In this document: positions 1-39,562 of the stretch, one piece after another | How the letters are laid out: every line of letters begins with the position of its first letter | Position numbering within the stretch: the first letter of the stretch is position 1 | Assembly: GCA_023265925.1 (NCBI GenBank) | Contig: JAHFSD010000009.1 | Location: 1-39,562, forward strand | Length of the DNA: 39,562 bases | Origin: an archaeon | GTDB taxonomy: Archaea > Nanobdellota > Nanobdellia > Woesearchaeales > GW2011-AR9 | Direction of reading: 5' to 3' | Made by a program: the position numbers and the translations under genes | The notes under the pieces: model-generated | Told to the model about the DNA's origin: nothing | What the model saw: only the letters and a program-made list of their open reading frames with translations | Database searches by the model: none

Positions 1-1182
1 ATCTCCAGCACGGGAGAAGGCCTCAAAGGGGAATACGAGAAGGCAATGCTGTTTGCCTCGTTATTCTCAGAAGCTTGTACCGCAAACCCGGGTGACTTAG
101 CCAAAGATTTAGCTGGTGGGGGAGGTGCAGGACAGTTTGGGTTAAATAAACCGAATGCCTGTATTTTATCGGAAACCCAACAAATTGCAGCGGGAAGTGC
201 TGGTGAAGCAAGACAATGTGTCTCTAATTTTGCTCATCAGCAGGCAGGCGCAAGGATGAATGAAATTGTAAATTACAATGGTTTGCCGGATAATCAGTGC
301 AGGCCATCTGCAGCCACAGGGCCTTGTACCAGTACTTATTGTCTTACTGGCATTGGAAAAAAATGCGGGGATGATGGTAAAGATTGTGGAAGAGAACCCT
401 CCAGCCGGGAAGCCAAGTGGCTAGGTACAAAGAAAAATGAGGAAGGGGATTATGAGAGGAAATCAGGCCTGAACGTGCGAATTGCCGATGATAAAGAAAT
501 AAATGATATTTGTGGTAAAGGATATGCACATGAGTGTTATGATAAAAAATCAGATACAGTATACATAACTGAAAGCGATGTTAAGCCGCCGGGAAAGCCA
601 ACGACTATGCCTTCTCCGAATAAGGATGGCAAATATTATACCGCGGAAGGTATTATGAAACATGCAGAAGGACATCGGCAAAATGACGATCCTTCCAAGA
701 GTGAGAAGGAAAACGAAAGGGCTCAAGAAGAGAGAGACAAAAAAGATTCAAAAAATTTTGTGAAACTAAATGATAAGAAAAGTATGCCAACACCTGATGA
801 TGGTGGTGAACCAGGAGATTGTTCCGGTCAGGCTGAAAAGATGCTTAAGCAGTGGGAAGGCCTGACAAATTGCTTTGAAAAAACAGGAAAAGTGCCCAGA
901 GGAGCAACAGATTCGCCCGTAAATAAGCCGCTACCGGATCCCCCTCCTCCTGGTGATGAAGTTGGTGGCACAACGGTTCCTAAGTGTGATGAAACCGCCG
1001 GGAAAGGCGGAGCAGGCGGATACTTTGGAACAAAAGAGAATTCGGCAGATGATTGCATTATTGGTGATTTCTGTGATTTTGGCGGTTCTGTATTGGGCGG
1101 TCGAATGGGAACGCCAAAAATCTGCCAGCAGGTCGAAAGTGCAGGAGAAGAAAAGAAGCCGCCCTGTCCAGGCTTAGGCTAG
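1..1182 (+). CDS. Cys-rich, probably exported protein of unknown function, 3' part of gene
   Basis: The reading frame is open at the left edge, so only the last 393 codons are present and the true start lies outside the window. The protein is hydrophilic and rich in Cys, Gly and Pro, which suggests an extracellular, disulfide-bonded protein. Near base 650 there is a His-rich patch, KHAEGHRQ; it resembles a metal-binding HxxxH site but is not a standard HEXXH, so no enzyme is claimed. The last 125 codons form a module with a Cys-helix (GDCSGQAEK), a Pro-rich linker, GDEVGGT and an ending around DDCIIGDFCDFGG. This tail recurs in degraded form three more times downstream (2221-2595, 3572-3667, 4054-4190). 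The gene converges on the minus-strand gene ending at 1197, 14 bases away. I do not recognise the family. Confidence 0.75.
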   Translation: MSSTGEGLKGEYEKAMLFASLFSEACTANPGDLAKDLAGGGGAGQFGLNKPNACILSETQQIAAGSAGEARQCVSNFAHQQAGARMNEIVNYNGLPDNQCRPSAATGPCTSTYCLTGIGKKCGDDGKDCGREPSSREAKWLGTKKNEEGDYERKSGLNVRIADDKEINDICGKGYAHECYDKKSDTVYITESDVKPPGKPTTMPSPNKDGKYYTAEGIMKHAEGHRQNDDPSKSEKENERAQEERDKKDSKNFVKLNDKKSMPTPDDGGEPGDCSGQAEKMLKQWEGLTNCFEKTGKVPRGATDSPVNKPLPDPPPPGDEVGGTTVPKCDETAGKGGAGGYFGTKENSADDCIIGDFCDFGGSVLGGRMGTPKICQQVESAGEEKKPPCPGLG

Positions 1183-1196
1183 GACTAAAGAAATAC

Positions 1197-2153
1197 TTAG
1201 AACATTGTCAGCCGATAGTTCTTCGCCGGGACATGGCGTTGTACTTCCCGGAGGCATTTCTTATTCCTTCCACATAACTCTTTCATAATTTCTTTATAGA
1301 ATGGTATTAAATCTCCCCAGAGGTTCTGTATTGCATCATAATATTCATCTCTTTCAACAGATATTTTAGATTCTTTTACCAATTGTTGGTATTCTGGTGA
1401 CTGCATAATGAGACTTTTCCCTCTTTCCTTATTTCCCAAATACCATTCAATCTTACCGGCGCTCCAATAATTCCCGTGTTGTAGATCTTCATCCCGTAGG
1501 ACAGCAAGTTCTTCCAGTGGTGTTATTTTAATCACTTCTTCAACAACATTCCACCTCTTACGAAAATATTCCCTGGTTTTTTTCATATATTCTTTAGACT
1601 TTTCAGTGTCTTTATGGAAGTAATATTCTGATAAATGGTGATAAATCCTGGCTGCTCCGGCGAACCTTCCCAACTGGTTATAATGCTCAGCACTATCTTC
1701 CATCAGTCCCCGGTATTTCTCCGAATTGTTCCAATATTTACAATTAGCCAGATTGATGTCAAGACAAATGAGGTCGTCGGTAGACTCCCAGATGGCGTGA
1801 ATCGGCCCATCATTCTGAGCAGTAGGCAGCAGTGTCTCTCTTTGCTTTATATATTCCAAAAGTTCAGCGTGTTTCTTCTTTACTTTCTCTTCATCACATA
1901 ATTTTTGTATTCCTTCTACTTCGATATCTTTCCTGTTGATAAATGGCAGGGCGACTTCAAGCGTATTAATGTAGTGCCAGTAAGGGTCTCTCTTAAGGAG
2001 TTGTCTTCGCTTGCTTTCTTCCGTTTGATGTTCTCGTGCTGGTTGCAGTTCGACTGTCTCTGAACGCTGAATTTCATAGCTACAGTGCTGAGCGGTAAAA
2101 GAGCTGAGGCCAATCAGCCCGGCCAACGTTAAGGAAAGGGATAATTCTTTCAT
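1197..2153 (-). CDS. Exported alpha-helical (TPR-like) protein, paralogue 1 of a local family
   Basis: A 318-residue protein beginning with a hydrophobic signal-like segment (MKELSLSLTLAGLIGLSS) and then almost entirely charged amphipathic helices. Motifs such as AGKIEWYLGNKERG and AARIYHHLSEYYFHKD resemble TPR-like helical hairpins. The start at 2153 is preferred over upstream in-frame codons because it is shared with the copy at 3998 and lies 28 bases downstream of a strong TATA box (about 2181-2190). The gene is 39% or so alike by eye to the gene at 2553-3497 in its last 200 residues (LRAGKIEWYLGNRERG there). It sits convergent between the big Cys-rich gene and a degraded copy of that gene's tail. 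Function unknown; an exported partner or binding protein is a guess from context. Confidence 0.75.
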   Translation of the reverse strand: MKELSLSLTLAGLIGLSSFTAQHCSYEIQRSETVELQPAREHQTEESKRRQLLKRDPYWHYINTLEVALPFINRKDIEVEGIQKLCDEEKVKKKHAELLEYIKQRETLLPTAQNDGPIHAIWESTDDLICLDINLANCKYWNNSEKYRGLMEDSAEHYNQLGRFAGAARIYHHLSEYYFHKDTEKSKEYMKKTREYFRKRWNVVEEVIKITPLEELAVLRDEDLQHGNYWSAGKIEWYLGNKERGKSLIMQSPEYQQLVKESKISVERDEYYDAIQNLWGDLIPFYKEIMKELCGRNKKCLREVQRHVPAKNYRLTMF

Positions 2154-2198
2154 TATAGTGATAACTAGAAGAGTACAGTTTATATAAATATTTTGGTT
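2090..2198 (-). repeat. 109-bp direct repeat, copy 1 (promoter plus signal-peptide coding part)
   Basis: This stretch and 3935-4043 are the same length and differ at only a handful of bases. Each holds the first 20 or so codons of a minus-strand gene, its start codon and its TATA box (about 2181-2190 here). The repeat ends in the promoter, just before the + strand tail fragment. It shows that the minus-strand gene and its promoter were duplicated recently as DNA. Confidence 0.85.
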
Positions 2199-2220
2199 CA
2201 TTATTCGCAATGGCAGAATA

Positions 2221-2595
2221 GGGGAGTCGGATGAATGCTCTGCTCAGTCTCAGAAAATCGAGACATTGGCCGATTGTCTGGATAGGGCTCAAATGCAAAA
2301 ATTTGCCAAGAAACCAATTGGTTTAGCGCCGGGAACGAAAGGACCATCACCTGATCCTGCTCCTCCCGGTGATGAAGTTGGTGGTACACAAGTTCCAGCT
2401 TGTGATGAAACGAGGGAGAGTGGAGGAGCAGGGGGATATTTTGGAACTAAGAAGAACTCGGCAGATGATTGTATTATTGGCGACTTCTGTGATTTTGCCC
2501 AGTGGGCAGGAGCATCTTCATTGGCAACAATAAACAAAAAATGCCAGATGGTTCAAGTCGAAAATGGAAAGCTGCCTTGCCCACCGTTGCAATAA
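2221..2595 (+). pseudogene. Degraded copy B of the Cys-rich gene's 3' end
   Basis: An open + frame with no credible start or promoter that aligns along its whole length with the last 125 codons of the gene ending at 1182. Shared landmarks are Cys-Ser-Ala-Gln near the start (DECSAQSQK versus GDCSGQAEK), the Pro-rich linker, GDEVGGTQVP, GGAGGYFGTKKNSADD and CIIGDFCDF. The reading frame is intact to its stop, so the fragment either came from a functional homologue recently or is still used. The last 43 bases overlap, tail to tail, with the minus-strand gene ending at 2553. Confidence 0.8.
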
Positions 2596-3497
2596 GAAGA
2601 TTTAAGTGTAAAAAATTCTTTGTTTTTACGGGGCCCATACCTTTCCAGGTCACGTAAACACTCTTTATTGTTTTTACAAAGGCCTCTCATTATCTCCTCA
2701 GTGAAAGGTATTCTATAACCATTCCATAGACTGCCGATAGCATATCCGTAATCTTTTTCCCGTACTGCTTTTCTGCTATCCTCTATCGCTTCCCGAAACT
2801 CCTTGGATTTTTCAATAAGTTCCCGGCCTCTTTCTCGGTTCCCTAAATACCATTCGATTTTACCGGCACGCAAGTGATCTCCCTGTTGCAAATGTTCGTC
2901 ACGTACTCGAGGAAGATCTTCCCGCGGCGTGAGTTTAAGGTAGGCTTCAAATCCGTGACGGTCTCTTCGTAAGTTTTCTCTTGCTTTCTTAAGATACTCG
3001 GCGTTTTTATAAAGATCAAAGAGGTAATAATCTACTCTTCCGGCATTTCCATAATGGCCAAGCGACTCGTAGTGCTTAACAATGTCTTCCATTCGTTCAC
3101 GATGTACTGGCGTTTTTGGTTTAGAAAAACAGAGAGCTAAGTTAACATCGATTGCGACAATCGTGCTGATAGAAGGATCAGCTCCATGCCCCCTCTCTAG
3201 TTTTTCATAGAGCTTCTGTTCTAGTATGGTCTGGTATCTCCAGTGTTCATATTCTAATTCCTTCCTGTTGCATCCTAGTTCCTTAGTAATCTTATCAATT
3301 TCATACGGTATTATTTTTTTGGGAGTGATACTTTTGACATAGTTATTATATTCATCATCTCGTACCTTCTGTGTCATGTTTTTTCTGGAAACGGACTGGC
3401 CGGGAACGTCACCAAAACTTCTTCCAGTGAATGACCCGCTGAAGCCGAGGATTCCAAGCATTGCTGTTATTCCTGCTGCCAAAGATGTTTTTTTCAT
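2553..3497 (-). CDS. Exported alpha-helical (TPR-like) protein, paralogue 2
   Basis: A 314-residue protein starting MKKTSLAAGITAMLGILGFSG, a signal peptide, followed by charged helical repeats. It shares with paralogue 1 the block around RAGKIEWYLGNRERGRELI, the ME(D)-helix HYESLGHYGNAGR and the C-terminal IPFTEEIMRGLCKNNKECL with two Cys. Its N-terminal third differs from paralogue 1, so the family evolves mosaically. A TATA box (TATTTAAAG, about 3545-3553) lies upstream; an alternative start at 3518 would be leaderless. The end overlaps the 3' end of tail copy B, so its last 14 codons are antisense to that fragment and may have been gained by read-through into it. Function unknown. Confidence 0.72.
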   Translation of the reverse strand: MKKTSLAAGITAMLGILGFSGSFTGRSFGDVPGQSVSRKNMTQKVRDDEYNNYVKSITPKKIIPYEIDKITKELGCNRKELEYEHWRYQTILEQKLYEKLERGHGADPSISTIVAIDVNLALCFSKPKTPVHRERMEDIVKHYESLGHYGNAGRVDYYLFDLYKNAEYLKKARENLRRDRHGFEAYLKLTPREDLPRVRDEHLQQGDHLRAGKIEWYLGNRERGRELIEKSKEFREAIEDSRKAVREKDYGYAIGSLWNGYRIPFTEEIMRGLCKNNKECLRDLERYGPRKNKEFFTLKSSYCNGGQGSFPFST

Positions 3498-3571
3498 TGT
3501 TTTTACCTTTAAGAACATCTCACCATCTATTCCCATACTTTGATTCTTTAAATACTTTTTGTAACAATTTT

Positions 3572-3667
3572 GGCCAGTCTCAGAAAACTGGTGCCTTAGC
3601 TGATTGCCCGGATTGAACTCAATTCAGCAGATGATTGTATTATTGGCGACTTCTGTGATTTTGGCGG
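3572..3667 (+). pseudogene. Degraded copy C of the Cys-rich gene's 3' end, internally deleted
   Basis: Two pieces of the tail are joined. Bases 3572-3615 match the Cys-helix of copy B (GQSQK...LADCPD) and end in a TGA; bases about 3616-3667 match the end of the tail (NSADDCIIGDFCDFGG). The Pro-rich middle of the module is missing. The + fragment then runs straight into the 3' end of a truncated minus-strand gene. Confidence 0.75.
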
Positions 3668-3998
3668 TAGGAAGAGCCGCCTCCGCCGCGGCAAGTCTTT
3701 TTAGAAGTTCTGTGTGTTTCTTCCGTATTTCTTCTTCATCACAGATCTTTTGTATTCCTTCCACTTCTAAATCTTTTCTGTGGATAAATGGCAGGACGAC
3801 TTCAAGCGTATTGATGTATTGTTTATAGGGATCGCTCTCAACAGCTGTTCGTTTCTTTCCCTTTTCCAGCCTATTCTTTCCCGCCGATTGTATTTCAACC
3901 GCTTCGGCTTCTCTCTTTCCATAGTTGCCCTGCTGAGCGGTAAAAGAGCTAAGGCCAATCAGCCCGGCTAACGTTAAGGAAATGGATAATTCTTTCAT
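3624..3998 (-). pseudogene. Truncated paralogue 3 of the exported helical protein
   Basis: The first 110 or so residues match paralogue 1 closely (MKELSISLTLAGLIGLSS, then INTLEVVLPFIHRKDLEVEG and IQKICDEEEIRKKHTELL). After PTAK the frame crosses into DNA that is antisense to tail copy C and stops eleven codons later. The family's 200-residue C-terminal domain is therefore lost. The promoter repeat is intact, so a 124-residue exported fragment could still be made. Most likely a remnant of a recombination between repeat units. Confidence 0.75.
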
Positions 3999-4043
3999 CA
4001 TAGTGATAACTGGAAGAGTACAGTTTATATAAATATTTTGGTT
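3935..4043 (-). repeat. 109-bp direct repeat, copy 2
   Basis: Near-identical to 2090-2198 and in the same orientation. It contains the start of the truncated paralogue, its start codon at 3998 and a TATA box at about 4024-4035. The repeats are 1.85 kb apart and could support deletion or duplication of the unit between them. Confidence 0.85.
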
Positions 4044-4053
4044 GTATTTTGAT

Positions 4054-4190
4054 CATTGCTGGTAAGAGAGCTGGACGAATGCTTCGCCCAAGCCCAGAAG
4101 ATAAATGCTTTCGCCGATTGCCTGGACAAATCCAAGTTAAAAAATATTGAACAGCCCAGCGGTCTTGCACCGGCCAGGCAATCGGTATAA
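4054..4190 (+). pseudogene. Degraded copy D of the Cys-rich gene's tail
   Basis: Reads LDECFAQAQK, then FADCLDKSKL and PSGLAPARQSV before a TAA stop at 4188-4190. It lines up with the first third of tail copy B (DECSAQSQK, LADCLDRAQM, PIGLAPG). It stops before the GDEVGG part, so it is truncated at the 3' side. No start codon or promoter is visible for it. Confidence 0.75.
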
Positions 4191-4271
4191 GCTCATTCAC
4201 CTCTGCTCTGTGGAGCGGAGTCCTCTGAGCCGAGTTAATAGATTTATAAACTTCTGACTTTTCCATACCCT

Positions 4272-6020
4272 ATGAATCCTGAGAACAGCTGGCTGCGGAA
4301 AATTCTGCAGGTCGTGCCGGAAATCAAGGCGGGAATTGGAAAAGGAATTGTTATCGCCGCCCTCTATGAAGGGATCAAAATTATCCCCATCATTATTATT
4401 AAGCACATCATTGACTATTTTGTCACTAATCAAAGCAATACCGTTCAATTAATCTATTTTATCGGCGGAGTATTGCTCGCCTACGTCGTCTTGGAAATCA
4501 TCGACTATTTCTCAGAAAAAGCCAGTTTCAAATGGACCATCCGCTATGAAACCACCCTGCTCCGGAAAGCCAAGAAAAAACTGTTGGAACTGCATTTGGG
4601 GTACCATGAATCTTTCAACACGGGAGCACAGGTCTCCAAGATTACCAAAGGAACACATAAGCTGACCGAATTAGTTTATTTTACCTTTGAAGAATTTATC
4701 CCGACTACGATCCAGTTAGTGATTACGCTGAGTTTACTGTTTTATGAGCAGTGGGTCCTGGCGCTGCTGTTCGCTTTATTTACTCCGCTGATCCTTCTGG
4801 TTACACTGCACGCCTCAAAAAAAGTACAGCCCTACCGCAAGAAGTATCATCAGAAGTATGATGAAGCCGTCGGCGAATTAGGAGAAAGCCTCCTGAACAT
4901 TACCACCGTCAAAGATTATGTTCAGGAACAGCGGCAATTCCGGAAATTCAATGTTTTATTAGGCGAATATATTGCCAATGCGCAGAAGCGCTGGGAAATA
5001 GGGTCATCAATCTTTCTGTGGAGGAATTTACTGATCAGCATTGGCCGTGTTCTGACGCTGGCAGTAGCCGCCTATCTGGTCCTGAAAGGGACGTTAAGTG
5101 CCGGCAGCCTGGTGTTGGTCTATACGCTCACGGAACGGGCCTTTTTAGCAACGCAGCGCATTGGCAGGTTGTACAATTACCTGGGAGATGCTATGGAATC
5201 CATTAACCGCTTAACGTCCTTGCTGCAGGAGCAAGCGGAAGTCAAAAATTATCCCGGTGCCCTATCGGTATCAAAACTCCAAGGCCAAGTTGAATTTAAA
5301 GATCTTACTTTTTCCTACAGCTCAGGAAACCCGGTGCTCTCCGCGGTAAATCTTGGTATCAAACCTCGCCAGATCGTGGCCTTGGTGGGGCGTTCCGGCT
5401 CAGGAAAAACCACAATGGCTAAATTGGTATTGCGAAATTATGATGTTGCTCAGGGAGCAGTGCTGGTCGATGGGAAGAACATTAAACAGTACAAGATCGA
5501 AGATTACAAGAAACGAATTGCCGTGGTTTCGCAGAATGTCGAAATCTTTAACCGCACCGCGCTGGAAAATATTTTATTTGCCAACCCGCTGGCAACAAAA
5601 AGGCAGGCGATTGCCGCGGCTAAGAAAGCGCATGCCCACGAGTTTATTCTGGGGTTCTCTCAAGGATATGACACGCTGGTAGGAGAAAAAGGTGTGCGCT
5701 TATCCGGCGGACAGAAACAGCGGATTAGTATCGCCCGTGCCTTGCTCAAGAATCCGGACATCTATATTTTTGATGAAGCGACATCTTCCCTTGACACGGA
5801 ATCAGAGCAATATATCCAGAAATCGATCTTTTCCATTGCCGGCAAGAAAACGACGATTATTATTGCCCATCGCTTGTCCACGATCCGGAAGGCTGATCTC
5901 ATTGTTGTCATGGATAAAGGGAAAATTGTGGAGCAGGGGACTTATGATGAACTGTGGCAGAAACAAGGCGCGTTCTGGAAAATGATTCAACTGCAGAAAG
6001 TGGTGGAGTTGAGGGAATGA
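4272..6020 (+). CDS. ABC-type exporter, permease fused to ATPase (MsbA/MDR-like half-transporter)
   Basis: A 582-residue half-transporter that works as a homodimer in the membrane and exports a lipid, drug or peptide using ATP. Residues 1-320 are the six-helix exporter domain (hydrophobic stretches IIPIIIIKHIIDYF, LIYFIGGVLLAYVV, LALLFALFTPLILLV). Residues about 340-580 are the nucleotide-binding domain with Walker A GRSGSGKTT (about 373), signature LSGGQKQR (about 477), Walker B IYIFDEATS (about 498) and H-loop IIAHRLST (about 531). All catalytic motifs are present and the length is normal. A TATA-like ATTTATAAAC (about 4241-4252) fits a leaderless start at 4272. The stop overlaps the start of the next gene. 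The substrate cannot be read from the sequence. Confidence 0.95.
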   Translation: MNPENSWLRKILQVVPEIKAGIGKGIVIAALYEGIKIIPIIIIKHIIDYFVTNQSNTVQLIYFIGGVLLAYVVLEIIDYFSEKASFKWTIRYETTLLRKAKKKLLELHLGYHESFNTGAQVSKITKGTHKLTELVYFTFEEFIPTTIQLVITLSLLFYEQWVLALLFALFTPLILLVTLHASKKVQPYRKKYHQKYDEAVGELGESLLNITTVKDYVQEQRQFRKFNVLLGEYIANAQKRWEIGSSIFLWRNLLISIGRVLTLAVAAYLVLKGTLSAGSLVLVYTLTERAFLATQRIGRLYNYLGDAMESINRLTSLLQEQAEVKNYPGALSVSKLQGQVEFKDLTFSYSSGNPVLSAVNLGIKPRQIVALVGRSGSGKTTMAKLVLRNYDVAQGAVLVDGKNIKQYKIEDYKKRIAVVSQNVEIFNRTALENILFANPLATKRQAIAAAKKAHAHEFILGFSQGYDTLVGEKGVRLSGGQKQRISIARALLKNPDIYIFDEATSSLDTESEQYIQKSIFSIAGKKTTIIIAHRLSTIRKADLIVVMDKGKIVEQGTYDELWQKQGAFWKMIQLQKVVELRE

Positions 6021-6313
6021 TGAGAGGCTTCCCCACCAAAAAAGTGTACGGGCAATCCAAACTAAGTACGTGCCCTTTCTGCAGCCGCAGCGCCACCCAG
6101 AAAACTGAGACCGGATTAGAAGTCTGCCACCGGCATACCAACGAGCAGTTACAGGAGATTAAATGCACCTGTGGCCGCTGGTTGGAGCAGCGGGCGGGAA
6201 AATATGGCCCTTATTTCAACTGCCTCAACTGCGGCAACCTGAATTTTGGGAAGGCAATGGAGATTAAGGCGTTAACCAGCGGTATGGCAGAAAGGAAGAG
6301 GCCGATTCCTTAA
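6017..6313 (+). CDS. Small zinc-ribbon protein with a topoisomerase-type C4 zinc finger
   Basis: A 98-residue protein. The start at 6017 (ATGA overlapping the ABC transporter's stop) implies translational coupling; a second ATG at 6020 is also possible. Residues about 15-45 hold CPFC and a CHRH pair, a first metal site. Residues about 52-80 read CTCGRWLEQRAGKYGPYFNC followed by a second CxxC, which closely resembles the C4 zinc finger found at the C-terminus of bacterial type I topoisomerases. A nucleic-acid-binding role is plausible. Its coupling to an ABC exporter has no obvious functional meaning. Confidence 0.75.
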   Translation: MMRGFPTKKVYGQSKLSTCPFCSRSATQKTETGLEVCHRHTNEQLQEIKCTCGRWLEQRAGKYGPYFNCLNCGNLNFGKAMEIKALTSGMAERKRPIP

Positions 6314-6348
6314 ACAATTCCTGAGAGATTCTATTCTCCAGCAGCGAA

Positions 6349-6855
6349 ATGTTAATAAAGCTACTGGTGCTCCTAAAAAATATGGAAATCGATACTATAC
6401 TATTTGGTCATCGGGAAGGTAAATTTAGTGAAATAAGCTATATCTTTCATCTTCCCTCTGAAATGGATCTAACCGCCGTAAAAGAGCAGTTCTCCCGTTT
6501 AGAAGAGGTTCTTAATCAGGTGTATTCCTCCTTGGATTATGAAAAGAGAAGTTATCGCCAGGTAACACATGATTTAATAAAAGTTGGTGTGGAGTACGGT
6601 AAGTCCGGTGGACCGTCGTTGACGGGCGCAATTGCGGGATATACTTTCAATGGACTGACGGCACGCTCGTTCAAAATTGATATTTCCATCAGTACCCGCG
6701 GTCCCGAAGAACAGCTACTCCAGATCTATGATGGAATCATGGCGGTTCGGGACGTAACTACATCTCCTGGTCTCACTCCCGTCATCGAAAGAATTAAGCT
6801 GCTACGGAAGGGAAAGCAGGGAGAAGAATTGCTGGCGGCTTTACGTTCTGGTTGA
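6349..6855 (+). CDS. Conserved-looking hypothetical protein
   Basis: A 168-residue soluble alpha/beta protein with no signal peptide or membrane segment. I recognise no motif. The N-terminus may instead start at 6382 (MEIDTILFGH), since the first eleven residues look poor. A conserved-looking block is YGKSGGPSLTGAIAGYTFNG. It follows the zinc-ribbon gene by 35 bases on the same strand and may be co-transcribed. It ends before a pair of strong hairpins shared with the convergent gene. Confidence 0.6.
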   Translation: MLIKLLVLLKNMEIDTILFGHREGKFSEISYIFHLPSEMDLTAVKEQFSRLEEVLNQVYSSLDYEKRSYRQVTHDLIKVGVEYGKSGGPSLTGAIAGYTFNGLTARSFKIDISISTRGPEEQLLQIYDGIMAVRDVTTSPGLTPVIERIKLLRKGKQGEELLAALRSG

Positions 6856-6891
6856 GATTAGCCGGCCTGAAGAGACTTTTTACGAATATAA

Positions 6892-6978
6892 AGAAATGCG
6901 TTGATTAGTGTAAAAATATACGCATTTCTAATATGGAGAATTGCTTAAAAATTTAACATATCAACGCAATTCTCCATA
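6892..6978. terminator. Two strong hairpins between convergent genes
   Basis: Hairpin 1 has 10-base arms at 6892-6901 and 6920-6929. Hairpin 2 has perfect 13-base arms at 6932-6944 and 6966-6978 around a 21-base loop. Hairpin 2 spans the stop codon of the minus-strand JAMM gene (6961-6963). The pair separates two converging genes and probably acts as a two-way transcript end or 3' stabiliser. Confidence 0.6.
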
Positions 6979-7632
6979 CACCGCCACCCTTTCTTTCTCA
7001 CACAGCACCATCATCAGCACGTCGGGATTGGCCTGCTGTGCTGTTCTCAGCGTATTCAGGTCAGTGGATGAAGCACTGCATCGTTTGTAGGGATGCGTAT
7101 GCAGAAGAATCAGCGTTTCCGGTGAGCAGGATTCAAACACCACCTGGTTGAACAATTGGCGATACATTTTCGGGAAGTAAAAGGAGGTAATATGATATTC
7201 TTTTCTCCCTACTTCTACCTCTACACCGCCTACATCACTTACACCTGAACCACCTACACTTACATTGTCTACACCATTTCCACCCGCACTGCCCCCACCA
7301 GCACCCCCAGCCTTTTTTACTTTCCCCGTCAGACAGGCGCTAAACTCTGTTTTCTGCTGCTTCAGGAAAGCCTGCTGCAGTTCCTCCCGCACGGAATCGT
7401 CCAGGATGATGAGAATGTTATTGATGGTCAGTTTATTATCCAGGATCGTGGTTGACTGCATCCGGCCCTGAATGATGTCCGCAATGGGAAAGGTGACGAA
7501 GACGTAAGAGAGCATCAGACCGAGGGCAATTATTCCCGCTACCACCAGAAAGATCCTTCGCAGCCGGGGAAACTGCTTGCTCTCCTCTTCCGGCTGGAAA
7601 TCTTCCAGATCCTGCAGAATTTTATCGTTCAT
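6961..7632 (-). CDS. Membrane-anchored JAMM (MPN/Mov34) metalloprotease-like protein
   Basis: A 223-residue protein. Residues 24-50 form one membrane helix (IFLVVAGIIALGLMLSYVFV). The rest is a JAB1/MPN domain with a full JAMM zinc motif: an upstream Glu in TEFSACLTG (about residue 99), then HTHP, seven residues, S, two residues and D (about 178-191). This signature binds catalytic zinc in deubiquitinase-like and desampylating enzymes. A Gly/Val-rich low-complexity insert (about residues 110-140) separates the Glu strand from the rest, which is unusual. The gene lies 48 bases downstream of rpl10e on the same strand. Substrate unknown; an archaeal ubiquitin-like (SAMP) conjugate or membrane protein are possibilities by family. 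Confidence 0.8.
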   Translation of the reverse strand: MNDKILQDLEDFQPEEESKQFPRLRRIFLVVAGIIALGLMLSYVFVTFPIADIIQGRMQSTTILDNKLTINNILIILDDSVREELQQAFLKQQKTEFSACLTGKVKKAGGAGGGSAGGNGVDNVSVGGSGVSDVGGVEVEVGRKEYHITSFYFPKMYRQLFNQVVFESCSPETLILLHTHPYKRCSASSTDLNTLRTAQQANPDVLMMVLCEKERVAVYGELR

Positions 7633-7655
7633 TTCACTTCGGAAATCAACGACGC

Positions 7656-7685
7656 TTATTAACTGTTACCTTATTAACTCTTACC
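7656..7685. repeat. Tandem 15-bp repeat at the rpl10e stop codon
   Basis: Two adjacent 15-base units (7656-7670 and 7671-7685) differ at one base. The unit includes the last Arg codon and stop of rpl10e, so the end of the gene is echoed directly after it. Confidence 0.7.
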
Positions 7686-8196
7686 TCACCACCACCTTAC
7701 AGGCGCAGGGCAATTTCTTTGCTGCTCTCTCCAACGCTTCCCGGCCCACGGCCAGATGCTCTTTCATGACCCGCAACTCAAACAAGGGCTGGCCGACATC
7801 AACCCTCGCCGCCACGCCCACGGGCTTGCCAAAGGACTGGCTCATCCCCTGGCTCATCCGGTCAGCGCCTGCTCCCGTAGCCATCGGATTTTCGCGTAGG
7901 ACATGGAAGGGATAGACTCTCAATTTCATGAAAAAATTGTTGCCTAAGCCTTTTTCCAATACCCGGTTGGAGGTCATCCTGGCCGATTCCAGGCAATTGT
8001 GGCGGAAATTCATGGCACGGGTGGAAGTTAAGAATAAGGTAATGTCAAACTTCTTCCGCGGATCGCCCATCTCAAACCGGCTGATTTTCAGGTGGGGAAA
8101 CCCGCCGCGGACATAGTTCTGGGCGGAGAATTTGCTGATGCGGGTGTAGGGGCGTTCCAGGGACTGGTACGCTGAGTTCTTGCGGAGTTTGACCAT
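7681..8196 (-). CDS. rpl10e: Large-subunit ribosomal protein L10e (uL16)
   Basis: A 171-residue protein of normal length for archaeal L10e/uL16. It contains the highly conserved segments YTRISKFSAQNYVRGG, MNFRHNCLESARM, FFMKLRVYPFHVLRENPM and ATGAGADRMSQGMSQSFGKP. It binds 23S rRNA close to the peptidyl-transferase centre. A TATA box (about 8219-8227) lies 23 bases before the start at 8196, so the mRNA is nearly leaderless. It is followed by the JAMM gene on the same strand and is not in a ribosomal-protein operon here. Confidence 0.97.
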   Translation of the reverse strand: MVKLRKNSAYQSLERPYTRISKFSAQNYVRGGFPHLKISRFEMGDPRKKFDITLFLTSTRAMNFRHNCLESARMTSNRVLEKGLGNNFFMKLRVYPFHVLRENPMATGAGADRMSQGMSQSFGKPVGVAARVDVGQPLFELRVMKEHLAVGREALERAAKKLPCACKVVVR

Positions 8197-8244
8197 GGGA
8201 TACGTGAGAAAAGTGGTGGTTTATAAAGATTACTGGCGGGATTT

Positions 8245-9789
8245 TTAAAATTTTGTCACACTCACCTGCCCTTTCCTTTTCCCTTCCGGCACGGCCTCGA
8301 CTTCCTCCCCCACCTGCTTCTGGACATCTTCAGCAATCGCTTTCCCCAGGATCTGGCTTAACGTGGCCAGGCCTGCTTTTTTTACATCCCCTAAATCCCG
8401 GATGCTATTGCTGTACAACTTCCGGCCCCGGACCCGGCCGATTCCTTTTAATTTTAGTAACGGCAGCAATTCTTCTTTCACGCCATCCTGCACCCGCAGC
8501 CGTACCTTGCGGATTTCCCGCAGCGCTTCCCGATAATGAAGCAGCGTGCTCAACTCTTCCAGGGCGTACAACAGCCAGTCGGCAATCTCCAGCTTGGCGC
8601 GGATTTCTCCCGGACGAATGTCGTACTTTTCCATCAGGAAATCTTCATCTTTCTCGCTGATCCAGTCTTCCAGGAACAAGGCGGTCTTGACCGAATTGAT
8701 GAAATCGTCGTAGTCAGGATCAAAGGGGGACGGCTCGTTCATCAGCAGTTGGCCGTAATGTTTAGTTAATTCTTCCTGAACCAGCTCTTCGTCTTTTTTC
8801 CTGAGCCGCAGCAAGGGACGCATCTCTAACGTACAGCAGATCAGTTGCAGGAGGGAGAAAGGTGTCATCGTCATTTCAGCAGCATTCCGCAGGCCGTCCA
8901 GCAGGTGGCGGGCAGTCAAGGGATCGAGGTATAATTCTGAAACGCGCTGGCCAATCAAGGTGGCTCGGAAAGCAGCGGCTTTCCCTACTGAGGAAGCCGC
9001 CACAGAGGAAGCCGCCACAAAATCGCCTTGCTCCCCGCTGCTGCTCTTCACAAATTCCCACTGTTCCAGGAGGGAGAACATCCGTACCAGAAGAATCTGC
9101 AGTTTTTCCAGGTCACCATATTGATGCGCCCAAAAGGTCTGGCGGAAGAACTCGTTCATGCTCGGTTGATCATGGATGATACTGGTGGAAATTAAAGAAA
9201 GCAGGTAGGTTCGCAGTACCGGTTCGGCTGCTAACTTGGAATAAATCTCTTCCGGCTCGCCGCAAATGTAGCGAGCATGGATTTCTTCTTTCTCGGCTTC
9301 ACTGTTGGCCATGGCGATTGCTTCACCAAATTTCTCAAATTCCGGCCTTCCCGCCCGTCCGGCCATCTGCAGATACTCTAACACAGGAATCCAGTCCATC
9401 CCCCACTGCTCCGAGTAACGTTTCAAGGATTTGATGATCACGCGGAAAGCCGGCAGGGACAGCCCCATCGCTAAAGTGGGCGTAGCGCAAATAATTCTGA
9501 GAGTGCCATTTCGGAATTCCGTTTCAATCAATTCCCGCTGGGCGGCAACCAGGCCAGCGTGGTGGAAGGCGATCCCTTTTCGGACGCAGTGGGACAGCCG
9601 GCGGCATTGCTTGGTGGGCGTGGAAACGGCATGAAGAATCTTCTGCTCCAGTTCGGGATGCTGGAACGAGGTTAATTTGGCAATTTCTTCTGCCGTTTTT
9701 TCAGCACTCGCCCGGCTGGGACAGAAAATGAACGCCTGCTTGTTGAGCTGCAGGGTCTCTAAGGCTAGGTGCTGGGTGGGATCGAGCAT
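8245..9789 (-). CDS. Hel308/Ski2-family helicase lacking the first RecA domain
   Basis: A 514-residue protein that begins just before helicase motif IV (AFIFCPSRASAEKTAEEI) and contains the Hel308-like FHHAGL motif, motif V (ATPTLAMGLSLPA) and motif VI (QMAGRAGRP). A winged-helix and ratchet region follow, then a helix-hairpin-helix near LKGIGRVRGRKLY. Walker A and the DEAH box are absent: the first 200 or so residues of a normal Hel308 (about 700) are missing. The gene has its own TATA box (9812-9819) 23 bases before ATG 9789, and the upstream DNA encodes an unrelated divergent gene. This is therefore a stand-alone half, probably of a split helicase whose other half is elsewhere. Alone it cannot hydrolyse ATP. 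Confidence 0.85.
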   Translation of the reverse strand: MLDPTQHLALETLQLNKQAFIFCPSRASAEKTAEEIAKLTSFQHPELEQKILHAVSTPTKQCRRLSHCVRKGIAFHHAGLVAAQRELIETEFRNGTLRIICATPTLAMGLSLPAFRVIIKSLKRYSEQWGMDWIPVLEYLQMAGRAGRPEFEKFGEAIAMANSEAEKEEIHARYICGEPEEIYSKLAAEPVLRTYLLSLISTSIIHDQPSMNEFFRQTFWAHQYGDLEKLQILLVRMFSLLEQWEFVKSSSGEQGDFVAASSVAASSVGKAAAFRATLIGQRVSELYLDPLTARHLLDGLRNAAEMTMTPFSLLQLICCTLEMRPLLRLRKKDEELVQEELTKHYGQLLMNEPSPFDPDYDDFINSVKTALFLEDWISEKDEDFLMEKYDIRPGEIRAKLEIADWLLYALEELSTLLHYREALREIRKVRLRVQDGVKEELLPLLKLKGIGRVRGRKLYSNSIRDLGDVKKAGLATLSQILGKAIAEDVQKQVGEEVEAVPEGKRKGQVSVTKF

Positions 9790-9811
9790 TTTGAACAAAG
9801 TAGGGTAAAAT

Positions 9812-9819
9812 TTTATAAA
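9812..9819. promoter_or_regulatory. Palindromic TATA box shared by two divergent leaderless genes
   Basis: TTTATAAA reads the same on both strands. The helicase ATG (9789) and the HTH-protein ATG (9842) each lie exactly 23 bases from its edge, the normal archaeal TATA-to-start distance. No other TATA-like sequence is visible in the 52-base intergenic region, so one box appears to serve both directions. Confidence 0.75.
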
Positions 9820-9841
9820 TCTTCATGTCCTAAAAGGGTAA

Positions 9842-10615
9842 ATGCGAAAACTTCCTCTGGAGAAGATCCAGAAAATTAAAAAACTTTACGCACAAAAATT
9901 ATGGGCAGGGAATTATTCAGCCGATGAGGAAGACCAGCTTTCCCTACATGAAATTGCCCGGCGAGTAGGTGTCTCATTTGCCGCCGTATGGGATTACATC
10001 GTTGGGGAACAGACAGGAATGTCCAAGAAACAATATTTGGATTATTTAGCTGCGCGACACGGCTTCTCTTCTTGGAAAGAATTCTTTTCCCAGCGGTTGC
10101 AAGAACGAGGCTTCTCTACTAAAAACAAATATCAGCAACAGTTGGCGCAGGACCGTGGTTTTTCTTCCCGGCATAAATATGAAGAAGATCTTGTGCGACA
10201 ACAAGGCTATGCCTCTCGGTACGCTTACGAACAGCAAAAAGCTAAAGAGAATGGCCATTCGTCTCTCCACGAGTATCATGAAAAACTGGCTACGCGGAAA
10301 GGATACAAATCTTTATACGATCAGGAAAAAGCAAGGCTAAAACGAAGAGGCTTTGAAGATCCTACTGAATATCAGGCAGATTGTGCTCAACAACGGCAAC
10401 AACAGGTTCAATACCAGGAATTAAGCAATCTTATCCGTCAAAAATTACGGGAGTTGGGAGAGAGCCAACAATGGTTAGCTGAACAGCTGGGTATAGCAAA
10501 GTCCTGTGTTTCAAACTATGCGCAGGGCAAGTTAATTCCCCGCCAGGAAAGACTTAAGAAGTTGTATGCTGTGTTGGGAATATCCAGGGGGACCTTAGAG
10601 GATAGGTTAAGATAA
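9842..10615 (+). CDS. Putative DNA-binding protein: HTH, seven 16-residue repeats, XRE-type HTH
   Basis: A 257-residue protein. Residues about 30-55 form a helix-turn-helix (LSLHEIARRVGVSFAAVWDY). Residues about 75-186 are seven consecutive repeats of exactly 16 residues that begin G-aromatic-x-S and carry a Tyr in the middle (GFSTKNKYQQQLAQDR, GFSSRHKYEEDLVRQQ, GYASRYAYEQQKAKEN and so on). Residues about 200-250 form a second, Cro/XRE-like HTH (LGESQQWLAEQLGIAKSCVS). The architecture suggests a sequence-reading DNA-binding protein with a repeat spacer. It shares a single TATA box with the divergent helicase gene. Function unknown; transcription regulator is the simplest idea. Confidence 0.75.
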   Translation: MRKLPLEKIQKIKKLYAQKLWAGNYSADEEDQLSLHEIARRVGVSFAAVWDYIVGEQTGMSKKQYLDYLAARHGFSSWKEFFSQRLQERGFSTKNKYQQQLAQDRGFSSRHKYEEDLVRQQGYASRYAYEQQKAKENGHSSLHEYHEKLATRKGYKSLYDQEKARLKRRGFEDPTEYQADCAQQRQQQVQYQELSNLIRQKLRELGESQQWLAEQLGIAKSCVSNYAQGKLIPRQERLKKLYAVLGISRGTLEDRLR

Positions 10616-10724
10616 TTTTCATTTCAAATCAGCTCCCGCGTGTCCTGCTCTTTCCGGAGAAATTATCGTTCGTTTTATCGTTCTCGTATCGTTTACGATT
10701 TCATTCGCAGTCAAAGAAAACTTC

Positions 10725-13058
10725 TCACCCTTTCACCACATACACCTTGAACTTCGGCACCGGCTCGGGAACAACCGGCGGCACATAAGCTTCTTTCACC
10801 ACCTGCACGACCCATTCTTTCTTCACTGCCGCCCGGCCATCGTCAGCAATGAAACTTATTTTCTTGGTTCCGGGCGAGGTAAAAGTTCGGCGGATAGTAT
10901 CAGTGCCGGTAACCGCTTCTTCGCCTAAGCCCAAGCGCCAGATGTATTTTAAAGCATCACCATCGTCATCCCTGACCGCAGCATGAAACAGGAGCGGCTC
11001 ATTAACCTTGACGGTAATCTCCTCGGCCGGCAGGTAATCCAAAATACGCGGCTGCTGATTGACATTTTTTACGGTAATTTTCACGGGATGCACCACGTCC
11101 ACTAATCCATCGGAAACGACAAACTGCATCCACCGCGTCTCTTTCTCATCGCTGAATTGCCTGTTCAGTGTGGGAAAGCGGTTCAGCCAGCCATTCCACC
11201 AGCCTGCTGTTCCCTCGCTCTGCTGACGGACCGTATCAAATCCCGGCTGCCAGGTGAAGGTGCCGTCAATGTAGGATGAGCCCGGCGTGGCTTTTTCCAG
11301 AAGCAGAGTCAGTTTATCATTAGCATCAGGATCGGACGCTCTGGCTGTGATCGAAAATTCTTCCCCTTCATTGACAACGATATCGTCCCGGACAGTAATG
11401 GTAGGGGGGCGGTTTTTTCGCAGGACACGGATCTGCACCGGCACGGTAGCGCTGGCCATGCCGTCAGAGGCCAGCACGGAGACCGTCTTTACTCCTTCAT
11501 CCTCATAGCCCGTCGTCCATTTCCCGCTTCTTTTTCCCAAAGGAGCAGAATAGAAATAACGGATACTATCGCCATCGGGATCGGTAGCCTTGACCGTAAC
11601 GATGGCAGTTTCGGTTTCCGTTACCGTCACGTCCGGCACGGCGGTAAATTCCGGCGGGCGGTTGGTGTTACGAACCACGACATTGAGAGTCGCCGTACTG
11701 CATAATTGCTTCCCGCAACTTTTCACCGTCACCGGAATCGTTTTCTCCCGCGGCAGGAAGCGCTCCAGACGCAGAGCGTTCAGTACGGTACTCAGGGGAT
11801 TCTTTTCCCGCACGATAGTATCATAGCTTGGCTGGAGCAGCAGGACTTTATCCTTTTGATTATACGCGGAATCCCCGGGAGGAAGATTTTCCATTGTTAC
11901 CATTACCTTATCACCATCAGGATCAAGAGAGTTGATGATAACGGGCAGGGTGCTGCCTTCCGCCACCTCCACCCGTGCCGGCAACTGCAATGATGGTGCC
12001 CGATCCACATCTACGACGGTAATTTTTACTTTTCCTTTCTCAATGAATTCCCCATCGGTAACAGAAAATTCAACATCGTACGTCCCGGCATCCTCAAACC
12101 CAGTTAGCCATTCCCCGCTAGGCTGAAACGGCGCAGCGAAGGTATAGGTTAACGTATCACCATCCTGGTCCGTGGAAGGCAGGTTTAACCTTACGGTTTC
12201 ACCTTCCTGGACTGAACGAAGTGGGGTAAATTTTATTTCCGGCCGGCGATTCACATTCTCGACGATTACTTGCCATTCCCGGGAAAGTTTCTCCCGGCCG
12301 TTGTTGACGAAGACGGCCAAGGTATGCTCGCCGGCAGCGTCAAAATTGAAATGGTATTCCCCTTCATGGTCGGTGTTGATGAGCTCATTGTCCAGTGCCC
12401 ATTCATAGACGATCGTGTCACCTTCTTCGGCACTCGCATCCACAAAGTAGCGTACTGTTTCATCTTCCTTCACGGTAATACTTTCTTTCTCGCTGAAAAC
12501 AGCTGCTATTTTCAAAGGCTTGGCGGTGTTTAACACTTTTATTCCCAGCCGCAATTCTTCAGTAAATTCCCCATCACTGACGGTAAATTCGGTTACGTGG
12601 TCACCGGCATCGTCCAGGCCGGTTTTCCAAATTCCGTTCTTATCAAATGGTGCGGTGAAAGAGAACGTCAGCGGATCATTGTCCGGATCTTCCACCGGTG
12701 CTTTCAGGTCAACAGTATCGTTCTCTTTGACCACGATATTCTTCTCTTTCAGCCGCGGCGGCTGGTTTTTGTTGTCCACAATCAACTTAATTTCTTCCTT
12801 CGTCTCCTGCACGCCGTCCGTGGCCGTAATCGTGATGGCATATTCCCCGGCATCGTCGAGATCCGTCTGCCATTCCCCGCGTTCATTGAGCGGAGGAGAA
12901 TAGCTAAACACCACGCGGTCTTTATCCAAATCTACGGCATCAATCTTAATCTTCACAAACTCAGTTTCCTGCACGCGGAAAATGCGCGAGCCGGCAGCAA
13001 CAACTGAGAGACTGCTAAGAACAACAAGAAAAATTAACAAGAGAGGTATTTGTTTCAT
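10725..13058 (-). CDS. Exported giant surface protein with eight Ig/cadherin-like repeats
   Basis: A 777-residue protein with a signal peptide (residues 1-22, IPLLLIFLVVLSSLSVVAA). The rest consists of about eight Ig-like beta-sandwich repeats of 80-110 residues, joined by an N-[RQ]-P-P linker. The typical core is DPDGDxLTYTF, then GxWxT, DAGxY and a closing SDG. Repeats five and seven carry long inserts. No membrane anchor or sorting signal is seen at the C-terminus, so attachment may depend on partners. A 10-base direct repeat (13067-13076, 13078-13087) lies in the leader, and a TATA-like ATTATAAAG is at about 13104-13113. It lies downstream of a lipoprotein with the same repeat. Likely role: cell-surface adhesion or envelope structure. 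Confidence 0.85.
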   Translation of the reverse strand: MKQIPLLLIFLVVLSSLSVVAAGSRIFRVQETEFVKIKIDAVDLDKDRVVFSYSPPLNERGEWQTDLDDAGEYAITITATDGVQETKEEIKLIVDNKNQPPRLKEKNIVVKENDTVDLKAPVEDPDNDPLTFSFTAPFDKNGIWKTGLDDAGDHVTEFTVSDGEFTEELRLGIKVLNTAKPLKIAAVFSEKESITVKEDETVRYFVDASAEEGDTIVYEWALDNELINTDHEGEYHFNFDAAGEHTLAVFVNNGREKLSREWQVIVENVNRRPEIKFTPLRSVQEGETVRLNLPSTDQDGDTLTYTFAAPFQPSGEWLTGFEDAGTYDVEFSVTDGEFIEKGKVKITVVDVDRAPSLQLPARVEVAEGSTLPVIINSLDPDGDKVMVTMENLPPGDSAYNQKDKVLLLQPSYDTIVREKNPLSTVLNALRLERFLPREKTIPVTVKSCGKQLCSTATLNVVVRNTNRPPEFTAVPDVTVTETETAIVTVKATDPDGDSIRYFYSAPLGKRSGKWTTGYEDEGVKTVSVLASDGMASATVPVQIRVLRKNRPPTITVRDDIVVNEGEEFSITARASDPDANDKLTLLLEKATPGSSYIDGTFTWQPGFDTVRQQSEGTAGWWNGWLNRFPTLNRQFSDEKETRWMQFVVSDGLVDVVHPVKITVKNVNQQPRILDYLPAEEITVKVNEPLLFHAAVRDDDGDALKYIWRLGLGEEAVTGTDTIRRTFTSPGTKKISFIADDGRAAVKKEWVVQVVKEAYVPPVVPEPVPKFKVYVVKG

Positions 13059-13127
13059 GGCTGGTGCCTAGTTGCCTGCCTAGTTGCCTATCTACCCCTC
13101 TGATCTTTATAATTGTCTTTTGCCTCT

Positions 13128-14207
13128 TTACTGCAGCGAGATGTCCACGAACTCAGGCGGCATGTTGACATCGTCCACGGTAATCGTGACTTTTTTGACT
13201 ACCGTATCCTTGCCGTCGCTGACCGTAATGGTCACGACATATTCGCCATGATCGGTAAAGCTCGTTTCCCATTCGCCGTCATCACCCACCGGATCGCTGA
13301 TCGTCACGGTGATCGGGTCTTCATCCAGGTCAGAGACGGACGGTTTCAGCTGCACGGTGTCGCCTTCCTTGACTTTTAGCGTTTCTGGCAGGTTGCTCAC
13401 TTCCGGCAGGACATTGACATCTTCCACCAGCAACCTGAACGTTTTTTCTGATTCCAGTTCCCCGTCACTGCCTAACACCGTAATAACATATTCCCCGGCG
13501 CTGGTATGGTCAGTCTGCCAGCTTCCCTGGCTCAGAGGATCAGAGATTGTTACCGTGACTTTATCCTTATTGGGATCGGATACCTTTGGCGAGAACGTCA
13601 CTTTATCTCCTTCCCGGGCCCGCAGATCACCCAGAGGATCAATGACGGGCGGAACATTGACCCGCTCGACGACGAGCCTGACTTTCTTCTCCGTCGTTAA
13701 TTTGCCGTCGCTGGCCGTGATGGTGACGGTATAGTCCCCGGCATCGCCATAATTAGTTTTCCATTGCCCTTTTTCATCCAACGGCTTGCTGAAAGTATAA
13801 GTGACTTGATCCTTATCAGGATCAGTTACCTTGACATTTAATTTAACCAGCTCATTTTCCTTGACCGTGATGGTTTGCAGGCCTTCTTCCTTCACTTCTT
13901 TTTCCACGTCTAATTCGGGCAGGACGACTTCATCCCCTACTCCCTCTGGTACTTCCTCCATCACTTCCCCCTCAGCGACTTCGGCCGGCGTTTCTTTCTC
14001 CACTTCGGCTGCTTCCTGTTCCGCGTCAGCGTTCACTTTTTCCTGCTCCTGCAACTGCTTTTCAATCTGGGTAATTTCATCCACCAGGCTGTCTGGTGCC
14101 GCTGCCGCCTCTTTCTGGGGCACGCCGTAGGCTTTATAGTCCAGGCAGCCGACCAGAAAAACTGTTAAAATGAGTACACTAACTATTATTATGCTCTTTT
14201 TTTTCAT
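13128..14207 (-). CDS. Lipoprotein with three Ig/cadherin-like repeats
   Basis: A 359-residue protein starting with a lipoprotein signal (hydrophobic segment then lipobox LVGC, Cys at residue 21). An acidic, Glu-rich stalk follows (about 35-105), then three Ig-like repeats of the same kind as in the downstream 777-residue protein (DPDKDQVTYTF, GxWxT, DAGDYTVTITASDG). The last 13 residues (VNMPPEFVDISLQ) are the opening linker of a fourth repeat that is cut off by the stop. A TATA box (about 14257-14268) and a purine-rich ribosome-binding site (GGGGGTG) precede the start, so this gene is not leaderless. It is anchored on the outer face of the membrane and may pair with its neighbour. Confidence 0.85.
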   Translation of the reverse strand: MKKKSIIIVSVLILTVFLVGCLDYKAYGVPQKEAAAAPDSLVDEITQIEKQLQEQEKVNADAEQEAAEVEKETPAEVAEGEVMEEVPEGVGDEVVLPELDVEKEVKEEGLQTITVKENELVKLNVKVTDPDKDQVTYTFSKPLDEKGQWKTNYGDAGDYTVTITASDGKLTTEKKVRLVVERVNVPPVIDPLGDLRAREGDKVTFSPKVSDPNKDKVTVTISDPLSQGSWQTDHTSAGEYVITVLGSDGELESEKTFRLLVEDVNVLPEVSNLPETLKVKEGDTVQLKPSVSDLDEDPITVTISDPVGDDGEWETSFTDHGEYVVTITVSDGKDTVVKKVTITVDDVNMPPEFVDISLQ

Positions 14208-14377
14208 TGCTCAACACCCCCTATTATCATAATTGAGTATTCCCAAATAATAACCCTTATTTAAAGATTTGTGCACTTTAGAATAGAGACAGGAATAGAG
14301 AGGATGGAAGGATTAGGTTAGAGTTGAGAAACAGGGCCAGTTCGTAAACAAAACTACTTGGCGTTTTGAACGGGCTG

Positions 14378-14420
14378 GAATAAAAAATGGCCCCACCGTG
14401 AAGTTCAACCAACTTAATCA
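14378..14420 (-). repeat. Detached copy of the tRNA-Ile 3' end
   Basis: Bases 14378-14401 are identical over 24 bases to 14914-14937, the end of tRNA-Ile. They include one strand of the T-stem (CACGG), the 3' acceptor strand, the discriminator A and the T-rich terminator. Similarity continues weakly into the T-loop intron. No 5' tRNA part is found here. The 290-base gap it lies in (14208-14495) otherwise holds two promoters and an imperfect hairpin at about 14331-14377. Confidence 0.8.
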
Positions 14421-14495
14421 CTTTTTGCATCTTTGCCGGCGAAAAATATATAAATATCGCTTATTTCATTCCTACTATAATAAAGAGGGATTCAT

Positions 14496-14660
14496 ATGGC
14501 CAAACCATTTGACTGGAGCGAATTTTTGCGAATAGCTGGAGCGGTTTTTCTGTTGGGCATGGGAGTAACGGCCGTTTCTATATCTGGAGGAAGGCTTTTT
14601 CACTTAATCTTTGGTTTTGCCCTTGCTGCCGTGGGGGTTGCTTTGTTAGTCAATAGGTAA
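14496..14660 (+). CDS. Small two-helix membrane protein
   Basis: A 54-residue protein starting MAKPFDWSEFLRIAG, with two predicted membrane helices (GAVFLLGMGVTAVSIS and LIFGFALAAVGVALLV). A TATA box (about 14448-14457) and a GAGGGA ribosome-binding site precede the ATG. One base separates its stop from the next gene, so the pair is an operon. The pair is exactly what lies between the two copies of the tRNA-Ile 3' end. Function unknown; small membrane pairs of this kind can be toxins or immunity proteins, but nothing here proves that. Confidence 0.65.
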   Translation: MAKPFDWSEFLRIAGAVFLLGMGVTAVSISGGRLFHLIFGFALAAVGVALLVNR

Positions 14661-14661
14661 A

Positions 14662-14919
14662 ATGGATAAACTGCAACTTCAGAAGAACCGCTTAGATTTG
14701 GAATATCATGGTGAATCACAAAAAGCAAATGCTTTCCTGATTTTATTAACGACCGGGATCTTAGGGTTCCTGGGGACCTTTCTATGGTTGACAGAACGAC
14801 AGCTTTTTTTGGCCGGCATGATGGTAACTTTCATTGTGATCATGGTGGGAATTTTGCGGTACACTAAGAGTTCACGAAGAATGAAAGAGATTCTGGAAGA
14901 AATCGGAAACATTGAATAA
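14662..14919 (+). CDS. Small two-helix membrane protein with charged tails
   Basis: An 85-residue protein. A basic, amphipathic N-terminus (MDKLQLQKNRLDLEYHGES) is followed by two membrane helices (about 25-46 and 50-66) and a charged C-terminal helix (SSRRMKEILEEI). It is translated with the preceding gene. Its stop codon lies inside the 24-base repeat that ends tRNA-Ile, so the gene and the tRNA converge with 4 bases between them. Confidence 0.65.
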   Translation: MDKLQLQKNRLDLEYHGESQKANAFLILLTTGILGFLGTFLWLTERQLFLAGMMVTFIVIMVGILRYTKSSRRMKEILEEIGNIE

Positions 14920-14923
14920 AAAA

Positions 14924-15067
14924 TGGCCCCACCGTGACTTTCACCAAGCGTTAACTTGCTTTGAACACGGGGCCTCACGATCTCTCTGCCATAAGCATAT
15001 CAGTCGTGCGCTCCATTACCCCAGCGAGTCGGCTTTGCCGACAAGTACCAGGCTGAGCTATGGGGCC
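14924..15067 (-). tRNA. tRNA-Ile(GAU) with three introns
   Basis: The 144-base gene folds as a tRNA only if three inserts are removed. Acceptor GGCCCCA/TGGGGCC, D-stem GCTC/GAGC, anticodon stem CACGA/TCGTG and T-stem CCGTG/CACGG all pair fully. A D-loop insert (about 15045-15014, 32 bases) contains a six-pair hairpin. An anticodon-loop insert after position 37 (14997-14982, 16 bases) leaves loop CTGATAA, anticodon GAU. A T-loop insert (about 14960-14939, 22 bases) contains CAAG/CTTG arms. The variable loop has five bases, and CCA is not encoded. A TATA-like box lies at about 15088-15098, 21 bases upstream. Exact splice sites are inferred. A T-run follows the 3' end. Confidence 0.85.
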
Positions 15068-15152
15068 AATGCCTGAGCGAGAGGCGGTATATTTTTAAAT
15101 GTTGCTCCTCTGATTGGAAAGAATCAGGTGTAAAGCTCACCAAAGGATTGTC

Positions 15153-15770
15153 ATGGCTGAATCGTTCTACTATAAACACGAACGCTGGTTCCTCTTCGCT
15201 TTCATCTGGCTGGTGCAAGCACTAGGATATTTCTGGCTGAATTTGGTGGCGAACAGCAGGAATTCGTACACCCTTCCACTGGCCTTTGACCAGCAGATTC
15301 CCTTTTTATCCATTTTTCTCATTCCTTACCTGGCCATGTATGTGGTTGAGTCCTTGCCCTACTTTGTTATCAGGGAAGTGGCCTATCTGCGAAGGATAAC
15401 ACTGGCCTACCTTGCGGTCATGCTCGTTACTTTTGCCATCTTTGCCTTCTTTCCAGTTAGAATGCTTCGCCCGGAAATTGTCCCTGCTTCCTTTCTTGAT
15501 TCTGCCGTCCTGCTTCTCTATCGCCTTGATTTCCCGTACAACACTTTTCCCAGCCTGCATGCTTCCCTCACCTTCCTGGCTGGACTGGTGATCTACAGGA
15601 TTCATCAAACGGAAGGAACTATTGTCCTGCTGCTGGCCGGACTGATTTCCCTTTCCACCCTGTTCATCAAGCAGCATTATGTGCTGGATGTGCTGGGAGG
15701 GATAGCACTGGCACTTTTAATCCACAAAATTGTTTTGAGAACCGCAGCGCCAGGGTCGAGGCCGATATAA
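15153..15770 (+). CDS. PAP2-family membrane phosphatase (phosphatidic-acid/inositol-phosphoceramide type)
   Basis: A 205-residue integral membrane protein with about six helices. It has the PAP2 catalytic motifs PSLHAS (about 132-137) and, 35 residues on, a KQHYVLDVLGG motif whose His and Asp complete the active site. The spacing and short length fit the PAP2_3 branch (inositol phosphotransferase-like). Such enzymes act on phosphorylated lipids at the outer membrane face. The ATG at 15153 is preferred to a TTG at 15114 by fit to the hydrophobic start. The AT-rich box at about 15088-15098 appears shared with the divergent tRNA-Ile. Confidence 0.85.
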   Translation: MAESFYYKHERWFLFAFIWLVQALGYFWLNLVANSRNSYTLPLAFDQQIPFLSIFLIPYLAMYVVESLPYFVIREVAYLRRITLAYLAVMLVTFAIFAFFPVRMLRPEIVPASFLDSAVLLLYRLDFPYNTFPSLHASLTFLAGLVIYRIHQTEGTIVLLLAGLISLSTLFIKQHYVLDVLGGIALALLIHKIVLRTAAPGSRPI

Positions 15771-15779
15771 AGAACATCT

Positions 15780-17249
15780 TTATGGAGTGCTCATTTCCTT
15801 CAGAGCTTTCAGCATCTGCTCGTACACAAACCCTTGATGCGCCCGGCTGGTGATGTCAACACGATCCACATCAAAGACCAGAAGAGGCCCTTGATGTAAT
15901 CCATAGCCAGTCACCACTTGAGGAAACGCTTCATATAACTTTGCCAACGGGCGCAAATCACGTTCCAACTGCCATCCGCCCTGCAGCTCTTCCGGCCGGC
16001 TGCGCTGCTGGATCCGCAGCCAGGATAATTCCGGACTTCCCTGTAACACAATCATCAGCCGGGAGGAAGGAGAATCCCGGTAGGCTCGCCGTGACTCAAT
16101 CTGCAGGTAGTCGTACTGGCTCTCCGTCAATAAGCCCTGCTGCCGGAACAGGGCATGAAATGCCGCGGGATCTTCCTCCGGCGTCCGGTCTTCTATACAG
16201 CTCTTTCCGGCAGCGACACTCTTTTTCCGCTGGCCCAGCCGCTTGCTCAGGAGATGTTTTTGCAGGTCGTAACAGTACCGGGGCTTATCCAGCAGGAAAT
16301 CATGAAGCAGTCTATCATCTATTTCATCGCTGTGGGCATCCAGTTCAAAATTGCCCTGAATTTGCAATCCGCGGGAAAGAATCCGCGCCCAGGCCGTCTT
16401 TCCCAGCCCAATATTTCCGGCGATGGTAATCACCATGCTGCTCTGCTGCAGGTAATCACGCAGCTGATCTTCCAGGCTGATGGATTCAATGACCGCTTCC
16501 GTGGGATTATAGGAAAGCCATTTTCCCAGCCGGGGCGTAAGCTTGGGAACACTTTTCCTCCTCCTGATTTCATCGGCGATCTGGACCAGCACTTCCCGCG
16601 TATAGCGTTTGTCCACCTGTTCAGGATGGCTTTCCATTTTCGTGGCATCAATTTCAATCACCGGGCAGGTAACGTGAGAACGAAAGAAATCTTCATAGAG
16701 GTTGTGGAGTGTTTCCAGATACGTGGAATCTTCCACCAGCCGTTCCTGCTCTTCCGGAAGGCCCCGCAGCTTAATGCGCTGCTGTAACACGGGAACGGGA
16801 GTTTTCAGATAGACATAGACGTCCGGCGAGGGTATAATCTTGGTCATTTCCCGGAAATTTTCCTCATAGACGGTAAACTCTAGCGGGGACATATGATCAA
16901 GAATGCGCTGTGCTTTCCCGAAGACGTGATAATCTTCCTGAATGGGGCGATCCACCAGCACGATGCCCGGCGTTTTGCTGACCAGGTGTTCCCGCCGCAG
17001 GCGGGCATTAAAGAAATTGATCTGGGCGAGAAACGCGGATGCTTTGGGGTCGCGATAGAATGCTTCCACTACACCTTTAGTCACTTCTTCTTTCAATGCC
17101 GTAATTTCTCGGGTGGCAGAAGGATTTTCATCAAGCAGGCCCAGCAGGATGTGGCGGAATTCTGGTGTACGTGCCTGCTGAATGAGCGTAGTCTTTCCTG
17201 AACCGATATTTCCGGAGACGCCAATGACTAAATCTGCTAAGCCACCCAT
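15780..17249 (-). CDS. Fused double deoxynucleoside kinase
   Basis: A 489-residue protein made of two deoxynucleoside-kinase-like domains in tandem. Domain 1 (about 1-225) has P-loop GVSGNIGSGKTT, DRPIQEDYHVF (substrate-binding DR-D motif) and an R-rich lid (VLQQRIKLRGLPEEQE). Domain 2 (about 270-489) has P-loop AGNIGLGKTAWAR and EDRTPEEDPAAFHALF. These enzymes phosphorylate deoxynucleosides for salvage. Normal members are single domains of about 200-230 residues acting as dimers; here two diverged copies are covalently joined. A GGGTGATC ribosome-binding site precedes ATG 17249. The gene is alone and ends 9 bases from the convergent PAP2 gene. Confidence 0.85.
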   Translation of the reverse strand: MGGLADLVIGVSGNIGSGKTTLIQQARTPEFRHILLGLLDENPSATREITALKEEVTKGVVEAFYRDPKASAFLAQINFFNARLRREHLVSKTPGIVLVDRPIQEDYHVFGKAQRILDHMSPLEFTVYEENFREMTKIIPSPDVYVYLKTPVPVLQQRIKLRGLPEEQERLVEDSTYLETLHNLYEDFFRSHVTCPVIEIDATKMESHPEQVDKRYTREVLVQIADEIRRRKSVPKLTPRLGKWLSYNPTEAVIESISLEDQLRDYLQQSSMVITIAGNIGLGKTAWARILSRGLQIQGNFELDAHSDEIDDRLLHDFLLDKPRYCYDLQKHLLSKRLGQRKKSVAAGKSCIEDRTPEEDPAAFHALFRQQGLLTESQYDYLQIESRRAYRDSPSSRLMIVLQGSPELSWLRIQQRSRPEELQGGWQLERDLRPLAKLYEAFPQVVTGYGLHQGPLLVFDVDRVDITSRAHQGFVYEQMLKALKEMSTP

Positions 17250-17411
17250 CTGATCACCCTTTTTGGACGGGGAAGGAAAAGGAAGGCATTAAAAAGATTA
17301 TGGTAAAGCAGTTTATAGGTTGGGATGGGTAGGTTGGAAGGAGAAAATAGACGCCATTTGTCTTCCGCAGAATACAAATCCATATAAACGTTCTTTTTCT
17401 TCATTGTTGCT

Positions 17412-18581
17412 ATGTCCGGCATAGAACAGACCAAACCTGGATCTCTCGATTCTGCCACCCAACAGCGGCTGGAACAGATTATCGAAAGGGTCCAATCACT
17501 TAAAGTAAAAATGGATTTTTATGCTTGGCTTGGAGATCAGGAAAGAGCGGAACAGTATCAGCAAGCCATTCGTGACCAGTGGCGTCAGAGTATCATTAAT
17601 CAACTTGAAGGTATTGCTGCTCAGCGCGACCAAATAAATCCAGGAAGAGTATCACTGCTTTTAATGGAAGTGGAACGAGAAAGGGTTACTCATCCGGCAA
17701 TTGAATTTGTTGCTCGCCAATGCTATGAACAATATATTCAGGAAGAAAATTTTTCTAAAGCTCTGGAGATTGCCAGGAAGCATCTTCACCTTCCGGAGGA
17801 AGTACTGCAACCACTGCGGGAAAAAAACTTCTAAAATCAGTTGGTAGGTGGTATCTGTCTTTCAAATACAGAGTATCAGGATCGGTTGCACCAGGCTGTA
17901 GAGCGATTGCCAGCTGAGACGATACAACGAATTGCCCAGCAGGCCTACGATGATCTTAATCTCCAGCTGCAAAATGACAAAGAGGCTAATAGAAATCTGT
18001 TCTACCAACAGATCTGCCTCGCCCAGAATTATAATCTCGATCGGGAGAAGGTGCGGGACCTGGTTCAAAAAGTTCTTGAACAAACTCCTGAAGATCCAGA
18101 CCAATATAATCTTTATAAGGTAGCCTGCGTTGCCCAGAAGTATGGTTTTGGCCGAGGGAAGGTGCTGGAACTCGTTCAAAAAATCCTATCTCCTGATTAC
18201 TCAGAACAACTTAAATTGATCTTGGCACCGGACTATTACCTGCTGGAAAAGTTAGTCGATAATCTGCAGGTGCCACTAGAGATGATTAGGCCTCATATCC
18301 TTACTGCCTTCCGCAAAATATCACCATCCTACTCTGATGAGGCTGACAAGATGCTCCAGCGGGGCTGGCTATCCCACGAACAGGCACAGGAAATCGTAAC
18401 CGATGAATACAAGCGGAACCTGCATGATGGTCATTTTGATTATGCACTGCAACTGCGGATGGGTTATGGTCCCTTTCTTGAAAGTCAGCCAGAATCGATT
18501 GACGACTTGCTGCTGATTCTAGATATTCTGCCCAAGACGGAAATTTGCCTGAATAGAGACCTACCTGAAGATCCGTTTTGA
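17412..18581 (+). pseudogene. Helical-repeat protein gene interrupted by an in-frame TAA
   Basis: Two open segments in the same frame (17412-17831 and 17835-18581) together match, end to end, the single intact protein encoded at 18640-19728. Shared blocks are TQQRLEQII/TRQRLEQIV, THPAIEFV/THPALELI, ARKHLHLPEEVLQPLREK/TEHLHLPETQLQEVREK and AQNYNLDREKV/AQEYNLGREKV. The only break is TAA at 17832-17834, which aligns with a Tyr in the paralogue, a one-base change from TAC/TAT. A TATA box (about 17378-17387) sits 25 bases before the ATG, so it is probably still transcribed. Recent nonsense mutation is the simplest reading; stop-codon read-through or a sequence error are alternatives. Function unknown. 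Confidence 0.75.
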
Positions 18582-18639
18582 TCCATTTCCACTGGCGTAA
18601 CTTTTTATACAAAACTTCATTCAACTAATCAACAAAACA

Positions 18640-19728
18640 CTAACCCTTCATCGTCTCCACTTCGATCTTCGTTAACAGGCGCAGGTCTTCCAAGCTCACT
18701 TTTTCTTGCCCAATATGTTCACAAAATTTCTCCCGAACTCCCAGTGCAGCATTAAAATATCCCTCTTCCAGACAACTAGAATAATATTCGTTCACTACTC
18801 CCACCACCTCGCCAGGTGTTAAGATGTTGCGGGCCAGAATTCGTGTTGAAATGGTATTGTTCAGCAGATTTTGGGAGAACAGCTCCCTCATCCGGGCATG
18901 AATGATTGCCGGAGGAAGATCAAAGGTATCAATCATCTTCTCCAGGAAGTCATAGGAAGGGGGCTTATAGCTCTCGAACTCGAAGCCTTTCGGAAGGGGA
19001 ACTTCTCCTTCCACCCTTGAATCGTAGAAAGAGAGGTACATCTTTAGAGGTTCGAGTACTTTTTCCCTTCCTAAATTGTACTCTTGTGCCAGCAGGGCTG
19101 CCTGGAAGAGATAGGAGAACCGGTCCTGCATCTTGGACCATTCAGAGAGAAGTTTAGGATAGACTTTTTCAGCGAGTTGCCGTTGGCGGGAGGGTAGTCC
19201 TCTTTCCGCTGACTCCTTGAGTCCAAGCATGTACTGGTCCATACTCTCGCCATTGAATATGATTCTCCCATCGACCATATATTCATAGAGCAGTTTTTCC
19301 CGCACCTCCTGAAGCTGCGTTTCGGGCAGATGCAGATGTTCCGTGCCAAGGTGAAGGGCCAGCCCATAAAATCCATCCGCCACGGCAATTTTGTACGTCT
19401 CCCGATAAATCAGTTCCAGTGCCGGGTGCGTTATTCCCTCTTCATCAATATTATCATGAAAACTTCGTAAATCAATAATCGAGATAGCGGGCTTTCTTTT
19501 TCGCAATTCTGCAGCGACTTTCTCAATGTGCTCAATGAGACCTTGCTGCTGCTCCTTCTGCCAGCGTTCTTGATACTGCCGGACTTTTTCCTCGCTTCCC
19601 ATTTGGACAAAGAATTTCTGTTTATCATAATCTGCCAGGGCAGTGCTTTCCACAATCTGCTCGAGACGTTGCCGTGTGGAGGCATCAAGAGTGGATTCAA
19701 CAGTTTTCGGTTGATCATCAGCTGCCAT
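18640..19728 (-). CDS. Helical-repeat protein of unknown function (intact paralogue)
   Basis: A 362-residue cytoplasmic protein made almost wholly of charged alpha helices, arranged in TPR-like pairs. Examples are GFYGLALHLGTEHLHLPE and GYFNAALGVREKFCEHIG, which share a GYF/GFY-x-x-AL pattern. The start at 19728 matches the start of the paralogue at 17412 and lies 23 bases from a TATA box (about 19751-19758); upstream in-frame codons fall inside or before the promoter. It faces its paralogue tail to tail, 58 bases apart. No catalytic motif is visible. A scaffold or binding role is likely from the fold only. Confidence 0.75.
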   Translation of the reverse strand: MAADDQPKTVESTLDASTRQRLEQIVESTALADYDKQKFFVQMGSEEKVRQYQERWQKEQQQGLIEHIEKVAAELRKRKPAISIIDLRSFHDNIDEEGITHPALELIYRETYKIAVADGFYGLALHLGTEHLHLPETQLQEVREKLLYEYMVDGRIIFNGESMDQYMLGLKESAERGLPSRQRQLAEKVYPKLLSEWSKMQDRFSYLFQAALLAQEYNLGREKVLEPLKMYLSFYDSRVEGEVPLPKGFEFESYKPPSYDFLEKMIDTFDLPPAIIHARMRELFSQNLLNNTISTRILARNILTPGEVVGVVNEYYSSCLEEGYFNAALGVREKFCEHIGQEKVSLEDLRLLTKIEVETMKG

Positions 19729-19825
19729 GAACGCTCTCAAGAGGAGCTGATTTAAATACTTTTGGGAAGTATCACCCCTCAAATTCAGGCAAATATTTAT
19801 ATAGAAAGCCCACTTTTCTTGCCCT

Positions 19826-19945
19826 ATGCCCCCAGATCAAGAAAAAGATTTATTTGAACTTCGGCCAGACTTAAAAGTAAAGTTAGAACAACTACGCCGG
19901 ATGATTAAAGAATTAGGTTTAATGGGCAAAGTAGAATTTAGTTAA
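19826..19945 (+). CDS. Very small acidic/basic protein, 39 residues
   Basis: MPPDQEKDLFELRPDLKVKL is followed by a basic helix and ends KVEFS. A good TATA box (TATTTATATA, about 19794-19803) lies 23 bases before the ATG, the same distance seen for other genes here, which supports a real leaderless gene. The helical, charged sequence would suit a small antitoxin or partner protein. It converges on the PIN-like gene and overlaps its stop by 4 bases. No family is recognised. Confidence 0.45.
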   Translation: MPPDQEKDLFELRPDLKVKLEQLRRMIKELGLMGKVEFS

Positions 19946-20424
19946 GGTCTGCTAATGATTAATCCGAATTCTCGTCTAATTCTGCTTCGGCAATTCTCGC
20001 TTAAAAGAATAGTGTCGGTAGTTACAAATCGCTGACACTGGTTGTTAACAGCACAGGAAAGATGAAGCGCATCATCATCGGTGATGGCATAGTCTAATTC
20101 CTGGATCTGCCTGATGAGTTGGTAGTCGCTGTTTTGAATTTTAGCGATGATGAGGCGATCTTGCCGCAGCAACTCCATGATTACATCCTCAAAGAAATCA
20201 AGAGCATTCTGGAGCAACACCGCCCTGATTGTGCCATCTTCTACCTTCTGACAAATCTTAGTAAAGAGGTTGGTAAATATTTCACCCATCAGGTATACTG
20301 TTAAGAGACCTTTGTTTCTTTGCTTATATCCAACCGTACGAATGTATTCCTGAAGTTCTCCGATACTTTCCTGGAAAAGAATCCCTAAAACAATGCAGGA
20401 GTCGATGCAATCATATTCACCCAT
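19942..20424 (-). CDS. PIN-domain-like nuclease, possible toxin
   Basis: A 160-residue protein with PIN-like acidic positions: YDCIDSCIVLGILF at the N-terminus (Asp followed by a hydrophobic strand), a Glu in the middle (YLMGEIFTNL) and AITDDDALHLSCA with VTTDTILL near the C-terminus, which matches the D-x-x-H/L-x-x-A and TxD pattern. PIN domains cut RNA with metal ions. ATG 20424 lies 22 bases from a TATA-like box (about 20446-20456). No clear antitoxin gene is on the same strand next to it; the tiny convergent gene at 19826 is the only neighbour. Toxin role is inference. Confidence 0.65.
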   Translation of the reverse strand: MGEYDCIDSCIVLGILFQESIGELQEYIRTVGYKQRNKGLLTVYLMGEIFTNLFTKICQKVEDGTIRAVLLQNALDFFEDVIMELLRQDRLIIAKIQNSDYQLIRQIQELDYAITDDDALHLSCAVNNQCQRFVTTDTILLSENCRSRIRREFGLIISRP

Positions 20425-20521
20425 AATCAAAAAGAGGTTTTCTACTGCTTAAATATGTTTGGGTAAATTTCACCCGTTTCTCAACAATATTTTTAAATCA
20501 CCACTCTTCTTCAGTATTTAT

Positions 20522-21982
20522 ATGCATTATACAATCTTGGATTGCTACACCGATGAAGCCTCCGGCTTAGGCGTTCCTCCTTATTTAGGCACCTATCCGC
20601 GCTATATTTACGGGCAATTGAAGACGGAAGGACATACTGTTTCCTATCTCACCATTGACGATCTACGTCTCTGGAAGAACTATGGGGGAGTACGGCGGGA
20701 ACCCACCGTCAAACAAAAAACGAATATTCTGGTATACAATACCACCAACAATAATGCCCGGGATATTCTGGCCAGAACTGACGTTCTTATCGTCATCATC
20801 GGCGTCCATGTGCCGGGGAAATATCTTACCGCTCTTCCGGGAACGCTGAGAGAAGTAATTCCGCTCCTCCGGGAGTTGCCGATGAAAAAGATTCTTACCG
20901 GCCCCGTCATTTTTGGCACGCAGTTAGAGGGGGGAAAACTGTTTGAGAATGCCGACCTTTCCCTATTTGATGAAATAAAAGATTTCACCCTGCCCTTCGA
21001 CAAACTGGATCAGTATGCCATCGCTGGTGCAGAAATCCTGACACAAATTCCTGATAAAAGAGTTATTGAAATCGAGACCAGCCGCGGCTGTAACGTCGGC
21101 AAGTGCAGTTTCTGCACCGAACCATTGAAAAGTAAATTTGTGAACCGCAGCAAAGATTCTGTTGTTCAGGAAGTAAAAGCATTTTATGGCCGGGGAGCAC
21201 GTTTTATCCGGTTGGGCAAGCAGGCAGATTTCTACTCTTCGGACCAGCCGATTGAAATGCTGCAGGAAATCCGAGAATCCTGCCCGGATTTGGAAATGCT
21301 GCATATTGATAACGTCAACCCCAATTTTGTGGTGCGTCCGGGAGGGGAAGAAATTACCAAAGCGATTGTCGAATACTGTACTTCTGGCAACATTGCCGCT
21401 TTTGGGATAGAAAGCTTTGATCCGGCGGTGGTGAAGGCAAATTTGCTGAATACTATGCCAGCAGTGGCAATGAAAGCAATCCAGATCATCAATAAGTATG
21501 GGGCCAAGAGAGGAGAGAACGGCATGCCCTGCTTCTTGCCAGGGATCAACATCATCTTTGGCTTGTTGAACGAAACCAAGGAAACGCACCAGAAAAACAT
21601 AGAAGCGCTTACCTACATCCTCCAGGATGGTTTATTGCTGCGTCGAATCAATATCCGGCAGGTGGCGATACTGCCCAACACCTATATTCATCAGCATGGC
21701 GGGCATAAATATCTGCTGAAGAACAAAAAGTATTACTGGAAGTGGCGAAATGAAATCCGGCAGACGATTGATAATCCGATGTTGGCAAGGATTTTGCCGA
21801 AAGGAACGATCATTAAAGACGTCTGGACCGAAATGTATGATGGCAAAACCACCTTCTGCCGGCAGATGGGGACCTATCCATTGGTGATTGGCATTAAAGG
21901 ACGATTGCCGCTGAAGCAGAAAATTTCCGTGAAAGTCACGGGGTATATGTTGAGGAGTGTGGTGGGCGAAGTGCTCTCTTAA
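20522..21982 (+). CDS. Radical SAM protein with N-terminal cobalamin-binding-like domain and TRAM-like tail
   Basis: A 486-residue protein. Residues 1-170 resemble the Rossmann-like B12-binding domain found before many radical SAM cores. The iron-sulfur motif lies at about 185-196 (SRGCNVGKCSFCTE, spacing Cx4Cx2C). The core continues to about 420, with the conserved GIESFDP and LPGINIIFGL. The last 60 residues look like a small beta-barrel TRAM-like RNA-binding domain. The family is related to archaeal MJ_0865-like proteins of unsettled function; tRNA or RNA modification is plausible. The start at 20522 lies 25 bases from an ATTTTTAAAT box. Its last 16 codons are repeated at 24224-24271. Confidence 0.85.
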   Translation: MHYTILDCYTDEASGLGVPPYLGTYPRYIYGQLKTEGHTVSYLTIDDLRLWKNYGGVRREPTVKQKTNILVYNTTNNNARDILARTDVLIVIIGVHVPGKYLTALPGTLREVIPLLRELPMKKILTGPVIFGTQLEGGKLFENADLSLFDEIKDFTLPFDKLDQYAIAGAEILTQIPDKRVIEIETSRGCNVGKCSFCTEPLKSKFVNRSKDSVVQEVKAFYGRGARFIRLGKQADFYSSDQPIEMLQEIRESCPDLEMLHIDNVNPNFVVRPGGEEITKAIVEYCTSGNIAAFGIESFDPAVVKANLLNTMPAVAMKAIQIINKYGAKRGENGMPCFLPGINIIFGLLNETKETHQKNIEALTYILQDGLLLRRINIRQVAILPNTYIHQHGGHKYLLKNKKYYWKWRNEIRQTIDNPMLARILPKGTIIKDVWTEMYDGKTTFCRQMGTYPLVIGIKGRLPLKQKISVKVTGYMLRSVVGEVLS

Positions 21983-22569
21983 AGTATCAATTCTTTTACT
22001 AGTGTTAAAAATTCTTCTGCTCTTCTTAGGGAGGTCTCTGCTTTTGCTTTTTCTGCAATCTTTCCGATTTCATAGGTAAATTCCCGTCGTTTGCTCAATT
22101 CGAACCTCACTTGTTCAACCTTCTCCCGCGCTTGTTGTTCTGCAATCTGCAACAATTCAGAAGCTTCTTCCCCGGCTTGCCGATATTGTTCCAGAAGATG
22201 TTTCGATAATTTCCGATCATTATCTAAAAAGTAGTATACCAGAGCATGGTAGGTAAGCATATGGATTCCTTGCTCTCCTTTGATTCGATGATTATACCTT
22301 GCCAACAAGGACGTGGCAGCATAAAACATCGAATAATAGGCGGCATTTATTGTCCACAGGTACCCTTCATAAGAGGAAGATAGTTGTAATTGTAGCTTTA
22401 ATTCAGGATTTAATGAAACGTTTACGATGAAATGCGCAGTTTCTAAGGCTTGATTTGCCTTGGCCAGGAAAAAATCCTGGTATTCGCGGCCGGCGGGAAG
22501 GATCAGGCCCTCTTTAATCAGTTGTTGTACTACTCTCCGCGATTCTCCAATTTCTTTATCTGTAATCAT
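21979..22569 (-). CDS. HEPN-domain protein of a HEPN/MNT toxin-antitoxin pair
   Basis: A 196-residue helical protein. The HEPN signature region is INAAYYSMFYAATSLLARYN followed by HRIKGEQGIHMLTYHALVYYF. HEPN proteins of this kind are ribonucleases or are neutralised by nucleotidyl transfer from their MNT partner. Its start overlaps the stop of the MNT gene by 4 bases (ATGA), showing translational coupling. A long C-terminal coiled-coil region (about 130-196) extends the usual 130-150-residue domain. The gene converges on the radical SAM gene and the two stop codons overlap. Confidence 0.85.
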   Translation of the reverse strand: MITDKEIGESRRVVQQLIKEGLILPAGREYQDFFLAKANQALETAHFIVNVSLNPELKLQLQLSSSYEGYLWTINAAYYSMFYAATSLLARYNHRIKGEQGIHMLTYHALVYYFLDNDRKLSKHLLEQYRQAGEEASELLQIAEQQAREKVEQVRFELSKRREFTYEIGKIAEKAKAETSLRRAEEFLTLVKELIL

Positions 22570-23165
22570 CGTGCCAGCAATCTGTAATAAAACTCTGCTC
22601 CGTATAATATCAGATGATTCTTCAGCACTTCCTTGCGGACATTTAAAGCTTTCTCCTTTCCCATTTCTCTAAAGCTCTCTTCGGTAATAACATTTATATC
22701 TACTGGATACCGTAACAAACGTAACCGGGCCGAGACTTCCCCTTCAAACTGCTCCCGGTTAACGTCATTTGGTACGATAAATAAAAGATCGATGTCGCTG
22801 TTCTTTCTGGCGGTTTCCGGCACTCTGCTTCCAAATAGCAGGGCGGTATAATACACTGTCGGCAAGTTTTTCAGTTCATTAATAATCACCTTTACTTCCG
22901 GGTGTTTTTTCTGAAAAGAAGCCGTACGTAAACTTTCCAGATAGGCATAGAGGGGGATTTTTTGAGAAAGAGCGAGAGAACAAACCGTACTATGCCCCCT
23001 TTTTTTAAGCAGGATTATTTCCTCCTTGGCGAGGCTGATGATTTCCTGATGAACCTGCCGGTAATTAATCGTCGTGGTCAGAGACACTTCCCGGATGGTA
23101 TACTCTCGGGTAGGATCTCTCAGCAACAGCAGGAGTAGCTGTTCTCTCACGTTCGTTAACACCAT
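22566..23165 (-). CDS. MNT-type minimal nucleotidyltransferase fused to a winged helix
   Basis: A 199-residue protein. Residues about 1-75 form a winged helix-turn-helix (YTIREVSLTTTINYRQVHQEI). Residues about 85-190 form a minimal nucleotidyltransferase with GSRVPETARKNSDIDLLFIV (GSx10DxD) and a third Asp in YPVDINVI, the full metal-binding triad. In HEPN/MNT systems this enzyme is the antitoxin: it transfers AMP or another nucleotide to the HEPN partner. The fused winged helix probably makes it an autoregulator. An inverted repeat lies directly before its start codon. Start ATG 23165 fits a leaderless transcript. Confidence 0.85.
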   Translation of the reverse strand: MVLTNVREQLLLLLLRDPTREYTIREVSLTTTINYRQVHQEIISLAKEEIILLKKRGHSTVCSLALSQKIPLYAYLESLRTASFQKKHPEVKVIINELKNLPTVYYTALLFGSRVPETARKNSDIDLLFIVPNDVNREQFEGEVSARLRLLRYPVDINVITEESFREMGKEKALNVRKEVLKNHLILYGAEFYYRLLAR

Positions 23166-23193
23166 AAGTAATAATGTTATTACTATAAGTAAT
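23165..23193 (-). promoter_or_regulatory. Probable operator and promoter of the HEPN/MNT operon
   Basis: Arms of 8 bases (23167-23174 and 23177-23184) form an inverted repeat with a 2-base centre, and a 9-base direct repeat (23165-23173, 23185-23193) overlaps it. The palindrome lies between the start codon and the TATA-like box (about 23192-23200). A protein bound here would block transcription; the MNT protein's winged helix is the obvious candidate. Confidence 0.6.
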
Positions 23194-23286
23194 ATTTAAA
23201 GTTTTGGGTTACCTGGGGAGGTTTGGTGTGTGTTTAACCCCTTCTAAGTAGAAATGCTTATAAGTGAGCTGAGTTGTTGCCCGACC

Positions 23287-24198
23287 ATGACATTAGACAC
23301 ACTCTTACAGGAATTAGGATTAACTGCGGATCAGGCTGCTGGTGTGCTGGCGGATGAATGGTTTCTTATCCGGAATGAGGCTACGTTACGGGAGAGGCTA
23401 GGTATTATGCAGGAAACCTATGGATGTACTCGACAACAGATCGGCGAGGTCATAGTAAAACATCCGCAATTTGCCAGCTATGATCACGCCCGCGTCATCA
23501 GGGAAGCAGTAAAAATTTATGGAACAGAAAATACAGAAAGGCTGAAGGAAGCAATACTAAAACATCCGCCATTTGCCAGCCTGGATCACACTCGTGTCAT
23601 CAGGGAAGCAACAGAAGTCTATGGGGCAGAAAATACAGAAAGGGTGGAGGAAGCAATACTAAAACATCCGCCATTTGCCGGCTTAGATCACACTCGCGTC
23701 ATCAGCGAAGCAGCAGAAGTCTATGAGACAGTAAACACAGGAAGAGTGAAAGAAGCGATATTAAAATTTCCTCAATTTGCCGACTTAGATCACACTCGCG
23801 TCATCAGGGAAGCGGTGGAAGTGTATGGGACAGTAAATATAGAACGAGTGAAAGAAGCGATATTGAAATTTCCGCCATTTGCTGGCTATGATCACGCTCG
23901 TGTTCTGCGCCAGGCAGCCCGCCTTGGCAGATTGGTGGGGCTCTTGCATGATCAATGCCTGGAACATACCCTACACAATCCAAGATTGGTAGGATATTCC
24001 GCGAAACGCCACCTTGCTGTCATCGATATCGGCCGATCACTGGTAAAAGAAGGCTATGATCCGGAAGAAATGCTGGAAGTGTATTTGGGCTGCTGCTCCT
24101 TCAGTCCTTACCTGCCCGGCAGGAAAAGGATCTCTCAGGCTGCTGGTCCGGAACCGCCACTGATGAAAGTAATGAGGAGGAGGCTGCGGAAGTTGTAG
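23287..24198 (+). CDS. Protein with tandem 34-residue helical repeats (mTERF-like appearance)
   Basis: A 303-residue protein. After an N-terminal helical part, residues about 75-220 hold four near-identical 34-residue repeats plus two diverged flanking ones, each with AILKHPPFA-x-x-DHxRVIREA and EVYG. The repeated Pro-Phe between two helices resembles mTERF motifs, which bind nucleic acid as helical superhelices; the match is by eye only. Variation is concentrated at the two residues before the conserved DH (SY, SL, GL, DL, GY). The C-terminal 80 residues are non-repetitive and end in a basic run. ATG 23287 lies 22 bases from a CTTATAAG box. The gene diverges from the HEPN/MNT operon. Confidence 0.7.
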   Translation: MTLDTLLQELGLTADQAAGVLADEWFLIRNEATLRERLGIMQETYGCTRQQIGEVIVKHPQFASYDHARVIREAVKIYGTENTERLKEAILKHPPFASLDHTRVIREATEVYGAENTERVEEAILKHPPFAGLDHTRVISEAAEVYETVNTGRVKEAILKFPQFADLDHTRVIREAVEVYGTVNIERVKEAILKFPPFAGYDHARVLRQAARLGRLVGLLHDQCLEHTLHNPRLVGYSAKRHLAVIDIGRSLVKEGYDPEEMLEVYLGCCSFSPYLPGRKRISQAAGPEPPLMKVMRRRLRKL

Positions 24199-24223
24199 GG
24201 CAGTGATAGGAAAAAAAATATTG

Positions 24224-24271
24224 GTGACCTGGTATATGCTGAGGAGTGTGGTGAGCGAAGTGCTCTCCTAA
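24224..24271 (+). pseudogene. Second copy of the last 16 codons of the radical SAM gene
   Basis: Aligns codon for codon with 21935-21982, including the stop. Four of the codon differences are silent and two change the residue (Gly to Trp, Gly to Ser). The fragment follows the 34-residue-repeat gene by 25 bases and has no start of its own. Like copy 1, it is directly followed by a convergent minus-strand gene. Confidence 0.85.
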
Positions 24272-24281
24272 TTTGCCGGGC

Positions 24282-24734
24282 CTATCTTTCCTCAACAATC
24301 TCTATCTCCAGCAAATCGATTTGGTACTCCTGTTGATAATCCCAAGGTGACGATGGCAGAGCGACATAATACAAAATTCCTTCACGCTCCAAGGCAGCGG
24401 TAAGGAGCGCAGTCTGCTCGGAAGGAATGATGCGGACATTTTTGCCGCGGCTAACCGCGTATTCTTTCGTTTCTTTGACTAATTGTGGTAGAGATAGAGG
24501 GAAGCGGCGACGGTTTAAGAATGATTCAACATCAACAAGCTGTTGCCGGTTATGGCCGTTGGTTTGTCCTTTCTCGAGCAGCTCGGCCTGGAAGCCTTCC
24601 CTCCGTAAGGATTGAATCAGGCGTTCAGTGTATTCTCCACCGGGAAGGACATACACCGTCCGATTCAGCGGATAGGCGGTGACGTCCCGCAGAATTCGTT
24701 CCAGCAGATATTCCTCTTTTGATGGATAGTTCAT
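24282..24734 (-). CDS. Hypothetical protein with an alpha/beta fold
   Basis: A 150-residue protein. The alternation RTVYVLPGGEYTERLIQSLR, then GFQAELLEKG, KNVRIIPS and GILYYVALPSS suggests a small Rossmann-like or restriction-endonuclease-like alpha/beta domain, but I see no decisive active-site motif. A TATA-like GATATATAAA box (about 24757-24767) lies 24 bases before ATG 24734. The gene probably lay directly behind the radical SAM gene before the HEPN/MNT segment came between them. Confidence 0.55.
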   Translation of the reverse strand: MNYPSKEEYLLERILRDVTAYPLNRTVYVLPGGEYTERLIQSLRREGFQAELLEKGQTNGHNRQQLVDVESFLNRRRFPLSLPQLVKETKEYAVSRGKNVRIIPSEQTALLTAALEREGILYYVALPSSPWDYQQEYQIDLLEIEIVEER

Positions 24735-24869
24735 GCCAAAAAGGAGGAAATGAAGGAGATATATAAAAAGGCTATGGAAGTGAAGATTTATGAGATAGTA
24801 TTGCGCAATGTACTGTGTCTATAACAAAATATAACAAAGGATATATAGTACCTCGTGGTATCAGAACCC

Positions 24870-25424
24870 ATGGTCCTCCTCGCTTCCGAATACAAGCTTC
24901 TCAACCATGGCGACCACGCCCCCGATTTCACCCTTCCGGCCACCGATGGGAAAACCTATTCCTTGCCCGATTTTAAGAGAGCCAAAGCCGTTCTCGTCAT
25001 CTTCATCTGCAACCACTGCCCCTACGTCGTACCCAAAATCAACGAAATGAAACGGATTGCCGCCGATTACAAAGAACAAGGGCTAGTGGTCATCGGCATT
25101 AACGCCAATGAAGATCAGAATTATCCTGACGATAGTTTTGAGAAGATGAAAAAATACGCTCAAAAATGGGGATTGAATTTTCTGTATCTGCGCGATGAAT
25201 CCCAAGATACTGCCAAAGCTTATGGTGCTGTTTGCACTCCGGATCCTTTTTTGTTTGACGGGAATTTTAAGTTAGTCTATCATGGACGGATTGATGATAC
25301 GCACGGGAAAGAAGAAGCTAACGTTCATGAATTGCATGAAGTGGTTGGCGAGTTTCTGAGGACGGGGAAAATCACGAGAAAGGAAAAGCCTTCGATGGGC
25401 TGCAGCATTAAATGGAAAGTATAA
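24870..25424 (+). CDS. Thioredoxin-fold peroxiredoxin-like protein (AhpC/TSA, PRX-like1)
   Basis: A 184-residue thioredoxin-fold protein. Residues about 10-30 carry [17 protein letters not shown], the redoxin entry motif. The active-site region reads [16 protein letters not shown] (CxxC at about 46-49), typical of the PRX-like1 subgroup. A later block [23 protein letters not shown] is characteristic of the same family. It probably reduces peroxides or thiols in the cytoplasm. ATG 24870 is preferred to GTG 24855 because it lies 23 bases after the TATATAG box (about 24840-24847). Its stop codon is inside the left end of a large inverted repeat. Confidence 0.88.
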
Positions 25425-25605
25425 GGAAAGCTGCTCTGGGAAATTGCTGGCAGGCCGGGAGCTCGGCGGAAAACAGGCTGTATCCTTCGCTGCAACGAGA
25501 ATGAATTCATCGTTGGTTTTCCGTTCCTAAACGGCGGGGTGCAAGCAAAGGTGTAGCCGAGCTCCCCTCTTGGCCAAGCCAGCAATTTCTAAGCTTTCTT
25601 TATAC
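25419..25605. ncRNA. 187-base inverted-repeat element, candidate structured RNA or small mobile element
   Basis: Three blocks of the left side pair with the right side: 25419-25432 with 25592-25605 (13 of 14), 25440-25451 with 25578-25589, and 25457-25467 with 25556-25566, separated by small unequal loops. Inside the arms are a further hairpin (25468-25474 with 25516-25522, continued by 25493-25497 with 25511-25515) and a 5-pair hairpin (25521-25525 with 25530-25534). Together they form a branched fold. The left end overlaps the stop of the peroxiredoxin gene. There is no convincing protein. The strand cannot be decided from sequence; it is not a recognisable 5S, SRP or RNase P RNA. Confidence 0.5.
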
Positions 25606-25650
25606 ATGGAAAGAATAGTTTTTAAAGTACTTGTTCATTTGCCCCTTTCT

Positions 25651-25767
25651 GGGGCTGTGGTCTAACCTGGTAGGATTGGCGGTTCGGGTTCATGACGAGA
25701 AGCCGCCTGGTCGGGGTTCAAGTGCAAATAACAAAATATATTTGCAGAACAGATCCTCGCAGCCCCA
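25651..25767 (+). tRNA. tRNA-Pro(CGG) with two introns
   Basis: Acceptor GGGGCTG/CAGCCCC, anticodon stem GGCGG/CCGCC and T-stem CGGGG/CCTCG (one G-U) all pair once two inserts are removed. The anticodon loop is TTCGGG plus one base after a 13-base insert (about 25689-25701), giving anticodon CGG at 25685-25687. The T-loop is interrupted after TTCAA by a 31-base insert (about 25722-25752) whose ends pair as TGCAAATA/TATTTGCA. The D-arm is normal. CCA is not encoded. A TATA box (about 25619-25627) lies 24 bases upstream and a T-rich end follows. Splice sites are inferred. Confidence 0.87.
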
Positions 25768-25829
25768 GTTTATTATTTTTTATCCGGGCTTAATGCCTTG
25801 CAGCTCTGCGGTGGTAAAATTTTTTATTT

Positions 25830-25999
25830 GTTGTGATACCCCGCTGCTTGCAGCGATTGGGTATCCTCCTATAATCATATTATCGAGCGGGGTTCACAAC
25901 ATTAAAAATCCCCATTACTTAAAATACCCCATCCCTTTGGGCGATTGGGATTTTTATTTTTGCGCAGCATCTGGGGTTGGTAAGGGGCGAAGCCCCTTA
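25830..25999. repeat. Block of three palindromes after tRNA-Pro
   Basis: First, arms 25830-25845 and 25886-25900 pair over 15 bases with one bulge. Second, AAAAATCCC at 25904-25912 pairs with 25947-25955. Third, 25981-25987 pairs with 25993-25999 (AAGGGGC/GCCCCTT type) with a 5-base loop. The 250 bases between the tRNA and the antitoxin gene contain no gene I can support. A similar AAAAATCCC palindrome followed by a longer hairpin occurs at 29423-29518. They may be terminators, small RNAs or remnants of a palindrome-bearing element. Confidence 0.55.
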
Positions 26000-26016
26000 T
26001 TTCCTAGCAGCCTAAT

Positions 26017-26325
26017 TTATTTTATTTTCATCAATACTTTCATTTCTTGTTCCAAATCTTCCAGAGAATAGGCTGAAGTGAATCCTTGGTCAATGAGATA
26101 ATGCTGCATCTCCCACAGAGTCAATCCGGCGCGGTAGGCTGCCTCCGAAAAGGTTATTTTTCCCTCTTTGTATAACTGGACAGCTTTCTCTTTGAGTCGT
26201 TCTCGATACCCTTTGTCAATCAATAGACGTATAATCGTACTTCGGTCCGCTAGTTCCTCCTCACCCAACGTATCAATCTTCTCTAAAAGAGCAGAGTCCA
26301 TGCGCAGTGCTACTATATCGCTCAT
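26017..26325 (-). CDS. Antitoxin-like protein: ribbon-helix-helix plus UPF0175-type helix-turn-helix
   Basis: A 102-residue protein. Residues about 3-40 look like a ribbon-helix-helix DNA-binding domain (VALRMDSALLEKIDTL, then STIIRLLIDKG). Residues about 45-85 have the UPF0175 pattern (AVQLYKEGKITFSEAAYRAG, then LTLWEMQHYL). UPF0175 proteins are antitoxins of PIN toxins. Its ATG overlaps the stop of the upstream PIN gene by 4 bases. Toxin-first gene order with coupled antitoxin translation is seen. It should bind both the PIN protein and the operon promoter (inference). Confidence 0.82.
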   Translation of the reverse strand: MSDIVALRMDSALLEKIDTLGEEELADRSTIIRLLIDKGYRERLKEKAVQLYKEGKITFSEAAYRAGLTLWEMQHYLIDQGFTSAYSLEDLEQEMKVLMKIK

Positions 26326-26813
26326 CGTTCAGCCTCCATAATGATTTTATCCCAGACCATATTGGAAAACCAAGCTGTTTCCTTGAGTACTTTGATCGCT
26401 TCTTTGAGCTGGCGTTGATCAATTTTTTTCTTTTTGTACAGCTGCAGGAGTATCGAAGGTGTGCCAATAATCGCCAGTTGGAGCAGCATTTTTTTCTTCC
26501 GGACATTGTCATCATCGGTGGCCAACAACTCTGCTTTCTTCTCCCAGTAGAGGGCCACGGCCTCTGCTTCGCCTCGCTGCAGATTAAACTGGTGGGCTTT
26601 GAACAATAAAGTTTTGTCTTTAATAGTTTCTACTCTGATCTTGGCCTGTCCGATCAGGTCCTGAATGAGGCGGGCATCAGGATAATCCGATCGTGTCGCC
26701 TCTTCCCTCACCAGCGGAGGGATGATGATGTTCTTAAAGTAGTCACAGCTTTTTTCCAGCAGGTTTGCTTTGGCGAGGTGGATCAAGACCATCGCATCTT
26801 TCACGATGAGCAT
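26322..26813 (-). CDS. PIN-domain toxin (DUF3368/VapC-like)
   Basis: A 163-residue protein. The PIN core shows IVKDAMVLIHLAKANLLEKS at the N-terminus (first Asp), the middle IIIPPLVREEATRS and RGEAEAVALYWEKKAELLATDDDNVR with the acidic residues of the nuclease centre. The family cleaves RNA, usually tRNA or rRNA, when not bound by antitoxin. ATG 26813 lies 25 bases from a TATATATT box (about 26838-26850); the longer frame upstream would include the promoter. It is coupled to the UPF0175-type gene downstream. Confidence 0.85.
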   Translation of the reverse strand: MLIVKDAMVLIHLAKANLLEKSCDYFKNIIIPPLVREEATRSDYPDARLIQDLIGQAKIRVETIKDKTLLFKAHQFNLQRGEAEAVALYWEKKAELLATDDDNVRKKKMLLQLAIIGTPSILLQLYKKKKIDQRQLKEAIKVLKETAWFSNMVWDKIIMEAER

Positions 26814-26878
26814 TAGTATAACGTTGTAAACAATGTAATATATAAGTTTTTCGGTTCTTACGTCACACTGTTCCAATC

Positions 26879-28399
26879 TTATTTTCTCTGAAGTTGGTAG
26901 GCTTTATCTCTAATCTCCCGAAGATATTGCCTCGTCTCATCTGAAATACCCAGCTTCCTTTGCCCAAAATTAAGATTGTATACTGGCCGCTCCAGTTCTA
27001 AAGCACTAAATAAATGTGACAATTCAGTTTTTATTCTCTTTAGGATGTTTAATCCCCTGGCCCCGGTTGTAGTTTCACCCCAGTGTTCATTGGCACCAAC
27101 AGTAACAAAACCGTTGTCAATAAGTAAAGAGAGCCTTCTCTCCACGTCATCTGCACTTCGATGTAGTATTGGAAAATGGGATAATTTTATTCTTGTTATG
27201 TCGATCTCTTCTGCCGGCTCCATAATGTTATCTCCAGCTGCTGCTGCGGCATAGATTCCCAGTTCAGAAAAGAATTCTTCTTTTAGAACCAGTAACTGTT
27301 CTAAGCTGGCATATCGTTCCACATTGTTCTTCAGCCCAAACCGTTCTTCAAAATTTTTTCTTCGATTTCCATTCGTCCCGATTTCCTTTTTTATCAGCTT
27401 TAAAGTGCGCAGATACCTTTGAATATCACTGGAAGAATAGGTCAAAAGGTGGGGGTTCTTCTGCAGCAGACGAAGGCTATAGTCTTTTCCTACAATGGTA
27501 TCCAAGCCGTCATGCAGGTCTTCCAAGGCTGGAAGAGTAATACTCTCCGCATACTTTTCGGCAGTCTCGGGAGGCAACTCAAACATGATAGTTAAGTATT
27601 CCAGTACCTCCTGCCGCGATGAAGAAGGTAAAGTTGCTCGTGGAGGGGCTGGTGGAGCAGGAATTGGTAGAGCAAGAGATGATGGGGTAGGGGTCGGTGC
27701 GGTTGCTGGTTCAGACCGACGCGAAAGTAAAGCTGGTGGTGAAAATGCTGGCGGCATTATGGTTTTTCCTGTTTCTGTGCATTCTGAAGTTAGAAGAGTA
27801 AGGAGAGAAGTGGCCGTTTTGTAGGTGAGATACTTTCTCTGTGTTAGGACGGCAAATATCTGTTTTAATCGTTGAGCACTTTCCTGTTCTGGAAAGTAAT
27901 GTTTCGTTAACTGCTGTAATTCCGGAATATTCGTTTTTAGTTTTAAAGACGTTCGATAGGCTGTAAAAGAGTACAGTTGGTTCGTTACTCTCGTATACAC
28001 CTTCTCTTTCTCTTCTGGTGTAAGATATTCTCGTGAGCCGCGTAGGCTGATCACACCAGACACTAAATCTGAGAGACTTTCCTGAAATTGTCTCTGAATG
28101 ATAGCCATTGTGGCGGTAGGATGTAATTCTTCCCAAAGATGTCTCTTGATCTCCTCTTCGGCACGGCGTTCTATTCCCTCAATCTCTTCCATATTTATCA
28201 AATGCGGTATACCATGAACTAGAATATAGGACTTCTGCGCTTTTTTTCTATATCGTTGAGCTATCTTCCGATTTGATTTGATTAAGGGATGCGTTCCAAT
28301 CAGAGATTCTAACCGCGATTCTACCTCCTCCCTAAACTTCTCCTCCCTTTCCTTCACCCGCGCATCATACTCTTCCCAACTGCTGATTTTCCGTGCCAT
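26879..28399 (-). CDS. Large helical protein of unknown function with mTERF-like motifs
   Basis: A 506-residue cytoplasmic protein. The N-terminal 210 residues are long charged helices. Residues about 215-265 are a Pro/Ala/Ser-rich linker. The C-terminal half has two spaced motifs of the form P-H/I-L plus helix: LQKNPHLLTYSSSDIQRYLR and LSHFPILHRSADDVERRLSL. These resemble mTERF repeats and the 34-residue repeats at 23287-24198. No catalytic residues are evident. A TATA-like TTTATAAACC lies upstream of ATG 28399 (about 28421-28431). It may be a nucleic-acid-binding protein, but this is a guess from the motif. Confidence 0.6.
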   Translation of the reverse strand: MARKISSWEEYDARVKEREEKFREEVESRLESLIGTHPLIKSNRKIAQRYRKKAQKSYILVHGIPHLINMEEIEGIERRAEEEIKRHLWEELHPTATMAIIQRQFQESLSDLVSGVISLRGSREYLTPEEKEKVYTRVTNQLYSFTAYRTSLKLKTNIPELQQLTKHYFPEQESAQRLKQIFAVLTQRKYLTYKTATSLLTLLTSECTETGKTIMPPAFSPPALLSRRSEPATAPTPTPSSLALPIPAPPAPPRATLPSSSRQEVLEYLTIMFELPPETAEKYAESITLPALEDLHDGLDTIVGKDYSLRLLQKNPHLLTYSSSDIQRYLRTLKLIKKEIGTNGNRRKNFEERFGLKNNVERYASLEQLLVLKEEFFSELGIYAAAAAGDNIMEPAEEIDITRIKLSHFPILHRSADDVERRLSLLIDNGFVTVGANEHWGETTTGARGLNILKRIKTELSHLFSALELERPVYNLNFGQRKLGISDETRQYLREIRDKAYQLQRK

Positions 28400-28461
28400 A
28401 GAAAAAATATACCAGCCGGGCCGGTTTATAAATTTTTTGGTTGATAGTTACTAAGAAGTAG

Positions 28462-28638
28462 AAAGAGTTATACCTGAGCGGTTGTTCTTCCTGTCAGGCA
28501 TTACATTACAGAACCGCACCAGGGCAGAGGCTTGTCCGGGGTAATGACGCTGAAACCTATACCCTGCAGAAAGCTCACGGGTTTGGCCTGGAAGTGGGGA
28601 AGGATTATTCCGGATTGGTGGAATTATTAAGAAAGTAA
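28462..28638 (+). pseudogene. Possible orphan gene tail
   Basis: A 58-codon open stretch with good codon texture, no plausible start and no TATA box. It reads LYLSGCSSCQAL near its beginning and ends HGFGLEVGKDYSGLVELLRK before a TAA two bases from the tRNA-Ala 3' end. It could be a leftover gene end like the others in this window, but no parent gene is present here. Confidence 0.3.
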
Positions 28639-28639
28639 A

Positions 28640-28782
28640 TGGACCGGCCGAGACTTTCGAGGCAACAATCCTTTGGCGCGGATTGCTGGCCGATCGAACT
28701 CGGAGTCTCGTCCATGCCAAGGACGTGTTTGGTAGAGCAACAGACCAGGTCTGCTGTCCTCATACCATTAGACCACCGGCCC
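28640..28782 (-). tRNA. tRNA-Ala(GGC) with two introns
   Basis: Acceptor GGGCCGG pairs with CCGGTCC, giving a G3-U70 pair, the alanine identity element. The anticodon arm CGTCC-TTGGCAT-GGACG is uninterrupted and shows anticodon GGC (28718-28716). The T-stem is CCGAG/CTCGG and the variable loop has five bases. Two inserts must be removed: about 29 bases at the D-arm/anticodon-arm junction near position 26 (28754-28726, containing AGCAGAC/GTCTGTT), and about 39 bases in the T-loop after TTCGA (within 28693-28653, with a nine-pair CAGCAATCC hairpin). CCA is not encoded. A TATA-like run lies at about 28809-28817. Confidence 0.8.
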
Positions 28783-28861
28783 AATTACAATGGACAAACT
28801 GGCGTTTCTTTAAAAACCTAACCCAAACCTTAATAAAACTCTTTCCTATTCCTTCCCTAAA

Positions 28862-29419
28862 ATGAAAGAGGCGATCCGCACCGAGATTCTCTATGACCTG
28901 CAGCAGGCGCTGAAAATCCTGAAAGCCAGGGAAGCAGCGGACGTGGAAGCATTAAAAACGCTCAGTGACCATTCCATTGAAGACATTGCCATTCAGAAAG
29001 ATTTGGAGCTGGTCTCCGTTGCAGTACTGGTCTATTCACTCTATAAAATAGCTCCGGCCTTGAACGATTCTGATTACCAGGCGATCTGGAATGAATTGCA
29101 TAACGCTTACCATGCCCTGTCCCAGTATGACCTGGGCAGGTACAATCGCAGCATCAGGAATCTCTATGACCTCGTAAAAAAAAGCAATGCCAAAGTGCAG
29201 GAGCACCTGCAGGACGTGATGCAGGCGGCCCGGATTAAGAAGGGGGCTTCCTTGGTGCAGCGCGGCCTTTCCATCGGGCAGGCCGCCGGGATCATGGGCT
29301 TGTCCAACTGGGAGCTGCAGCAGTATGCCGGGAAGACCGTGGCCTTAACCCAGCATGACGAGAAAATTCCCGCGGACAAGAGAGTGAAAGTAGCTTTAAC
29401 CTTGTTTGGTGTAAAATAA
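28862..29419 (+). CDS. HTH protein with UPF0175-like C-terminus, possible antitoxin
   Basis: A 185-residue protein. Residues 1-130 are helical and acidic. Residues about 130-165 (KKGASLVQRGLSIGQAAGIM, then GLSNWELQQY) match the UPF0175-type helix-turn-helix seen in the antitoxin at 26017. It is followed 141 bases downstream by a PIN-domain gene on the same strand, with a strong palindrome between them. An antitoxin/toxin pair is likely by order and domains, though the spacing is too long for translational coupling. A TTAATAAAA box lies 24 bases before the ATG. Confidence 0.65.
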   Translation: MKEAIRTEILYDLQQALKILKAREAADVEALKTLSDHSIEDIAIQKDLELVSVAVLVYSLYKIAPALNDSDYQAIWNELHNAYHALSQYDLGRYNRSIRNLYDLVKKSNAKVQEHLQDVMQAARIKKGASLVQRGLSIGQAAGIMGLSNWELQQYAGKTVALTQHDEKIPADKRVKVALTLFGVK

Positions 29420-29422
29420 ATT

Positions 29423-29518
29423 AAAAATCCCAACCGGAGCAAGCTCCGGGGATTTTTAGTGTTTGTTGGGAAATTTATTCCCTTCACTGCCAGCAGTGGG
29501 GATTTATACCCAACAAAC
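29423..29518. repeat. Two adjacent palindromes between the HTH and PIN genes
   Basis: AAAAATCCC (29423-29431) pairs with 29449-29457, continued inward by CCGGAGC/GCTCCGG. Next, 10-base arms at 29461-29470 and 29509-29518 pair perfectly, with further pairing inside. The order and the AAAAATCCC arm recall 25904-25955. Confidence 0.6.
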
Positions 29519-29560
29519 AATTAAAAGTAAAATAAATGAACTAGGAGATAATTATTAATC

Positions 29561-30253
29561 ATGGCAGGATCACCATTATTTTTTGACGCCGGACCAGTTA
29601 TTTCATTAGTGATGTCGCGGTTATTCTGGATCGTTCCGGAATTAAAAAAGCGGTTTCCGGGGAAATTCTACATTACGCCCGCCGTGCAGAAAGAATTGGT
29701 GGAACGCCCTTTAACGGTCAAGCGCTTTGAGTTTGAAGCGCTGCAGGTGATGAAACTGATCCGGGAAGGGACGCTGGAGATTTACACCAAAGTTCCTCAA
29801 CAGCGCGTGCAGGAACTGCAAGGATTGGCCAACAGCACCTTCCGCACCGACTCGAAAACGATGGATGTGCTGCAATCCGGAGAGATGGAATCGGTTGCGT
29901 CAGCCTTGGAAGTGAATGGCGCCGTCGTCATGGACGAGCGAACTCTCCGCTTATTCATTGAGAACAATACGGAAATGAAAAAACTGCTGCAATACCGCTT
30001 CCAGAAAGAAATTGTGGTAGATAAAGACAAGATGAACCGGTTCAGCAAACAGTTTGAGGGATTGACCATCATCCGTTCGGTGGAATTGGTGGGAGTGGCC
30101 TATCAGTTGGGATTGTTGGATGCCTATGTTCCACCGCAAAAAGAGGGGAGAGAAATTCTGCTCGATTCAGTGTTATGGGCGACCAAGTACAATGGCTGTG
30201 CTGTCACCGAGCATGAGATTGAGGAGATTAAAGGGTTTTTATTGAAGGGATAA
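29561..30253 (+). CDS. PIN-domain nuclease-like protein (COG1458-like)
   Basis: A 230-residue protein. N-terminal PIN strand FFDAGPVISLVMS supplies the first Asp. The middle SGEMESVASALEV and VVMDERTLRLF supply further acidic residues in PIN order. The length exceeds VapC (about 130) and fits archaeal COG1458-like PIN proteins. The C-terminal 80 residues include a second helical region (VELVGVAYQLGLLDAY). A ribosome-binding-like AGGAGATAA lies before the ATG. It is probably an RNA-cutting partner of the preceding HTH protein. Confidence 0.75.
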   Translation: MAGSPLFFDAGPVISLVMSRLFWIVPELKKRFPGKFYITPAVQKELVERPLTVKRFEFEALQVMKLIREGTLEIYTKVPQQRVQELQGLANSTFRTDSKTMDVLQSGEMESVASALEVNGAVVMDERTLRLFIENNTEMKKLLQYRFQKEIVVDKDKMNRFSKQFEGLTIIRSVELVGVAYQLGLLDAYVPPQKEGREILLDSVLWATKYNGCAVTEHEIEEIKGFLLKG

Positions 30254-30325
30254 ATTCATCATTAGTCCAATACTTTTTTCCGGCAGCAACCTTTTTAAAC
30301 CAGCCTTCCTTTTTCTCCGCTCAGA

Positions 30326-30535
30326 ATGGCCAAGAAATGCATCATCTGCAATGAGGAAGCAGCCTATAAGATAAAAGATACGCCCGACTTCTACTGCCCG
30401 GACTGCGCCCAGGAAAATTTTAACGACTTGACTTTGCTCATTAAAGTGGAAGAAGATGCCCAGCGGCTGAAACAGGTGGTGGAAGGAGACCAGGTGATGA
30501 CAGAGAGACACGACGATGACCTATCACACGCTTAA
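30326..30535 (+). CDS. Small zinc-ribbon protein
   Basis: A 69-residue protein with two Cys pairs, CIICNEEA at residues 5-8 and CPDCAQEN at about 26-29, forming one zinc site. An acidic helical tail follows (EDAQRLKQVVEG). It overlaps the start of the site-2 protease gene by 20 bases in another frame, implying a two-gene operon. Archaea have many such small ribbon proteins; its target is unknown. Confidence 0.75.
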   Translation: MAKKCIICNEEAAYKIKDTPDFYCPDCAQENFNDLTLLIKVEEDAQRLKQVVEGDQVMTERHDDDLSHA

Positions 30536-31142
30536 GATTGGCAGTGTTGCTACTTCTAAAACTGAAGTGGTGGATATCCTGAAAGCCTGGTTAGCCTTAT
30601 CGCTGGCCTTTGCTTTCATCTATTCCGGTGCCAGCATTCTGGGAGGCTCGATCAGCAACGTATTTTCGCTCCCTTTCCTGATTTTATTTGTCATTTCCCT
30701 CTTTACCGCCGGCTTAGGCTTCCTGCTGCACGAATTATCGCATAAATTTGTCGCTCAGCGTTATGGCTGTGTGGCTGAATTCCGTGCCTGGGACCAGATG
30801 ATCCTGCTGGCACTAGGGTTGGCAATATTTGTCGGCTTCATTTTTGCTGCACCGGGAGCCGTGATGATTTCCGGGATGGTAACACGGCGGGAGAATGGGA
30901 TTATCAGCGTGGCCGGAGCCATGACAAATTACCTTCTGGGATTGCTCTTTTTAGGAGTGGGCTTTCTGTATCCTTTCCTTAAACCCATTACGGCCATCGG
31001 CTTTGGCATCAACATGTGGCTGGGCTTGTTTAACATGATTCCCTTCGGGCCATTGGACGGGTTAAAAGTCTTCCACTGGAATAAGATTGTGTGGCTGGGA
31101 ATGGTGGCAGTGGGCGGGTACTTTGTGTTTTTCCTTCGATGA
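30516..31142 (+). CDS. Site-2 protease family membrane metalloprotease (M50)
   Basis: A 208-residue polytopic membrane protein. The zinc-binding motif HELSH lies in a membrane helix at about 71-75 (FLLHELSHKFVAQRYG). The second conserved motif, NMIPFGPLDGLK at about 173-184, supplies the third zinc ligand Asp. Five or six hydrophobic segments surround these. Such enzymes cut membrane-bound regulators within the bilayer. The start overlaps the zinc-ribbon gene. The last 23 codons are repeated in diverged form at 31370-31438. Confidence 0.88.
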   Translation: MTYHTLKIGSVATSKTEVVDILKAWLALSLAFAFIYSGASILGGSISNVFSLPFLILFVISLFTAGLGFLLHELSHKFVAQRYGCVAEFRAWDQMILLALGLAIFVGFIFAAPGAVMISGMVTRRENGIISVAGAMTNYLLGLLFLGVGFLYPFLKPITAIGFGINMWLGLFNMIPFGPLDGLKVFHWNKIVWLGMVAVGGYFVFFLR

Positions 31143-31148
31143 GAACCA

Positions 31149-31304
31149 TTACTGTAGTACGTGGAAAGCTCCCGCTTTAAATTGTTCCCGGCCGAGTTTT
31201 ATCCCCTGTTGAAATTCAATCTCTTCAATCAACTCGAGGCTCTGTAAGAGTGATTGCTGAAGATGTCCAAAATCTTCTTTCTTAATGGTAATTGTTTCGG
31301 CCAT
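31149..31304 (-). CDS. Small acidic protein, 51 residues, between the two protease tails
   Basis: MAETITIKKEDFGHLQQSLL is followed by an acidic helix with LELIEEIEF and ends HVLQ. A TATA-like TTAAATAATA (about 31335-31345) precedes the ATG by about 30 bases. It converges on the site-2 protease gene with 6 bases between the stops. The start MAETITI recalls the antitoxin at 33552 (MTAETITTRL), and the helical remainder would suit a small antitoxin, but this is weak. Confidence 0.6.
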   Translation of the reverse strand: MAETITIKKEDFGHLQQSLLQSLELIEEIEFQQGIKLGREQFKAGAFHVLQ

Positions 31305-31369
31305 ATTCTCCACTGTTATAGGGTCTAAAGAGCAGGTATTATTTAAATTTAACTCTTCTTTTTGTTTAT

Positions 31370-31438
31370 TTTCACTGGAATAAGATCGTCTGGCTAGGGA
31401 TGGCGGCAGTGGGAGTGTTGTTTGTGTTTGTTCTTTAA
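31370..31438 (+). pseudogene. Diverged second copy of the site-2 protease gene's 3' end
   Basis: Aligns with 31071-31142 from Phe-His-Trp-Asn-Lys to the stop region (FHWNKIVWLGM in both). Differences are mostly silent third positions (six silent codons by eye against four or five replacements, the latter near the end). It has no start or upstream gene body, so it is a 22-codon orphan tail. Confidence 0.85.
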
Positions 31439-31486
31439 AGAAAACGTGGGTAAGATTAATAAAAAACCAACCAAAATTACCGGGAG

Positions 31487-33175
31487 ATGTCCTTTTACCA
31501 GGAAACCATCGCCGTACTCAGGCAGAAGAATTTATCTGAGAAAGAACTCTCGGCTTTAAAGCGGGAGCTCTCCCAGAAATACAAGTTAAAAACCATTCCC
31601 ACCAACATTCAGATCTTTCTAAATGCTTCACAGCACGATATCGAATTCCTGAAACCCCGATTGCTGACTAAGCCAGTGCGGACGATTTCGGGAGTGGCGC
31701 CCGTAGCCTTGATGACTGCTCCCTCCCGCTGTCCTCATGGAAAATGCACGTTTTGTCCCGGCGGCCTGGGCAGTCCCTGGGGTGACGTTCCCCAATCTTA
31801 TACTGGCCATGAGCCGGCTACCATGAGAGGCATTCGCAATAATTATGATTCCTACCTGATGATGTTTAACCGCTTAGAGCAGTATGCCATTTTAGGCCAT
31901 AGCTTTGACAAGGTGGAAATCATCATTATGGGTGGGACGTTTCCGGCAACACCTTTAGAGTATCAGGAAACTTTTATCCGGGATGCTTTTCAGGCAATGA
32001 ACGATTTTTCAGAACTGTTTTTTGATGCCCAAAACGGGTTGGAAGGAAAGTTTGAGTATCTCAGATTTAAAGAATTTTTTGAACTGCCCGCCAATGTCCA
32101 TGATCCGGAACGGATGAAGAGGCTTCACCGGAAATTACTGCAACTGAAGCACGCTACCAAGACTACCCTCCTCGAAGAACAGGAAAAAAACGAAACAGTC
32201 CAGGTTCGCTGCGTCGCCCTCTGCATTGAAACCAAGCCGGACTGGGGTTTTCTGGAGCATGGCAACGAAATGCTGCGACAGGGCTGTACAAGAGTGGAGC
32301 TGGGGATTGAATCGGTCTATGATGACGTTCTTCTGCACACTCACCGCGGCCATACGGCTGCTGACTCAAAGAAATCAATCCAGATTCTCCGCGATCTTGG
32401 CTTTAAAATCAATTTTCATTACATGCCTGGCCTGCCGTTAACGGACCGGGAGCGGGATGTTCAGGGAATGAAACAACTGTTTGACGATCCGGGATACAAG
32501 CCCGACATGATCAAATTCTATCCCTGCATGGTCGCTCCCGGAACGGCTCTGTATTATCAGTATAAACAAAGAAAATTTACACCTATTTCGACGGAAGAAG
32601 CGGCTGAGCGCTTAGTGCCCATCAAGGAATATACACCGGAATACTGCCGCATCCAACGCATTCAGCGGGACGTGCCTACCAAATACTGGTCTGCTGGCGT
32701 TGACCGGACTAATTTCCGGCAGTATCTTCATGAGAATTATCAATTCACCTGTCGCTGCATCCGCTGCCGCGAGCCAAAAGGCAGGAAAGTTAATTGGGAA
32801 AAGGCAGAGATCAAAGTTAGGGAGTATGAAGCCTCAGGGGGGAAAGAATTTTTTATCGCTGCGGAAGATACGGAAAACGACCTCCTGATCGGCTTTTGCC
32901 GTCTGCGCTTTCCCTCTCAATATCTCCGTCCGGAAATAATTCCTGGAAGTGCCTTGATCCGGGAGCTGCATGTGTATGGAACTGCGACTGCCCTTGGCGA
33001 GGAGGGTGTAGTACAACATCGCGGCTGGGGCAGGAAATTGATGGAGAAAGCGGAAGAGATTGCCCGGCGGAATGGAAAATTCAAGATGGTGGTTATTTCG
33101 GGAGTGGGAACGAGGGAATATTATAAAAAGTTAGGGTATGGGAAGGAAGGGGTGTATGTGGTGAAGAGTCTTTAA
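31487..33175 (+). CDS. elp3: Elp3: tRNA uridine-34 modifying radical SAM/acetyltransferase
   Basis: A 562-residue protein of normal Elp3 length. It puts the carboxymethyl group on wobble uridine (cm5U) of tRNA, using acetyl-CoA and S-adenosylmethionine. The N-terminal segment binds tRNA. The radical SAM core carries CPHGKCTFCPGG at about 82-93, then IIMGGTFPATP and GIESVYDDVLLHTHRGHT. A Cys-rich zinc motif lies near residue 420 (CRCIRCRE). The C-terminal GNAT domain includes RELHVYGTA, the acetyl-CoA loop HRGWGRKLMEKAEEIA and the closing YYKKLGYGKEG. The start ATG at 31487 follows a GGGAG ribosome-binding site. It stands alone in transcription. Confidence 0.95.
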   Translation: MSFYQETIAVLRQKNLSEKELSALKRELSQKYKLKTIPTNIQIFLNASQHDIEFLKPRLLTKPVRTISGVAPVALMTAPSRCPHGKCTFCPGGLGSPWGDVPQSYTGHEPATMRGIRNNYDSYLMMFNRLEQYAILGHSFDKVEIIIMGGTFPATPLEYQETFIRDAFQAMNDFSELFFDAQNGLEGKFEYLRFKEFFELPANVHDPERMKRLHRKLLQLKHATKTTLLEEQEKNETVQVRCVALCIETKPDWGFLEHGNEMLRQGCTRVELGIESVYDDVLLHTHRGHTAADSKKSIQILRDLGFKINFHYMPGLPLTDRERDVQGMKQLFDDPGYKPDMIKFYPCMVAPGTALYYQYKQRKFTPISTEEAAERLVPIKEYTPEYCRIQRIQRDVPTKYWSAGVDRTNFRQYLHENYQFTCRCIRCREPKGRKVNWEKAEIKVREYEASGGKEFFIAAEDTENDLLIGFCRLRFPSQYLRPEIIPGSALIRELHVYGTATALGEEGVVQHRGWGRKLMEKAEEIARRNGKFKMVVISGVGTREYYKKLGYGKEGVYVVKSL

Positions 33176-33234
33176 TTTGCCACTGAGCGGATAATTGGCG
33201 TAGTCGGACATTTCACTGTAACCTTCGCACCAGC

Positions 33235-33552
33235 TCACCATACAATTCCGTCGAAAGGTAGTATCCCTTCCTGCTCCAGCTCTTCCGCATCGAGCTGTAG
33301 GGGAACTTTATATTCTTTCAGGAGATCGCTGAATTTCCAGACGGAAACTTTGGCAAATCTGGTGGCCTGTCCAAAGGAGAACACTCCTGATTGATAGAAT
33401 TCTAAAGCTTTGTGGATGCGCCACTGCTGCATTCCCTGAACTAACAGCCGACGCAGCACTTCTGATTTCCCTAAATGTTCTACCTGTGATGCCTCGGAAA
33501 TCTCCTTCACGAGTTCCTGAGGAAGACGCGTCGTAATCGTTTCTGCAGTCAT
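33235..33552 (-). CDS. Solitary antitoxin-like protein (RHH plus UPF0175 region)
   Basis: A 105-residue protein. Residues 1-40 resemble a ribbon-helix-helix domain (ITTRLPQELVKEISEA, then SEVLRRLLVQG). Residues about 45-80 match the UPF0175 pattern (ALEFYQSGVFSFGQATRFAK, then VSVWKFSDLL). Most such proteins are paired with a PIN toxin, but no PIN gene lies next to it on its strand. A TATA-like TTAAATAGTA lies 20-30 bases upstream. It may be an orphan antitoxin or regulator. Confidence 0.78.
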   Translation of the reverse strand: MTAETITTRLPQELVKEISEASQVEHLGKSEVLRRLLVQGMQQWRIHKALEFYQSGVFSFGQATRFAKVSVWKFSDLLKEYKVPLQLDAEELEQEGILPFDGIVW

Positions 33553-33630
33553 GTTTTAAAAGTAAGACAATATACTATTTAAGCTTTTCGGCAGGTAAAT
33601 TTAAATAACCAGCGCTCAACAGCACAGCCT

Positions 33631-33888
33631 ATGCCCGTAATCAATAACCACCTCCTCCGCCACGCTAAACGCTGGATCATCATCGTTATTGGCTTCAGCG
33701 TGCTTCTTCTGGGCATCGCCCTGATTTTCCTTCCCGGGCCGGCGATCCTGGTCATACCGCTGGGATTGGCAATTCTGGGCACGGAACTGCTCTGGGCACG
33801 ACGGTTGTGGAAAAGGATCAAAGGGCAGAAAGAAGAGGAGGAAGAGAGCAGGAAAGCAGGGGAAGAAGAAAGCAGGAAAGAGGTATAA
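33631..33888 (+). CDS. PGPGW-family small membrane protein
   Basis: An 85-residue protein with two membrane helices around the family core LLLGIALIFLPGPAILVIPL, whose PGP turn defines the PGPGW (putative transmembrane protein) family; the final Gly-Trp of the name is replaced by Ala-Ile here. The C-terminal 25 residues are Glu/Lys-rich and cytoplasmic. A TTTAAATAA box lies about 23 bases before the ATG. The family's function is not known. Confidence 0.8.
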   Translation: MPVINNHLLRHAKRWIIIVIGFSVLLLGIALIFLPGPAILVIPLGLAILGTELLWARRLWKRIKGQKEEEEESRKAGEEESRKEV

Positions 33889-33973
33889 ATGGTGCCACAG
33901 AACTCAGTAATAAACTTATTTGTCAGTAGTAAATATAGGAAAATTTATAAATAAAGAGTGATTCTATCTAGAG

Positions 33974-34465
33974 ATGAAAGATAAAGTTGTAGTCGTCAAT
34001 ACTGCCCCTTTCATCCACTTAGCGAGAGCCGGGAGGTTAGAAGTTTTGCTTGACGTTTACAAAGAGGTCTATTCCCCCACTGGCGTGGAAGAGGAGTTGC
34101 TATTTCCGGCGCAGGCCCGTAGTTTTTTGGAAACATACGTTAAAGTAAAAGCTACCACCAATAAAGCTGCCGAGGAAGAGCTTGCCAGGAAACAGAGGAA
34201 ACTAGGAAAAGGCGAAATACAGTCTTATATTTTGTATAGAGAGATCGAAGCTGACGAGTTATTATTTGCCAATACCAAAGCACAGAGAATTCTCTCCGGA
34301 CTTGGTGCAAAGGTTCGGGATCTTATCCATCTACCGGGGTTGGACAGAGACTCAAAAATCTTCATCCACCAACAAGAGATTGATAAGTACCATCTGGATC
34401 TATGGAATGCTAACTACCAAACAAAAGAACTGGAAGGGGAGCTACGCCGAAGAGGGTTGATATAA
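33974..34465 (+). CDS. PIN-domain-like protein with altered catalytic residues
   Basis: A 163-residue protein of the DUF3368/PIN kind: VVVNTAPFIHLARAGRLEVL at the N-terminus, then VYSPTGVEEELL, GKGEIQSYILYREI and LLFANTKAQRILSGLGAKV. In active members the first strand ends in Asp and the LLFAN position is Asp-Asp/Asp-x; here both are Asn. The middle Glu is kept. The protein may therefore bind but not cut RNA. A TTTATAAAT box is 22 bases upstream. It overlaps by 24 bases, tail to tail, with a minus-strand HTH gene. Confidence 0.72.
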   Translation: MKDKVVVVNTAPFIHLARAGRLEVLLDVYKEVYSPTGVEEELLFPAQARSFLETYVKVKATTNKAAEEELARKQRKLGKGEIQSYILYREIEADELLFANTKAQRILSGLGAKVRDLIHLPGLDRDSKIFIHQQEIDKYHLDLWNANYQTKELEGELRRRGLI

Positions 34466-34771
34466 CTTATCTTGTTTTAATTCCTGAAGCTTTTGCTTCC
34501 CTACATTATCATCGTCTGAGGGCAAGGCATACTTGGCAAGAAACAATACAAAGACACTCTTATTTACGCCGGCCAGCTCTGCGGCTTTTCCTTGAGTTAC
34601 ATCCTCATTGAGATGAATTTCGTATGCTCTCACACAAGCGCTATATAATCGTCTTATCTCGTCAGAGAAGTTCTCTTTATCTTCACCTACTTCTGCGGCG
34701 ATGTCCTCTATACTTTTCGCTGTGGTTAAATACATGCTGATGCTATTATAACTGGGGGTGTTGGTGACCAT
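34442..34771 (-). CDS. Helix-turn-helix protein, possible antitoxin
   Basis: A 109-residue protein with a helical N-terminal part and a helix-turn-helix at about 60-85 (VTQGKAAELAGVNKSVFVLF), close in layout to UPF0175-type antitoxins. ATG 34771 is chosen because it lies about 20 bases from an AT-rich TTTAAAAAG box (about 34789-34799); the longer frame would swallow the promoter. It converges on the PIN-like gene and their 3' ends overlap. A toxin/antitoxin relation is possible even though the genes are on opposite strands. Confidence 0.6.
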   Translation of the reverse strand: MVTNTPSYNSISMYLTTAKSIEDIAAEVGEDKENFSDEIRRLYSACVRAYEIHLNEDVTQGKAAELAGVNKSVFVLFLAKYALPSDDDNVGKQKLQELKQDKLYQPSSA

Positions 34772-34883
34772 GGAAACCCAAAAGGCAGTGAACTTTTTAA
34801 ATGTTCTGCTTGAAAATAAGAACCCACTGAAGCAGCCTATTCTCTCCAAAGCTTTATAAAATACTTCAGCTAATTTCTGCGGC

Positions 34884-35642
34884 ATGACCCTCTACTTGAT
34901 CGGCCTGGGCCTGCATGATGAGAAAGATATTTCGCTGAAAGGATTAGAAGTGGTAAGAAATTGCGATACCATTTACCTGGAGAATTATACTTCCGTCCTG
35001 CAATGCTCTGTAGAAAACTTGGAAAAATTTTACGGTAAGAAAATCACCCTCTGCTCCCGTGAGCAGGCGGAACAGGGAGCAGAGAAAATCGTTGAAGAAG
35101 CGAGGAAGAACAATATTGCTTTTCTAGTGGTCGGCGACCCTTTTTCTGCCACCACCCATGTTGAACTGTTCCGCCTGGCCAAAGAAAAGAAAGTTCCAGT
35201 GAAAGTGATCCACAACGCTTCAATTCTGACGGCAGTAGGCATTACCGGCTTGCAGCTCTATAAATTTGGCCGGACCACCTCAATTCCTTTCCCGGAAGAC
35301 GTGCCCGAGGCGGAAACACCGTACATAGTGCTGAAAGAGAACCAGAGTTCAGGATTGCATACGTTATTCCTGCTGGACCTGCAGCCGGAACACGATAGAT
35401 TTCTTACCATTTCCCAGGCACTCCAAGTGTTGGAAAAGATTGAGGTGAAGCGGCAGGGAGGATTAATTACCGATTCATTGTTAGTCGTGGGCTGTGCCCG
35501 GCTGGGAAGTGATGATTATCTCATTAAAGCCGGATCAGTACCGGAAATTAAAAAAATAAATTTTGGCAGACCGCCCTACAGCCTGATTATTCCGGGAAAA
35601 TTGCATTTTCTGGAAGAAGAGGTACTGGAGTTCTATCGTTAG
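34884..35642 (+). CDS. dph5: Diphthine synthase
   Basis: A 252-residue SAM-dependent methyltransferase of the tetrapyrrole-methylase fold. It methylates the modified histidine of elongation factor 2 during diphthamide synthesis. Family motifs are LYLIGLGLHDEKDISLKGLE at the N-terminus, YLENYTS, VVGDPFSATTH (GDP motif), IHNASILTAVGITGLQLYKF and GRPPYSLIIPGKLHFLE near the end. The length is normal. The start at 34884 lies about 20 bases from a TTTATAAAA box. The gene stands alone. Confidence 0.97.
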   Translation: MTLYLIGLGLHDEKDISLKGLEVVRNCDTIYLENYTSVLQCSVENLEKFYGKKITLCSREQAEQGAEKIVEEARKNNIAFLVVGDPFSATTHVELFRLAKEKKVPVKVIHNASILTAVGITGLQLYKFGRTTSIPFPEDVPEAETPYIVLKENQSSGLHTLFLLDLQPEHDRFLTISQALQVLEKIEVKRQGGLITDSLLVVGCARLGSDDYLIKAGSVPEIKKINFGRPPYSLIIPGKLHFLEEEVLEFYR

Positions 35643-35661
35643 TAATGTTAAACCTTCTGCC

Positions 35662-36168
35662 TTAAAATACCCGCGAATAATCCACATCATTGGTCATCGC
35701 ATTCAGGCGATGGAACAGCGCCAGTTCCGCTTTATGCAGGTCAGCCCACAGCGCAAAGCGCCGCCGCTGGACGTAACTGACCTCACTGAGCGTTCCCAGA
35801 ACGGCAGCATACTGCAGCTCCTGAATAGTTTCCTCAGCCTCTGCTGCGGTCATGGATTCACTGCTGATATCTTGAGGGGCAGCAGTTGATTGGTACACTT
35901 CTTCCTGTACCGAGTGTGGACGCAAAAATTGGGTAGCATACTCCCCGTGAGGCCCATAGAATTGTTCCGGAGGAAGCGGTTCATCGAGATGATACTCAAT
36001 GCTCTGTTCTATACTCTGTTCTATATTCTGCTCTAAATCACTGGCTCCCGCTGCCGGCCAGGTACTTTGGTCAGAAGTAACATCTTTGAGCTGCTGATAG
36101 TCCAGCCGGCAGATGAAGCCAATGGCTTCGTTGATCTGGTACTGAATAGTTTCCTCCAAACCACCCAT
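35662..36168 (-). CDS. Hypothetical acidic, low-complexity protein
   Basis: A 168-residue acidic protein. The middle contains EQNIEQSIEQSIE, a short helical repeat. The C-terminus (VSYVQRRRFALWADLHKAEL) is helical and more conserved-looking. No signal peptide or membrane helix. It diverges from a GNAT gene, and a single palindromic TATA box lies between them. No function can be assigned. Confidence 0.6.
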   Translation of the reverse strand: MGGLEETIQYQINEAIGFICRLDYQQLKDVTSDQSTWPAAGASDLEQNIEQSIEQSIEYHLDEPLPPEQFYGPHGEYATQFLRPHSVQEEVYQSTAAPQDISSESMTAAEAEETIQELQYAAVLGTLSEVSYVQRRRFALWADLHKAELALFHRLNAMTNDVDYSRVF

Positions 36169-36189
36169 AGGCTGGTGGCAAGAGGCGTT

Positions 36190-36201
36190 ATATTTAAATA
36201 T
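36190..36201. promoter_or_regulatory. 12-base palindromic TATA box between divergent genes
   Basis: ATATTTAAATAT reads the same on both strands. The minus-strand start (36168) lies 21 bases away and the plus-strand start (36226) 24 bases away. No second TATA-like element is visible in the 57-base gap. Confidence 0.65.
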
Positions 36202-36225
36202 TATCCATTTTGGTTCAGAGAAATC

Positions 36226-36567
36226 ATGCTATTGCACACTGCCGCATTGCCGGGAGAAGGACTCAAACTGACTTTTAGTGACAACGGCCAGGAAATCGCC
36301 CGGGTGCGAATCTATTTCATCTCGAACGACCTTCATCCGCAGCCTTATGCCCTGATTGAAGACTTGTTTGTTCAGGAAGAGTTCAGAGGGCAAAGCCTGG
36401 GCACTAAACTTATGCAGGCAGCGATCGAGGAAGCGAAGAAGAAAGGCTGTTACAAGATTCTGGCCACCAGCCGCAAGGAGCGGGAGAAGGTCCACGAATT
36501 CTACCGCAAGTTGGGATTTAAAGAATGGGGGAAAGAGTTTCGGATTGATTTGGAACAAAAACATTAA
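36226..36567 (+). CDS. GNAT-family N-acetyltransferase
   Basis: A 113-residue minimal GNAT fold. The central strand and acetyl-CoA-binding loop read IEDLFVQEEFRGQSLGTKLM (R/Q-x-x-G-x-G/A type) and the domain closes with VHEFYRKLGFKEWG. These proteins transfer an acetyl group to an amine on a protein or small molecule; the target is not readable. The start at 36226 is chosen by its distance to the palindromic TATA box; the longer frame would cross it. The next gene follows 20 bases downstream. Confidence 0.85.
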   Translation: MLLHTAALPGEGLKLTFSDNGQEIARVRIYFISNDLHPQPYALIEDLFVQEEFRGQSLGTKLMQAAIEEAKKKGCYKILATSRKEREKVHEFYRKLGFKEWGKEFRIDLEQKH

Positions 36568-36587
36568 TATACCGTGGGAAAATTCTA

Positions 36588-37847
36588 ATGATGATGAACG
36601 AAATCCTTACCCGCATCAAACCCTGCCAGCAGGAAATACAGCATTTCCGCCAGGTCACGGCCGAATTTATCCGCAAGCTGAACTCTAAGCTCAGGAAAGC
36701 CCGCGCCCTCCTCGGCGGCAGCGGCGCTAAAGACACCTGGCTGGCCGGCAATCATGACGTGGACATCTTTGTGCTGTTTGACTACCAGACATTTTCGGAG
36801 AAGTCGGCAGAATTATCGTCCCTGCTGAAACCAGTCCTGAAGAGAGCCTTTCCGGGAAAGCGGATGGTAAAGCTGCATGGCAGCCGGGATTATTTTCAGA
36901 TGAGATATGAGAACATTAATTTTGAAATCATCCCCATCCTGAAGATCAGCAAGGCCAGCCAGGCTAAAAATATTACCGACATCTCTCCTTTACATTCCCG
37001 CTGGGTGAATACGCACACCAAAGGACTAAAGGACGAAATCCGTTTAGCCAAGCAATTCCTGCGGGCGCAGCGTCTTTATGGTGCGGAATCCTATATTGCC
37101 GGATTTAGCGGGTATGTCGTGGAAATTTTGATAGCGCATTATGGCTCACTGGAAAAACTGCTGAAAGCCAGCCAGCAGTGGAAAGTGAAAGAAGTCATTG
37201 ACGCGGAAAACCATTATCCGAAAAAAGATGCCCTGTTCCAGCTGAACAAATCCAAGACCCAGTCGCCGTTGATTGTCATTGATCCGGTCGATAAGACCAG
37301 AAATGCCAGTGCCGCCCTTTCCATCGAGAAATTTCTGAGGCTGAAAGCAGTGGCCCAGGCCTATCGGAAGAAGCCGGATGCTAAATTCTTCCAGGAAGGG
37401 GAGATAACACTCGAAAAGATGAAAAGGGAAGCGGAAAGGGAAAAACATAATTTAGTTTTTATCTCGGTTCTCCCTCTGGCGGGGAAGGAAGATGTGGTGG
37501 GGATGAAATTGTTGAAAACTTATGGATTCCTGCAGGGAAGATTAAAAGGATTTGGAATAAAAAAGTCTGGCTGGAGCTGGGATAAAGGGAAGCAGGCAGC
37601 ATTCTATTTCTTCCTGGAGAAAAAAGAGTTACCTAAGGTAGAAATCCGTCCCGGGCCGCCGCTGGCCCTGAAAGAGCACCTGGCCGGGTTCAGGAAGAAG
37701 TATCAAGAGACATTTGTGGAAGGAGGAAGGCTGATGGCCAGAGTTCCGGTAAGGAATTATGAATTGAAAGGATTTGTCAAAGAGACAGTGAAAGGGGAGT
37801 ATGTGAAGGAAAGGGTTAAAGAGGTAAAGGAAATCACGGTTACTTAA
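36588..37847 (+). CDS. cca: CCA-adding tRNA nucleotidyltransferase (archaeal class I)
   Basis: A 419-residue enzyme that adds or repairs the CCA end of tRNAs. The nucleotidyltransferase motif at about 43-60 is GGSGAKDTWLAGNHDVDIFV (GS...DxD). The following KLHGSRDYFQM and FEIIPILKISKA, with Asp/Glu of the active site, are typical of the archaeal class. The YGAESYIAGFSGYVVEILIAHYGS block is the central domain. Length is as expected. Three ATGs in a row (36588, 36591, 36594) precede NEILTRIKP; 36594 best fits the AATATAC box. It matters here because none of the three tRNA genes encodes CCA. Confidence 0.96.
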   Translation: MMMNEILTRIKPCQQEIQHFRQVTAEFIRKLNSKLRKARALLGGSGAKDTWLAGNHDVDIFVLFDYQTFSEKSAELSSLLKPVLKRAFPGKRMVKLHGSRDYFQMRYENINFEIIPILKISKASQAKNITDISPLHSRWVNTHTKGLKDEIRLAKQFLRAQRLYGAESYIAGFSGYVVEILIAHYGSLEKLLKASQQWKVKEVIDAENHYPKKDALFQLNKSKTQSPLIVIDPVDKTRNASAALSIEKFLRLKAVAQAYRKKPDAKFFQEGEITLEKMKREAEREKHNLVFISVLPLAGKEDVVGMKLLKTYGFLQGRLKGFGIKKSGWSWDKGKQAAFYFFLEKKELPKVEIRPGPPLALKEHLAGFRKKYQETFVEGGRLMARVPVRNYELKGFVKETVKGEYVKERVKEVKEITVT

Positions 37848-37879
37848 TCACTTCCCCTCTCTTTTTCTTCAGGAACAAC

Positions 37880-38389
37880 CTAACGACGGAAATCCTTCCT
37901 TTCCTGCTGATATTTCCAGCGATGAAAACGGCTGAACAGCCGTGTTTTGGTAATCACCCGCAACAGCCTCCCGCCAATGCGAAAGAACTTGCCAAACCGT
38001 TCGCTCCTGGCTAAGAAACGCACTTCCTTGCGCACTTCCAGCCCTTCATGCACAATCGCTTGCCCGACTACAAACCGTTCCACCCCTGCTAATACCCGAT
38101 AGATTTGCTCCATGAGATTAAACAGCAGGCCAAACGGAAACACCGCCAAAATATCCAGCCAGTAGTTTCGGAAAAAAAATTTAGTGCTTTTGGCTTTCCG
38201 GCCCAGGAAGACCAGGTCAATCACAAATACCGCAATCACCAGCCCATCCAGGATTTTAACGATAAAGTTTACGGTATGATTCTCCCCATGAAAAAAAATC
38301 TCGTAGATGATGATGAACAAGAGGAGAACGATAGCCGGAAGAATCAGCTTACGGTTCACCTCTTCCACTTTTTCCCAGAACGGGTTCAT
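37880..38389 (-). CDS. Voltage-sensor-like membrane protein without a pore
   Basis: A 169-residue protein with about three hydrophobic segments resembling S1-S3 of a cation-channel voltage sensor: LILPAIVLLLFIIIYEIFF, VIAVFVIDLVFLGRKAKSTK and FRNYWLDILAVFPFGLLF, the last with the typical W-x-x-D-x-x-A. The rest is a strongly basic cytoplasmic tail. There is no selectivity-filter (TxGYG) segment. ATG 38389 lies 24 bases from a CTTTAAATA box (about 38412-38420). Could be a stand-alone voltage sensor or a truncated ion-transport protein. Confidence 0.7.
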   Translation of the reverse strand: MNPFWEKVEEVNRKLILPAIVLLLFIIIYEIFFHGENHTVNFIVKILDGLVIAVFVIDLVFLGRKAKSTKFFFRNYWLDILAVFPFGLLFNLMEQIYRVLAGVERFVVGQAIVHEGLEVRKEVRFLARSERFGKFFRIGGRLLRVITKTRLFSRFHRWKYQQERKDFRR

Positions 38390-38519
38390 CGGGGAGCAGG
38401 ACTTTTTCGCTGTATTTAAAGATTGCGAGAAAATGGGCTTATCATCCTTACCATCATCTTCACAATCACCATCTCCACCAGCAAAAACTATAAATACCCC
38501 GTCCATCTTTCCAGCTCTT

Positions 38520-38957
38520 ATGAACGGTGTCAAAGCACGGTGCAAGAACTGTAATGGGGAAGCTCCTGCCGATCAATTTAAGCTGCATCACGGCTTTAAG
38601 ATGATGGTCTGCCCCGCTTGTTATACCGGTAAAAACAAAACTGTTAAAGATGCTGTCGGACAACGGGAGGCTGGCCCGGCTGGCCTGGCCGAAGCCCGGG
38701 AAAGCAAGCCCAGGCCTTCTGAGCCGCTTAAGCCAGCCGGCTGGGATAAAGAAGATGAATATTTGGAACGGGCTGCCCGGATGAGAAAACAGCAGACCCA
38801 AGCGCAGTTTGCCCCGGTAGAAGGGACAGAATTCGTAAAATACGCCTGCCAGCACTGCAAATATAATTTCCGGTATAATCCCGTCAAGAAAATCCCAGCT
38901 ACCTGCCCTTATTGTGACTTTGATATTCCCCGGGTCAAGCTGTCAGATATTTGGTAG
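38520..38957 (+). CDS. Two-zinc-ribbon protein
   Basis: A 145-residue protein with Cys pairs at both ends: CKNC (about 9-12) with CPAC (about 33-36), and CQHC (about 111-114) with CPYC (about 129-132). The middle is Pro/Glu/Lys-rich and probably unfolded, ending in a basic helix. The C-terminal ribbon (CQHCKYNFRYNP) resembles rubredoxin/ribosomal-type ribbons. A CTATAAATA box lies 25 bases before the ATG. Nucleic-acid or protein binding is likely; exact role unknown. Confidence 0.75.
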   Translation: MNGVKARCKNCNGEAPADQFKLHHGFKMMVCPACYTGKNKTVKDAVGQREAGPAGLAEARESKPRPSEPLKPAGWDKEDEYLERAARMRKQQTQAQFAPVEGTEFVKYACQHCKYNFRYNPVKKIPATCPYCDFDIPRVKLSDIW

Positions 38958-38977
38958 AAACTTTTCAGCTTTTCCAA

Positions 38978-39385
38978 CTATTTTTTCTCCAGGGAAGACA
39001 GTTCCTGATGAATACGAGCCAACTCCAGTTCTAAGGCACGGGGAGTTACCGCTTTAAGTTTTTTTTCAGGCAAAACTGCTGCTGGCCCAGGCTCCTTTCC
39101 TTCGGGCTTCCTCTCTGACTTCCCCTCCGGCTTCCCCCCCAGTCTCCCTTCCATCTTTCCCGCTGGCTTTCCTGCGGGCTTCCCTTCCGGCTTCGCTGCC
39201 TTCTTTAATTCCTTTTTCTCAGGAGCAGGCAGTGCTGGTGCCACGGGCAAGCGGGCGAGAGCACGAGGAATATTCTTCCCCAGGAAGGTTACCAGCAGGA
39301 TGGCCTCCAGCAGCATGATCGCAACTACAATCAACAGGGCAACGACAATTTCCACAATGGGCACATCAACACCAAGGATCAGCAT
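38978..39385 (-). CDS. Single-pass membrane protein with a Lys-Pro-Glu-Gly repeat region
   Basis: A 135-residue protein. One membrane helix (VEIVVALLIVVAIMLLEAIL) is near the N-terminus. Residues about 60-105 are a low-complexity stretch with repeated GKPxGK/GKPEGK units, extended and positively charged. A short C-terminal coiled coil follows (ELELARIHQELSSLE). A TTATAAATG box precedes the start. It could be a linker between membrane and a nucleic acid or ribosome. No family is recognised. Confidence 0.7.
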   Translation of the reverse strand: MLILGVDVPIVEIVVALLIVVAIMLLEAILLVTFLGKNIPRALARLPVAPALPAPEKKELKKAAKPEGKPAGKPAGKMEGRLGGKPEGKSERKPEGKEPGPAAVLPEKKLKAVTPRALELELARIHQELSSLEKK

Positions 39386-39508
39386 CAGTCCACCTCTTTT
39401 GGATGGGTTCTTTTACCGTCTTATAAATGTTTCTGTGACGGGATAGTGTTTAATCTTCGGGATATATTTAAATAGTAGTATTCATTCTCTTCTAAAGAGG
39501 TGATTAGA

Positions 39509-39562
39509 ATGGTTCAATGTATCTTTTGCAAGTCGTCCAATAATATTGTGAGAGCTGGTTTT
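39509..39562 (+). CDS. Gene start at the right edge, zinc-ribbon-like
   Basis: Eighteen codons (MVQCIFCKSSNNIVRAGF) before the window ends. The CxxCKS start resembles the zinc ribbon at the N-terminus of some transposases and regulators. A TATATTTAAATAG box (about 39462-39474) lies 35 bases upstream and GAGGTGA acts as a ribosome-binding site. The family cannot be decided from this length. Confidence 0.5.
   Translation, partial: MVQCIFCKSSNNIVRAGF

Follow-up and report, generated by a model that had tools for sequence, protein, structure and literature searches.

A three-intron tRNA-Ile(GAU) gene in a woesearchaeote and the tRNA introns of its archaeal family

Anatomy of the tRNA-Ile(GAU) gene

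The window, i.e., the whole stretch of 39,562 nucleotides that was analysed, is contig 48 of the host genome (1.2 Mb in 57 contigs, 86% complete). On its minus strand lies a tRNA-Ile(GAU) gene (15067..14924, with the 5' end at 15067), which consists of four exons and three short introns, of 32 nt in the D-loop, 16 nt in the anticodon loop and 22 nt in the T-loop. The coordinates, the approximate insert sizes (~32/16/22) and the perfect stems had been given in a first-pass annotation of this DNA, and all proved right, on the minus strand, to which all features of the gene described below also belong. Exon 1 (15046..15067) holds the 5' strands of the acceptor and D stems and the D-loop AGCCTGGTA, as assigned from anatomy and covariation. 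It is followed by intron 1 (15014..15045; 32 nt), a D-loop insert with the hairpin GTCGGC/GCCGAC, recognized by its presence or absence in orthologs and by its fold; its register is uncertain, from 19/20 to 21/22, the spliced D-loop product being either TGGTA or TGGTG. Exon 2 (14998..15013) contains the 3' strand of the D stem, G26, the 5' strand of the anticodon stem, and C32 T33 G34 A35 T36 A37, whereupon intron 2 (14982..14997; 16 nt) occupies the canonical 37/38 position and forms a small hairpin, as judged from orthologs and fold. Exon 3 (14960..14981) comprises A38, the 3' strand of the anticodon stem, the variable loop, the 5' strand of the T stem and TTCAAA (54-59); intron 3 (14938..14959), the 22-nt sequence GCAAGTTAACGCTTGGTGAAAG, then interrupts the T-loop at 59/60 with the hairpin CAAG/CTTG, and was placed by orthologs, fold and pairing. 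Lastly, exon 4 (14924..14937) supplies T60, the 3' strands of the T and acceptor stems, and A73. The assignment of exons 2, 3 and 4 was based on the spliced anatomy together with ortholog covariation. Two flanking elements were read directly: a TATA-box-like element, TTTAAAAATATA (15088..15099), identified by consensus match only and centred ~27 nt upstream of position 1, and a terminator-like run of six T residues (14918..14923) directly 3' of the gene.

Upon removal of the inserts, the gene reads GGCCCCA-TA-GCTC-AGCCTGGTA-GAGC-G-CACGA-CTGATAA-TCGTG-AGGCC-CCGTG-TTCAAAT-CACGG-TGGGGCC-A, in which the acceptor (7/7), D (4/4), anticodon (5/5) and T (5/5) stems are complete, with Watson-Crick pairing throughout (21 of 21). 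GAU forms the anticodon, and the T-loop, TTCAAAT, is normal.

Neither ARAGORN, including its intron mode, nor the Rfam tRNA model RF00005 at the gathering threshold had a match at this locus, which they miss because of the inserts. A search for tRNA anatomy with free intron length, on the other hand, returned a single match in the 39.6-kb window, namely this gene, and none in 40 Markov-1 replicates of equal length. The predicted fold of the 144-nt precursor had an energy of -58.8 kcal/mol (z -2.85), and none of the 200 shuffled sequences was equally stable. The three-insert anatomy is not due to chance. The inserts, at 16-32 nt, are also too short for self-splicing introns of group I or II, and no catalytic core of either group was matched by Rfam at the locus.

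A 30-bp imperfect repeat of the 3' end of the gene is found at 14378..14407 (minus strand), 536 bp apart from the copy at 14914-14943, and is likely an old integration border. The 536-bp segment between the copies (14378-14943) holds small ORFs, and this ORF region is common to the congeneric genome G001.

Orthologs and splice junctions

Orthologs of the gene were recovered from ~20 species of the host's family, and each of the three introns was present in some of them and absent from others. The D-loop intron was found in L115, L116, L118, L119, L120 and L122 (at least seven species in all) but was missing from L117, L121, L123, L129 and others, and its length varied from about 24 to 69 nt. 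The anticodon-loop intron occurred in almost all orthologs and was absent from L120 and from genome G023; the T-loop introns ranged from 22 to 100 nt and were variably present or missing. In L127 and L130, the place of the D-loop intron is taken by one in or beside the anticodon stem. At least five species (G000, G011, G012, G017, G051) combine all three introns; the view of the first-pass annotation that three introns in one tRNA are rare has to be qualified, both for tRNA-Ile in the host's family and in light of the other archaeal cases described below. The congeneric ortholog in G001 (L115) shares the D-loop and anticodon-loop introns at 94% identity and lacks the T-loop intron, and its uninterrupted T-loop reads TTCAAAT, which is the very splice product predicted for the host gene.

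Nineteen distinct orthologs were then aligned in spliced form. Overall, 99.5% of the stem cells were paired, a value that is partly by construction, since the alignment was built by hand with stem pairing among the criteria; this does not apply to the double, compensatory changes, which were seen in 12 of the 21 stem pairs. None of 500 shuffles matched either measure. The perfect spliced stems and the covariation among orthologs bear out the identification of the locus in the first-pass annotation as a tRNA-Ile(GAU) with introns in the D-loop, anticodon loop and T-loop.

Archaeal bulge-helix-bulge (BHB) introns are recognized by their location in a tRNA gene and by the canonical tRNA that their excision restores, and both features were found for the three inserts. 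At the T-loop junction, the helix TTCA/TGAA pairs T54-A57 with TGAA, followed by the 3' bulge AGT and the inner helix CAAG/CTTG; the 5' side is asymmetric, with the bulge AAG opposite a single G, but the 4-bp helix and the 3-nt 3' bulge are present. The D-loop and anticodon junctions form internal loops of relaxed pairing, that of the anticodon resembling a bulge-helix-loop. An examination of the junctions for BHB folds, as proposed in the first-pass annotation, gave a near-complete BHB for the T-loop and only relaxed folds for the other two.

The T-loop arrangement recurs in other tRNAs. In 56 T-loop-interrupted tRNAs, the nucleotides before the 3' bulge are mostly YGAA, pairing with T54-57, and they covary with the loop, such that TTCA pairs with TGAA, and TTCG with CGAA. 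Full pairing at nine other offsets was seen in only 0-1 of the 56. Among the 54 with T60, pairing was complete (4/4) in 30 and at least 3/4 in 50. A relaxed BHB, with the inner helix no more than 2 nt away, was formed by 33 of the 54 introns, compared to 3.3 expected from shuffles, and a strict hBHBh' by none of the 54. By these results, the T-loop introns have a relaxed bulge-helix-bulge in common.

It is highly probable, in view of this anatomy, that the locus is a functional, single-copy tRNA-Ile(GAU) gene, the transcript of which contains three BHB-type introns, in the D-loop, at 37/38, and in the T-loop at 59/60. There is very little likelihood that the tRNA is real but retains one of the inserts, most likely that of the D-loop, as an enlarged arm of the mature molecule. 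While the BHB is weakest at the D-loop junction, the insert of which folds into a stable hairpin, such an arm is difficult to reconcile with orthologs in which the same insert is freely present or absent and varies so widely in length. Moreover, the D-loop intron of G012 provides the cleanest junction of this kind, with the helix CCTG/CAGG and the 3-nt bulges GTA and AAA.

Interrupted tRNA genes and splicing enzymes of the host

The first-pass annotation was correct that the host does not belong to the Thermoproteales; judging by what its relatives are called, it is a member of the Woesearchaeota (DPANN). Of its 28 parsable tRNA genes, in several of which the D-arm register is approximate, 26 have introns, and only those for Phe and Tyr are uninterrupted. 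T-loop introns occur in ~16 genes, and three introns each in tRNA-Ile and tRNA-Val(GAC). Canonical tRNA counts in relatives are 3-11 in some genomes that are 93-100% complete, and 30-42 in others. In the order at large, the T-loop intron pattern is informative for some genomes only, e.g., G066, with 12 matches against one in the reversed control, and T-loop introns seem to be enriched in some other families. By these findings, tRNA introns have radiated on a large scale among DPANN archaea, in whose metagenome-assembled genomes (MAGs) tRNA counts look incomplete because the finders miss interrupted genes.

Several other loci may be mentioned here. Two in the window are missed by the finders, namely tRNA-Ala(GGC) (28640-28782, minus strand), with ~30 nt between the D and anticodon stems and a 39-nt T-loop intron, and tRNA-Pro(CGG) (25651-25767, plus strand), which has introns of ~13 nt in the anticodon loop and 31 nt in the T-loop. 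Locus L004 (G000:C38:2932-3073), called Val(GAC) by ARAGORN, was reassigned upon comparison with L142 to elongator tRNA-Met(CAU), with introns inside the 5' strand of the anticodon stem and at 37/38. The host Val(GAC) locus is 100% identical to G001:C31:2114-2417, whereas other loci are 71-96% identical; cross-contamination of the G001 MAG or recent transfer is possible.

A second intact tRNA-Ile(GAU), which the first-pass annotation had named as an observation that would speak against the gene, was not found by targeted searches of the 86%-complete host genome. That the locus is a decayed pseudogene which gathered insertions is, likewise, most improbable. Its invisibility to standard finders, the threefold disruption of a single gene, and the integration-like repeat adjoining it are what decay might produce; however, every stem is intact and covarying, promoter and terminator are in place, the ends of the inserts obey a splicing rule, nearly all host tRNAs are similarly interrupted, and no other tRNA-Ile(GAU) was found in the genome.

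For such a gene, with transcription, splicing and enzyme assembly inferred from sequence, a pathway may be proposed. Most likely, each intron would fold into its own hairpin, the single alpha-type tRNA-splicing endonuclease of the genome would cleave both ends of it, and RtcB, encoded by the host as two pieces at contig ends, would ligate the four exons, giving TTCAAAT in the T-loop. A check of the endonuclease type, also suggested earlier, yielded one alpha-type gene without the CSL/ASL loop. The protein has 197 amino acids with the conserved Tyr/His/Lys motifs, and is closest to Nanoarchaeum equitans NEQ205 (3iey_A, the nearest solved subunit) and Methanocaldococcus jannaschii EndA. By PF01974 search, nearly all genomes of the family, the near-complete ones among them, had one endonuclease gene that exceeded the cut-off, and neither a second subunit nor fused units did so. 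A beta subunit of the N. equitans type (NEQ261) should have been detected, since NEQ261 matches PF01974 at 1e-15; a very divergent beta subunit or partner may have escaped the search. The lysine loop (CSL/ASL) that precedes the catalytic domain, where A. pernix has the insert DVEKPRGADFEG, was present in none of 30 aligned family sequences. Relaxed BHBs are reported to be handled efficiently only by (alpha-beta)2 and epsilon2 endonucleases (PMC6379350, PMC4033280), and their cleavage has been credited to this loop (PMC6379350). Either the host endonuclease would have gained relaxed specificity by other means, or it may have an undetected partner. The finding challenges the rule by which relaxed introns depend on an enzyme that bears the CSL/ASL or has two subunits.

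A recurrent ~90-nt intron and known archaeal systems

About 10-12 host tRNA introns have in common a sequence of ~90 nt, with 79-100% identity, which sits in ~10 T-loops and one anticodon loop, that of Ala-UGC in the rRNA operon. In G001, the Lys, Val(UAC) and Gly(CCC) genes have unrelated introns of 20-34 nt at the corresponding T-loop site, indicating that introns are replaced fast. The G001 Lys intron, GCAAGGTCATCCTTGGTGAAA, resembles the T-loop intron of the host tRNA-Ile, GCAAGTTAACGCTTGGTGAAA, and both could be shrunken forms of the ~90-nt family. When the core of the family was scanned over 84,980 species genomes, 21 stretches matched, all labeled Woesearchaeota, Nanoarchaeota, Nanoarchaeia or plain 'archaeon'. 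A covariance model found the family in 18 of the 49 genomes of the host family, with one weak match elsewhere in the order sample. No Rfam family corresponds to it, and no copy of the core was found in viral contigs.

Outside tRNAs, copies of the core are in fixed orientation beside the 3' ends of tRNA, protein, and apparent 5S rRNA genes, and direct duplications of 17-57 bp flank the non-tRNA copies in L024 (1500-1600), L045/L079, L047/L077, L069, L071 and L078. This suggests a mobile origin of the family, although no gene responsible for its movement was found; its excision by splicing could be the reason why tRNAs tolerate such an element. Integron attC sites and IS200/IS605 ends were considered for this element and dropped, as were casposon-type insertion, the core being at one end only, and a C/D or H/ACA guide RNA, no boxes of which were seen by eye. 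The idea of a split tRNA, with part of tRNA-Ile supplied in trans and the introns as leaders and trailers, draws on the related loci L024 and L078, where the reverse complement of the core stands ahead of a 3' tRNA end in the manner of split-tRNA leaders. It is scarcely credible, as the host gene has its four exons side by side in the proper order, and the arrangement of L024 and L078 recurs at a protein gene and an apparent 5S rRNA gene (L069, L047), so that it is not tRNA-specific.

The three-intron tRNA-Ile is a genuine, conserved gene of a known kind; in archaea, tRNAs with as many as three introns are on record (PMC8450103, PMC4033280). What is new is the extent of the phenomenon across the lineage, a single-subunit endonuclease devoid of the loop, and an intron family some copies of which lie outside tRNAs; in the open-access literature searched, no account was found for the host lineage. 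Thermoproteales, e.g., Pyrobaculum calidifontis, resemble the host in having up to three introns per tRNA at non-canonical positions, and in that different tRNAs have similar introns, from which transposition has been deduced (PMC4033280, PMC8450103), but belong to another phylum and possess (alpha-beta)2 endonucleases with the crenarchaea-specific loop, in contrast to the one loopless alpha-type enzyme of the host. In the Asgard lineages Atabeyarchaeia and Freyarchaeia, 92-95% of tRNAs are interrupted, more than half with several introns; these are unrelated to the host, and the parts of that report consulted mention no shared mobile intron family (PMC11291895). N. equitans is likewise reported to have multiple introns (PMC4033280) and has the nearest solved endonuclease subunit, but it also has NEQ261, whereas in the host family a second PF01974 gene that passes the cut-off was not found. 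In the tRNA-Thr(GGU) of Caldiarchaeum, intron gain has been tied to mobile elements that integrate at tRNA genes (PMC3293823); that is a single locus, however, while in the host numerous tRNAs are involved and an element core recurs.

A broader, rather doubtful scenario is that the ~90-nt family might be mobile DNA that inserts in tRNA loops and by the 3' ends of genes, leaving direct duplications, as an archaeal counterpart of introners; the loopless alpha-type endonuclease would have gained its relaxed specificity otherwise, and the 22-nt intron of tRNA-Ile would be a shrunken relic. The non-tRNA copies, in any event, offer a concrete handle on the movement of archaeal tRNA introns, a question that dates from the transposition inferred in Thermoproteales. 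It is to be noted that the core is also contained in MITE-like repeats with the inverted ends GTAATACTTCA...TGAAGTATTAC in L064, L066, L070, L074 and L081 (JACPND MAG), and that a similar repeat adjoins the host tRNA-Arg(UCU) in L027.

Follow-up and report, generated by a model that had tools for sequence, protein, structure and literature searches.

Integrase-driven elements insert at the 3′ ends of tRNA and other genes in such a way that the target gene is restored and its displaced tail marks the far end of the element, and casposons insert in archaea at gene 3′ ends with a target duplication of 14 to 27 nt. Insertion with long target duplication is reportedly known for restriction-modification genes of bacteria, from work by Nobusato in 2000 and by Furuta in 2010. 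According to a review (PMC3874152), the insertion of certain restriction-modification systems is accompanied by target duplications of variable length, which are long, on the order of 100 bp. It has long been asked how chromosomal toxin-antitoxin (TA) genes, lacking a carrier, pass from one genome to another, and among the open-licence papers searched, no description was found of TA genes with target duplication or of direct repeats of such kind in Woesearchaeota.

The loci described here resemble the bacterial insertions as those review passages portray them (PMC3874152), in that selfish or addictive genes lie, without a transposase, between long and variable direct copies of the target. They differ in their cargo (TA-type genes, PIN genes, an AAA-DUF4143 gene or a lone small antitoxin-like gene), in their Woesearchaeota-type archaeal host, in the length of the copies (16 to 86 nt) and in the many genes hit within one genome. 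No known process comes closer to these loci than insertion with long target duplication, and since the cargo is not a restriction-modification unit, the present loci are filed as a variant, outside the restriction-modification set. The long target duplication itself is already known; what sets the loci apart is their cargo, the archaeal host and how often a single genome was hit, which widens the process from restriction-modification genes of bacteria to TA-type genes and a lone small gene of archaea. Archaeal integron cassettes are likewise small units with TA genes, found in archaea including Nanoarchaeota (PMC9668308); integron cassettes share folded attC sites and use IntI, whereas the repeats here are coding tails of different genes and are unrelated between loci.

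The window (the whole 39,562-nt stretch that was analysed, contig C48) belongs to a genome of 1.2 Mb in 57 contigs (86% complete; G000). The target is an M50-like site-2 protease gene (30516–31142, plus strand; Pfam PF02163, E = 1.2e-5, just under the cut-off), whose homologues occur in 47 of 49 genomes of the family. Its intact stop is reached through tail copy 1 (31071–31142, plus strand), the functional 3′ end, which reads FHWNKIVWLGMVAVGGYFVFFLR up to the stop. There follows an insert of 227 nt (31143–31369; GC 0.37) that holds only a 51-codon convergent gene (31149–31304, minus strand; 51 aa from ATG), with its stop 6 nt from that of the protease, and the promoter region of that gene. Tail copy 2 (31370–31438, plus strand) reads FHWNKIVWLGMAAVGVLFVFVL in a frame that stays open to a TAA, and is succeeded by 48 nt of native intergenic DNA (31439–31486, plus strand) with the elp3 promoter-like TTAATAAAAAA, aligned with ATCTTAATAAAAAAATAGCC in the same-genus genome G001, and by the Elp3 gene itself (31487–33175, plus strand; Pfam). 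The part that recurs is the last 66 to 72 nt of the protease gene; the copies agree at 54 of 66 nt without gaps (79% over 76 nt), and their match score of 36 in the window scan compares with about 13 to 15 for unrelated gene tails. The duplication around the small-gene insert is real, and the initial annotation, which had described a protease tail repeated around a single 51-codon gene, is confirmed on this point as well as in its view that one tiny gene makes up the entire cargo. The “own TATA box” it gave the gene survives in a weaker form, as a TATA-like stretch, TTTAAATA (31340–31347, minus strand), which lies about 35 nt before the ATG and is recognised by its resemblance to the consensus.

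In G001 the protease gene is followed by 62 nt and then by elp3, with nothing between them and no counterpart of the 227-nt insert. Copy 2 and the sequence downstream of it, promoter-like stretch included, align to this native junction, so that copy 2 is at the native place, the added part is copy 1 plus the small gene, and the event at the protease locus was an insertion, at a gene 3′ end as had been proposed. The empty-site argument rests on one genome, G001 being the only other genome of the genus compared; among 29 relatives' loci with flanks of up to 1.5 kb (L003–L031), Elp3 lies beside the protease in G001 only. An insertion with long target duplication, in this instance moving TA-type genes in archaea, is probably the best reading of these data. 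A unit of 227 bp, consisting of one antitoxin-like gene and its promoter, would have entered the 3′ end of the protease gene, about 70 bp of target being copied on the way; upstream, the protease would have retained an entire tail with its stop (copy 1), and its native tail (copy 2), now displaced, would have stayed beside elp3 and the elp3 promoter. The duplication was presumably made in the act of insertion, for example through fill-in of a widely staggered break or through a replication template switch that returned upstream of its exit point. The survival of such insertions may be owed to the duplication, which does the target gene no harm: an insertion that duplicates a gene end leaves the gene whole, and gene ends are therefore where survivors are seen.

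A second explanation for the repeated tail is that it is foreign. A protease tail with the small gene attached, from a related archaeon, would have recombined homologously at one end and illegitimately at the other, making copy 1 the donor tail and copy 2 the native one. We consider this unlikely, although it accounts for several features of the locus, beginning with the match of copy 2 and its downstream sequence to G001. The copies differ at 12 of 66 nt, unequally over codon positions (1, 3 and 8 differences at positions 1, 2 and 3; third-position excess over 1/3, P = 0.019). By codon, six differences are silent and four are replacements, in addition to a different last residue and stop, so that silent differences are in the majority, as stated earlier, by a narrow margin only; the silent excess over the neutral expectation of 0.207 is nonetheless significant (P = 0.008). 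Such an excess suits a foreign tail, but a copied tail of which only copy 1 is under selection predicts an equal one. The silent-change count was therefore rejected as proof of a foreign tail, and the argument of the initial annotation that silent differences exclude a local duplication is not supported. Ten relatives match either copy at 35 to 49 of 66 nt, the best for copy 1 being G009 (49/66), and at 54/66 the copies are thus each other's nearest kin, which favours duplication within the lineage over a donor. Copy identities over all the cases given below run from 82% to 100%, with identical copies (21/21 or 35/35) in some, which speaks against foreign tails; the protease, at 82%, is the most diverged case, and this was counted against target duplication.

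The direction of change is less easily accommodated. Resolvable changes, polarised with G001 and G022, assign two silent changes to copy 2 and three replacements to copy 1, the functional one, a pattern that fits neither simple story well. As the reverse of what a freely decaying displaced copy would show, it counts against target duplication. The C-terminus of copy 2 (VLFVFVL) resembles that of G022 (ILFVFVL), and the end of copy 1 (YFVFFLR) resembles those of other genera (VYFVFFLR in G037, IYLVFFLR in G034); the latter likeness is explicable by a foreign tail and also counts against target duplication. Together, the polarised changes and the C-terminus of copy 1 keep the foreign tail alive as a rival to insertion with target duplication.

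Searches of Pfam and NCBIfam with the 51-aa protein gave no family match, and a scan of the contigs of the genome with it found nothing. Its conservation across the order is thin, with matches in 3 of 352 genomes counting its own, and the better of the two other homologues (G006; 43% identity over 42 aa) overlaps a ParE/RelE-type toxin gene tail to tail. That pair lies between tail copies of a large gene, and the gap next to it contains a Fic-family gene, so that the only good homologue of the small gene is also cargo of such an insertion, beside a toxin. From the neighbourhood of this homologue, the gene in the window is a putative lone antitoxin. An insert holding a lone antitoxin-like gene, and not a complete addiction pair, counts against the reading as target-duplicating insertion. 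The surrounding region of G006 (L197, 5732–10800) forms an array in which the tail of a 771-aa gene is repeated; its successive gaps contain the Fic gene, the ParE-type gene (8921–9181) with the small antitoxin-like gene, and a BRO gene.

To place the protease in context, about 45% of G000 (539 kb, 607 gene tails) and samples of relatives were scanned for copied gene ends. Overall, 20 of 1434 tails had a copy downstream (15 of 607 in G000, these being the only tails of that genome to score at least 18), compared with an upstream copy for 15 of 1371 heads and an inverted copy for 3 of 1434 tails; paralogues and a dispersed palindromic repeat account for most of the hits among heads. The 15 hits in G000 comprise the eight cases used here (S2P, radical-SAM, RtcB, UDG, IMPDH, RNA polymerase N, DUF218 and Ffh), four in a repeat array at window positions 1–4300 and three tandem paralogues. 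Of five further hits, all from other genomes, TrmB (G006) and Ffh (G044) were kept, two in G023 were tandem paralogues, and one in G044, a match of 18 nt, was discarded; no such insertion was seen in what was sampled of G023 and G008. The cargo between the tail copies in G000 is HicBA at RtcB, a RelE-type toxin with an antitoxin-like gene at UDG (uracil-DNA glycosylase), VapC with a partner gene at IMPDH, an AAA-DUF4143 gene at RNA polymerase N and a PIN gene at DUF218 (of 12 relatives, just one had a homologue of the DUF218 gene); in G006 the TrmB tail is duplicated around a HEPN-like/MNT pair. The claim that the process recurs at other gene ends is upheld by RtcB, radical-SAM, IMPDH, RNA polymerase N, UDG and DUF218. 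Taken alone, the protease locus is of modest weight, and it is the pattern over several loci that carries the case.

Within the window, the radical-SAM gene (20459–21982, plus strand) offers a second insertion. Its tail copy 1 (21935–21982, plus strand), identified by the window scan, is followed on the minus strand by a TA-type pair (21979–23165) made up of a HEPN gene (21979–22569; Pfam HEPN, E = 0.0029, below the cut-off) and an MNT nucleotidyltransferase gene (22566–23165; NTP_transf_2, E = 3e-8; NCBIfam MntA antitoxin, E = 2e-7, below the cut-off), and tail copy 2 lies at 24224–24271 (plus strand), with a decayed counterpart in G001. Also inside this insertion is a gene (23452–23961) for a repeat protein of tandem 102-nt (34-residue) units. 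The radical-SAM unit, with its HEPN-MNT pair and repeat protein, is found in G001 as well (L198, contig C113; 84% identical), where the tail copy has decayed. Because the unit is present in G001, its insertion is older than the split that the protease insertion postdates.

Tails are not the sole target. A DUF1016/YhcG nuclease gene lies between 62-nt copies (53 identical) of the head of a class I tRNA synthetase gene (L047, 5716–6871), adjoining the IMPDH-VapC insertion, and for this reason a strict preference for tails is not claimed. The Ffh tails differ in another respect, being duplicated in two genera around spacers of only 62 and 79 nt that hold no gene: in G000 the spacer is a 62-nt dispersed palindromic element, and in G044 (copies identical at 35/35) it is another palindrome. 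Gene-free spacers of this kind are what one would expect had duplication and insertion been unrelated events, a tail first being duplicated in tandem and a gene entering between the copies later, or had the small open reading frame at the protease been spurious. We regard this as very improbable, given that the Ffh spacer of G000 is itself a dispersed element, that the homologue of the small gene sits beside a toxin gene and likewise between gene-tail copies, and that at all seven repeat-flanked HicBA loci with an intact HicA the downstream copy begins no more than 10 nt from the HicA stop (loci scoring at least 13.5, with L143, where HicA is broken, left out), which ties the duplication to the insertion.

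HicBA and HEPN-MNT genes were then followed across the order to establish whose sequence is duplicated. HicB was found in 74 of 352 genomes and HEPN-MNT in 111 of 352, and 30 loci of each, for HicB those with the best matches, were examined. Flanking repeats with a score of at least 16 occurred at 5 of 29 testable HicBA loci and 4 of 28 HEPN-MNT loci, compared with 9 of 859 control gene units; with the two HicBA loci known beforehand removed, 3 of 27 retained such repeats (P = 0.005). Two of the three best control units are themselves real cases: one is the DUF4143 gene that lies in the tail of RNA polymerase N, the other the DUF1016/YhcG nuclease. Most loci have no repeat of this kind (24 of 29 HicBA and 24 of 28 HEPN-MNT), through age or another route. 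The HicBA repeat is the rtcB tail in G000 and G009, the mutL tail in G202 (score 14.5, below the cut of at least 16) and other sequence elsewhere. It is thus the sequence of the gene that was hit locally, and belongs to the target rather than being carried by the gene pair. An interpretation of the tail as a cassette-borne attachment site, drawn from HicBA at rtcB in two genera, was dropped, given that HicBA elsewhere is flanked by the tail of the local gene.

At rtcB, empty sites are seen in G022 and G042, where a native lipoprotein-like neighbour follows the gene, whereas the structure of HicBA plus repeated tail is present in G009 as well as in G000, and HicB alone follows rtcB in G037; G001 gave no rtcB match. 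Identity between the rtcB copies extends 11 nt beyond the stop into intergenic DNA, which a donor from another species should not share, and this is a further point against foreign tails. HicBA or HicB therefore follows RtcB in three genera (G000, G009 and G037), and in two of these a second rtcB tail comes after HicA (L034, 67–1181; L133, 1–620, minus strand; L131, 1075–1540, minus strand). In a 30-row HicBA tree G000 and G009 did not group, with weak support, and the rtcB insertions may reflect either a hotspot or one old insertion.

Among the open reading frames of the inserts there was no transposase, integrase or recombinase gene. No terminal inverted repeats stood out above shuffles in eight inserts (0.03 to 0.76 of shuffles were as good), and the protease copies fold no better than shuffled sequence. 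No core is common to the repeats of nine loci, a score of 9 being reached in just 3 of 36 pairwise comparisons, with matches of 9 to 12 nt; a motif suspected by eye at the S2P and radical-SAM junctions (CTGGnATAnG) was dropped for lack of a core across the nine loci. These results bear on the possibility of site-specific integration, in which a tyrosine recombinase, working in trans, would insert small circles with the gene tail as their attachment site, as integrases do at the 3′ ends of tRNA and other genes. In its favour are the geometry, which is that of attL/attR at the 3′ end of a gene that the incoming tail makes whole again, and a single Xer-like PF00589 recombinase fragment in the 86% complete assembly. 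The want of a common core, the occurrence of the same HicBA type in different genes with a local repeat each time, and the nuclease gene flanked by copies of a gene head make it a distant prospect. Compared with integrase-driven elements, the restored gene and displaced tail are the same, but the cargo holds no integrase and the target genes differ. Unlike casposons, the insertions have no terminal inverted repeats, their duplications are mostly longer than 14 to 27 nt, and no Cas1 was found in the 86% complete assembly.

About ten such insertions in these genomes suggest that small selfish genes spread in this way without a transposase. The process that acted on the protease would, under insertion with target duplication, also be the one by which TA pairs, along with other selfish genes like them, reached numerous gene ends in this archaeal order. 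A more general proposition is that Woesearchaeota-type archaea have a transposase-free route by which units down to a single antitoxin-like gene enter gene ends, with 20 to 90 bp of target copied and the host gene surviving, and which can be repeated at one site so as to build arrays of tail copies with TA cargo; we put this forward tentatively, as a possibility that falls short of being probable. If it were true, TA genes, even lone antitoxins, would be mobile elements in their own right in these archaea. Within one lineage the loci provide polarised insertions into different targets, with empty sites and exact junctions, making the process countable and its junctions comparable, and they account for orphan gene tails, which annotation would otherwise list as fragments.

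Several further structures were observed in the window and in the sampled genome. In the window, a gene tail containing NSADDCIIGDFCDF is present in three to four copies between positions 46 and 4266, with convergent, unrelated genes between them (1197–2210, 2553–3536 and 3624–4001, minus strand), an arrangement like that of repeated insertions at one gene end; a tail related to this array also begins contig C5 (L036, 23–202). TA-type genes are dense in the window, which includes two UPF0175 antitoxin-like genes beside PIN/DUF3368-like genes (26017–26876 and 33235–34465). The dispersed palindromic element, of about 60 nt (CGTGGGG..CCCCAC), has five copies in the sampled part of G000; the positions for the element and for the Ffh tails are L073 4007–4114 (minus strand), L061 13873, L068 6186, L071 3304 and 3486, and L113 2555–2703. 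Elsewhere in L061 (3514–4755), an MNT nucleotidyltransferase gene has an intact gene on one side and, on the other, a shortened version of that gene in which head and tail are joined.
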